Positions 1 through 64,000 of a stretch of 64,000 bases of DNA are shown in pieces. Source of the DNA: Chrysoperla carnea (Eukaryota; Arthropoda; Insecta; Neuroptera; Chrysopidae); NCBI RefSeq assembly GCF_905475395.1, contig NC_058342.1, positions 1 to 64,000 on the forward strand. Direction: 5' to 3'. Position 1 is the stretch's first letter. The number at the start of each line of letters is the position of its first letter. The position numbers and the translations under genes are program-made. Under the pieces are notes generated by a model. It ran no database searches. It was not told the origin of the DNA and worked only from the letters and a program-made list of their open reading frames with translations.

Positions 1-21
1 GAGAATACTGTGTGCGGTTGC
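1..21 (+). pseudogene. 5S rRNA relic, 3' tail (cut by window start)
   Basis: The last 21 bp of the degenerate 5S fragment that precedes each real 5S gene; compare 6540-6600 for the whole fragment. Confidence 0.8.
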
Positions 22-158
22 ATTTTTATTTAAAATATATGGTATAATAAATAAGTATATATTTAAATTGATTACTTCATTGAAAATTTTAATAATATAC
101 TTTAATATTAATGATATTTATGAAAAATATATATTTGTAAAAATTTTCATTTATTACT

Positions 159-198
159 GGCAACAGCCATACCACGTTGAAAACACCGGTTCTCGTCC
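159..198 (+). pseudogene. 5S rRNA 5' part, split by retrotransposon
   Basis: The first 40 nt of 5S, from GGCAACAGCC to GGTTCTCGTCC. The gene is cut here by a short element fragment and resumes at 481. Positions 188-198 are the left target duplication. Confidence 0.95.
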
Positions 199-469
199 GA
201 AAACATAAAACAGGTTTTTTAAAATTTTCCTGTAAAGAGCATATCAACAAAAATTAATTTAACATATACCTGCTCAAACAAATAAATTAAATATCCTAAG
301 CATAATTGCGACACAGCAATCTGCATGAAAGAAAAAATAAGTTAGGATGAAAGCCTTTTAAGGCTAATAACCTATAATAGAAAATAAAAGTTTTGTAATA
401 TATGTTATGTATGTAATGTATTGTATTTTTAAATGTTGATTAATAAACTGTTTTTGAATTTTGAATTTT
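199..469 (+). mobile_element. 5S-targeted non-LTR element, 3' end only
   Basis: About 270 bp matching the last part of the full-length copies at 13232-17929 and 41978-46678 (3' UTR only). It is flanked by GGTTCTCGTCC at 188-198 and 470-480. Extreme 5' truncation is typical of target-primed reverse transcription. Diagnostic bases (cctaagcat, a longer gaattttgaatttt tail) group it with the copy at 60758 rather than with the full-length copies. Confidence 0.93.
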
Positions 470-558
470 GGTTCTCGTCCGATCACCGAAGTTAAGCAAC
501 ATTGGGCACAGTCAGTACTTGGATGGGTGACCGCTTGGGAACACTGTGTGCGGTTGCC
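470..558 (+). pseudogene. 5S rRNA 3' part, split by retrotransposon
   Basis: An 11-bp target duplication followed by 5S nt 41-118 and a T run. The internal Pol III control region lies wholly in this half, so it may still recruit TFIIIA/TFIIIC even though the first 29 nt of the RNA are replaced by element sequence. Confidence 0.93.
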
Positions 559-916
559 TTTTTATATTAAAAATATAAATTATTTTTCTTCTGTTTTTTT
601 TTTTTACACACCATATATAAATATATGTTATTTATAAATGTAAACCTTTTATATTATTCGTCAACAAATAAATATTATTTTTTGTATAAAATTTTATTGC
701 ATTTATAACTCATATCATGGTTACTTTAAAGCGAGAAGTTTTTTTAATATTTCAAATGAATATAAAATAATATAAATTTTATGAAATTTATTTATTTTTA
801 GAAATAGCAATCGCTTATAATTATAACAAAATTTTAATAATGTTTAATTTTATTTCAATAATTTATATATATATTTTTTAATAAAAATAATATACTCTTA
901 TTTAATAATATATGTT
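559..916. other. 5S-H3 spacer
   Basis: AT-rich spacer between the 5S T-run terminator and the H3 3' processing signal. It starts with pyrimidine-rich DNA and a T tract, followed by short AT palindromes, and no open frame is credible. An H3 downstream element (AAATAAGAGTA on the minus strand) lies at about 893-903. The same spacer occurs in every unit and is nearly invariant. Confidence 0.6.
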
Positions 917-934
917 GGTCCTATATATAGGACC
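917..934 (-). terminator. H3 3' stem-loop and downstream element
   Basis: On the minus strand, GGTCCTATATATAGGACC can pair 7 bp around a TATA loop. It lies about 50 nt after the H3 stop and is followed about 14 nt later by AAATAAGAGTA. This is the position of the histone mRNA stem-loop bound by SLBP and the U7-pairing element. At 18 nt it is longer than the usual 16-nt element and its loop is not UUUC-like. Confidence 0.75.
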
Positions 935-985
935 GAAAATATTTCTTATTTGTTTTTTTTTTTTTTAAATTGTCATTTAAAACGC

Positions 986-2033
<1,048 letters not shown>

Positions 2034-2108
2034 GAAAATATAATAATTTACTTAAAATATTTAGTAAATTTATTAAAGAATATTTAATACATCCGATAAA
2101 TTTAAACA

Positions 2109-2129
2109 GGCTTTCCTTTTTGGGAAGCC
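2109..2129 (+). terminator. H4 3' stem-loop and downstream element
   Basis: An 8-bp stem (GGCTTTCC with GGGAAGCC, one T-G pair) closes a TTTTT loop, 76 nt after the stop. ATAAGAGTAAA follows at 2145-2155. It is 21 nt against the usual 16. Confidence 0.8.
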
Positions 2130-2663
2130 ACTAATTTTATTTATATAAGAGTAAATAAATTTGTTAATAAATATAACATATTATATAATTTGTTTACAAC
2201 AAATTTAAGTTTTTTATATATACAAGTTAAGAGTAACAAGTATCGATAGGAGATTATCGAATTTATAACTAATAAAACATTTCGCCTTAATCAAAGAAAA
2301 TAAATATTTTGCTATACCATTTGTTATACTTTCAATAAATAATTTATTATTAAATTTTTATTATTTCATTTATTTTTTAAAATTATTAAAAATATTTTTC
2401 TAATAATTATAAGCGTACATAAACAAGTAGTAAATGTAAAATGAAAATAATAAAGGTAATGTAATGCATTTGCATTACACTGATTTACGATATATATTTC
2501 GATATCCTTTATTATATTTAAAATTAATAATATTGATATACTAATAATAGATATATTCAAGCTATTAATATATAAAATTTTATATTAAATATGATATTAA
2601 TAATTGTTTATTTTATTTTTTTGTATATATAAAAATAATTTACTCTTATTTAAAAAATTTGAT
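2130..2663. other. H4-H2B convergent spacer
   Basis: About 530 AT-rich bp between two converging genes. Notable sites are the DRE/BEAF-type motif TATCGATA at 2241-2248 with a second ATTATCGA nearby, and a near-perfect palindrome at 2460-2479 containing the octamer ATTTGCAT. Other units also have about 155 bp with a T tract of about 20, missing here between about 2200 and 2215. A 64-codon minus frame at 2366-2560 is low-complexity and not credited. Confidence 0.55.
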
Positions 2664-2684
2664 GGCTCTCTTAAAAAGAGAGCC
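2664..2684 (-). terminator. H2B 3' stem-loop and downstream element
   Basis: On the minus strand GGCTCTCT pairs with AGAGAGCC around a TTTTA loop (extendable to 9 bp), 57 nt after the stop. AAATAAGAGTAAA follows at about 2640-2651. Confidence 0.8.
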
Positions 2685-2740
2685 GTTTTTATATGTTGAT
2701 GTATTTTTATGTTATCAATTAAATAATATTTTCGATTTAT

Positions 2741-3112
2741 TTATTTTGAACTTGTATATTTTGTAACAGCTTTAGTACCTTCACTAACAGCGTGCTTTGC
2801 CAATTCACCAGGTAATAATAATCGAACTGCGGTTTGAATTTCCCGACTTGTGATTGTTGAACGTTTATTATAATGTGCTAAACGTGATGCTTCAGCAGCA
2901 ATACGTTCAAAAATATCATTAACAAAACTGTTCATGATACTCATAGCTTTACTAGAGATACCAGTATCAGGATGCACTTGTTTTAATACTTTGTAAATGT
3001 AAATTGCATATGATTCCTTGCGCTTCCTCTTCTTTTTCTTATCACTCTTTGATATATTTTTTTGAGCTTTGCCAGCTTTTTTTTCTGCTTTTCCACTTGT
3101 TTTTGGTGGCAT
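2741..3112 (-). CDS. Histone H2B, unit 1 (A10E variant)
   Basis: 123-residue insect-type H2B. It has a lysine-rich N-tail ([19 protein letters not shown]), a histone fold at about residues 35-100, and a C-terminal helix ending AVTKYTSSK with the ubiquitylation-site lysine. The ATG at 3110-3112 is preferred to upstream in-frame TTG/GTA codons because it gives MPPKTSGKA. This copy has glutamate at residue 10 where every other copy has alanine (GCA to GAA); the effect in the flexible tail is unknown. It is divergent from H2A across 312 bp. Confidence 0.98.
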
Positions 3113-3424
3113 TGTTACAAACAATTAATATACACAGATAGTTACAGAACACCAGTCAGTATATGTATGAGCGTGTCGTGTATACAACTAGCGTATTATA
3201 TACGCGAAGATGGATATAACAATAAAAATGAATACTACTCTCTGATTGGCTGAAAATAATACTATAAGGTGATTGGTTTATTTTTAAAGTTTTATATTTT
3301 ATAAATATTATAAATTAAAATACCCAAATAACATTTTAAACATTTATGTTACAATCCCCGTAACGTACACATCAGTGTGATTATATTTACAAAAAAAAAT
3401 ATTAATTAAATAAATTTATTCGCT
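3113..3424. promoter_or_regulatory. Divergent H2B/H2A promoter, unit 1
   Basis: 312 bp between start codons. The H2B TATA (TATATAAT on the minus strand) is at 3195-3202, about 83 bp before its ATG. Two inverted CCAAT boxes (ATTGG) lie at 3245-3249 and 3272-3276. An H2A TATAAAT lies at 3300-3306, with a second possible one just downstream. The stretch 3171-3182 is the site used by the Jockey element in unit 3. Confidence 0.75.
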
Positions 3425-3799
3425 ATGTCTGGACGAGGTAAAGGTGGTAAAGTAAAGGGAAAGGCAAAGTCAAGATCAAGCCGAGCAGGATTACAATTTC
3501 CTGTTGGAAGAATTCACAGATTATTACGAAAAGGAAATTATGCTGAACGAGTAGGTGCTGGTGCCCCAGTATATTTGGCTGCTGTTATGGAATATTTGGC
3601 TGCAGAAGTTCTCGAGTTAGCTGGTAATGCTGCCCGTGATAACAAAAAAACACGTATCATTCCACGTCATTTACAATTGGCAATTCGTAATGATGAAGAA
3701 TTAAATAAATTATTATCTGGTGTAACAATTGCTCAAGGTGGTGTATTACCAAACATTCAAGCAGTGTTATTACCAAAGAAAACTGAAAAGAAAGCATAA
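3425..3799 (+). CDS. Histone H2A, unit 1
   Basis: 124-residue canonical H2A. It has tail [21 protein letters not shown], a histone fold at about residues 26-95 with the acidic-patch motif NDEELNKLL, the docking segment [15 protein letters not shown], and a short C-tail KKTEKKA. There is no SQ[DE] motif, so it is not an H2A.X/H2A.v type. It is intronless and pairs with H2B. All seven copies encode the same protein. Confidence 0.98.
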
Positions 3800-3846
3800 A
3801 TTAAAAACATTGCATTAATTTTTATAATAATAATACATCGATCATA

Positions 3847-3865
3847 GGCCTTTTAATAAAAGGCC
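3847..3865 (+). terminator. H2A 3' stem-loop and downstream element
   Basis: GGCCTTTTAATAAAAGGCC forms an 8-bp stem with an AAT loop, or 7 bp with a 5-nt loop. ATAAGAGTAAA follows at about 3881. It is 19 nt long. Confidence 0.8.
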
Positions 3866-4012
3866 ACAAATTTATTTAAAATAAGAGTAAAAATTATTTT
3901 TATAAATAATATATTATAATATTTTTTTAAAGAATCAATTTAAATAATTATAAATTAATGATTCTTTTTTTTTTTTTTTTTTTTTATATGTTATTATGGA
4001 AATAATTCATCA

Positions 4013-4140
4013 TATTATGATGACATTTAGGTAACATATTATAAGAATATTCATAAAATATTATCAAAATAATATTGTATTATGATGATATTTAGACAAA
4101 ATATTATAAGAATATACACAAAATATTATCAAAATAATAT
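4013..4140. repeat. 65-bp tandem duplication in H2A-H1 spacer
   Basis: Two adjacent copies of about 65 bp, each beginning TATTATGATGA and ending in AAAATATTATCAAAATAATAT, with about six differences. Present in every unit. Confidence 0.75.
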
Positions 4141-4217
4141 CATTAGATAACAAAACTGTTCATGATACTCATACCTTTACTAGAGATAAAAGTATCAGGA
4201 TGCACTTGTATTAATAC
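4137..4217 (-). pseudogene. H2B gene fragment (relic), unit 1
   Basis: About 80 bp matching H2B codons for the region [20 protein letters not shown] on the minus strand. The relic reads [20 protein letters not shown] and then a stop. The rest of H2B is absent. It is a broken duplicate inside the repeat. Confidence 0.85.
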
Positions 4218-5684
4218 ATATTATCACAACATCACAAAATATTTTTTAAAAGGAAAAATTTTTTTAAAATTATTATAAAATTTGATTGAATTAAATTTCA
4301 ATTTATTTTTTTAATAATTAAAGAAAAAAAAGAAAAAAAAAGCATATAAACTTTCTATTGAAAATGTTATTTTAAACTAGATGGCCAAGTGAACTTCGTT
4401 ACACAAACAATATATGACGTATTCGTTATTTAAATAATCAGTATCCTTTGATATTATATCAATACGTTACTCTCTTCTTTTGATACATATTAATAAAATT
4501 TCAATTTATAAGATTTTATGTCAATTATATAAATAATATTATAAATTTTCTAAATACATAAGTTAATTAACAAAAAATTTGAATAACAAGATAAATTTAT
4601 ATATGATGTTTTAATACTCGATACTATAATATATCGCATCCGTTACCAATTATTCGGTATCCTTTGATTTATACACAGAATGAACTAAAAATATATATCA
4701 AATTTATTTTATTTATTTATATATTTAATATTATTATTATTATTTTATATTACAAAGTTTCTTAACGAAGCTTACAATGATTTCTCATATCGTACTTAAC
4801 AAAATTATTTAGATCATATAAAATTTAAATTGTTAAAAAATTTGTATATTTATTATTATTATTTATTTTTATTAAAATTACATAACATAAAATTAATAAT
4901 ATTTTAATAATTATATAAATTAATTCTTATTTAAAATAATCTTATATTAATCTCAACAAATACTCTAATAATATATTTTGTCATAAATTTTTTTATATTT
5001 ATAATAAATATTATAATATATAAATACTTATATCAGTATAAAATTTCTTTATATAATTATGAAAAAATTAATTTAATAGTTAATTATTGATATTAATGCA
5101 TAAATAAAAGTATTTTCTAATGAAATATATTTTGTCAATGTTCGATTAACACATTTCATAATAATACGTTTTCATTATTGACAAAAAAAGTTTTTCTAAA
5201 AATGAAATCTTATACTATAATATATATATTTATATATTAAATTTTTTAATTATTTATATACTAATAATTTATAATAAATCGATATTAAATAAAAAATAAA
5301 AATATATACTTTTTAAGTTTACCTTAAAAATATTATTGTTTTGTATGATTGAAATAATTAATATTAAACTATGTTTATTAATAATTGTTAATAAAAAAAT
5401 TAAATATATTTTAATTTATAAAATAAATATTATTATTAAATTTATAATTTATTATTTTATATATTATAGAAATTGAAAAAATAAATCATGTTTACTACGA
5501 CAGTAAATTAGAAATACTATTTAATTTTTATGTGTTTTCTACATGGTACTTTGACTTACATAGGGACTTATATTATTGTGAATAATGATATAATTGAAAA
5601 CCTTTATTTTTTATTTGATAGAATTATTATATTTTATCATTTAAATATTTATAATAAATACATTATTTTTATAAAGTAAAAAAT

Positions 5685-6407
5685 ATGGCCGAAGAAAATT
5701 CTACAGCTGTTGCAGCAACTGCGGTTACTGCTGCTTCTACAACACCAACAAAAAAAGCAACAGCTTCTGGTGCTAAACGTACAAAACAACATTCAAAACC
5801 AACACATCCACGTACATCAGAAATGGTTGTTAACGCAATTAAAAATTTAAAAGAACGTGGTGGTTCATCATTACAAGCAATTAAAAAATATTTAGCTGCA
5901 AATTATAAAGTGGATTCTGATAAAATTTCACCATTTATTAAAAAATATTTAAAAGCTGCTGTAACTGAGGGAGCCTTGGTACAAACTAAAGGTAAAGGTG
6001 CATCTGGTTCATTCAAATTGGCTGCTTCCGCTTCATCTAATTCTTCAGCTAAATCAAAAGTTTCCAAAAAAGAAAGTGGAGCAAAAGGTTCAGCAAAGAG
6101 TGCTAAAAGTAAACGGGCACCAAAAGAAAAGAAAGCCACAACTACATCATTGGCAGCCAAAAAGCCTAAAGCAAAAAAAGCGACTCCATCATCATCAACT
6201 GCTGCTAAAAAAGTTACTGCAAAATCATCAGCGGCATCAAAAAAAGCACCAGTTAAAGCAAAACCAGCAAAAAGTACAAAATCCGCTGCCAAAAGTAGCC
6301 CTGCTCGTAAACCGAAAGCACCAAAAGCTAAGAAAGCTTCTGTTGCCAAATCATCTCCTACAAAAATTAAAAAGCAGCACCAAAAAAGAAATGATCTGTT
6401 ACTTTAA
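5685..6407 (+). CDS. Linker histone H1, unit 1 (C-terminal frameshift)
   Basis: Linker histone that binds the nucleosome dyad. It has a short Ala/Thr/Lys N-tail, a winged-helix globular domain at about residues 40-112 (THPRTSEMV through GSFKL), and a long Lys/Ala/Ser tail with SPAR- and PKKA-type motifs. One A is missing from the A run near 6369-6373. The last residues therefore change from KAAPKKK to [11 protein letters not shown], and the frame runs past the usual TGA (6392-6394) to 6407, giving 240 instead of 236 residues. The globular domain is untouched, so partial function is possible. Confidence 0.95.
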
Positions 6408-6457
6408 TAATATATTGAAATATTTCATTATTTTTGCTAAAAAATGAAAATAACATA

Positions 6458-6473
6458 GGCCTTAATACAGGCC
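6458..6473 (+). terminator. H1 3' stem-loop and downstream element
   Basis: GGCCTTAATACAGGCC, the usual 16-nt length, but only 5 bp pair (a T-C mismatch closes the loop), followed by ATAAGAGTAAA at about 6490. Confidence 0.75.
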
Positions 6474-6539
6474 ACAAATTAATATTTGATAAGAGTAAAT
6501 TATTTTTTGTATAAATATTTTATAAAATAATAGTTTAGA

Positions 6540-6600
6540 AACATTTGCCACAGTCAGTACCACGGATGGGTGGCCACTTGAGAATACTGTGTGCGGTTGC
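6540..6600 (+). pseudogene. 5S rRNA 3'-half relic, unit 1
   Basis: 61 bp similar to the 3' half of 5S (AACATT, CACAGTCAGTA, GGATGGGTG, ACTGTGTGCGGTTGC) with several substitutions and an extra base or two. It lacks the 5' half, and the terminal GCC is changed to GCA. It lies 137 bp upstream of the intact 5S and is present in every unit. Confidence 0.85.
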
Positions 6601-6737
6601 ATTTTTATTTAAAATATATGGTATAATAAATAAGTATATATTTAAATTGATTACTTCATTGAAAATTTTAATAATATACTTTAATATTAATGATATTTAT
6701 GAAAAATATATATTTGTAAAAATTTTCATTTATTACT

Positions 6738-6855
6738 GGCAACAGCCATACCACGTTGAAAACACCGGTTCTCGTCCGATCACCGAAGTTAAGCAACATT
6801 GGGCACAGTCAGTACTTGGATGGGTGACCGCTTGGGAACACTGTGTGCGGTTGCC
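6738..6855 (+). rRNA. 5S rRNA, unit 1 (intact)
   Basis: 118-119 nt 5S rRNA. It closely follows insect 5S: CCATACCACG, ACCGGTTCTCGTCCGATCACCGAAG, the internal control region, GATGGGTGACCGCTTGGGAACAC. Ends GGCAAC and GTTGCC pair as helix I. A run of T follows, as expected for Pol III termination. The gene lies inside the histone repeat on the same strand as H4, H2A and H1. One of only two undamaged 5S genes among the eight loci here. Confidence 0.97.
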
Positions 6856-7213
6856 TTTTTATATTAAAAATATAAATTATTTTTCTTCTGTTTTTTTTTT
6901 TTACACACCATATATAAATATATGTTATTTATAAATGTAAACCTTTTATATTATTCGTCAACAAATAAATATTATTTTTTGTATAAAATTTTATTGCATT
7001 TATAACTCATATCATGGTTACTTTAAAGCGAGAAGTTTTTTTAATATTTCAAATGAATATAAAATAATATAAATTTTATGAAATTTATTTATTTTTAGAA
7101 ATAGCAATCGCTTATAATTATAACAAAATTTTAATAATGTTTAATTTTATTTCAATAATTTATATATATATTTTTTAATAAAAATAATATACTCTTATTT
7201 AATAATATATGTT

Positions 7214-7231
7214 GGTCCTATATATAGGACC
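7214..7231 (-). terminator. H3 3' stem-loop, unit 2
   Basis: Same 18-nt inverted repeat and downstream AAGAGTA as in unit 1. Confidence 0.75.
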
Positions 7232-7282
7232 GAAAATATTTCTTATTTGTTTTTTTTTTTTTTAAATTGTCATTTAAAACGC

Positions 7283-8330
<1,048 letters not shown>

Positions 8331-8405
8331 GAAAATATAATAATTTACTTAAAATATTTAGTAAATTTATTAAAGAATATTTAATACATCCGATAAATTT
8401 AAACA

Positions 8406-8426
8406 GGCTTTCCTTTTTGGGAAGCC
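8406..8426 (+). terminator. H4 3' stem-loop, unit 2
   Basis: Same 8-bp stem and T5 loop as unit 1, retained behind the broken H4. Confidence 0.78.
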
Positions 8427-9115
8427 ACTAATTTTATTTATATAAGAGTAAATAAATTTGTTAATAAATATAACATATTATATAATTTGTTTACAACAAA
8501 TTATTTTGTTTATAACATACATTACCAAATATTTTTTTTTTTTTTTTTTTTTTGTAATATATCTGCAATAATAAATTATAATTTGTATATTATCTATTTT
8601 ATTTTACAATAACTTATTGAATTTTTGAAAAAATTTTATTATAAATTAATATACTATTATATTTTTTATATATACAAGTTAAGAGTAACAAGTATCGATA
8701 GGAGATTATCGAATTTATAACTAATAAAACATTTCGCCTTAATCAAAGAAAATAAATATTTTGCTATACCATTTTTTATACTTTAAATAAATAATTTATT
8801 ATTAAATTTTTATTATTTCATTTATTTTTTAAAATTATTAAAAATATTTTTCTAATAATTATAAGCGTACATAAACAAGTAGTAAATGTAAAATGAAAAT
8901 AATAAAGGTAATGTAATGCATTTGCATTACACTGATTTACGATATATATTCCGATATCCTTTATTATATTTAAAATTAATAATATTGATATACTAATAAT
9001 AGATATATTCAAGCTATTAATATATAAAATTTTATATTAAATATGATATTAATAATTGTTTATTTTATTTTTTTGTATATATAAAAATAATTTACTCTTA
9101 TTTAAAAAATTTGAT

Positions 9116-9136
9116 GGCTCTCTTAAAAAGAGAGCC
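9116..9136 (-). terminator. H2B 3' stem-loop, unit 2
   Basis: Same structure as unit 1, with the downstream element to its left. Confidence 0.78.
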
Positions 9137-9192
9137 GTTTTTATATGTTGATGTATTTTTATGTTATCAATTAAATAATATTTTCGATTTAT

Positions 9193-9564
9193 TTATTTTG
9201 AACTTGTATATTTTGTAACAGCTTTAGTACCTTCACTAACAGCGTGCTTTGCCAATTCACCAGGTAATAATAATCGAACTGCGGTTTGAATTTCCCGACT
9301 TGTGATTGTTGAACGTTTATTATAATGTGCTAAACGTGATGCTTCAGCAGCAATACGTTCAAAAATATCATTAACAAAACTGTTCATGATACTCATAGCT
9401 TTACTAGAGATACCAGTATCAGGATGCACTTGTTTCAATACTTTGTAAATGTAAATTGCATATGATTCCTTGCGCTTCCTCTTCTTTTTCTTATCACTCT
9501 TTGATATATTTTTTTGAGCTTTGCCAGCTTTTTTTGCTGCTTTTCCACTTGTTTTTGGTGGCAT
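9193..9564 (-). CDS. Histone H2B, unit 2
   Basis: 123 residues with the majority alanine at residue 10. It differs from the other copies by a silent change near 9436. Confidence 0.98.
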
Positions 9565-9876
9565 TGTTACAAACAATTAATATACACAGATAGTTACAGA
9601 ACACCAGTCAGTATATGTATGAGCGTGTCGTGTATACAACTAGCGTATTATATACGCGAAGATGGATATAACAATAAAAATGAATACTACTCTCTGATTG
9701 GCTGAAAATAATACTATAAGGTGATTGGTTTATTTTTAAAGTTTTATATTTTATAAATATTATAAATTAAAATACCCAAATAACATTTTAAACATTTATG
9801 TTACAATCCCCGTAACGTACACATCTGTGTGATTATATTTACAAAAAAAAATATTAATTAAATAAATTTATTCGCT
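9565..9876. promoter_or_regulatory. Divergent H2B/H2A promoter, unit 2
   Basis: 312 bp with the same arrangement of H2B TATA, two ATTGG boxes and H2A TATA as unit 1. Confidence 0.7.
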
Positions 9877-10251
9877 ATGTCTGGACGAGGTAAAGGTGGT
9901 AAAGTAAAGGGAAAGGCAAAGTCAAGATCAAGCCGAGCAGGATTACAATTTCCTGTTGGAAGAATTCACAGATTATTACGAAAAGGAAATTATGCTGAAC
10001 GAGTAGGTGCTGGTGCCCCAGTATATTTGGCTGCTGTTATGGAATATTTGGCTGCAGAAGTTCTCGAGTTAGCTGGTAATGCTGCCCGTGATAACAAAAA
10101 AACACGTATCATTCCACGTCATTTACAATTGGCAATTCGTAATGATGAAGAATTAAATAAATTATTATCTGGTGTAACAATTGCTCAAGGTGGTGTATTA
10201 CCAAACATTCAAGCAGTGTTATTACCAAAGAAAACTGAAAAGAAAGCATAA
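9877..10251 (+). CDS. Histone H2A, unit 2
   Basis: 124 residues, identical protein to unit 1. Confidence 0.98.
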
Positions 10252-10298
10252 ATTAAAAACATTGCATTAATTTTTATAATAATAATACATCGATCATA

Positions 10299-10317
10299 GG
10301 CCTTTTAATAAAAGGCC
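10299..10317 (+). terminator. H2A 3' stem-loop, unit 2
   Basis: Same 19-nt inverted repeat plus AAGAGTA as unit 1. Confidence 0.78.
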
Positions 10318-10589
10318 ACAAATTTATTTAAAATAAGAGTAAAAATTATTTTTATAAATAATATATTATAATATTTTTTTAAAGAATCAATTTAAATAAT
10401 TATAAATTAATGATTCTTTTTTTTTTTTTTTTTTTTTTATATGTTATTATGGAAATAATTCATCATATTATGATGACATTTAGGTAACATATTATAAGAA
10501 TATTCATAAAATATTATCAAAATAATATTGTATTATGATGATATTTAGACAAAATATTATAAGAATATACACAAAATATTATCAAAATA

Positions 10590-10670
10590 ATATCATTAGA
10601 TAACAAAACTGTTCATGATACTCATACCTTTACTAGAGATAAAAGTATCAGGATGCACTTGTATTAATAC
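10590..10670 (-). pseudogene. H2B relic, unit 2
   Basis: Same degenerate H2B fragment as at 4137-4217, within the H2A-H1 spacer. Confidence 0.83.
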
Positions 10671-12137
10671 ATATTATCACAACATCACAAAATATTTTTT
10701 AAAAGGAAAAATTTTTTTAAAATTATTATAAAATTTGATTGAATTAAATTTCAATTTATTTTTTTAATAATTAAAGAAAAAAAAGAAAAAAAAAGCATAT
10801 AAACTTTCTATTGAAAATGTTATTTTAAACTAGATGGCCAAGTGAACTTCGTTACACAAACAATATATGACGTATTCGTTATTTAAATAATCAGTATCCT
10901 TTGATATTATATCAATACGTTACTCTCTTCTTTTGATACATATTAATAAAATTTCAATTTATAAGATTTTATGTCAATTATATAAATAATATTATAAATT
11001 TTCTAAATACATAAGTTAATTAACAAAAAATTTGAATAACAAGATAAATTTATATATGATGTTTTAATACTCGATACTATAATATATCGCATCCGTTACC
11101 AATTATTCGGTATCCTTTGATTTATACACAGAATGAACTAAAAATATATATCAAATTTATTTTATTTATTTATATATTTAATTTTATTATTATTATTTTA
11201 TATTACAAAGTTTCTTAACGAAGCTTACAATGATTTCTCATATCGTACTTAACAAAATTATTTAGATCATATAAAATTTAAATTGTTAAAAAATTTGTAT
11301 ATTTATTATTATTATTTATTTTTATTAAAATTACATAACATAAAATTAATAATATTTTAATAATTATATAAATTAATTCTTATTTAAAATAATCTTATAT
11401 TAATCTCAACAAATACTCTAATAATATATTTTGTCATAAATTTTTTTATATTTAAAATAAATATTATAATATATAAATACTTATATCAGTATAAAATTTC
11501 TTTATATAATTATGAAAAAATTAATTTAATAGTTAATTATTGATATTAATGCATAAATAAAAGTATTTTCTAATGAAATATATTTTGTCAATGTTCGATT
11601 AACACATTTCATAATAATACGTTTTCATTATTGACAAAAAAAGTTTTTCTAAAAATGAAATCTTATACTATAATATATATATTTATATATTAAATTTTTT
11701 AATTATTTATATACTAATAATTTATAATAAATCGATATTAAATAAAAAATAAAAATATATACTTTTTAAGTTTACCTTAAAAATATTATTGTTTTGTATG
11801 ATTGAAATAATTAATATTAAACTATGTTTATTAATAATTGTTAATAAAAAAATTAAATATATTTTAATTTATAAAATAAATATTATTATTAAATTTATAA
11901 TTTATTATTTTATATATTATAGAAATTGAAAAAATAAATCATGTTTACTACGACAGTAAATTAGAAATACTATTTAATTTTTATGTGTTTTCTACATGGT
12001 ACTTTGACTTACATAGGGACTTATATTATTGTGAATAATGATATAATTGAAAACCTTTATTTTTTATTTGATAGAATTATTATATTTTATCATTTAAATA
12101 TTTATAATAAATACATTATTTTTATAAAGTAAAAAAT

Positions 12138-12848
12138 ATGGCCGAAGAAAATTCTACAGCTGTTGCAGCAACTGCGGTTACTGCTGCTTCTACAACACCA
12201 ACAAAAAAAGCAACAGCTTCTGGTGCTAAACGTACAAAACAACATTCAAAACCAACACATCCACGTACATCAGAAATGGTTGTTAACGCAATTAAAAATT
12301 TAAAAGAACGTGGTGGTTCATCATTACAAGCAATTAAAAAATATTTAGCTGCAAATTATAAAGTGGATTCTGATAAAATTTCACCATTTATTAAAAAATA
12401 TTTAAAAGCTGCTGTAACTGAGGGAGCCTTGGTACAAACTAAAGGTAAAGGTGCATCTGGTTCATTCAAATTGGCTGCTTCCGCTTCATCTAATTCTTCA
12501 GCTAAATCAAAAGTTTCCAAAAAAGAAAGTGGAGCAAAAGGTTCAGCAAAGAGTGCTAAAAGTAAACGGGCACCAAAAGAAAAGAAAGCCACAACTACAT
12601 CATTGGCAGCCAAAAAGCCTAAAGCAAAAAAAGCGACTCCATCATCATCAACTGCTGCTAAAAAAGTTACTGCAAAATCATCAGCGGCATCAAAAAAAGC
12701 ACCAGTTAAAGCAAAACCAGCAAAAAGTACAAAATCCGCTGCCAAAAGTAGCCCTGCTCGTAAACCGAAAGCACCAAAAGCTAAGAAAGCTTCTGTTGCC
12801 AAATCATCTCCTACAAAAATTAAAAAAGCAGCACCAAAAAAGAAATGA
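12138..12848 (+). CDS. Linker histone H1, unit 2
   Basis: 236 residues ending [10 protein letters not shown], the majority form. The same domain layout as unit 1, without its frameshift. ATG follows an A-rich leader. Confidence 0.97.
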
Positions 12849-12911
12849 TCTGTTACTTTAATAATATATTGAAATATTTCATTATTTTTGCTAAAAAATG
12901 AAAATAACATA

Positions 12912-12927
12912 GGCCTTAATACAGGCC
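12912..12927 (+). terminator. H1 3' stem-loop, unit 2
   Basis: 16-nt element with a 5-bp stem, followed by ATAAGAGTAAA. Confidence 0.73.
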
Positions 12928-12993
12928 ACAAATTAATATTTGATAAGAGTAAATTATTTTTTGTATAAATATTTTATAAAATAATAGTTTAGA

Positions 12994-13054
12994 AACATTT
13001 GCCACAGTCAGTACCACGGATGGGTGGCCACTTGAGAATACTGTGTGCGGTTGC
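12994..13054 (+). pseudogene. 5S rRNA relic, unit 2
   Basis: Same 61-bp degenerate 5S 3' half as in unit 1. Confidence 0.83.
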
Positions 13055-13191
13055 ATTTTTATTTAAAATATATGGTATAATAAATAAGTATATATTTAAA
13101 TTGATTACTTCATTGAAAATTTTAATAATATACTTTAATATTAATGATATTTATGAAAAATATATATTTGTAAAAATTTTCATTTATTACT

Positions 13192-13231
13192 GGCAACAGC
13201 CATACCACGTTGAAAACACCGGTTCTCGTCC
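13192..13231 (+). pseudogene. 5S rRNA 5' part, unit 2 (split)
   Basis: 5S nt 1-40. Left target duplication at 13221-13231; the gene resumes after the element at 17941. Confidence 0.95.
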
Positions 13232-13562
13232 ATTATCTGTACAGCGTTCATACAGTACAGTACAGTGAATTGTTGAAGCAAATTATTGTATAACTACATT
13301 CAAAGCGAAAACAATTTCATACACACACCTACAGAACAAGTTAAATCAAATATAAAAAAGTATAAAAACAAACTATAAAATAAGTGACGGGCGTAGCCAA
13401 ACAAAAAAAAGGGGGCGACCGAGTCGCTCCCCTGCTATCACTAAAGTTTTAAAAGTGCAACCCGATGACGTCGGAATACAACAAAGCACCGAAGAAGAAG
13501 CCAACAAAATAGAAAAAATAGTTAGTGAAAATAGCGAGAACACAAGTGCAGTGCCTCCAAGA

Positions 13563-14801
13563 ATGGAAAACCAAAACAAAAACAATATACAAAACATTTT
13601 CAAAAAACAAACAGAAGTGCAAGTGCAAGTGCCCACAAAAAACAGATTTAATCCCCTAACCACTGAAGAAGGTCAAATAGTGGAAGATGTGGAACAAGAA
13701 GACACAGACCCAAAAGAAATTAATGAAAATGACAAAAACACAGAAAGGACACAAGGAGGTAAGAATAAACCACCTCCAATTGTTATACACAGCACTCCAA
13801 ATAACCATAAGGAGTTCATGGAGCAAATAAAGGAACATGTGAAAAAGGGATTCCATGTGAAATACACGTTCAAAAAAACGAATCTATTCATCCATGACTC
13901 AAATGAATATAAAAACTACGTCAAAATGCTGGACAACGAAAACATGGAGTTCCATACATACACGGAAAGGACAGAAAAACACCACGCCTTCGTATTGGTC
14001 GGGCTACCAAGAGGAATCGACGAAGAGGAAATTAAGCAAGACATAGAGAAATGCCTCAAAACAAACATTATTAAAGTATATCCAATGAGATCCTCCTACA
14101 GATCTCTATATCTTGTGATCACCGGACAAAGCACGTCCCTAAAACAACTAACCCAAGAAGTTAAATATGTGTACAACGTAAAAATTACCTGGGAAAGGCA
14201 CAGGAACGCCAAACTAATTATCCAGTGTCACAGATGTCAGGCCTGGTCACATGCCACTACGAACTGTAGAATGAACCCAAAGTGCCTAAAATGCGCAGGA
14301 CCTCACTGGAGCCGTGACTGTACAATAAAAGAAAACACGGAAGAAAATAAAAAACTTTTAAAATGTGCAAACTGTGAAAATAACCACCCGGCAAACTCTA
14401 CAGAATGCCGAATTTATATCAACAAAATCGAGCAGATAGAAAGGAGAAGAAAAACAAACACGGTCCCTGTAAGAAATCAACAAAAATTCGTGCCAGCACC
14501 ACTACCTCCAACAAATGCCTGGGCAATGGGAAACCCATTCACTCAAAATGATAGACCCACCCAAGTGTACGCTCATGTACACAGCCAAGCACCAACACAA
14601 ACAACATCCATATCTACTACTACTAACATAAACAATTTGGTAAGTGAGTTTGACACATTAAACAAATTAATAGATGTAGAAAGAATGCTAAAATATGTAA
14701 AAGACCTAAACCATGACCTTATGAAATGCAAAAACGAATTAGAGAAATTCATGGTTTTCAACAACTTTTGCACAAAAAATTTTAGCCAATGTCCGCCGTA
14801 A
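13563..14801 (+). CDS. Retrotransposon ORF1 (gag-like, zinc knuckles), copy 1
   Basis: Nucleic-acid-binding ORF1 protein, 412 residues from the first in-frame ATG. The N-terminal half is hydrophilic and Asn/Lys/Glu-rich. A central segment (GFHVKYTF through VKITWER) resembles the RRM-like region before the knuckles in Jockey ORF1 proteins. Three knuckles at about 14227-14410 follow: C-X2-C-X4-H-X4-C, C-X2-C-X3-H-X4-C and C-X2-C-X3-H-X6-C. The frame is open upstream to 13356 and looks protein-like (TKKRGRPSRSP), but has no ATG there; a GTG at 13455 and ATA codons are the only near-cognates. The true start may be non-AUG. It ends CPP-stop, overlapping ORF2. Confidence 0.9.
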   Translation: MENQNKNNIQNIFKKQTEVQVQVPTKNRFNPLTTEEGQIVEDVEQEDTDPKEINENDKNTERTQGGKNKPPPIVIHSTPNNHKEFMEQIKEHVKKGFHVKYTFKKTNLFIHDSNEYKNYVKMLDNENMEFHTYTERTEKHHAFVLVGLPRGIDEEEIKQDIEKCLKTNIIKVYPMRSSYRSLYLVITGQSTSLKQLTQEVKYVYNVKITWERHRNAKLIIQCHRCQAWSHATTNCRMNPKCLKCAGPHWSRDCTIKENTEENKKLLKCANCENNHPANSTECRIYINKIEQIERRRKTNTVPVRNQQKFVPAPLPPTNAWAMGNPFTQNDRPTQVYAHVHSQAPTQTTSISTTTNINNLVSEFDTLNKLIDVERMLKYVKDLNHDLMKCKNELEKFMVFNNFCTKNFSQCPP

Positions 14802-17455
14802 AATGTGCGACATGGAATGCTAATGGGCTACGCCAAAACCTTGGTGAACTTAGATCGTTCATCAGAGAACAAAAGGTGGACATTATGATGATAAATGAAA
14901 CCAAATTATCAGGAGAACATAAAATAAAAATTAGAAATTTTAATATAATTAGGAAAGATAGAACAACACAAGGCGGAGGTGTAGCAATAATAATAAAAAA
15001 TAGCATTCCGTTTCGCACAATTGAAATCAATGGTTCCGTATCCATAGAATGCGTCGGAATCGAACTATTAAATAATATAAAAATTATTGCAGTGTATAAC
15101 ACTCCCGCTAACAAGTTCCCCACGGAGGATCTAGCAAAATTGTTCAGGATGGGTAACAAAATATTAGTAATAGGTGATCTTAATGCTCGCCATACGGCAT
15201 GGAAGAATCATGTATCAAACACAAACGGACGAACATTACATAAATTCACTAACGACAATAACATCGTCATCCAACACACAGACAACCCCACACATTTTCC
15301 AACTAACGGAATGACACCCACCTTCATTGATCTTGTGATTAATAAAAATGTTAACAACATCACGCACCCAACCTCAATACCAGAGTTATCATCAGACCAC
15401 AACCCGGTAATATTTAATATTACAAACTTAAATAAAGACAACACCAAACACATTGTCACTTCCTATAAATCAACCGATTGGGCAGAGTTTAGAAAAAAAT
15501 TAAATTCAACAATAAAAATCAATAATAAAATAAACAATGCCCAAGAAGTTGATCAGGAAATAGATAACTTCACAAAAGGGGTGCAACAAGTCCAAAAAGC
15601 TCACAGCCGACGGGTCGTGATAGTTGATAACAGGTATCTCCCTGATGATAACACAAAAAACTTAATCAAATATAAAAATGCGATGAGGAAACTGTACCAA
15701 AAAAGATTTATACCAGGCCTCAAAGCAGATATAAACAAAATCACGAAAATGATCAGGAGGAACATTAAAAACAAGATCAATGAACAGTGGGAAAAAACAC
15801 TAACGGACTTACGACCCGGTGACAGAACAATGTGGCGAATAACGAAGACGTTTAAAAAACCGAGACAACAAATCCCCACAATCACCACGAACGATAATAA
15901 TTACATGACGGACAAAGACAAAGCTGACATAATAAGTGAAACTTTAGAGGAGATCCAGACTAACGAACAGACTACTCCACTAGAAGAGGACATAAAACGA
16001 AGAATACATGAATTCTTTCATACCACACAAACACCACAAAACAACACCAAAATAAAGCTCACAACCCCCCAAGAAATTAAAAACATAATTAAAACCCTCC
16101 CAAATAACAAAGCCCCAGGACAAGACGGGATAGACACCAAAATAATCAAAAACTTTACCACCAAAGCTATAGTACAACTTCAGTACATAATAAATGCAAT
16201 CCTGAGGATAGGATACTTCCCTGAGTCCTGGAGAACGGCAATAGTGATCCCAGTACCGAAACCTAACAAGGATCATAGTAATCCCAAAAATTACAGACCA
16301 ATAAGCCTCCTGAGCACGCTGTCCAAGATAGCGGAAAAAGTCATTTTGGAAAGAATAAACAAGATAAGTCAGTCCAAAAATATAATAATACACGAACAAT
16401 TCGGATTCAGAAGTGGTCATGGCACTTGCATGCAAGTTGCCAGAATAGCAAGTGACATAATACAAAATTTTAACAAAAGTAACGTCACGGCCATGGCCCT
16501 TCTGGATATTGAGAAAGCCTTTGACACGGTATATATTGATGGACTGATTTACAAACTAATAAATTATGACTTCCCAAGATGGCTGATAGCACTACTGGAC
16601 AGTTACCTCAGAGGAAGGGGATTCTATGTAAAAATAAACAACAGCACATCGAAACTCCGACACCCAAAAGCAGGTGTGCCACAAGGATCGGTACTTGGGC
16701 CCATATTGTTCACCTACTTTATTAATGATATCCCAAAATTTGCCAAAACAAAAACTGCGATATACGCGGATGACACTGCCGTGTACGCCCACTCCTTTAG
16801 TGCTCAGGTGGCAACAAAACAACTACAAATACACCTGGATATGATACTAAAGTTTGCCAGGGACTGGAAAATCAAAATAAATAACAGCAAAACTGAACAT
16901 ATAATTTTTAGCAAAAAATTTACAAATGTCAAAATCTACGATCCACTTAAGGTAGACGGCGTAGCCATAGTCCCTGCCAAGCACAAAGTAAAGTACCTAG
17001 GTGTGTACCTTGATAGGACATTATCGTTTGTCCCACATATCAACCACCTGATCAGTAGGGGAAATGGGTGTATACGACAACTATACCCACTCCTGAACAA
17101 ATACAGCAAACTCAGCACCAAAAATAAAAAAATGTTATACACTGCAATAATAAGACCAACTATAACCTACGGAGCCCCTGTGTGGAACAGCGTTTCAGAC
17201 ACGACATATCTAAGACTGCAACGTATACAGAACAAATGCCTCCGACTTACACTAAACAAAGATAGATACGCTAGAATACAAGACATACATAGAGAGACAG
17301 ACATACCGACAATCAAAGACTATACCAAACATGTAACGCATTCTTTCTACACTAAGTTGATTAAAAACAGCTACTTAACCAAAAATATGGTGAAGTCAAA
17401 CTCACTAACCAAAAAACACAAACAAATATATACAAAATATTTAAATAATGTATAA
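14789..17455 (+). CDS. Retrotransposon ORF2 (AP endonuclease-reverse transcriptase), copy 1
   Basis: 888-residue polyprotein that nicks the target and copies the element RNA in place. AP endonuclease at about residues 1-220: WNANGL (9-14), catalytic Glu in INETK (37), GDLNARH (129 on), SDHNPV (202 on). Reverse transcriptase at about 420-720: APGQDGI, YRPISLLS, LDIEKAFDTV (about 577), GVPQGSVLGP (about 631), YADDTAVY (659-662 YADD). A C-terminal region follows without an RNase H signature. The start ATG lies 13 nt inside the end of ORF1, suggesting termination-reinitiation. The endonuclease presumably sets the 5S site specificity. It differs from copy 2 by T-to-M in the endonuclease and A-to-V before the RT core. 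Confidence 0.96.
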   Translation: MSAVKCATWNANGLRQNLGELRSFIREQKVDIMMINETKLSGEHKIKIRNFNIIRKDRTTQGGGVAIIIKNSIPFRTIEINGSVSIECVGIELLNNIKIIAVYNTPANKFPTEDLAKLFRMGNKILVIGDLNARHTAWKNHVSNTNGRTLHKFTNDNNIVIQHTDNPTHFPTNGMTPTFIDLVINKNVNNITHPTSIPELSSDHNPVIFNITNLNKDNTKHIVTSYKSTDWAEFRKKLNSTIKINNKINNAQEVDQEIDNFTKGVQQVQKAHSRRVVIVDNRYLPDDNTKNLIKYKNAMRKLYQKRFIPGLKADINKITKMIRRNIKNKINEQWEKTLTDLRPGDRTMWRITKTFKKPRQQIPTITTNDNNYMTDKDKADIISETLEEIQTNEQTTPLEEDIKRRIHEFFHTTQTPQNNTKIKLTTPQEIKNIIKTLPNNKAPGQDGIDTKIIKNFTTKAIVQLQYIINAILRIGYFPESWRTAIVIPVPKPNKDHSNPKNYRPISLLSTLSKIAEKVILERINKISQSKNIIIHEQFGFRSGHGTCMQVARIASDIIQNFNKSNVTAMALLDIEKAFDTVYIDGLIYKLINYDFPRWLIALLDSYLRGRGFYVKINNSTSKLRHPKAGVPQGSVLGPILFTYFINDIPKFAKTKTAIYADDTAVYAHSFSAQVATKQLQIHLDMILKFARDWKIKINNSKTEHIIFSKKFTNVKIYDPLKVDGVAIVPAKHKVKYLGVYLDRTLSFVPHINHLISRGNGCIRQLYPLLNKYSKLSTKNKKMLYTAIIRPTITYGAPVWNSVSDTTYLRLQRIQNKCLRLTLNKDRYARIQDIHRETDIPTIKDYTKHVTHSFYTKLIKNSYLTKNMVKSNSLTKKHKQIYTKYLNNV

Positions 17456-17502
17456 CAAAATATTTTACAGTAAATAATAAAGATAAAATACCCATTCCTT
17501 AC

Positions 17503-17576
17503 AAGAGCCTGTGGCGTCGTGCCAGCGTTCCCGACTGGCACTCCGAAAGCAGGCGTTCAAGTCCCACGCAAGGCAT
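17503..17576 (+). other. GC-rich structured island in element 3' UTR, copy 1
   Basis: 74 bp of GC-rich sequence in an AT-rich 3' UTR. A perfect 7-bp hairpin GTGCCAG (17519-17525)/CTGGCAC (17535-17541) is followed by GCGT/ACGC flanking GTTCAAGTCC, which resembles a tRNA T-arm and B box. Kept in all copies long enough to include it. A site for recognition by the element's own RT is plausible; a tRNA-derived origin is speculative. Confidence 0.6.
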
Positions 17577-17929
17577 TAAATTTTTTTTTCTTTTTAAATC
17601 TAATTTTACATGCAAAAACACATAGGCAATGGGCAATATAAGTTTGCCACAGCTATTGCCTAAAACATAAAACAGGTTTTTAAAAAATTTTCCTGTAAAG
17701 AGCATATCAACAAAAATTAACTTAACATATACCTGCTCAAACAAATAAATTAAATATCATAAGCATAATTGCGACACAGCAATCTGCATGAAAGAAAAAT
17801 AAGTTAGGATGAAAGCCTTTTAAGGCTAATAACCTATAATAGTAAATAAAAGTTTTGTAATATATGTTATGTATGTAATGTATTGTATTTTTAAATGTTG
17901 ATTAATAAACTGTTTTTGAATTTGAATTT

Positions 17930-18018
17930 GGTTCTCGTCCGATCACCGAAGTTAAGCAACATTGGGCACAGTCAGTACTTGGATGGGTGACCGCTTGGGA
18001 ACACTGTGTGCGGTTGCC
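17930..18018 (+). pseudogene. 5S rRNA 3' part, unit 2 (split)
   Basis: Right target duplication (17930-17940) and 5S nt 41-118, followed by the T run. It retains the internal control region. Confidence 0.93.
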
Positions 18019-18376
18019 TTTTTATATTAAAAATATAAATTATTTTTCTTCTGTTTTTTTTTTTTACACACCATATATAAATATATGTTATTTATAAATG
18101 TAAACCTTTTATATTATTCGTCAACAAATAAATATTATTTTTTGTATAAAATTTTATTGCATTTATAACTCATATCATGGTTACTTTAAAGCGAGAAGTT
18201 TTTTTAATATTTCAAATGAATATAAAATAATATAAATTTTATGAAATTTATTTATTTTTAGAAATAGCAATCGCTTATAATTATAACAAAATTTTAATAA
18301 TGTTTAATTTTATTTCAATAATTTATATATATATTTTTTAATAAAAATAATATACTCTTATTTAATAATATATGTT

Positions 18377-18394
18377 GGTCCTATATATAGGACC
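18377..18394 (-). terminator. H3 3' stem-loop, unit 3
   Basis: Same as unit 1. Confidence 0.75.
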
Positions 18395-18445
18395 GAAAAT
18401 ATTTCTTATTTGTTTTTTTTTTTTTTAAATTGTCATTTAAAACGC

Positions 18446-19493
<1,048 letters not shown>

Positions 19494-19568
19494 GAAAATA
19501 TAATAATTTACTTAAAATATTTAGTAAATTTATTAAAGAATATTTAATACATCCGATAAATTTAAACA

Positions 19569-19589
19569 GGCTTTCCTTTTTGGGAAGCC
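19569..19589 (+). terminator. H4 3' stem-loop, unit 3
   Basis: Same as unit 1. Confidence 0.78.
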
Positions 19590-20278
19590 ACTAATTTTAT
19601 TTATATAAGAGTAAATAAATTTGTTAATAAATATAACATATTATATAATTTGTTTACAACAAATTATTTTGTTTATAACATACATTACCAAATATTTTTT
19701 TTTTTTTTTTTTTTTTGTAATATATCTGCAATAATAAATTATAATTTGTATATTATCTATTTTATTTTACAATAACTTATTGAATTTTTGAAAAAATTTT
19801 ATTATAAATTAATATACTATTATATTTTTTATATATACAAGTTAAGAGTAACAAGTATCGATAGGAGATTATCGAATTTATAACTAATAAAACATTTCGC
19901 CTTAATCAAAGAAAATAAATATTTTGCTATACCATTTGTTATACTTTCAATAAATAATTTATTATTAAATTTTTATTATTTCATTTATTTTTTAAAATTA
20001 TTAAAAATATTTTTCTAATAATTATAAGCGTACATAAACAAGTAGTAAATGTAAAATGAAAATAATAAAGGTAATGTAATGCATTTGCATTACACTGATT
20101 TACGATATATATTCCGATATCCTTTATTATATTTAAAATTAATAATATTGATATACTAATAATAGATATATTCAAGCTATTAATATATAAAATTTTATAT
20201 TAAATATGATATTAATAATTGTTTATTTTATTTTTTTGTATATATAAAAATAATTTACTCTTATTTAAAAAATTTGAT

Positions 20279-20299
20279 GGCTCTCTTAAAAAGAGAGCC
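20279..20299 (-). terminator. H2B 3' stem-loop, unit 3
   Basis: Same as unit 1. Confidence 0.78.
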
Positions 20300-20355
20300 G
20301 TTTTTATATGTTGATGTATTTTTATGTTATCAATTAAATAATATTTTCGATTTAT

Positions 20356-20727
20356 TTATTTTGAACTTGTATATTTTGTAACAGCTTTAGTACCTTCACT
20401 AACAGCGTGCTTTGCCAATTCACCAGGTAATAATAATCGAACTGCGGTTTGAATTTCCCGACTTGTGATTGTTGAACGTTTATTATAATGTGCTAAACGT
20501 GATGCTTCAGCAGCAATACGTTCAAAAATATCATTAACAAAACTGTTCATGATACTCATAGCTTTACTAGAGATACCAGTATCAGGATGCACTTGTTTTA
20601 ATACTTTGTAAATGTAAATTGCATATGATTCCTTGCGCTTCCTCTTCTTTTTCTTATCACTCTTTGATATATTTTTTTGAGCTTTGCCAGCTTTTTTTGC
20701 TGCTTTTCCACTTGTTTTTGGTGGCAT
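20356..20727 (-). CDS. Histone H2B, unit 3 (promoter interrupted)
   Basis: 123 residues with an intact coding region. A 4658-bp Jockey-like element is inserted 58 bp upstream of its ATG, between the ATG and the TATA box. The normal TATA is now near 25480-25487, so expression from its own promoter is probably lost or altered. Confidence 0.96.
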
Positions 20728-20785
20728 TGTTACAAACAATTAATATACACAGATAGTTACAGAACACCAGTCAGTATATGTATGA
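20728..20785 (-). promoter_or_regulatory. H2B leader left beside the insertion, unit 3
   Basis: The normal H2B 5' untranslated leader sequence (as at 3113-3170) without any TATA box. It ends at the left target duplication 20786-20797. Confidence 0.65.
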
Positions 20786-20797
20786 GCGTGTCGTGTA

Positions 20798-20827
20798 AAT
20801 CAAAATCAAAATCAAAATCAAAATCAA
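20798..20827 (-). repeat. GATTTT-repeat 3' tail of the Jockey-like element
   Basis: About five tandem units, read AAATC/AAAATC on the plus strand. It takes the place of a poly(A) tail at the element's 3' end, directly against the target duplication. Confidence 0.85.
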
Positions 20828-21209
20828 TTTATTTGTCAGTTTATGAATACAATATTTTTAACACATTACAGTGATATTTTTGATATAAAATTATATAGGT
20901 TCCTTACTACCCTAATATAAAAGAAAAATATATTTAAGATGATACATAATTTTTTTTTTTTAGTTTAAATGAGTTTTAGTTGAGGAAAAATTTTCAAAAA
21001 CCTCATGAACATTATATAACTTACAACTAACTTATAGACTAAAGCTTAAAACTAGTTAACAAAATAAAAATTTTAAAGAATAACAAAAATAAAATTTTTA
21101 ATAATAAAATTAACAATTTAAGCAAAACTTAAAAAATTTGAAATAAATCTATTGTGGGATTTTTTGGTGATGGATCTTTATTGCTTCCCACATATAGATT
21201 TTACATAAA

Positions 21210-23858
21210 TTACTTAATTATTTCGAAAGGTAGTAAATTTTTTAATTCGTTCTTAGACCTGTTTGTTTTATTTTTTAATGTATTTAATAGAGGATTTGAG
21301 TGTTTAGATAATTTATTCTTAGTGTTAAAAACTCTTTGTTTGATTAGATCTTCAATCTTGTCAATGCTAGTGAGTGAGTGGTAGGTGTCGCTGTCATGTT
21401 GAGTGTCGCCACCCACCATCAACCTGAGCCACCTATTTTGGTAAGTTTGTAATCTTTTTATTGTTGTTTGCTTGGTTATGGGTCCCCACAAATCGATAGC
21501 ATATGACAGTGTGCCAACTATACAAGCTTTGTACAGTTGAATTTTCCTGGGAAGAGGAAGGTGAGCGCTTGTCAGAAGTGGTCGTAATTTATTTGCAATT
21601 GCTTTAGTCTTGTTAAATCTGTTTTGGGCAGCAGTATGAAAGTTTAATTTTGCATCTAGTTCAAGCCCAAGGTATTTAATACATTTTTTAGATTTTATGT
21701 TTTTGTCCATGAATTTAATTTGGAGTTGAGGAGTAAATTTTTCTTTGGAGAAAACTATGGCTTCCGTTTTGGCTGAATTAACTTGGATATTATTGTTTTT
21801 AAAGTATTTTGAGAGCATATTTAGGGAGTTTTCGATATGAGTTTTAGCACTACTATCTTTTGATCTGTAAAAGCTTGTATAGATGGCAGTGTCATCTGCA
21901 AACATACTAATATTGGTTTTAGTAGATTTTGGTATATCGTTTATGAAAATATTGAATAGCGTCGGACCCAAAACCGAGCCCTGAGGGACACCAGCAGGTA
22001 TTTGTTTTAGATTGGACTTGGTATCATTGATCTTTACATAATAACACCTATTCCTGATATAATTATTGATGATATTTGTTAGATATGATGGTAGATTGAG
22101 GTTATGTAGTTTAACAATGAGCTTGTCGTGCCAGACAGAGTCAAAAGCCTTCTCTATGTCCAGGCAAACCATCGCAGTAGACCTTTTCTTTTTAAAATTT
22201 GAGAGGATGTGATGTGTAATACGATGTAATTGATGAACAGTGGCATGGCTTCTTTTGAAACCAAATTGTTCGTTTATAATTGTATTGTTTATGTCAAGAT
22301 GGCGTTGAAGACGTTCTAAAATAATTTTTTCAAATATTTTACCTATCGTTGATAGTAAACTTATGGGACGATAGTTTTGAGGTATATGCGATGGTTTACC
22401 TGGTTTAGGTAAAGCAATGACAGTGGCCTCTTTCCATTTCGTTGGAAAATAATTGTTTATAAAACAGAAATTGAATATTATTTTTAAGAGTCTAATAGCT
22501 TGAATTGGTAAATTTTTTAGATGGTAATTTTGAATCTGATCATCACCCGATGATTTTTTGTTTTTTAAACGTTTGATTATATTTTTTATTTCGGTATTAG
22601 ACACAAGATCTATGTCCTCAGGAGAGGTTTCGATTAACAAGATGTCTTGTGCAATGTTTTGAATTTTGTTTTGTACGACTTTTGGGGCTAGATTAGAACT
22701 AAGGAGGAATGCACTCTGGAAGGCTTCAGCTAAGAGGTTTGCTTTGTCAGTGTTGTTGTTTACTGGTCGTCCGTTTTCGTCCGCTAATGTGGGGATGTTT
22801 TGGCTCGATTTTTTGAATTTTTTTAATTCATTCCAAATCGTAAGGTGATCGAGTTTTTTCAATTTGTCGTTTTTGTCTTGTATATTAATGTCGGCTATTT
22901 TTGCTTCTAGAGTTTTTTGTAATGTTTTACGCGTGTTGAGATAAGCACTTTGGGCAGTTTTTTGATATCGATGCCTACAGTATTTTATTAGTTTTTGGAG
23001 ATGTCTAAGTTCATTATTGATAATTAGTTTGAGTTTGTTGTTTAATGGTTTTTTAGGGATGTATAGACTGTCTGCTTGTAATATGGAGTTTGTGAGTATG
23101 GAGATGTATTTGTCAATGTCGGAGTTAGTCAGTATGTTAATTTGCTTGGGAATGTCATTTTGAATATATTTTCTGAATTCCTTCCAGTTTGCACCCTCCA
23201 AGTTTGCAATCATACGATGTTGCGGTTTGGGGAGCGTATGTTTGATAATATTTAGCACCGGGAGATGATCAGATTCAGGACCATCTATTATTGAGCAAGT
23301 TGGGGTTAGAGTATTTGTGATGGTGACGTCTAACATGGCATCGGGATTAAGTCTGGTGTAGCTACCGGGAATGTTGAATGAAAAATTTAAATTTTCATCA
23401 AACCATTCCCCTAGCACAATGCCATTTTTGTTATTTTTTTTGGAATTGGTTAAATTTTTGTTATGTGCATTTAAATCACCCATCATATATAGTTTTGGAA
23501 TATTATGTGTTATTATGTAAAGATCGTTTTTGTCAAGTACCTGTGATGGTGTGTATACTGCGTATAGGTTGGCTTCCAGGCTGTCAATGTAGATGGCGAC
23601 ACTTTCGATTGTTGTGGTTTGTGGCACTGGTAGTAGATGGTGCTGAATGTTATTTTTGATAATGATAGCGACACCTCCCGCGTTGCCAGTGATTCTGTCA
23701 TTTCTGTACGTGGTAAAACCTCTAATGGAGAATTTGTGTTTGGGTTTTAGCCACGTTTCTGTAAGAACTAAAATGTCCACTTTTTCACTCACTAGCATTG
23801 CTTTAATTGAGTTGATCTTGTTTTTAACACTGCGAATATTGAGGTTCACTATCCTCAT
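21210..23858 (-). CDS. Jockey-like ORF2 (endonuclease-reverse transcriptase)
   Basis: 882 residues. The AP endonuclease domain starts at once (MRIVNLNIRSV), with catalytic Glu in LTETWL, GDLNAHN and SDHLPV. The RT core has YRPISLLSTIGK, EQFGFKRSHAT, LDIEKAFDSVWHDKL, GVPQGSVLGPTLFN and FADDTAIY. No stop or frameshift interrupts it, and no RNase H domain is seen. The ATG overlaps the ORF1 stop as ATGA, a typical reinitiation arrangement. The C-terminus ends at 21210 within AT-rich 3' UTR. Confidence 0.96.
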   Translation of the reverse strand: MRIVNLNIRSVKNKINSIKAMLVSEKVDILVLTETWLKPKHKFSIRGFTTYRNDRITGNAGGVAIIIKNNIQHHLLPVPQTTTIESVAIYIDSLEANLYAVYTPSQVLDKNDLYIITHNIPKLYMMGDLNAHNKNLTNSKKNNKNGIVLGEWFDENLNFSFNIPGSYTRLNPDAMLDVTITNTLTPTCSIIDGPESDHLPVLNIIKHTLPKPQHRMIANLEGANWKEFRKYIQNDIPKQINILTNSDIDKYISILTNSILQADSLYIPKKPLNNKLKLIINNELRHLQKLIKYCRHRYQKTAQSAYLNTRKTLQKTLEAKIADINIQDKNDKLKKLDHLTIWNELKKFKKSSQNIPTLADENGRPVNNNTDKANLLAEAFQSAFLLSSNLAPKVVQNKIQNIAQDILLIETSPEDIDLVSNTEIKNIIKRLKNKKSSGDDQIQNYHLKNLPIQAIRLLKIIFNFCFINNYFPTKWKEATVIALPKPGKPSHIPQNYRPISLLSTIGKIFEKIILERLQRHLDINNTIINEQFGFKRSHATVHQLHRITHHILSNFKKKRSTAMVCLDIEKAFDSVWHDKLIVKLHNLNLPSYLTNIINNYIRNRCYYVKINDTKSNLKQIPAGVPQGSVLGPTLFNIFINDIPKSTKTNISMFADDTAIYTSFYRSKDSSAKTHIENSLNMLSKYFKNNNIQVNSAKTEAIVFSKEKFTPQLQIKFMDKNIKSKKCIKYLGLELDAKLNFHTAAQNRFNKTKAIANKLRPLLTSAHLPLPRKIQLYKACIVGTLSYAIDLWGPITKQTTIKRLQTYQNRWLRLMVGGDTQHDSDTYHSLTSIDKIEDLIKQRVFNTKNKLSKHSNPLLNTLKNKTNRSKNELKNLLPFEIIK

Positions 23859-25189
23859 TTTAGGTTGGCAGCGAAACTAGCTAGGGCTTGAATTCTAGCC
23901 ATAGGGTCTGTATTAGCACGCATGATTGATGTTAATTCACGCACATGAATAATTAGTTGTTTTATGTCACATACACTATTTAAAATATTAAGTTCACTCA
24001 TTAGAGTTGTAAAGTCACTGTGAGCACTGTTTGAATTTAATGTTGGTTGCTGTGGGTTAATTCCAATATTTGAAGTTGTTTGATGGTTTTGCATTTCCTC
24101 TCTTTGGGCAGTACGTTGAGCCCACACGTTGAATTTGGGTGCTGGAGCAGGTATAAATCTTTGTGAATTTTTTAAGCGACGTTCTTCTAATTTTTTCAAG
24201 TAACCTACGTATGTAGGACATTTTTTAAAATTGGCCGGATGATCACCCTGACAATTTATACATTTAGGTGTTGTTTGGGTATCTTTTGTGCAATCCTTTG
24301 TTTCGTGTTCACCTAAACATTTGACACATTTTGGTTTGAGAAAACAATTTGAGGCACTGTGTCCGAATGCCTGGCAATGAAAACATTGAGTTGGGCCGCT
24401 TCCTCTTTGATATTTTGCCCAATAAATTTTAGTTGATAGTAACGTGCTGATACGACGTATTTGTTGGAATGATGTTGTGGATGGAAAATCCACTTTGTAT
24501 AGATGCTTGTTTTGATTTTTTATGTTCATCTTGAACACATTAGTGGTTGGAACGTTTAGGTCCTCGAGTTCCTCTTGGATTTCTTCGATTGATGCGTTAT
24601 ATAAACCATGTAATACGCAAGAAAATGGTTTATCACTCTTCATTGTATAAGTGTGAAACGGTAATTTTTCGTTTATCAACTGATTTTTGATGTTTAAAAA
24701 ATCATCGTTAGAATATGTGTGGATTTGTGTTGTTGTACCGACGTTCTTGAGGTGGAAGCCGTTTGGGCAAAATTGTTTAATAAGCTCGGCGAATTTTTTT
24801 GGTTTAGGAACCGTTCTGTGTAAAATTATTGGTGGAGGTTTTGGAGCCTTTTTCTCCTTTTTTTCTGGATTTGTTTTAGATGCTGATGGTATTGCGTTGT
24901 TTGGTGTTTGATTATTAATTACTGGATGGCCAACCTTACCTTGCGGTAATTTTGGAAGGCCATCATTAATGTCATCATCATCCGATAGTAATGCCGCGAA
25001 TTTATTATGTAGTGTTACTTCTTCAGGTGTTGAAGGACGTGGTCTTTTTGATCCTGAACTTGCATTTGAGTTTGTACGTATTCTTGAATCACTGTTGTTT
25101 TTGGATGTGTTTTTGTTGCGTTTTTCGACAACTTGCCAGTCTGGCGATGTGGAAGCACTCCCACCAGGGAGGCTTTCGTCGTCGTCCAT
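23855..25189 (-). CDS. Jockey-like ORF1 (zinc-knuckle protein)
   Basis: 444 residues from ATG at 25187-25189 (MDDDESLPGG). An upstream in-frame GTG at 25226-25228 is not needed. The N-terminal part is low in complexity, with SKRPRPSTPEE; a middle region (GFHLKNV to KIYWAKYQ) precedes three zinc knuckles, beginning CFHCQAFGHSASNC, CVKCLGEHETKDC and CINCQGDHPANFKKC. It binds element RNA in related systems. Stop TGA at 23855-23857 overlaps the ORF2 start. Confidence 0.94.
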   Translation of the reverse strand: MDDDESLPGGSASTSPDWQVVEKRNKNTSKNNSDSRIRTNSNASSGSKRPRPSTPEEVTLHNKFAALLSDDDDINDGLPKLPQGKVGHPVINNQTPNNAIPSASKTNPEKKEKKAPKPPPIILHRTVPKPKKFAELIKQFCPNGFHLKNVGTTTQIHTYSNDDFLNIKNQLINEKLPFHTYTMKSDKPFSCVLHGLYNASIEEIQEELEDLNVPTTNVFKMNIKNQNKHLYKVDFPSTTSFQQIRRISTLLSTKIYWAKYQRGSGPTQCFHCQAFGHSASNCFLKPKCVKCLGEHETKDCTKDTQTTPKCINCQGDHPANFKKCPTYVGYLKKLEERRLKNSQRFIPAPAPKFNVWAQRTAQREEMQNHQTTSNIGINPQQPTLNSNSAHSDFTTLMSELNILNSVCDIKQLIIHVRELTSIMRANTDPMARIQALASFAANLK

Positions 25190-25455
25190 CTGGACGATGT
25201 TATGAATTGGTACTTGGTGCACTTTCACAATTGTTCTAGTGGTGTACCTTTACTCTTATTTAAATAAAAAATATAAAATAAAAATTACTCACAAAAAGTA
25301 AATAATTTTTTATAAAAAATAAGTTACTCTTTTGTATTTTATCAAATACTAGAATAGTATTTATTTCCACTGACTTTGAATTTTACACTTGAAAAATTAA
25401 AACTGATCACTTCACTTGATAACATTATATGTGCACTGAACGGTGTTCACTGAGC
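25190..25455 (-). promoter_or_regulatory. 5' UTR/internal promoter region of the Jockey-like element
   Basis: 266 bp between the element's first base and ORF1. Jockey-type elements use an internal Pol II promoter here; I see CAGT motifs at the very start but cannot place further boxes. A 14-bp stretch near 25249-25264 (TTTACTCTTATTTAAA on the plus strand) matches the histone downstream element of this array. Confidence 0.55.
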
Positions 25456-25709
25456 GCGTGTCGTGTATACAACTAGCGTATTATATACGCGAAGATGGAT
25501 ATAACAATAAAAATGAATACTACTCTCTGATTGGCTGAAAATAATACTATAAGGTGATTGGTTTATTTTTAAAGTTTTATATTTTATAAATATTATAAAT
25601 TAAAATACCCAAATAACATTTTAAACATTTATGTTACAATCCCCGTAACGTACACATCTGTGTGATTATATTTACAAAAAAAAATATTAATTAAATAAAT
25701 TTATTCGCT
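25456..25709. promoter_or_regulatory. H2A side of the split H2B/H2A promoter, unit 3
   Basis: It retains the right target duplication, the H2B TATA (minus strand, 25480-25487), both ATTGG boxes and the H2A TATA. H2A should be unaffected. The orphan H2B TATA points into the 5' end of the Jockey element, about 25-30 bp away. Confidence 0.75.
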
Positions 25710-26084
25710 ATGTCTGGACGAGGTAAAGGTGGTAAAGTAAAGGGAAAGGCAAAGTCAAGATCAAGCCGAGCAGGATTACAATTTCCTGTTGGAAGAATTC
25801 ACAGATTATTACGAAAAGGAAATTATGCTGAACGAGTAGGTGCTGGTGCCCCAGTATATTTGGCTGCTGTTATGGAATATTTGGCTGCAGAAGTTCTCGA
25901 GTTAGCTGGTAATGCTGCCCGTGATAACAAAAAAACACGTATCATTCCACGTCATTTACAATTGGCAATTCGTAATGATGAAGAATTAAATAAATTATTA
26001 TCTGGTGTAACAATTGCTCAAGGTGGTGTATTACCAAACATTCAAGCAGTGTTATTACCAAAGAAAACTGAAAAGAAAGCATAA
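25710..26084 (+). CDS. Histone H2A, unit 3
   Basis: 124 residues, identical protein to unit 1. Its proximal promoter is intact although its divergent partner has been moved 4.7 kb away. Confidence 0.98.
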
Positions 26085-26131
26085 ATTAAAAACATTGCAT
26101 TAATTTTTATAATAATAATACATCGATCATA

Positions 26132-26150
26132 GGCCTTTTAATAAAAGGCC
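26132..26150 (+). terminator. H2A 3' stem-loop, unit 3
   Basis: Same as unit 1. Confidence 0.78.
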
Positions 26151-26422
26151 ACAAATTTATTTAAAATAAGAGTAAAAATTATTTTTATAAATAATATATT
26201 ATAATATTTTTTTAAAGAATCAATTTAAATAATTATAAATTAATGATTCTTTTTTTTTTTTTTTTTTTTTTATATGTTATTATGGAAATAATTCATCATA
26301 TTATGATGACATTTAGGTAACATATTATAAGAATATTCATAAAATATTATCAAAATAATATTGTATTATGATGATATTTAGACAAAATATTATAAGAATA
26401 TACACAAAATATTATCAAAATA

Positions 26423-26503
26423 ATATCATTAGATAACAAAACTGTTCATGATACTCATACCTTTACTAGAGATAAAAGTATCAGGATGCACTTGTATTAA
26501 TAC
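26423..26503 (-). pseudogene. H2B relic, unit 3
   Basis: Same degenerate H2B fragment as at 4137-4217. Confidence 0.83.
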
Positions 26504-27970
26504 ATATTATCACAACATCACAAAATATTTTTTAAAAGGAAAAATTTTTTTAAAATTATTATAAAATTTGATTGAATTAAATTTCAATTTATTTTTTTAA
26601 TAATTAAAGAAAAAAAAGAAAAAAAAAGCATATAAACTTTCTATTGAAAATGTTATTTTAAACTAGATGGCCAAGTGAACTTCGTTACACAAACAATATA
26701 TGACGTATTCGTTATTTAAATAATCAGTATCCTTTGATATTATATCAATACGTTACTCTCTTCTTTTGATACATATTAATAAAATTTCAATTTATAAGAT
26801 TTTATGTCAATTATATAAATAATATTATAAATTTTCTAAATACATAAGTTAATTAACAAAAAATTTGAATAACAAGATAAATTTATATATGATGTTTTAA
26901 TACTCGATACTATAATATATCGCATCCGTTACCAATTATTCGGTATCCTTTGATTTATACACAGAATGAACTAAAAATATATATCAAATTTATTTTATTT
27001 ATTTATATATTTAATATTATTATTATTATTTTATATTACAAAGTTTCTTAACGAAGCTTACAATGATTTCTCATATCGTACTTAACAAAATTATTTAGAT
27101 CATATAAAATTTAAATTGTTAAAAAATTTGTATATTTATTATTATTATTTATTTTTATTAAAATTACATAACATAAAATTAATAATATTTTAATAATTAT
27201 ATAAATTAATTCTTATTTAAAATAATCTTATATTAATCTCAACAAATACTCTAATAATATATTTTGTCATAAATTTTTTTATATTTAAAATAAATATTAT
27301 AATATATAAATACTTATATCAGTATAAAATTTCTTTATATAATTATGAAAAAATTAATTTAATAGTTAATTATTGATATTAATGCATAAATAAAAGTATT
27401 TTCTAATGAAATATATTTTGTCAATGTTCGATTAACACATTTCATAATAATACGTTTTCATTATTGACAAAAAAAGTTTTTCTAAAAATGAAATCTTATA
27501 CTATAATATATATATTTATATATTAAATTTTTTAATTATTTATATACTAATAATTTATAATAAATCGATATTAAATAAAAAATAAAAATATATACTTTTT
27601 AAGTTTACCTTAAAAATATTATTGTTTTGTATGATTGAAATAATTAATATTAAACTATGTTTATTAATAATTGTTAATAAAAAAATTAAATATATTTTAA
27701 TTTATAAAATAAATATTATTATTAAATTTATAATTTATTATTTTATATATTATAGAAATTGAAAAAATAAATCATGTTTACTACGACAGTAAATTAGAAA
27801 TACTATTTAATTTTTATGTGTTTTCTACATGGTACTTTGACTTACATAGGGACTTATATTATTGTGAATAATGATATAATTGAAAACCTTTATTTTTTAT
27901 TTGATAGAATTATTATATTTTATCATTTAAATATTTATAATAAATACATTATTTTTATAAAGTAAAAAAT

Positions 27971-28681
27971 ATGGCCGAAGAAAATTCTACAGCTGTTGCA
28001 GCAACTGCGGTTACTGCTGCTTCTACAACACCAACAAAAAAAGCAACAGCTTCTGGTGCTAAACGTACAAAACAACATTCAAAACCAACACATCCACGTA
28101 CATCAGAAATGGTTGTTAACGCAATTAAAAATTTAAAAGAACGTGGTGGTTCATCATTACAAGCAATTAAAAAATATTTAGCTGCAAATTATAAAGTGGA
28201 TTCTGATAAAATTTCACCATTTATTAAAAAATATTTAAAAGCTGCTGTAACTGAGGGAGCCTTGGTACAAACTAAAGGTAAAGGTGCATCTGGTTCATTC
28301 AAATTGGCTGCTTCCGCTTCATCTAATTCTTCAGCTAAATCAAAAGTTTCCAAAAAAGAAAGTGGAGCAAAAGGTTCAGCAAAGAGTGCTAAAAGTAAAC
28401 GGGCACCAAAAGAAAAGAAAGCCACAACTACATCATTGGCAGCCAAAAAGCCTAAAGCAAAAAAAGCGACTCCATCATCATCAACTGCTGCTAAAAAAGT
28501 TACTGCAAAATCATCAGCGGCATCAAAAAAAGCACCAGTTAAAGCAAAACCAGCAAAAAGTACAAAATCCGCTGCCAAAAGTAGCCCTGCTCGTAAACCG
28601 AAAGCACCAAAAGCTAAGAAAGCTTCTGTTGCCAAATCATCTCCTACAAAAATTAAAAAAGCAGCACCAAAAAAGAAATGA
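27971..28681 (+). CDS. Linker histone H1, unit 3
   Basis: 236 residues, majority form, ending AAPKKK. Confidence 0.97.
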
Positions 28682-28744
28682 TCTGTTACTTTAATAATAT
28701 ATTGAAATATTTCATTATTTTTGCTAAAAAATGAAAATAACATA

Positions 28745-28760
28745 GGCCTTAATACAGGCC
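28745..28760 (+). terminator. H1 3' stem-loop, unit 3
   Basis: Same as unit 1; a longer T run follows the downstream element. Confidence 0.73.
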
Positions 28761-28827
28761 ACAAATTAATATTTGATAAGAGTAAATTTTTTTTTTGTAT
28801 AAATATTTTATAAAATAATAGTTTAGA

Positions 28828-28888
28828 AACATTTGCCACAGTCAGTACCACGGATGGGTGGCCACTTGAGAATACTGTGTGCGGTTGC
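28828..28888 (+). pseudogene. 5S rRNA relic, unit 3
   Basis: Same 61-bp fragment as unit 1. Confidence 0.83.
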
Positions 28889-29025
28889 ATTTTTATTTAA
28901 AATATATGGTATAATAAATAAGTATATATTTAAATTGATTACTTCATTGAAAATTTTAATAATATACTTTAATATTAATGATATTTATGAAAAATATATA
29001 TTTGTAAAAATTTTCATTTATTACT

Positions 29026-29143
29026 GGCAACAGCCATACCACGTTGAAAACACCGGTTCTCGTCCGATCACCGAAGTTAAGCAACATTGGGCACAGTCAG
29101 TACTTGGATGGGTGACCGCTTGGGAACACTGTGTGCGGTTGCC
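29026..29143 (+). rRNA. 5S rRNA, unit 3 (intact)
   Basis: Sequence identical to the unit 1 5S gene with the same T-run terminator. The second undamaged 5S gene of the window. Confidence 0.97.
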
Positions 29144-29501
29144 TTTTTATATTAAAAATATAAATTATTTTTCTTCTGTTTTTTTTTTTTACACACCATA
29201 TATAAATATATGTTATTTATAAATGTAAACCTTTTATATTATTCGTCAACAAATAAATATTATTTTTTGTATAAAATTTTATTGCATTTATAACTCATAT
29301 CATGGTTACTTTAAAGCGAGAAGTTTTTTTAATATTTCAAATGAATATAAAATAATATAAATTTTATGAAATTTATTTATTTTTAGAAATAGCAATCGCT
29401 TATAATTATAACAAAATTTTAATAATGTTTAATTTTATTTCAATAATTTATATATATATTTTTTAATAAAAATAATATACTCTTATTTAATAATATATGT
29501 T

Positions 29502-29519
29502 GGTCCTATATATAGGACC
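29502..29519 (-). terminator. H3 3' stem-loop, unit 4
   Basis: Same as unit 1. Confidence 0.75.
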
Positions 29520-29570
29520 GAAAATATTTCTTATTTGTTTTTTTTTTTTTTAAATTGTCATTTAAAACGC

Positions 29571-30627
<1,057 letters not shown>

Positions 30628-30692
30628 TAATTTACTTAAAATATTTAGTAAATTTATTAAAGAATATTTAATACATCCGATAAATTTAAACA

Positions 30693-30713
30693 GGCTTTCC
30701 TTTTTGGGAAGCC
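30693..30713 (+). terminator. H4 3' stem-loop, unit 4
   Basis: Same stem and loop as unit 1; now closer to the shifted stop. Confidence 0.78.
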
Positions 30714-31402
30714 ACTAATTTTATTTATATAAGAGTAAATAAATTTGTTAATAAATATAACATATTATATAATTTGTTTACAACAAATTATTTTGTTTAT
30801 AACATACATTACCAAATATTTTTTTTTTTTTTTTTTTTTTGTAATATATCTGCAATAATAAATTATAATTTGTATATTATCTATTTTATTTTACAATAAC
30901 TTATTGAATTTTTGAAAAAATTTTATTATAAATTAATATACTATTATATTTTTTATATATACAAGTTAAGAGTAACAAGTATCGATAGGAGATTATCGAA
31001 TTTATAACTAATAAAACATTTCGCCTTAATCAAAGAAAATAAATATTTTGCTATACCATTTGTTATACTTTCAATAAATAATTTATTATTAAATTTTTAT
31101 TATTTCATTTATTTTTTAAAATTATTAAAAATATTTTTCTAATAATTATAAGCGTACATAAACAAGTAGTAAATGTAAAATGAAAATAATAAAGGTAATG
31201 TAATGCATTTGCATTACACTGATTTACGATATATATTCCGATATCCTTTATTATATTTAAAATTAATAATATTGATATACTAATAATAGATATATTCAAG
31301 CTATTAATATATAAAATTTTATATTAAATATGATATTAATAATTGTTTATTTTATTTTTTTGTATATATAAAAATAATTTACTCTTATTTAAAAAATTTG
31401 AT

Positions 31403-31423
31403 GGCTCTCTTAAAAAGAGAGCC
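31403..31423 (-). terminator. H2B 3' stem-loop, unit 4
   Basis: Same as unit 1; the flanking base next to the stem is changed (GCCA instead of GCCG on the plus strand). Confidence 0.78.
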
Positions 31424-31479
31424 ATTTTTATATGTTGATGTATTTTTATGTTATCAATTAAATAATATTTTCGATTTAT

Positions 31480-31851
31480 TTATTTTGAACTTGTATATTT
31501 TGTAACAGCTTTAGTACCTTCACTAACAGCGTGCTTTGCCAATTCACCAGGTAATAATAATCGAACTGCGGTTTGAATTTCCCGACTTGTGATTGTTGAA
31601 CGTTTATTATAATGTGCTAAACGTGATGCTTCAGCAGCAATACGTTCAAAAATATCATTAACAAAACTGTTCATGATACTCATAGCTTTACTAGAGATAC
31701 CAGTATCAGGATGCACTTGTTTTAATACTTTGTAAATGTAAATTGCATATGATTCCTTGCGCTTCCTCTTCTTTTTCTTATCACTCTTTGATATATTTTT
31801 TTGAGCTTTGCCAGCTTTTTTTGCTGCTTTTCCACTTGTTTTTGGTGGCAT
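31480..31851 (-). CDS. Histone H2B, unit 4
   Basis: 123 residues, majority form. Confidence 0.98.
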
Positions 31852-32163
31852 TGTTACAAACAATTAATATACACAGATAGTTACAGAACACCAGTCAGTA
31901 TATGTATGAGCGTGTCGTGTATACAACTAGCGTATTATATACGCGAAGATGGATATAACAATAAAAATGAATACTACTCTCTGATTGGCTGAAAATAATA
32001 CTATAAGGTGATTGGTTTATTTTTAAAGTTTTATATTTTATAAATATTATAAATTAAAATACCCAAATAACATTTTAAACATTTATGTTACAATCCCCGT
32101 AACGTACACATCTGTGTGATTATATTTACAAAAAAAAATATTAATTAAATAAATTTATTCGCT
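31852..32163. promoter_or_regulatory. Divergent H2B/H2A promoter, unit 4
   Basis: 312 bp, same boxes as unit 1, uninterrupted. Confidence 0.7.
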
Positions 32164-32538
32164 ATGTCTGGACGAGGTAAAGGTGGTAAAGTAAAGGGAA
32201 AGGCAAAGTCAAGATCAAGCCGAGCAGGATTACAATTTCCTGTTGGAAGAATTCACAGATTATTACGAAAAGGAAATTATGCTGAACGAGTAGGTGCTGG
32301 TGCCCCAGTATATTTGGCTGCTGTTATGGAATATTTGGCTGCAGAAGTTCTCGAGTTAGCTGGTAATGCTGCCCGTGATAACAAAAAAACACGTATCATT
32401 CCACGTCATTTACAATTGGCAATTCGTAATGATGAAGAATTAAATAAATTATTATCTGGTGTAACAATTGCTCAAGGTGGTGTATTACCAAACATTCAAG
32501 CAGTGTTATTACCAAAGAAAACTGAAAAGAAAGCATAA
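32164..32538 (+). CDS. Histone H2A, unit 4
   Basis: 124 residues, identical protein. Confidence 0.98.
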
Positions 32539-32585
32539 ATTAAAAACATTGCATTAATTTTTATAATAATAATACATCGATCATA

Positions 32586-32604
32586 GGCCTTTTAATAAAA
32601 GGCC
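32586..32604 (+). terminator. H2A 3' stem-loop, unit 4
   Basis: Same as unit 1. Confidence 0.78.
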
Positions 32605-32876
32605 ACAAATTTATTTAAAATAAGAGTAAAAATTATTTTTATAAATAATATATTATAATATTTTTTTAAAGAATCAATTTAAATAATTATAAATTAATGA
32701 TTCTTTTTTTTTTTTTTTTTTTTTTTTTTGTTATTATGGAAATAATTTATCATATTATTATGACATTTAGGTAACATATTATAAGAATATTCATAAAATA
32801 TTATCAAAATAATATTGTATTATGATGATATTTAGACAAAATATTATAAGAATATACACAAAATATTATCAAAATA

Positions 32877-32957
32877 ATATCATTAGATAACAAAACTGTT
32901 CATGATACTCATACCTTTACTAGAGATAAAAGTATCAGGATGCACTTGTATTAATAC
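32877..32957 (-). pseudogene. H2B relic, unit 4
   Basis: Same degenerate H2B fragment as at 4137-4217. Confidence 0.83.
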
Positions 32958-34424
32958 ATATTATCACAACATCACAAAATATTTTTTAAAAGGAAAAATT
33001 TTTTTAAAATTATTATAAAATTTGATTGAATTAAATTTCAATTTATTTTTTTAATAATTAAAGAAAAAAAAGAAAAAAAAAGCATATAAACTTTCTATTG
33101 AAAATGTTATTTTAAACTAGATGGCCAAGTGAACTTCGTTACACAAACAATATATGACGTATTCGTTATTTAAATAATCAGTATCCTTTGATATTATATC
33201 AATACGTTACTCTCTTCTTTTGATACATATTAATAAAATTTCAATTTATAAGATTTTATGTCAATTATATAAATAATATTATAAATTTTCTAAATACATA
33301 AGTTAATTAACAAAAAATTTGAATAACAAGATAAATTTATATATGATGTTTTAATACTCGATACTATAATATATCGCATCCGTTACCAATTATTCGGTAT
33401 CCTTTGATTTATACACAGAATGAACTAAAAATATATATCAAATTTATTTTATTTATTTATATATTTAATATTATTATTATTATTTTATATTACAAAGTTT
33501 CTTAACGAAGCTTACAATGATTTCTCATATCGTACTTAACAAAATTATTTAGATCATATAAAATTTAAATTGTTAAAAAATTTGTATATTTATTATTATT
33601 ATTTATTTTTATTAAAATTACATAACATAAAATTAATAATATTTTAATAATTATATAAATTAATTCTTATTTAAAATAATCTTATATTAATCTCAACAAA
33701 TACTCTAATAATATATTTTGTCATAAATTTTTTTATATTTAAAATAAATATTATAATATATAAATACTTATATCAGTATAAAATTTCTTTATATAATTAT
33801 GAAAAAATTAATTTAATAGTTAATTATTGATATTAATGCATAAATAAAAGTATTTTCTAATGAAATATATTTTGTCAATGTTCGATTAACACATTTCATA
33901 ATAATACGTTTTCATTATTGACAAAAAAAGTTTTTCTAAAAATGAAATCTTATACTATAATATATATATTTATATATTAAATTTTTTAATTATTTATATA
34001 CTAATAATTTATAATAAATCGATATTAAATAAAAAATAAAAATATATACTTTTTAAGTTTACCTTAAAAATATTATTGTTTTGTATGATTGAAATAATTA
34101 ATATTAAACTATGTTTATTAATAATTGTTAATAAAAAAATTAAATATATTTTAATTTATAAAATAAATATTATTATTAAATTTATAATTTATTATTTTAT
34201 ATATTATAGAAATTGAAAAAATAAATCATGTTTACTACGACAGTAAATTAGAAATACTATTTAATTTTTATGTGTTTTCTACATGGTACTTTGACTTACA
34301 TAGGGACTTATATTATTGTGAATAATGATATAATTGAAAACCTTTATTTTTTATTTGATAGAATTATTATATTTTATCATTTAAATATTTATAATAAATA
34401 CATTATTTTTATAAAGTAAAAAAT

Positions 34425-35135
34425 ATGGCCGAAGAAAATTCTACAGCTGTTGCAGCAACTGCGGTTACTGCTGCTTCTACAACACCAACAAAAAAAGCAA
34501 CAGCTTCTGGTGCTAAACGTACAAAACAACATTCAAAACCAACACATCCACGTACATCAGAAATGGTTGTTAACGCAATTAAAAATTTAAAAGAACGTGG
34601 TGGTTCATCATTACAAGCAATTAAAAAATATTTAGCTGCAAATTATAAAGTGGATTCTGATAAAATTTCACCATTTATTAAAAAATATTTAAAAGCTGCT
34701 GTAACTGAGGGAGCCTTGGTACAAACTAAAGGTAAAGGTGCATCTGGTTCATTCAAATTGGCTGCTTCCGCTTCATCTAATTCTTCAGCTAAATCAAAAG
34801 TTTCCAAAAAAGAAAGTGGAGCAAAAGGTTCAGCAAAGAGTGCTAAAAGTAAACGGGCACCAAAAGAAAAGAAAGCCACAACTACATCATTGGCAGCCAA
34901 AAAGCCTAAAGCAAAAAAAGCGACTCCATCATCATCAACTGCTGCTAAAAAAGTTACTGCAAAATCATCAGCGGCATCAAAAAAAGCACCAGTTAAAGCA
35001 AAACCAGCAAAAAGTACAAAATCCGCTGCCAAAAGTAGCCCTGCTCGTAAACCGAAAGCACCAAAAGCTAAGAAAGCTTCTGTTGCCAAATCATCTCCTA
35101 CAAAAATTAAAAAAGCAGCACCAAAAAAGAAATGA
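34425..35135 (+). CDS. Linker histone H1, unit 4
   Basis: 236 residues, majority form. Confidence 0.97.
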
Positions 35136-35198
35136 TCTGTTACTTTAATAATATATTGAAATATTTCATTATTTTTGCTAAAAAATGAAAATAACATA

Positions 35199-35214
35199 GG
35201 CCTTAATACAGGCC
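35199..35214 (+). terminator. H1 3' stem-loop, unit 4
   Basis: Same as unit 1. Confidence 0.73.
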
Positions 35215-35280
35215 ACAAATTAATATTTGATAAGAGTAAATTATTTTTTGTATAAATATTTTATAAAATAATAGTTTAGA

Positions 35281-35341
35281 AACATTTGCCACAGTCAGTA
35301 CCACGGATGGGTGGCCACTTGAGAATACTGTGTGCGGTTGC
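35281..35341 (+). pseudogene. 5S rRNA relic, unit 4
   Basis: Same 61-bp fragment as unit 1. Confidence 0.83.
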
Positions 35342-35490
35342 ATTTTTATTTAAAATATATGGTATAATAAATAAGTATATATTTAAATTGATTACTTCAT
35401 TGAAAATTTTAATAATATACTTTAATATTAATGATATTTATGAAAAATATATATTTGTAAAAATTTTTATAAAATATATATTTGTAAAAA

Positions 35491-35601
35491 GCCATACCAC
35501 GTTGAAAACACCGGTTCTCGTCCGATCACCGAAGTTAAGCAACATTGGGCACAGTCAGTACTTGGATGGGTGACCGCTTGGGAACACTGTGTGCGGTTGC
35601 C
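35491..35601 (+). pseudogene. 5S rRNA, unit 4 (5' end lost)
   Basis: 5S from nt 8 (GCCATACC) to the end, uninterrupted. The first seven bases and the upstream CATTTATTACT are replaced by a second copy of AAATATATATTTGTAAAAA. Without GGCAAC helix I cannot form, so a functional RNA is unlikely even if Pol III transcribes it; the internal promoter is intact. Confidence 0.85.
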
Positions 35602-35959
35602 TTTTTATATTAAAAATATAAATTATTTTTCTTCTGTTTTTTTTTTTTACACACCATATATAAATATATGTTATTTATAAATGTAAACCTTTTATATTAT
35701 TCGTCAACAAATAAATATTATTTTTTGTATAAAATTTTATTGCATTTATAACTCATATCATGGTTACTTTAAAGCGAGAAGTTTTTTTAATATTTCAAAT
35801 GAATATAAAATAATATAAATTTTATGAAATTTATTTATTTTTAGAAATAGCAATCGCTTATAATTATAACAAAATTTTAATAATGTTTAATTTTATTTCA
35901 ATAATTTATATATATATTTTTTAATAAAAATAATATACTCTTATTTAATAATATATGTT

Positions 35960-35977
35960 GGTCCTATATATAGGACC
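35960..35977 (-). terminator. H3 3' stem-loop, unit 5
   Basis: Same as unit 1. Confidence 0.75.
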
Positions 35978-36028
35978 GAAAATATTTCTTATTTGTTTTT
36001 TTTTTTTTTAAATTGTCATTTAAAACGC

Positions 36029-37076
<1,048 letters not shown>

Positions 37077-37151
37077 GAAAATATAATAATTTACTTAAAA
37101 TATTTAGTAAATTTATTAAAGAATATTTAATACATCCGATAAATTTAAACA

Positions 37152-37172
37152 GGCTTTCCTTTTTGGGAAGCC
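37152..37172 (+). terminator. H4 3' stem-loop, unit 5
   Basis: Same as unit 1. Confidence 0.78.
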
Positions 37173-37861
37173 ACTAATTTTATTTATATAAGAGTAAATA
37201 AATTTGTTAATAAATATAACATATTATATAATTTGTTTACAACAAATTATTTTGTTTATAACATACATTACCAAATATTTTTTTTTTTTTTTTTTTTTTG
37301 TAATATATCTGCAATAATAAATTATAATTTGTATATTATCTATTTTATTTTACAATAACTTATTGAATTTTTGAAAAAATTTTATTATAAATTAATATAC
37401 TATTATATTTTTTATATATACAAGTTAAGAGTAACAAGTATCGATAGGAGATTATCGAATTTATAACTAATAAAACATTGCGCCTTAATCAAAGAAAATA
37501 AATATTTTGCTATACCATTTGTTATACTTTCAATAAATAATTTATTATTAAATTTTTATTATTTCATTTATTTTTTAAAATTATTAAAAATATTTTTCTA
37601 ATAATTATAAGCGTACATAAACAAGTAGTAAATGTAAAATGAAAATAATAAAGGTAATGTAATGCATTTGCATTACACTGATTTACGATATATATTCCGA
37701 TATCCTTTATTATATTTAAAATTAATAATATTGATATACTAATAATAGATATATTCAAGCTATTAATATATAAAATTTTATATTAAATATGATATTAATA
37801 ATTGTTTATTTTATTTTTTTGTATATATAAAAATAATTTACTCTTATTTAAAAAATTTGAT

Positions 37862-37882
37862 GGCTCTCTTAAAAAGAGAGCC
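37862..37882 (-). terminator. H2B 3' stem-loop, unit 5
   Basis: Same as unit 1. Confidence 0.78.
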
Positions 37883-37938
37883 GTTTTTATATGTTGATGT
37901 ATTTTTATGTTATCAATTAAATAATATTTTCGATTTAT

Positions 37939-38310
37939 TTATTTTGAACTTGTATATTTTGTAACAGCTTTAGTACCTTCACTAACAGCGTGCTTTGCCA
38001 ATTCACCAGGTAATAATAATCGAACTGCGGTTTGAATTTCCCGACTTGTGATTGTTGAACGTTTATTATAATGTGCTAAACGTGATGCTTCAGCAGCAAT
38101 ACGTTCAAAAATATCATTAACAAAACTGTTCATGATACTCATAGCTTTACTAGAGATACCAGTATCAGGATGCACTTGTTTTAATACTTTGTAAATGTAA
38201 ATTGCATATGATTCCTTGCGCTTCCTCTTCTTTTTCTTATCACTCTTTGATATATTTTTTTGAGCTTTGCCAGCTTTTTTTGCTGCTTTTCCACTTGTTT
38301 TTGGTGGCAT
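37939..38310 (-). CDS. Histone H2B, unit 5
   Basis: 123 residues, majority form. Confidence 0.98.
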
Positions 38311-38622
38311 TGTTACAAACAATTAATATACACAGATAGTTACAGAACACCAGTCAGTATATGTATGAGCGTGTCGTGTATACAACTAGCGTATTATATA
38401 CGCGAAGATGGATATAACAATAAAAATGAATACTACTCTCTGATTGGCTGAAAATAATACTATAAGGTGATTGGTTTATTTTTAAAGTTTTATATTTTAT
38501 AAATATTATAAATTAAAATACCCAAATAACATTTTAAACATTTATGTTACAATCCCCGTAACGTACACATCTGTGTGATTATATTTACAAAAAAAAATAT
38601 TAATTAAATAAATTTATTCGCT
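38311..38622. promoter_or_regulatory. Divergent H2B/H2A promoter, unit 5
   Basis: 312 bp, same boxes as unit 1. Confidence 0.7.
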
Positions 38623-38997
38623 ATGTCTGGACGAGGTAAAGGTGGTAAAGTAAAGGGAAAGGCAAAGTCAAGATCAAGCCGAGCAGGATTACAATTTCCT
38701 GTTGGAAGAATTCACAGATTATTACGAAAAGGAAATTATGCTGAACGAGTAGGTGCTGGTGCCCCAGTATATTTGGCTGCTGTTATGGAATATTTGGCTG
38801 CAGAAGTTCTCGAGTTAGCTGGTAATGCTGCCCGTGATAACAAAAAAACACGTATCATTCCACGTCATTTACAATTGGCAATTCGTAATGATGAAGAATT
38901 AAATAAATTATTATCTGGTGTAACAATTGCTCAAGGTGGTGTATTACCAAACATTCAAGCAGTGTTATTACCAAAGAAAACTGAAAAGAAAGCATAA
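38623..38997 (+). CDS. Histone H2A, unit 5
   Basis: 124 residues, identical protein. Confidence 0.98.
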
Positions 38998-39044
38998 ATT
39001 AAAAACATTGCATTAATTTTTATAATAATAATACATCGATCATA

Positions 39045-39063
39045 GGCCTTTTAATAAAAGGCC
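39045..39063 (+). terminator. H2A 3' stem-loop, unit 5
   Basis: Same as unit 1. Confidence 0.78.
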
Positions 39064-39335
39064 ACAAATTTATTTAAAATAAGAGTAAAAATTATTTTTA
39101 TAAATAATATATTATAATATTTTTTTAAAGAATCAATTTAAATAATTATAAATTAATGATTCTTTTTTTTTTTTTTTTTTTTTTATATGTTATTATGGAA
39201 ATAATTCATCATATTATGATGACATTTAGGTAACATATTATAAGAATATTCATAAAATATTATCAAAATAATATTGTATTATGATGATATTTAGACAAAA
39301 TATTATAAGAATATACACAAAATATTATCAAAATA

Positions 39336-39416
39336 ATATCATTAGATAACAAAACTGTTCATGATACTCATACCTTTACTAGAGATAAAAGTATCAGGAT
39401 GCACTTGTATTAATAC
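39336..39416 (-). pseudogene. H2B relic, unit 5
   Basis: Same degenerate H2B fragment as at 4137-4217. Confidence 0.83.
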
Positions 39417-40883
39417 ATATTATCACAACATCACAAAATATTTTTTAAAAGGAAAAATTTTTTTAAAATTATTATAAAATTTGATTGAATTAAATTTCAA
39501 TTTATTTTTTTAATAATTAAAGAAAAAAAAGAAAAAAAAAGCATATAAACTTTCTATTGAAAATGTTATTTTAAACTAGATGGCCAAGTGAACTTCGTTA
39601 CACAAACAATATATGACGTATTCGTTATTTAAATAATCAGTATCCTTTGATATTATATCAATACGTTACTCTCTTCTTTTGATACATATTAATAAAATTT
39701 CAATTTATAAGATTTTATGTCAATTATATAAATAATATTATAAATTTTCTAAATACATAAGTTAATTAACAAAAAATTTGAATAACAAGATAAATTTATA
39801 TATGATGTTTTAATACTCGATACTATAATATATCGCATCCGTTACCAATTATTCGGTATCCTTTGATTTATACACAGAATGAACTAAAAATATATATCAA
39901 ATTTATTTTATTTATTTATATATTTAATATTATTATTATTATTTTATATTACAAAGTTTCTTAACGAAGCTTACAATGATTTCTCATATCGTACTTAACA
40001 AAATTATTTAGATCATATAAAATTTAAATTGTTAAAAAATTTGTATATTTATTATTATTATTTATTTTTATTAAAATTACATAACATAAAATTAATAATA
40101 TTTTAATAATTATATAAATTAATTCTTATTTAAAATAATCTTATATTAATCTCAACAAATACTCTAATAATATATTTTGTCATAAATTTTTTTATATTTA
40201 AAATAAATATTATAATATATAAATACTTATATCAGTATAAAATTTCTTTATATAATTATGAAAAAATTAATTTAATAGTTAATTATTGATATTAATGCAT
40301 AAATAAAAGTATTTTCTAATGAAATATATTTTGTCAATGTTCGATTAACACATTTCATAATAATACGTTTTCATTATTGACAAAAAAAGTTTTTCTAAAA
40401 ATGAAATCTTATACTATAATATATATATTTATATATTAAATTTTTTAATTATTTATATACTAATAATTTATAATAAATCGATATTAAATAAAAAATAAAA
40501 ATATATACTTTTTAAGTTTACCTTAAAAATATTATTGTTTTGTATGATTGAAATAATTAATATTAAACTATGTTTATTAATAATTGTTAATAAAAAAATT
40601 AAATATATTTTAATTTATAAAATAAATATTATTATTAAATTTATAATTTATTATTTTATATATTATAGAAATTGAAAAAATAAATCATGTTTACTACGAC
40701 AGTAAATTAGAAATACTATTTAATTTTTATGTGTTTTCTACATGGTACTTTGACTTACATAGGGACTTATATTATTGTGAATAATGATATAATTGAAAAC
40801 CTTTATTTTTTATTTGATAGAATTATTATATTTTATCATTTAAATATTTATAATAAATACATTATTTTTATAAAGTAAAAAAT

Positions 40884-41594
40884 ATGGCCGAAGAAAATTC
40901 TACAGCTGTTGCAGCAACTGCGGTTACTGCTGCTTCTACAACACCAACAAAAAAAGCAACAGCTTCTGGTGCTAAACGTACAAAACAACATTCAAAACCA
41001 ACACATCCACGTACATCAGAAATGGTTGTTAACGCAATTAAAAATTTAAAAGAACGTGGTGGTTCATCATTACAAGCAATTAAAAAATATTTAGCTGCAA
41101 ATTATAAAGTGGATTCTGATAAAATTTCACCATTTATTAAAAAATATTTAAAAGCTGCTGTAACTGAGGGAGCCTTGGTACAAACTAAAGGTAAAGGTGC
41201 ATCTGGTTCATTCAAATTGGCTGCTTCCGCTTCATCTAATTCTTCAGCTAAATCAAAAGTTTCCAAAAAAGAAAGTGGAGCAAAAGGTTCAGCAAAGAGT
41301 GCTAAAAGTAAACGGGCACCAAAAGAAAAGAAAGCCACAACTACATCATTGGCAGCCAAAAAGCCTAAAGCAAAAAAAGCGACTCCATCATCATCAACTG
41401 CTGCTAAAAAAGTTACTGCAAAATCATCAGCGGCATCAAAAAAAGCACCAGTTAAAGCAAAACCAGCAAAAAGTACAAAATCCGCTGCCAAAAGTAGCCC
41501 TGCTCGTAAACCGAAAGCACCAAAAGCTAAGAAAGCTTCTGTTGCCAAATCATCTCCTACAAAAATTAAAAAAGCAGCACCAAAAAAGAAATGA
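40884..41594 (+). CDS. Linker histone H1, unit 5
   Basis: 236 residues, majority form. Confidence 0.97.
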
Positions 41595-41657
41595 TCTGTT
41601 ACTTTAATAATATATTGAAATATTTCATTATTTTTGCTAAAAAATGAAAATAACATA

Positions 41658-41673
41658 GGCCTTAATACAGGCC
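41658..41673 (+). terminator. H1 3' stem-loop, unit 5
   Basis: Same as unit 1. Confidence 0.73.
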
Positions 41674-41739
41674 ACAAATTAATATTTGATAAGAGTAAAT
41701 TATTTTTTGTATAAATATTTTATAAAATAATAGTTTAGA

Positions 41740-41800
41740 AACATTTGCCACAGTCAGTACCACGGATGGGTGGCCACTTGAGAATACTGTGTGCGGTTGC
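41740..41800 (+). pseudogene. 5S rRNA relic, unit 5
   Basis: Same 61-bp fragment as unit 1. Confidence 0.83.
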
Positions 41801-41937
41801 ATTTTTATTTAAAATATATGGTATAATAAATAAGTATATATTTAAATTGATTACTTCATTGAAAATTTTAATAATATACTTTAATATTAATGATATTTAT
41901 GAAAAATATATATTTGTAAAAATTTTCATTTATTACT

Positions 41938-41977
41938 GGCAACAGCCATACCACGTTGAAAACACCGGTTCTCGTCC
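41938..41977 (+). pseudogene. 5S rRNA 5' part, unit 5 (split)
   Basis: 5S nt 1-40; left target duplication at 41967-41977. Confidence 0.95.
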
Positions 41978-42309
41978 CATTATCTGTACAGCGTTCATAC
42001 AGTACAGTACAGTGAATTGTTGAAGCAAATTATTGTATAATTACATTCAAAGCGAAAACAATTTCATACACACACCTACAGAACAAGTTAAATGAAATAT
42101 AAAAAAGTATAAAAACAAACTATAAAATAAGTGACGGGCGTAGCCAAACAAAAAAAAGGGGGCGACCGAGTCGCTCCCCTGCTATCACTAAAGTTTTAAA
42201 AGTGCAACCCGATGACGTCGGAATACAACAAAGCACCGAAGAAGAAGCCAACAAAATAGAAAAAATAGTTAGTGAAAATAGCGAGAACACAAGTGCAGTG
42301 CCTCCAAGA

Positions 42310-43548
42310 ATGGAAAACCAAAACAAAAACAATATACAAAACATTTTCAAAAAACAAACAGAAGTGCAAGTGCAAGTGCCCACAAAAAACAGATTTAATC
42401 CCCTAACCACTGAAGAAGGTCAAATAGTGGAAGATGTGGAACAAGAAGACACAGACCCAAAAGAAATTAATGAAAATGACAAAAACACAGAAAGGACACA
42501 AGGAGGTAAGAATAAACCACCTCCAATTGTTATACACAGCACTCCAAATAACCATAAGGAGTTCATGGAGCAAATAAAGGAACATGTGAAAAAGGGATTC
42601 CATGTGAAATACACGTTCAAAAAAACGAATCTATTCATCCATGACTCAAATGAATATAAAAACTACGTCAAAATGCTGGACAACGAAAACATGGAGTTCC
42701 ATACATACACGGAAAGGACAGAAAAACACCACGCCTTCGTATTGGTCGGGCTACCAAGAGGAATCGACGAAGAGGAAATTAAGCAAGACATAGAGAAATG
42801 CCTCAAAACAAACATTATTAAAGTATATCCAATGAGATCCTCCTACAGATCTCTATATCTTGTGATCACCGGACAAAGCACGTCCCTAAAACAACTAACC
42901 CAAGAAGTTAAATATGTGTACAACGTAAAAATTACCTGGGAAAGGCACAGGAACGCCAAACTAATTATCCAGTGTCACAGATGTCAGGCCTGGTCACATG
43001 CCACTACGAACTGTAGAATGAACCCAAAGTGCCTAAAATGCGCAGGACCTCACTGGAGCCGTGACTGTACAATAAAAGAAAACACGGAAGAAAATAAAAA
43101 ACTTTTAAAATGTGCAAACTGTGAAAATAACCACCCGGCAAACTCTACAGAATGCCGAATTTATATCAACAAAATCGAGCAGATAGAAAGGAGAAGAAAA
43201 ACAAACACGGTCCCTGTAAGAAATCAACAAAAATTCGTGCCAGCACCACTACCTCCAACAAATGCCTGGGCAATGGGAAACCCATTCACTCAAAATGATA
43301 GACCCACCCAAGTGTACGCTCATGTACACAGCCAAGCACCAACACAAACAACATCCATATCTACTACTACTAACATAAACAATTTGGTAAGTGAGTTTGA
43401 CACATTAAACAAATTAATAGATGTAGAAAGAATGCTAAAATATGTAAAAGACCTAAACCATGACCTTATGAAATGCAAAAACGAATTAGAGATATTCATG
43501 GTTTTCAACAACTTTTGCACAAAAAATTTTAGCCAATGTCCGCCGTAA
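42310..43548 (+). CDS. Retrotransposon ORF1, copy 2
   Basis: Same protein as copy 1 except K-to-I near the C-terminus (ELEIF instead of ELEKF). The coding-looking upstream extension without an ATG is also present, open from about 42103. Confidence 0.9.
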   Translation: MENQNKNNIQNIFKKQTEVQVQVPTKNRFNPLTTEEGQIVEDVEQEDTDPKEINENDKNTERTQGGKNKPPPIVIHSTPNNHKEFMEQIKEHVKKGFHVKYTFKKTNLFIHDSNEYKNYVKMLDNENMEFHTYTERTEKHHAFVLVGLPRGIDEEEIKQDIEKCLKTNIIKVYPMRSSYRSLYLVITGQSTSLKQLTQEVKYVYNVKITWERHRNAKLIIQCHRCQAWSHATTNCRMNPKCLKCAGPHWSRDCTIKENTEENKKLLKCANCENNHPANSTECRIYINKIEQIERRRKTNTVPVRNQQKFVPAPLPPTNAWAMGNPFTQNDRPTQVYAHVHSQAPTQTTSISTTTNINNLVSEFDTLNKLIDVERMLKYVKDLNHDLMKCKNELEIFMVFNNFCTKNFSQCPP

Positions 43549-46202
43549 AATGTGCGACATGGAATGCTAATGGGCTACGCCAAAACCTTGGTGAACTTAG
43601 ATCGTTCATCAGAGAACAAAAGGTGGACATTATGATGATAAATGAAACCAAATTATCAGGAGAACATAAAATAAAAATTAGAAATTTTAATATAATTAGG
43701 AAAGATAGAACAACACAAGGCGGAGGTGTAGCAATAATAATAAAAAATAGCATTCCGTTTCGCACAATTGAAATCAATGGTTCCGTATCCATAGAATGCG
43801 TCGGAATCGAACTATTAAATAATATAAAAATTATTGCAGTGTATAACACTCCCGCTAACAAGTTCCCCATGGAGGATCTAGCAAAATTGTTCAGGATGGG
43901 TAACAAAATATTAGTAATAGGTGATCTTAATGCTCGCCATACGGCATGGAAGAATCATGTATCAAACACAAACGGACGAACATTACATAAATTCACTAAC
44001 GACAATAACATCGTCATCCAACACACAGACAACCCCACACATTTTCCAACTAACGGAATGACACCCACCTTCATCGATCTTGTGATTAATAAAAATGTTA
44101 ACAACATCACGCACCCAACCTCAATACCAGAGTTATCATCAGACCACAACCCGGTAATATTTAATATTACAAACTTAAATAAAGACAACACCAAACACAT
44201 TGTCACTTCCTATAAATCAACCGATTGGGCAGAGTTTAGAAAAAAATTAAATTCAACAATAAAAATCAATAATAAAATAAACAATGCCCAAGAAGTTGAT
44301 CAGGAAATAGATAACTTCACAAAAGGGGTGCAACAAGTCCAAAAAGCTCACAGCCGACGGGTCGTGATAGTTGATAACAGGTATCTCCCTGATGATAACA
44401 CAAAAAACTTAATCAAATATAAAAATGCGATGAGGAAACTGTACCAAAAAAGATTTATACCAGGCCTCAAAGCAGATATAAACAAAATCACGAAAATGAT
44501 CAGGAGGAACATTAAAAACAAGATCAATGAACAGTGGGAAAAAACACTAACGGACTTACGACCCGGTGACAGAACAATGTGGCGAATAACGAAGACGTTT
44601 AAAAAACCGAGACAACAAATCCCCACAATCACCACGAACGATAATAATTACATGACGGACAAAGACAAAGCTGACATAATAAGTGAAACTTTAGAGGAGA
44701 TCCAGACTAACGAACAGACTACTCCACTAGAAGAGGACATAAAACGAAGAATACATGAATTCTTTCATACCACACAAACACCACAAAACAACACCAAAAT
44801 AAAGCTCACAACCCCCCAAGAAATTAAAAACATAATTAAAACCCTCCCAAATAACAAAGCCCCAGGACAAGACGGGATAGACACCAAAATAATCAAAAAC
44901 TTTACCACCAAAGTTATAGTACAACTTCAGTACATAATAAATGCAATCCTGAGGATAGGATACTTCCCTGAGTCCTGGAGAACGGCAATAGTGATCCCAG
45001 TACCGAAACCTAACAAGGATCATAGTAATCCCAAAAATTACAGACCAATAAGCCTCCTGAGCACGCTGTCCAAGATAGCGGAAAAAGTCATTTTGGAAAG
45101 AATAAACAAGATAAGTCAGTCCAAAAATATAATAATACACGAACAATTCGGATTCAGAAGTGGTCATGGCACTTGCATGCAAGTTGCCAGAATAGCAAGT
45201 GACATAATACAAAATTTTAACAAAAGTAACGTCACGGCCATGGCCCTTCTGGATATTGAGAAAGCCTTTGACACGGTATATATTGATGGACTGATTTACA
45301 AACTAATAAATTATGACTTCCCAAGATGGCTAATAGCACTACTGGACAGTTACCTCAGAGGAAGGGGATTCTATGTAAAAATAAACAACAGCACATCGAA
45401 ACTCCGACACCCAAAAGCAGGTGTGCCACAAGGATCGGTACTTGGGCCCATATTGTTCACCTACTTTATTAATGATATCCCAAAATTTGCCAAAACAAAA
45501 ACTGCGATATACGCGGATGACACTGCCGTGTACGCCCACTCCTTTAGTGCTCAGGTGGCAACAAAACAACTACAAATACACCTGGATATGATACTAAAGT
45601 TTGCCAGGGACTGGAAAATCAAAATAAATAACAGCAAAACTGAACATATAATTTTTAGCAAAAAATTTACAAATGTCAAAATCTACGATCCACTTAAGGT
45701 AGACGGCGTAGCCATAGTCCCTGCCAAGCACAAAGTAAAGTACCTAGGTGTGTACCTTGATAGGACATTATCGTTTGTCCCACATATCAACCACCTGATC
45801 AGTAGGGGAAATGGGTGTATACGACAACTATACCCACTCCTGAACAAATACAGCAAACTCAGCACCAAAAATAAAAAAATGTTATACACTGCAATAATAA
45901 GACCAACTATAACCTACGGAGCCCCTGTGTGGAACAGCGTTTCAGACACGACATATCTAAGACTGCAACGTATACAGAACAAATGCCTCCGACTTACACT
46001 AAACAAAGATAGATACGCTAGAATACAAGACATACATAGAGAGACAGACATACCGACAATCAAAGACTATACCAAACATGTAACGCATTCTTTCTACACT
46101 AAGTTGATTAAAAACAGCTACTTAACCAAAAATATGGTGAAGTCAAACTCACTAACCAAAAAACACAAACAAATATATACAAAATATTTAAATAATGTAT
46201 AA
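43536..46202 (+). CDS. Retrotransposon ORF2, copy 2
   Basis: 888 residues with all endonuclease and RT motifs of copy 1. Two substitutions from copy 1: KFPMEDL for KFPTEDL in the endonuclease, TTKVIVQ for TTKAIVQ before the RT core. Overlaps ORF1 by 13 nt. Confidence 0.96.
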   Translation: MSAVKCATWNANGLRQNLGELRSFIREQKVDIMMINETKLSGEHKIKIRNFNIIRKDRTTQGGGVAIIIKNSIPFRTIEINGSVSIECVGIELLNNIKIIAVYNTPANKFPMEDLAKLFRMGNKILVIGDLNARHTAWKNHVSNTNGRTLHKFTNDNNIVIQHTDNPTHFPTNGMTPTFIDLVINKNVNNITHPTSIPELSSDHNPVIFNITNLNKDNTKHIVTSYKSTDWAEFRKKLNSTIKINNKINNAQEVDQEIDNFTKGVQQVQKAHSRRVVIVDNRYLPDDNTKNLIKYKNAMRKLYQKRFIPGLKADINKITKMIRRNIKNKINEQWEKTLTDLRPGDRTMWRITKTFKKPRQQIPTITTNDNNYMTDKDKADIISETLEEIQTNEQTTPLEEDIKRRIHEFFHTTQTPQNNTKIKLTTPQEIKNIIKTLPNNKAPGQDGIDTKIIKNFTTKVIVQLQYIINAILRIGYFPESWRTAIVIPVPKPNKDHSNPKNYRPISLLSTLSKIAEKVILERINKISQSKNIIIHEQFGFRSGHGTCMQVARIASDIIQNFNKSNVTAMALLDIEKAFDTVYIDGLIYKLINYDFPRWLIALLDSYLRGRGFYVKINNSTSKLRHPKAGVPQGSVLGPILFTYFINDIPKFAKTKTAIYADDTAVYAHSFSAQVATKQLQIHLDMILKFARDWKIKINNSKTEHIIFSKKFTNVKIYDPLKVDGVAIVPAKHKVKYLGVYLDRTLSFVPHINHLISRGNGCIRQLYPLLNKYSKLSTKNKKMLYTAIIRPTITYGAPVWNSVSDTTYLRLQRIQNKCLRLTLNKDRYARIQDIHRETDIPTIKDYTKHVTHSFYTKLIKNSYLTKNMVKSNSLTKKHKQIYTKYLNNV

Positions 46203-46249
46203 CAAAATATTTTACAGTAAATAATAAAGATAAAATACCCATTCCTTAC

Positions 46250-46323
46250 AAGAGCCTGTGGCGTCGTGCCAGCGTTCCCGACTGGCACTCCGAAAGCAGG
46301 CGTTCAAGTCCCACGCAAGGCAT
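46250..46323 (+). other. GC-rich structured island, copy 2 3' UTR
   Basis: Same hairpin (46266-46288) and GTTCAAGTCC motif as copy 1. Confidence 0.6.
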
Positions 46324-46678
46324 TAAATTTTTTTTTTTCTTTTTAAATCTAATTTTACATGCAAAAACACATAGGCAATGGGCAATATAAGTTTGCCACA
46401 GCTATTGCCTAAAACATAAAACAGGTTTTTAAAAAATTTTCCTGTAAAGAGCATATCAACAAAAATTAACTTAACATATACCTGCTCAAACAAATAAATT
46501 AAATATCATAAGCATAATTGCGACACAGCAATCTGCATGAAAGAAAAATAAGTTAGGATGAAAGCCTTTTAAGGCTAATAACCTATAATAGTAAATAAAA
46601 GTTTTGTAATATATGTTATGTATGTAATGTATTGTATTTTTAAATGTTGATTAATAAACTGTTTTTGAATTTGAATTT

Positions 46679-46767
46679 GGTTCTCGTCCGATCACCGAAG
46701 TTAAGCAACATTGGGCACAGTCAGTACTTGGATGGGTGACCGCTTGGGAACACTGTGTGCGGTTGCC
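46679..46767 (+). pseudogene. 5S rRNA 3' part, unit 5 (split)
   Basis: Right target duplication (46679-46689) and 5S nt 41-118, then the T run. Confidence 0.93.
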
Positions 46768-47125
46768 TTTTTATATTAAAAATATAAATTATTTTTCTTC
46801 TGTTTTTTTTTTTTACACACCATATATAAATATATGTTATTTATAAATGTAAACCTTTTATATTATTCGTCAACAAATAAATATTATTTTTTGTATAAAA
46901 TTTTATTGCATTTATAACTCATATCATGGTTACTTTAAAGCGAGAAGTTTTTTTAATATTTCAAATGAATATAAAATAATATAAATTTTATGAAATTTAT
47001 TTATTTTTAGAAATAGCAATCGCTTATAATTATAACAAAATTTTAATAATGTTTAATTTTATTTCAATAATTTATATATATATTTTTTAATAAAAATAAT
47101 ATACTCTTATTTAATAATATATGTT

Positions 47126-47143
47126 GGTCCTATATATAGGACC
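47126..47143 (-). terminator. H3 3' stem-loop, unit 6
   Basis: Same as unit 1. Confidence 0.75.
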
Positions 47144-47194
47144 GAAAATATTTCTTATTTGTTTTTTTTTTTTTTAAATTGTCATTTAAAACGC

Positions 47195-48242
<1,048 letters not shown>

Positions 48243-48317
48243 GAAAATATAATAATTTACTTAAAATATTTAGTAAATTTATTAAAGAATATTTAATACA
48301 TCCGATAAATTTAAACA

Positions 48318-48338
48318 GGCTTTCCTTTTTGGGAAGCC
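48318..48338 (+). terminator. H4 3' stem-loop, unit 6
   Basis: Same as unit 1. Confidence 0.78.
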
Positions 48339-49027
48339 ACTAATTTTATTTATATAAGAGTAAATAAATTTGTTAATAAATATAACATATTATATAATTT
48401 GTTTACAACAAATTATTTTGTTTATAACATACATTACCAAATATTTTTTTTTTTTTTTTTTTTTTGTAATATATCTGCAATAATAAATTATAATTTGTAT
48501 ATTATCTATTTTATTTTACAATAACTTATTGAATTTTTGAAAAAATTTTATTATAAATTAATATACTATTATATTTTTTATATATACAAGTTAAGAGTAA
48601 CAAGTATCGATAGGAGATTATCGAATTTATAACTAATAAAACATTTCGCCTTAATCAAAGAAAATAAATATTTTGCTATACCATTTGTTATACTTTCAAT
48701 AAATAATTTATTATTAAATTTTTATTATTTCATTTATTTTTTAAAATTATTAAAAATATTTTTCTAATAATTATAAGCGTACATAAACAAGTAGTAAATG
48801 TAAAATGAAAATAATAAAGGTAATGTAATGCATTTGCATTACACTGATTTACGATATATATTCCGATATCCTTTATTATATTTAAAATTAATAATATTGA
48901 TATACTAATAATAGATATATTCAAGCTATTAATATATAAAATTTTATATTAAATATGATATTAATAATTGTTTATTTTATTTTTTTGTATATATAAAAAT
49001 AATTTACTCTTATTTAAAAAATTTGAT

Positions 49028-49048
49028 GGCTCTCTTAAAAAGAGAGCC
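49028..49048 (-). terminator. H2B 3' stem-loop, unit 6
   Basis: Same as unit 1. Confidence 0.78.
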
Positions 49049-49104
49049 GTTTTTATATGTTGATGTATTTTTATGTTATCAATTAAATAATATTTTCGAT
49101 TTAT

Positions 49105-49476
49105 TTATTTTGAACTTGTATATTTTGTAACAGCTTTAGTACCTTCACTAACAGCGTGCTTTGCCAATTCACCAGGTAATAATAATCGAACTGCGGTTTG
49201 AATTTCCCGACTTGTGATTGTTGAACGTTTATTATAATGTGCTAAACGTGATGCTTCAGCAGCAATACGTTCAAAAATATCATTAACAAAACTGTTCATG
49301 ATACTCATAGCTTTACTAGAGATACCAGTATCAGGATGCACTTGTTTTAATACTTTGTAAATGTAAATTGCATATGATTCCTTGCGCTTCCTCTTCTTTT
49401 TCTTATCACTCTTTGATATATTTTTTTGAGCTTTGCCAGCTTTTTTTGCTGCTTTTCCACTTGTTTTTGGTGGCAT
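49105..49476 (-). CDS. Histone H2B, unit 6
   Basis: 123 residues, majority form. Confidence 0.98.
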
Positions 49477-49788
49477 TGTTACAAACAATTAATATACACA
49501 GATAGTTACAGAACACCAGTCAGTATATGTATGAGCGTGTCGTGTATACAACTAGCGTATTATATACGCGAAGATGGATATAACAATAAAAATGAATACT
49601 ACTCTCTGATTGGCTGAAAATAATACTATAAGGTGATTGGTTTATTTTTAAAGTTTTATATTTTATAAATATTATAAATTAAAATACCCAAATAACATTT
49701 TAAACATTTATGTTACAATCCCCGTAACGTACACATCTGTGTGATTATATTTACAAAAAAAAATATTAATTAAATAAATTTATTCGCT
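49477..49788. promoter_or_regulatory. Divergent H2B/H2A promoter, unit 6
   Basis: 312 bp, same boxes as unit 1. Confidence 0.7.
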
Positions 49789-50163
49789 ATGTCTGGACGA
49801 GGTAAAGGTGGTAAAGTAAAGGGAAAGGCAAAGTCAAGATCAAGCCGAGCAGGATTACAATTTCCTGTTGGAAGAATTCACAGATTATTACGAAAAGGAA
49901 ATTATGCTGAACGAGTAGGTGCTGGTGCCCCAGTATATTTGGCTGCTGTTATGGAATATTTGGCTGCAGAAGTTCTCGAGTTAGCTGGTAATGCTGCCCG
50001 TGATAACAAAAAAACACGTATCATTCCACGTCATTTACAATTGGCAATTCGTAATGATGAAGAATTAAATAAATTATTATCTGGTGTAACAATTGCTCAA
50101 GGTGGTGTATTACCAAACATTCAAGCAGTGTTATTACCAAAGAAAACTGAAAAGAAAGCATAA
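49789..50163 (+). CDS. Histone H2A, unit 6
   Basis: 124 residues, identical protein. Confidence 0.98.
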
Positions 50164-50210
50164 ATTAAAAACATTGCATTAATTTTTATAATAATAATAC
50201 ATCGATCATA

Positions 50211-50229
50211 GGCCTTTTAATAAAAGGCC
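50211..50229 (+). terminator. H2A 3' stem-loop, unit 6
   Basis: Same as unit 1. Confidence 0.78.
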
Positions 50230-50501
50230 ACAAATTTATTTAAAATAAGAGTAAAAATTATTTTTATAAATAATATATTATAATATTTTTTTAAAGAATC
50301 AATTTAAATAATTATAAATTAATGATTCTTTTTTTTTTTTTTTTTTTTTTATATGTTATTATGGAAATAATTCATCATATTATGATGACATTTAGGTAAC
50401 ATATTATAAGAATATTCATAAAATATTATCAAAATAATATTGTATTATGATGATATTTAGACAAAATATTATAAGAATATACACAAAATATTATCAAAAT
50501 A

Positions 50502-50582
50502 ATATCATTAGATAACAAAACTGTTCATGATACTCATACCTTTACTAGAGATAAAAGTATCAGGATGCACTTGTATTAATAC
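50502..50582 (-). pseudogene. H2B relic, unit 6
   Basis: Same degenerate H2B fragment as at 4137-4217. Confidence 0.83.
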
Positions 50583-52049
50583 ATATTATCACAACATCAC
50601 AAAATATTTTTTAAAAGGAAAAATTTTTTTAAAATTATTATAAAATTTGATTGAATTAAATTTCAATTTATTTTTTTAATAATTAAAGAAAAAAAAGAAA
50701 AAAAAAGCATATAAACTTTCTATTGAAAATGTTATTTTAAACTAGATGGCCAAGTGAACTTCGTTACACAAACAATATATGACGTATTCGTTATTTAAAT
50801 AATCAGTATCCTTTGATATTATATCAATACGTTACTCTCTTCTTTTGATACATATTAATAAAATTTCAATTTATAAGATTTTATGTCAATTATATAAATA
50901 ATATTATAAATTTTCTAAATACATAAGTTAATTAACAAAAAATTTGAATAACAAGATAAATTTATATATGATGTTTTAATACTCGATACTATAATATATC
51001 GCATCCGTTACCAATTATTCGGTATCCTTTGATTTATACACAGAATGAACTAAAAATATATATCAAATTTATTTTATTTATTTATATATTTAATATTATT
51101 ATTATTATTTTATATTACAAAGTTTCTTAACGAAGCTTACAATGATTTCTCATATCGTACTTAACAAAATTATTTAGATCATATAAAATTTAAATTGTTA
51201 AAAAATTTGTATATTTATTATTATTATTTATTTTTATTAAAATTACATAACATAAAATTAATAATATTTTAATAATTATATAAATTAATTCTTATTTAAA
51301 ATAATCTTATATTAATCTCAACAAATACTCTAATAATATATTTTGTCATAAATTTTTTTATATTTAAAATAAATATTATAATATATAAATACTTATATCA
51401 GTATAAAATTTCTTTATATAATTATGAAAAAATTAATTTAATAGTTAATTATTGATATTAATGCATAAATAAAAGTATTTTCTAATGAAATATATTTTGT
51501 CAATGTTCGATTAACACATTTCATAATAATACGTTTTCATTATTGACAAAAAAAGTTTTTCTAAAAATGAAATCTTATACTATAATATATATATTTATAT
51601 ATTAAATTTTTTAATTATTTATATACTAATAATTTATAATAAATCGATATTAAATAAAAAATAAAAATATATACTTTTTAAGTTTACCTTAAAAATATTA
51701 TTGTTTTGTATGATTGAAATAATTAATATTAAACTATGTTTATTAATAATTGTTAATAAAAAAATTAAATATATTTTAATTTATAAAATAAATATTATTA
51801 TTAAATTTATAATTTATTATTTTATATATTATAGAAATTGAAAAAATAAATCATGTTTACTACGACAGTAAATTAGAAATACTATTTAATTTTTATGTGT
51901 TTTCTACATGGTACTTTGACTTACATAGGGACTTATATTATTGTGAATAATGATATAATTGAAAACCTTTATTTTTTATTTGATAGAATTATTATATTTT
52001 ATCATTTAAATATTTATAATAAATACATTATTTTTATAAAGTAAAAAAT

Positions 52050-52760
52050 ATGGCCGAAGAAAATTCTACAGCTGTTGCAGCAACTGCGGTTACTGCTGCT
52101 TCTACAACACCAACAAAAAAAGCAACAGCTTCTGGTGCTAAACGTACAAAACAACATTCAAAACCAACACATCCACGTACATCAGAAATGGTTGTTAACG
52201 CAATTAAAAATTTAAAAGAACGTGGTGGTTCATCATTACAAGCAATTAAAAAATATTTAGCTGCAAATTATAAAGTGGATTCTGATAAAATTTCACCATT
52301 TATTAAAAAATATTTAAAAGCTGCTGTAACTGAGGGAGCCTTGGTACAAACTAAAGGTAAAGGTGCATCTGGTTCATTCAAATTGGCTGCTTCCGCTTCA
52401 TCTAATTCTTCAGCTAAATCAAAAGTTTCCAAAAAAGAAAGTGGAGCAAAAGGTTCAGCAAAGAGTGCTAAAAGTAAACGGGCACCAAAAGAAAAGAAAG
52501 CCACAACTACATCATTGGCAGCCAAAAAGCCTAAAGCAAAAAAAGCGACTCCATCATCATCAACTGCTGCTAAAAAAGTTACTGCAAAATCATCAGCGGC
52601 ATCAAAAAAAGCACCAGTTAAAGCAAAACCAGCAAAAAGTACAAAATCCGCTGCCAAAAGTAGCCCTGCTCGTAAACCGAAAGCACCAAAAGCTAAGAAA
52701 GCTTCTGTTGCCAAATCATCTCCTACAAAAATTAAAAAAGCAGCACCAAAAAAGAAATGA
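52050..52760 (+). CDS. Linker histone H1, unit 6
   Basis: 236 residues, majority form. Confidence 0.97.
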
Positions 52761-52823
52761 TCTGTTACTTTAATAATATATTGAAATATTTCATTATTTT
52801 TGCTAAAAAATGAAAATAACATA

Positions 52824-52839
52824 GGCCTTAATACAGGCC
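52824..52839 (+). terminator. H1 3' stem-loop, unit 6
   Basis: Same as unit 1. Confidence 0.73.
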
Positions 52840-52905
52840 ACAAATTAATATTTGATAAGAGTAAATTATTTTTTGTATAAATATTTTATAAAATAATAGT
52901 TTAGA

Positions 52906-52966
52906 AACATTTGCCACAGTCAGTACCACGGATGGGTGGCCACTTGAGAATACTGTGTGCGGTTGC
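52906..52966 (+). pseudogene. 5S rRNA relic, unit 6
   Basis: Same 61-bp fragment as unit 1. Confidence 0.83.
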
Positions 52967-53103
52967 ATTTTTATTTAAAATATATGGTATAATAAATAAG
53001 AATATATTTAAATTGATTACTTCATTGAAAATTTTAATAATATACTTTAATATTAATGATATTTATGAAAAATATATATTTGTAAAAATTTTCATTTATT
53101 ACT

Positions 53104-53143
53104 GGCAACAGCCATACCACGTTGAAAACACCGGTTCTCGTCC
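53104..53143 (+). pseudogene. 5S rRNA 5' part, unit 6 (split)
   Basis: 5S nt 1-40; left target duplication at 53133-53143. Confidence 0.95.
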
Positions 53144-53809
53144 CCACTCCTTTAACGCTCAGGTGGCAACAAAACAACTACAAATACACCTGGATATGAT
53201 ACTGAAGTTTGCCAGGGACTGGAAAATCAAAATAAATAACAACAAAACTGAACATATAATTTTTAGCAAAAATTTACAAATATCAAAATCTACGATCCAC
53301 TTAAGGTAGACGGCGTAGCCATAGTCCCTGCCAAGCACAAAGTAAAGTACCTAGGTGTGTACCTTGACAAAACATTATCGTTTGTCCCACATATCAACCA
53401 CCTGATCAGTAGGGGAAATGGGTGCATACGACAACTATACCCACTCCTGAACAAATACAGCAAACTCAGCACCAAAAATAAAAAAATGTTATACACTGCA
53501 ATAATAAGACCAACTATAACCTACGGAGCCCCTGTGTGGAACAGCGTTTCAGACACGACATATCTAAGACTGCAACGTATACAGAACAAATGCCTCCGAC
53601 TTACACTAAACAAAGATAGATACGCTAGAATACAAGACATACATAGAGAGACAGACATACCGACAATCAAAGACTATACCAAACATGTAACGCATTCTTT
53701 CTACACTAAGTTGATTAAAAACAGCTACTTAACCAAAAATATGGTGAAGTCAAACTCACTAACCAAAAAACACAAACAAATATATACAAAATATTTAAAT
53801 AATGTATAA
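53144..53809 (+). pseudogene. ORF2 C-terminal fragment, copy 3 (frameshifted)
   Basis: The C-terminal third of ORF2, without endonuclease and without the RT catalytic YADD. One A is missing at about 53270 (CAAAAATTT instead of CAAAAAATTT), breaking the frame; the rest reads through to the normal stop at 53809. Not expected to be functional. Confidence 0.9.
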
Positions 53810-53856
53810 CAAAATATTTTACAGTAAATAATAAAGATAAAATACCCATTCCTTAC

Positions 53857-53930
53857 AAGAGCCTGTGGCGTCGTGCCAGCGTTCCCGACTGGCACTCCGA
53901 AAGCAGGCGTTCAAGTCCCACGCAAGGCAT
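53857..53930 (+). other. GC-rich structured island, copy 3 3' UTR
   Basis: Same hairpin (53873-53895) and GTTCAAGTCC motif. The following T run is interrupted by C residues in this copy. Confidence 0.6.
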
Positions 53931-54292
53931 TAAATTTTTTCTTTTTTTCTTTTCTTTTTAAATCTAATTTTACATGCAAAAACACATAGGCAATGGGCAA
54001 TATAAGTTTGCCACAGCTATTGCCTAAAACATAAAACAGGTTTTTAAAAATTTTCCTGTAAAGAGCATATCAACAAAAATTAACTTAACATATACCTGCT
54101 CAAACAAATAAATTAAATATCATAAGCATAATTGCGACACAGCAATCTGCATGAAAGAAAAATAAGTTAGGATGAAAGCCTTTTAAGGCTAATAACCTAT
54201 AATAGTAAATAAAAGTTTTGTAATATATGTTATGTATGTAATGTATTGTATTTTTAAATGTTGATTAATAAACTGTTTTTGAATTTGAATTT

Positions 54293-54381
54293 GGTTCTCG
54301 TCCGATCACCGAAGTTAAGCAACATTGGGCACAGTCAGTACTTGGATGGGTGACCGCTTGGGAACACTGTGTGCGGTTGCC
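54293..54381 (+). pseudogene. 5S rRNA 3' part, unit 6 (split)
   Basis: Right target duplication and 5S nt 41-118, then the T run. Confidence 0.93.
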
Positions 54382-54739
54382 TTTTTATATTAAAAATATA
54401 AATTATTTTTCTTCTGTTTTTTTTTTTTACACACCATATATAAATATATGTTATTTATAAATGTAAACCTTTTATATTATTCGTCAACAAATAAATATTA
54501 TTTTTTGTATAAAATTTTATTGCATTTATAACTCATATCATGGTTACTTTAAAGCGAGAAGTTTTTTTAATATTTCAAATGAATATAAAATAATATAAAT
54601 TTTATGAAATTTATTTATTTTTAGAAATAGCAATCGCTTATAATTATAACAAAATTTTAATAATGTTTAATTTTATTTCAATAATTTATATATATATTTT
54701 TTAATAAAAATAATATACTCTTATTTAATAATATATGTT

Positions 54740-54757
54740 GGTCCTATATATAGGACC
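54740..54757 (-). terminator. H3 3' stem-loop, unit 7
   Basis: Same as unit 1. Confidence 0.75.
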
Positions 54758-54808
54758 GAAAATATTTCTTATTTGTTTTTTTTTTTTTTAAATTGTCATT
54801 TAAAACGC

Positions 54809-55856
<1,048 letters not shown>

Positions 55857-55931
55857 GAAAATATAATAATTTACTTAAAATATTTAGTAAATTTATTAAA
55901 GAATATTTAATACATCCGATAAATTTAAACA

Positions 55932-55952
55932 GGCTTTCCTTTTTGGGAAGCC
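55932..55952 (+). terminator. H4 3' stem-loop, unit 7
   Basis: Same as unit 1. Confidence 0.78.
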
Positions 55953-56641
55953 ACTAATTTTATTTATATAAGAGTAAATAAATTTGTTAATAAATATAAC
56001 ATATTATATAATTTGTTTACAACAAATTATTTTGTTTATAACATACATTACCAAATATTTTTTTTTTTTTTTTTTTTTTGTAATATATCTGCAATAATAA
56101 ATTATAATTTGTATATTATCTATTTTATTTTACAATAACTTATTGAATTTTTGAAAAAATTTTATTATAAATTAATATACTATTATATTTTTTATATATA
56201 CAAGTTAAGAGTAACAAGTATCGATAGGAGATTATCGAATTTATAACTAATAAAACATTTCGCCTTAATCAAAGAAAATAAATATTTTGCTATACCATTT
56301 GTTATACTTTCAATAAATAATTTATTATTAAATTTTTATTATTTCATTTATTTTTTAAAATTATTAAAAATATTTTTCTAATAATTATAAGCGTACATAA
56401 ACAAGTAGTAAATGTAAAATGAAAATAATAAAGGTAATGTAATGCATTTGCATTACACTGATTTACGATATATATTCCGATATCCTTTATTATATTTAAA
56501 ATTAATAATATTGATATACTAATAATAGATATATTCAAGCTATTAATATATAAAATTTTATATTAAATATGATATTAATAATTGTTTATTTTATTTTTTT
56601 GTATATATAAAAATAATTTACTCTTATTTAAAAAATTTGAT

Positions 56642-56662
56642 GGCTCTCTTAAAAAGAGAGCC
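56642..56662 (-). terminator. H2B 3' stem-loop, unit 7
   Basis: Same as unit 1. Confidence 0.78.
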
Positions 56663-56718
56663 GTTTTTATATGTTGATGTATTTTTATGTTATCAATTAA
56701 ATAATATTTTCGATTTAT

Positions 56719-57090
56719 TTATTTTGAACTTGTATATTTTGTAACAGCTTTAGTACCTTCACTAACAGCGTGCTTTGCCAATTCACCAGGTAATAATAAT
56801 CGAACTGCGGTTTGAATTTCCCGACTTGTGATTGTTGAACGTTTATTATAATGTGCTAAACGTGATGCTTCAGCAGCAATACGTTCAAAAATATCATTAA
56901 CAAAACTGTTCATGATACTCATAGCTTTACTAGAGATACCAGTATCAGGATGCACTTGTTTTAATACTTTGTAAATGTAAATTGCATATGATTCCTTGCG
57001 CTTCCTCTTCTTTTTCTTATCACTCTTTGATATATTTTTTTGAGCTTTGCCAGCTTTTTTTGCTGCTTTTCCACTTGTTTTTGGTGGCAT
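56719..57090 (-). CDS. Histone H2B, unit 7
   Basis: 123 residues, majority form. Confidence 0.98.
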
Positions 57091-57402
57091 TGTTACAAAC
57101 AATTAATATACACAGATAGTTACAGAACACCAGTCAGTATATGTATGAGCGTGTCGTGTATACAACTAGCGTATTATATACGCGAAGATGGATATAACAA
57201 TAAAAATGAATACTACTCTCTGATTGGCTGAAAATAATACTATAAGGTGATTGGTTTATTTTTAAAGTTTTATATTTTATAAATATTATAAATTAAAATA
57301 CCCAAATAACATTTTAAACATTTATGTTACAATCCCCGTAACGTACACATCTGTGTGATTATATTTACAAAAAAAAATATTAATTAAATAAATTTATTCG
57401 CT
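57091..57402. promoter_or_regulatory. Divergent H2B/H2A promoter, unit 7
   Basis: 312 bp, same boxes as unit 1. Confidence 0.7.
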
Positions 57403-57777
57403 ATGTCTGGACGAGGTAAAGGTGGTAAAGTAAAGGGAAAGGCAAAGTCAAGATCAAGCCGAGCAGGATTACAATTTCCTGTTGGAAGAATTCACAGATT
57501 ATTACGAAAAGGAAATTATGCTGAACGAGTAGGTGCTGGTGCCCCAGTATATTTGGCTGCTGTTATGGAATATTTGGCTGCAGAAGTTCTCGAGTTAGCT
57601 GGTAATGCTGCCCGTGATAACAAAAAAACACGTATCATTCCACGTCATTTACAATTGGCAATTCGTAATGATGAAGAATTAAATAAATTATTATCTGGTG
57701 TAACAATTGCTCAAGGTGGTGTATTACCAAACATTCAAGCAGTGTTATTACCAAAGAAAACTGAAAAGAAAGCATAA
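57403..57777 (+). CDS. Histone H2A, unit 7
   Basis: 124 residues, identical protein. Confidence 0.98.
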
Positions 57778-57824
57778 ATTAAAAACATTGCATTAATTTT
57801 TATAATAATAATACATCGATCATA

Positions 57825-57843
57825 GGCCTTTTAATAAAAGGCC
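57825..57843 (+). terminator. H2A 3' stem-loop, unit 7
   Basis: Same as unit 1. Confidence 0.78.
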
Positions 57844-58115
57844 ACAAATTTATTTAAAATAAGAGTAAAAATTATTTTTATAAATAATATATTATAATAT
57901 TTTTTTAAAGAATCAATTTAAATAATTATAAATTAATGATTCTTTTTTTTTTTTTTTTTTTTTTATATGTTATTATGGAAATAATTCATCATATTATGAT
58001 GACATTTAGGTAACATATTATAAGAATATTCATAAAATATTATCAAAATAATATTGTATTATGATGATATTTAGACAAAATATTATAAGAATATACACAA
58101 AATATTATCAAAATA

Positions 58116-58196
58116 ATATCATTAGATAACAAAACTGTTCATGATACTCATACCTTTACTAGAGATAAAAGTATCAGGATGCACTTGTATTAATAC
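58116..58196 (-). pseudogene. H2B relic, unit 7
   Basis: Same degenerate H2B fragment as at 4137-4217. Confidence 0.83.
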
Positions 58197-59663
58197 ATAT
58201 TATCACAACATCACAAAATATTTTTTAAAAGGAAAAATTTTTTTAAAATTATTATAAAATTTGATTGAATTAAATTTCAATTTATTTTTTTAATAATTAA
58301 AGAAAAAAAAGAAAAAAAAAGCATATAAACTTTCTATTGAAAATGTTATTTTAAACTAGATGGCCAAGTGAACTTCGTTACACAAACAATATATGACGTA
58401 TTCGTTATTTAAATAATCAGTATCCTTTGATATTATATCAATACGTTACTCTCTTCTTTTGATACATATTAATAAAATTTCAATTTATAAGATTTTATGT
58501 CAATTATATAAATAATATTATAAATTTTCTAAATACATAAGTTAATTAACAAAAAATTTGAATAACAAGATAAATTTATATATGATGTTTTAATACTCGA
58601 TACTATAATATATCGCATCCGTTACCAATTATTCGGTATCCTTTGATTTATACACAGAATGAACTAAAAATATATATCAAATTTATTTTATTTATTTATA
58701 TATTTAATATTATTATTATTATTTTATATTACAAAGTTTCTTAACGAAGCTTACAATGATTTCTCATATCGTACTTAACAAAATTATTTAGATCATATAA
58801 AATTTAAATTGTTAAAAAATTTGTATATTTATTATTATTATTTATTTTTATTAAAATTACATAACATAAAATTAATAATATTTTAATAATTATATAAATT
58901 AATTCTTATTTAAAATAATCTTATATTAATCTCAACAAATACTCTAATAATATATTTTGTCATAAATTTTCTTATATTTAAAATAAATATTATAATATAT
59001 AAATACTTATATCAGTATAAAATTTCTTTATATAATTATGAAAAAATTAATTTAATAGTTAATTATTGATATTAAGGCATAAATAAAAGTATTTTCTAAT
59101 GAAATATATTTTGTCAATGTTCGATTAACACATTTCATAATAATACGTTTTCATTATTGACAAAAAAAGTTTTTCTAAAAATGAAATCTTATACTATAAT
59201 ATATATATTTATATATTAAATTTTTTAATTATTTATATACTAATAATTTATAATAAATCGATATTAAATAAAAAATAAAAATATATACTTTTTAAGTTTA
59301 CCTTAAAAATATTATTGTTTTGTATGATTGAAATAATTAATATTAAACTATGTTTATTAATAATTGTTAATAAAAAAATTAAATATATTTTAATTTATAA
59401 AATAAATATTATTATTAAATTTATAATTTATTATTTTATATATTATAGAAATTGAAAAAATAAATCATGTTTACTACGACAGTAAATTAGAAATACTATT
59501 TAATTTTTATGTGTTTTCTACATGGTACTTTGACTTACATAGGGACTTATATTATTGTGAATAATGATATAATTGAAAACCTTTATTTTTTATTTGATAG
59601 AATTATTATATTTTATCATTTAAATATTTATAATAAATACATTATTTTTATAAAGTAAAAAAT

Positions 59664-60374
59664 ATGGCCGAAGAAAATTCTACAGCTGTTGCAGCAACTG
59701 CGGTTACTGCTGCTTCTACAACACCAACAAAAAAAGCAACAGCTTCTGGTGCTAAACGTACAAAACAACATTCAAAACCAACACATCCACGTACATCAGA
59801 AATGGTTGTTAACGCAATTAAAAATTTAAAAGAACGTGGTGGTTCATCATTACAAGCAATTAAAAAATATTTAGCTGCAAATTATAAAGTGGATTCTGAT
59901 AAAATTTCACCATTTATTAAAAAATATTTAAAAGCTGCTGTAACTGAGGGAGCCTTGGTACAAACTAAAGGTAAAGGTGCATCTGGTTCATTCAAATTGG
60001 CTGCTTCCGCTTCATCTAATTCTTCAGCTAAATCAAAAGTTTCCAAAAAAGAAAGTGGAGCAAAAGGTTCAGCAAAGAGTGCTAAAAGTAAACGGGCACC
60101 AAAAGAAAAGAAAGCCACAACTACATCATTGGCAGCCAAAAAGCCTAAAGCAAAAAAAGCGACTCCATCATCATCAACTGCTGCTAAAAAAGTTACTGCA
60201 AAATCATCAGCGGCATCAAAAAAAGCACCAGTTAAAGCAAAACCAGCAAAAAGTACAAAATCCGCTGCCAAAAGTAGCCCTGCTCGTAAACCGAAAGCAC
60301 CAAAAGCTAAGAAAGCTTCTGTTGCCAAATCATCTCCTACAAAAATTAAAAAAGCAGCACCAAAAAAGAAATGA
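59664..60374 (+). CDS. Linker histone H1, unit 7
   Basis: 236 residues, majority form. Confidence 0.97.
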
Positions 60375-60437
60375 TCTGTTACTTTAATAATATATTGAAA
60401 TATTTCATTATTTTTGCTAAAAAATGAAAATAACATA

Positions 60438-60453
60438 GGCCTTAATACAGGCC
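60438..60453 (+). terminator. H1 3' stem-loop, unit 7
   Basis: Same as unit 1. Confidence 0.73.
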
Positions 60454-60519
60454 ACAAATTAATATTTGATAAGAGTAAATTATTTTTTGTATAAATATTT
60501 TATAAAATAATAGTTTAGA

Positions 60520-60580
60520 AACATTTGCCACAGTCAGTACCACGGATGGGTGGCCACTTGAGAATACTGTGTGCGGTTGC
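60520..60580 (+). pseudogene. 5S rRNA relic, unit 7
   Basis: Same 61-bp fragment as unit 1. Confidence 0.83.
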
Positions 60581-60717
60581 ATTTTTATTTAAAATATATG
60601 GTATAATAAATAAGTATATATTTAAATTGATTACTTCATTGAAAATTTTAATAATATACTTTAATATTAATGATATTTATGAAAAATATATATTTGTAAA
60701 AATTTTCATTTATTACT

Positions 60718-60757
60718 GGCAACAGCCATACCACGTTGAAAACACCGGTTCTCGTCC
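60718..60757 (+). pseudogene. 5S rRNA 5' part, unit 7 (split)
   Basis: 5S nt 1-40; left target duplication at 60747-60757. Confidence 0.95.
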
Positions 60758-61394
60758 ACAACTACAAATACACCTGGATATGATACTGAAGTTTGCCAGG
60801 GACTGGAAAATCAAAATAAATAACAACAAAACTGAACATATAATTTTTAGCAAAAAATTTACAAATATCAAAATCTACGATCCACTTAAGGTAGACGGCG
60901 TAGCCATAGTCCCTGCCAAGCACAAAGTAAAGTACCTAGGTGTGTACCTTGACAAAACATTATCGTTTGTCCCACATATCAACCACCTGATCAGTAAAGG
61001 AAATGGGTGTATACGACAACTTTACCCACTCCTGAACAAATACAGCAAACTCAGCACCAAAAATAAAAAAATGTTATACACTGCAATAATAAGACCAACT
61101 ATAACCTACGGAGCCCCTGTGTGGAACAGCGTTTCAGACACGACATATCTAAGACTGCAACGTATACAGAACAAATGCCTCCGACTTACACTAAACAAAG
61201 ATAGATACGCTAGAATACAAGACATACATAGAGAGACAGACATACCGACAATCAAAGACTATACCAAACATGTAACGCATTCTTTCTACACTAAGTTGAT
61301 TAAAAACAGCTACTTAACCAAAAATATGGTGAAGTCAAACTCACTAACCAAAAAACACAAACAAATATATACAAAATATTTAAATAATGTATAA
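60758..61394 (+). pseudogene. ORF2 C-terminal fragment, copy 4
   Basis: C-terminal portion of ORF2 (QLQIHLDMI to LNNV) in an unbroken frame but lacking endonuclease and RT core. By chance the frame continues upstream through 5S and spacer sequence to 60525, giving a 289-codon open frame that is not a real gene. Confidence 0.88.
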
Positions 61395-61441
61395 CAAAAT
61401 ATTTTACAGTATATAATAAAGATAAAATACCCATTCCTTAT

Positions 61442-61515
61442 AAGAGCCTGTAGCGTCGTGCCAGCGTTCCCGACTGGCACTCCGAAAGCAGGCGTTCAAG
61501 TCCCACTCAAAGCAT
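61442..61515 (+). other. GC-rich structured island, copy 4 3' UTR
   Basis: Same hairpin (61458-61480) kept base for base, while the sequence around it carries substitutions (CTGTAGCG, CCCACTCAAAGC). Confidence 0.6.
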
Positions 61516-61875
61516 TAAATTTTTTTTTCCTTTTTAAATCTAATTTTACATGCAAAAACACATAGGCAATGGGCCATATAAGTTAGCCACAGCTATTGCC
61601 TAAAACATAAAACAGGTTTTTTTTTTAAAATTTTCCTGTAAAGAGCATATCAACAAAAATTAATTTAACATATACCTGCTCAAACAAATAAATTAAATAT
61701 CCTAAGCATAATTGCGACACAGCAATCTGCATGAAAGAAAAAATAAGTTAGGATGAAAGCCTTTTAAGGCTAATAACCTATAATAGAAAATAAAAGTTTT
61801 GTAATATATGTTATGTATGTAATGTATTGTATTTTTAAATGTTGATTAATAAACTGTTTTTGAATTTTGAATTTT

Positions 61876-61964
61876 GGTTCTCGTCCGATCACCGAAGTTA
61901 AGCAACATTGGGCACAGTCAGTACTTGGATGGGTGACCGCTTGGGAACACTGTGTGCGGTTGCC
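61876..61964 (+). pseudogene. 5S rRNA 3' part, unit 7 (split)
   Basis: Right target duplication and 5S nt 41-118, then the T run. Confidence 0.93.
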
Positions 61965-62322
61965 TTTTTATATTAAAAATATAAATTATTTTTCTTCTGT
62001 TTTTTTTTTTTACACACCATATATAAATATATGTTATTTATAAATGTAAACCTTTTATATTATTCGTCAACAAATAAATATTATTTTTTGTATAAAATTT
62101 TATTGCATTTATAACTCATATCATGGTTACTTTAAAGCGAGAAGTTTTTTTAATATTTCAAATGAATATAAAATAATATAAATTTTATGAAATTTATTTA
62201 TTTTTAGAAATAGCAATCGCTTATAATTATAACAAAATTTTAATAATGTTTAATTTTATTTCAATAATTTATATATATATTTTTTAATAAAAATAATATA
62301 CTCTTATTTAATAATATATGTT

Positions 62323-62340
62323 GGTCCTATATATAGGACC
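62323..62340 (-). terminator. H3 3' stem-loop, unit 8
   Basis: Same as unit 1. Confidence 0.75.
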
Positions 62341-62391
62341 GAAAATATTTCTTATTTGTTTTTTTTTTTTTTAAATTGTCATTTAAAACGC

Positions 62392-63439
<1,048 letters not shown>

Positions 63440-63514
63440 GAAAATATAATAATTTACTTAAAATATTTAGTAAATTTATTAAAGAATATTTAATACATCC
63501 GATAAATTTAAACA

Positions 63515-63535
63515 GGCTTTCCTTTTTGGGAAGCC
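63515..63535 (+). terminator. H4 3' stem-loop, unit 8
   Basis: Same as unit 1. The window ends 465 bp further on in the H4-H2B spacer, which holds the T tract, TATCGATA and AT-rich sequence but no gene. Confidence 0.78.
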
Positions 63536-64000
63536 ACTAATTTTATTTATATAAGAGTAAATAAATTTGTTAATAAATATAACATATTATATAATTTGTT
63601 TACAACAAATTATTTTGTTTATAACATACATTACCAAATATTTTTTTTTTTTTTTTTTTTTTGTAATATATCTGCAATAATAAATTATAATTTGTATATT
63701 ATCTATTTTATTTTACAATAACTTATTGAATTTTTGAAAAAATTTTATTATAAATTAATATACTATTATATTTTTTATATATACAAGTTAAGAGTAACAA
63801 GTATCGATAGGAGATTATCGAATTTATAACTAATAAAACATTTCGCCTTAATCAAAGAAAATAAATATTTTGCTATACCATTTGTTATACTTTCAATAAA
63901 TAATTTATTATTAAATTTTTATTATTTCATTTATTTTTTAAAATTATTAAAAATATTTTTCTAATAATTATAAGCGTACATAAACAAGTAGTAAATGTAA

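Follow-up and report, generated by a model that had tools for sequence, protein, structure and literature searches.

A LINE in the 5S rRNA genes of this genome is very probably an active or very recently active member of the Jockey clade that enters one site of the gene by target-primed reverse transcription. We examined a 64 kb window, the first 64 kb of contig C6 (genome size 559 Mb). All five window copies of the element are inserted in the sense of a 5S gene, between its nt 40 and 41, and each is bounded on both sides by the exact 11-mer GGTTCTCGTCC, which forms nt 30–40 of the three intact 5S genes (starting at 6738, 29026 and 35484; Table 1). A search that allowed up to one mismatch returned 13 matches to GGTTCTCGTCC in the window, every one exact and on the forward strand, compared with a chance expectation of 0.09 on average and 1 at most (100 dinucleotide shuffles of the window). 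Re-reading thus bore out the original prediction that five insertions share one position, one strand and an identical 11-bp duplication, and that the two full-length copies carry intact ORF1 and ORF2, both frames being open in each.

A 5S-histone array with a LINE in its 5S genes

The window holds an array of tandem units of about 6.45 kb, each consisting of a 5S rRNA gene with H3, H4, H2B, H2A and H1, and aligned tandem units are 99.5–99.9% identical. In insects, 5S genes and histone clusters are known to co-locate (PMC11354594, accessible text). Rfam identified eight 5S genes or 3′ parts of them in the window, of which three are intact and five are split by the LINE. The 5S gene measures 119 nt here. 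A genome search with the intact gene found at least 40 perfect 150-bp matches among 1159 candidates, so many intact target sites are left. Seven window units also carry, some 140 bp ahead of the 5S gene, a degenerate partial 5S sequence corresponding to the 3′ part.

The two full-length window copies differ by 7 mismatches and one gap, and copy 3 has an additional C at its 5′ junction. The truncated copies start at element nt 3557 (copy 4), 3588 (copy 5) and 4428 (BLAST). In each split gene the upstream piece keeps nt 1–40, while the downstream piece runs from nt 30 to the end and has no 5′ end of its own. The internal promoter, we assume, goes with the downstream piece; with an upstream piece that has no promoter and a downstream piece that has no start, a split 5S gene is presumably dead.

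Table 1. Positions of array genes, insertions, target sites and reading frames in the window. TSD, target site duplication.
Feature	Position	Strand	Remark
Intact (empty-site) 5S rRNA gene	6738..6856	+	Rfam
Intact (empty-site) 5S rRNA gene	29026-29144	+	Rfam
Intact (empty-site) 5S rRNA gene	35484-35602	+	Rfam
Degenerate partial 5S	13001-13054; six others at 6547, 28835, 35288, 41747, 52913, 60527		
Reference tandem unit, 6,458 bp	29026..35483	+	begins with 5S (+)
H3 in reference unit	29571-29981	-	named from N-terminal sequence
H4 in reference unit	30307-30627	+	named from N-terminal sequence
H2B in reference unit	31480-31851	-	named from N-terminal sequence
H2A in reference unit	32164-32538	+	named from N-terminal sequence
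H1 in reference unit	34425-35135	+	Pfam match on another unit
Copy 1, 5′-truncated, 271 bp	199..469	+	TSDs 188-198 and 470-480
Copy 2, full-length, 4,698 bp	13232..17929	+	
5′ TSD of copy 2, GGTTCTCGTCC (5S nt 30-40)	13221..13231	+	
ORF1 of copy 2, 448 codons from first GTG	13455..14801	+	frame open upstream to 13374
ORF2 of copy 2, 888 aa	14789..17455	+	13-bp overlap with ORF1
3′ UTR of copy 2, ending in (GAATTT)n tail	17456..17929	+	GC-rich hairpin ~17507-17554
3′ TSD of copy 2, GGTTCTCGTCC, then remainder of 5S gene	17930..17940	+	
Copy 3, full-length, 4,701 bp	41978..46678	+	TSDs 41967-41977 and 46679-46689
ORF1 of copy 3	42202-43548	+	open
ORF2 of copy 3, 888 aa	43536..46202	+	open
Copy 4, 5′-truncated, 1,149 bp	53144..54292	+	TSDs 53133-53143 and 54293-54303
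Copy 5, 5′-truncated, 1,118 bp	60758..61875	+	TSDs 60747-60757 and 61876-61886
Second LINE, at H2B	20798..25456	-	TSD CGTGTCGTGTA at 20787-20797 and 25457-25467
ORF2 of second LINE, 882 aa	21210..23858	-	
ORF1 of second LINE, 457 aa	23855-25228	-	
Empty H2B target of second LINE (site A)	31911..31921	-	
Empty H4 target of second LINE (site B)	30219..30229	+	

Genome-wide site specificity and probable mode of insertion

We employed three genome searches, with ORF2 (best 51 of 2595 candidates scored), with the 3′ UTR plus duplication (best 40 of 98) and with a divergent 3′ end (best 40 of 92). Merged by position, they yielded at least 68 distinct copies on 11 contigs. The 51 scored ORF2 copies are all full length and at least 99% identical, one of them with a stop, and the 40 scored matches of the 3′ UTR search all align through the duplication. 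The 3′ junction lies in 5S at the nt 30–40 site in 66 of the 68 copies, 43 of which were read base by base (29 of L001–L030, 7 of L101–L107, 4 of L115–L118 and 3 further window copies) and 23 by alignment only. The exact 11-mer is present at 42 of the 43 base-read 3′ junctions, the exception being L117, where GG is missing. At the other end, 5′ junctions could be read in 49 of the 51 ORF2-search copies; all are in 5S, 48 with the exact 11-mer, and in L056 the junction is a run of N. Three junctions are irregular: the 5′ duplication is shortened in L091, GG is missing in L117, and L022 has no tail. In L093 the element is slightly truncated.

One copy (L020/L069, contig C108) has its 5′ junction in 5S and is cut before its 3′ end by another element. 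The interrupting sequence in its 3′ UTR resembles an LTR retrotransposon that carries a gag-like frame.

The sole off-5S copy among the 68, at C6:6843608 (L114), lies beside tRNA-like sequence. Specificity for 5S is therefore strong, as predicted from the window: the 3′ junction is in 5S for 66 of the 68 copies found, and where many copies outside 5S with other duplications would have spoken otherwise, the best-scoring candidates included one. Because the searches score the best candidates, old diverged copies elsewhere may have been missed. The flank of L114 (C6:6843850-6843980) contains a tRNA-like 3′ half, CCGGG TTCGAGT CCTGG, followed by a T run; Rfam gives no tRNA call for it.

The sequence displays fixed junctions, an 11-bp target duplication, a single orientation, 5′ truncations and tails that vary in length. 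At the 3′ end of the element the fixed point is before nt 30, and at the 5′ end it is after nt 40. On the pattern of established LINE biology, the element's own AP-like endonuclease would first make a nick on the antisense strand, between nt 29 and nt 30. The 3′ end freed in this way would prime reverse transcription, beginning at the (GAATTT)n tail of the element RNA, and a cut in the sense strand after nt 40 would follow and create the 11-bp duplication. The G or GG that tail and target have in common may aid pairing of the RNA end. For the host, damage is presumably kept small because the element lives in a gene that has many near-identical copies.

The extra bases that separate the duplication from the usual start ATTATCTG differ among copies (none, C, CCC, G, GC or GTCCG), and so does the length of the tail. 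These differing truncations, extra bases and tails indicate many separate insertions. Both ORFs are open in 27 of 30 loci, and divergence across 18 copies averages 0.45% (largest 0.79%; L069 is excluded because it ends in the inserted foreign element). ORF2 in 18 open copies shows 24 synonymous and 15 nonsynonymous variants (pN/pS 0.17). Together, the open frames, low divergence and low pN/pS point to recent spread under coding constraint.

Two readings would dispense with recognition of the 5S sequence by the element. In one, the copies descend from a single chance insertion into 5S, or a few, that unequal crossing-over and gene conversion then amplified within the histone-5S array. The identity of 99.5–99.9% between units does imply an array that is being homogenised, and some copies have the same ends (5 of 18 loci, with no extra 5′ base and the same tail). 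The truncated copies, however, begin at differing element positions and yet all end at one site, the 18 loci with both ends read show 12 distinct combinations of 5′ extra and 3′ tail, and the copies are spread over 11 contigs. Such varied ends, as read in the sequence, are marks of target-primed reverse transcription rather than of one insertion copied with the array. Array exchange must move copies as well, but the differing truncations, extra bases and tails rule out homogenisation alone as the means by which a single insertion spread, and we regard amplification without target specificity as very improbable. Less improbable, but still unlikely, is that a host factor steers the element to genes transcribed by Pol III rather than to the 5S sequence itself. 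Its attraction lies in L114, the single off-target copy, which is followed by a tRNA-like T arm and whose first 11 flanking bases end in TCC, as the 5S duplication does. Against this stand the base-fixed junctions of nearly all copies read, which suggest sequence recognition by the endonuclease; L114 is, moreover, one off-target copy only, and Rfam does not confirm a tRNA gene there. We therefore favor target-primed reverse transcription directed at the 5S site itself.

Anatomy of the element and its probable affiliation with Jockey

ORF1 comprises a low-confidence N terminus, two predicted RRMs, three CCHC knuckles and a helical C terminus. Its GTG start is assumed, and with the frame open further 5′ the N-terminal boundary is provisional. 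The ORF1 structure model has a mean pLDDT of 68.2 (171 of 475 residues below 50), and its residues 136–275 form two units with the strand-helix order of RRMs. Foldseek matched it to tandem-RRM proteins with a best E of 5.5e-5 but low TM-scores (0.13–0.20 of the query). The C and H residues of the three CCHC motifs are invariant across 14 aligned ORF1s, an alignment from which P0135 was left out for its length and helicase-like name. ORF2 encodes an endonuclease (Pfam matches within residues 7–208) and a reverse transcriptase (490–740). The ORF2 model (mean pLDDT 78.8) matches L1 ORF2p, R2 and the endonucleases of L1, TRAS1 and R1Bm.

The tails are (GAATTT)n-like, mostly of 1–3 units, and absent in L022. 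The 3′ UTR hairpin folds better than shuffles (z about -2), and the region 17507–17577 contains a B-box-like GTTCAAGTCC followed by a T run. These features prompted us to consider a tRNA gene in the 3′ UTR, which found no support: ARAGORN (bacterial settings) detects no tRNA in the window, and Rfam yields only 5S.

Jockey-clade elements encode an AP-like endonuclease and a reverse transcriptase and are not known to encode an RNase H. ORF2 fits this domain set, since Pfam at E 0.001 gives only Exo_endo_phos, Exo_endo_phos_2 and RVT_1, with no RNase H among them. A poly(A) tail is usual in Jockey without being strictly defining; here (GAATTT)n stands in its place. PMC4120745, in its accessible part, gives every element of the Jockey lineage one or two RRMs followed by three CCHC domains, the arrangement predicted for our ORF1, and names arthropods as hosts of the clade. 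The same source reports this ORF1 type in some subgroups of CR1 and L2 as well, and cites older work for its presence in I and R1 elements; ORF1 alone therefore does not decide the clade.

A search for relatives of ORF2 gave 1386 matches at E 1e-10 (7988 candidates scored), the best 120 of which are 65–37% identical; two of the listed relatives are named X-element by their sources. Trees were built from relatives only, with 65 rows (57 proteins and 8 outgroup rows) and 28 rows, the rows being drawn from the best 120 of the 1386 matches plus two window proteins. The element groups with P0005 and P0006 (support 100/99 in the 28-row tree) inside a supported set of similar proteins, and Asbolus (a beetle), Menopon and X-element-named Hymenoptera proteins lie further out. 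Where lengths are given, the close relatives P0005–P0025 come from contigs of 2,143 to 5,215 bases. Searching viral contigs with the element returned one fragment (38%), and genome contigs returned 18 loci at 22–32% identity, 8 of which served as the tree outgroup; these 18 are probably eukaryotic contaminants. Among the matches listed for ORF1, ORF2 and H1, species-named relatives are nearly all insects, several of them beetles, and one H1 match is named as a plant. In all likelihood the element belongs to the Jockey clade. The likely placement draws on sequence comparison and on trees made of relatives only, and the unusual tail counts against it. The earlier description of the proteins as Jockey-like agrees with the ORF1 type, the relatives and the ORF2 domains.

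The zebrafish element Mutsu belongs to the Tx1 clade. Our element could in principle be a described 5S-specific lineage of that clade, Mutsu, which merely looks like Jockey, for Mutsu likewise targets 5S genes (PMC3706591 and PMC11202950, accessible parts). We consider this very improbable. The relatives, some of them from named insects, are 65–37% identical among the best 120 of 1386, and ORF1 is of the RRM plus three-CCHC type. L1 ORF2p, used as the nearest proxy of the L1/Tx1 group, scores 97 bits versus 1314 for the best relative, and on such proxies we consider membership of L1/Tx1 unlikely. A 5S insertion site is a property of Tx1/Mutsu that our element has as well, but a target in common does not show membership. 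The distance from L1 and the nearness to arthropod elements make it likely, short of proof, that 5S targeting arose here separately from Tx1/Mutsu, so the independent origin that had been proposed stands as a probable reading rather than an established one.

Known systems, a second LINE and wider meaning

Site-specific non-LTR elements include R1 and R2 (28S) and TRAS/SART (telomere repeats), of which R1, TRAS and SART have AP-like endonucleases. The ORF2 model resembles the TRAS1 and R1Bm endonuclease structures, whereas R1, R2 and TRAS/SART differ from the 5S element in target and in RT clade. HeT-A, TART and TAHRE occupy a telomere niche; they are Jockey-clade elements in a restricted niche, as the 5S element probably is, but they target chromosome ends and no base-exact gene site. 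The assignment of TART to the Jockey clade is given in the accessible text of PMC4120745. Mutsu shares with our element its two-ORF non-LTR structure and its specificity for 5S rRNA genes (PMC3706591 and PMC11202950, in part), while its RT lineage would be a different one. Dada-5S of fish also targets 5S genes (PMC8869645, in part), but it is a DNA transposon with an unrelated mechanism.

The closest parallel is in the beetle Tribolium freemani. According to the accessible text of PMC11202950, its 5S-satellite arrays are regularly interrupted by Jockey-like elements of about 5 kb, the copies of which are mostly associated with 5S and otherwise dispersed and slightly more divergent. The same text gives a 5S length of 121 bp and reports 113 5S copies, 32 of which are missing 30 bp from their start and occur solely together with the Jockey-like element. 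Both systems thus have 5S arrays in which Jockey-like non-LTR elements, some 5 kb long, are a regular interruption, and the 30 bp missing from the 5S start there resemble the post-insert 5S piece here, which lacks nt 1–29. Since insertion at nt 40/41 with duplication of nt 30–40 leaves a copy without nt 1–29, we infer that the T. freemani elements, compared by description, use the same 5S site. In T. castaneum, about 20 5S copies are short by 30 bases at the other end with no Jockey association (PMC11202950, accessible text), so shortened 5S genes can arise otherwise. The systems differ in that 5S lies with satellite DNA in T. freemani and with histone genes here, and in the dispersed Jockey-like copies outside 5S reported there. 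The accessible T. freemani text (PMC11202950) describes no target site, duplication, strand, separate insertions or target specificity. Our literature search, with subscription papers largely outside its reach, found no report of another Jockey element specific for 5S. The novelty first suggested for the family therefore holds in part: nothing else emerged on a 5S-specific Jockey element, but 5S-associated Jockey-like elements are already published for one beetle (PMC11202950, in part), and the 5S element is not wholly new.

A second LINE in the window lies at the start of an H2B gene. It is distant from the 5S element, with a top identity of 35% to any row of the 28-row tree. A search with its 3′ UTR found 18 places, all scored, and each of the 7 copies read lies at a histone gene start, 3 at H2B (the window copy, L109 and L110) and 4 at H4 (L108, L111, L112 and L121); the 11 remaining places include some old or partial ones. 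L112 and L121 are far from the window array, at 9.3 and 13.9 Mb of C6, and L121 is part of an ORF2 copy 92% identical to the second LINE. At both H2B and H4 the orientation is the sense of the gene, and TATATAA begins 20 bp before the 3′ junction, give or take a base or two common with the tail. The duplications are between 11 and about 16 bp long, and copies vary in their extra bases and tails. Similarity between the two sites hardly goes further than TAC at the nick and CGCTCA...TACAT on its far side. From these junctions, the second LINE looks targeted to H2B and H4 gene starts, and the matches listed in our literature search include no report of histone-gene targeting by such elements. An open ORF2 at C7:124800-127352 (reverse strand), 35% identical to that of the second LINE, lies inside a histone-5S contig and is absent from the best 51 of 2595 scored copies of the 5S element; it possibly represents a third LINE family in the arrays.

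On balance we favor a joint reading in which Jockey-like LINEs evolved base-exact targeting more than once within one host repeat, as a family at 5S nt 29/30 and a distant family at H2B and H4 starts (3′ junction 20 bp after the TATA start, gene sense). The 5S-histone unit would then be a common safe harbour whose sites are divided, and the beetle cases of 5S-associated Jockey elements, T. freemani included, would fall in the first lineage. If this is true, targeting of a gene site by an AP-like endonuclease would have arisen once more, in a base-exact Jockey-clade family, and with many related proteins to compare, one could ask which changes in the endonuclease create specificity. With the second family sitting at the histone starts of the 5S-histone repeat, two targeting solutions could be compared in one genome. 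Insertion at 5S nt 40/41 could also account in a simple way for the T. freemani 5S pseudogenes that are shortened by 30 bp, and the 5S-histone repeat would lend itself naturally to testing how elements settle on a safe home.
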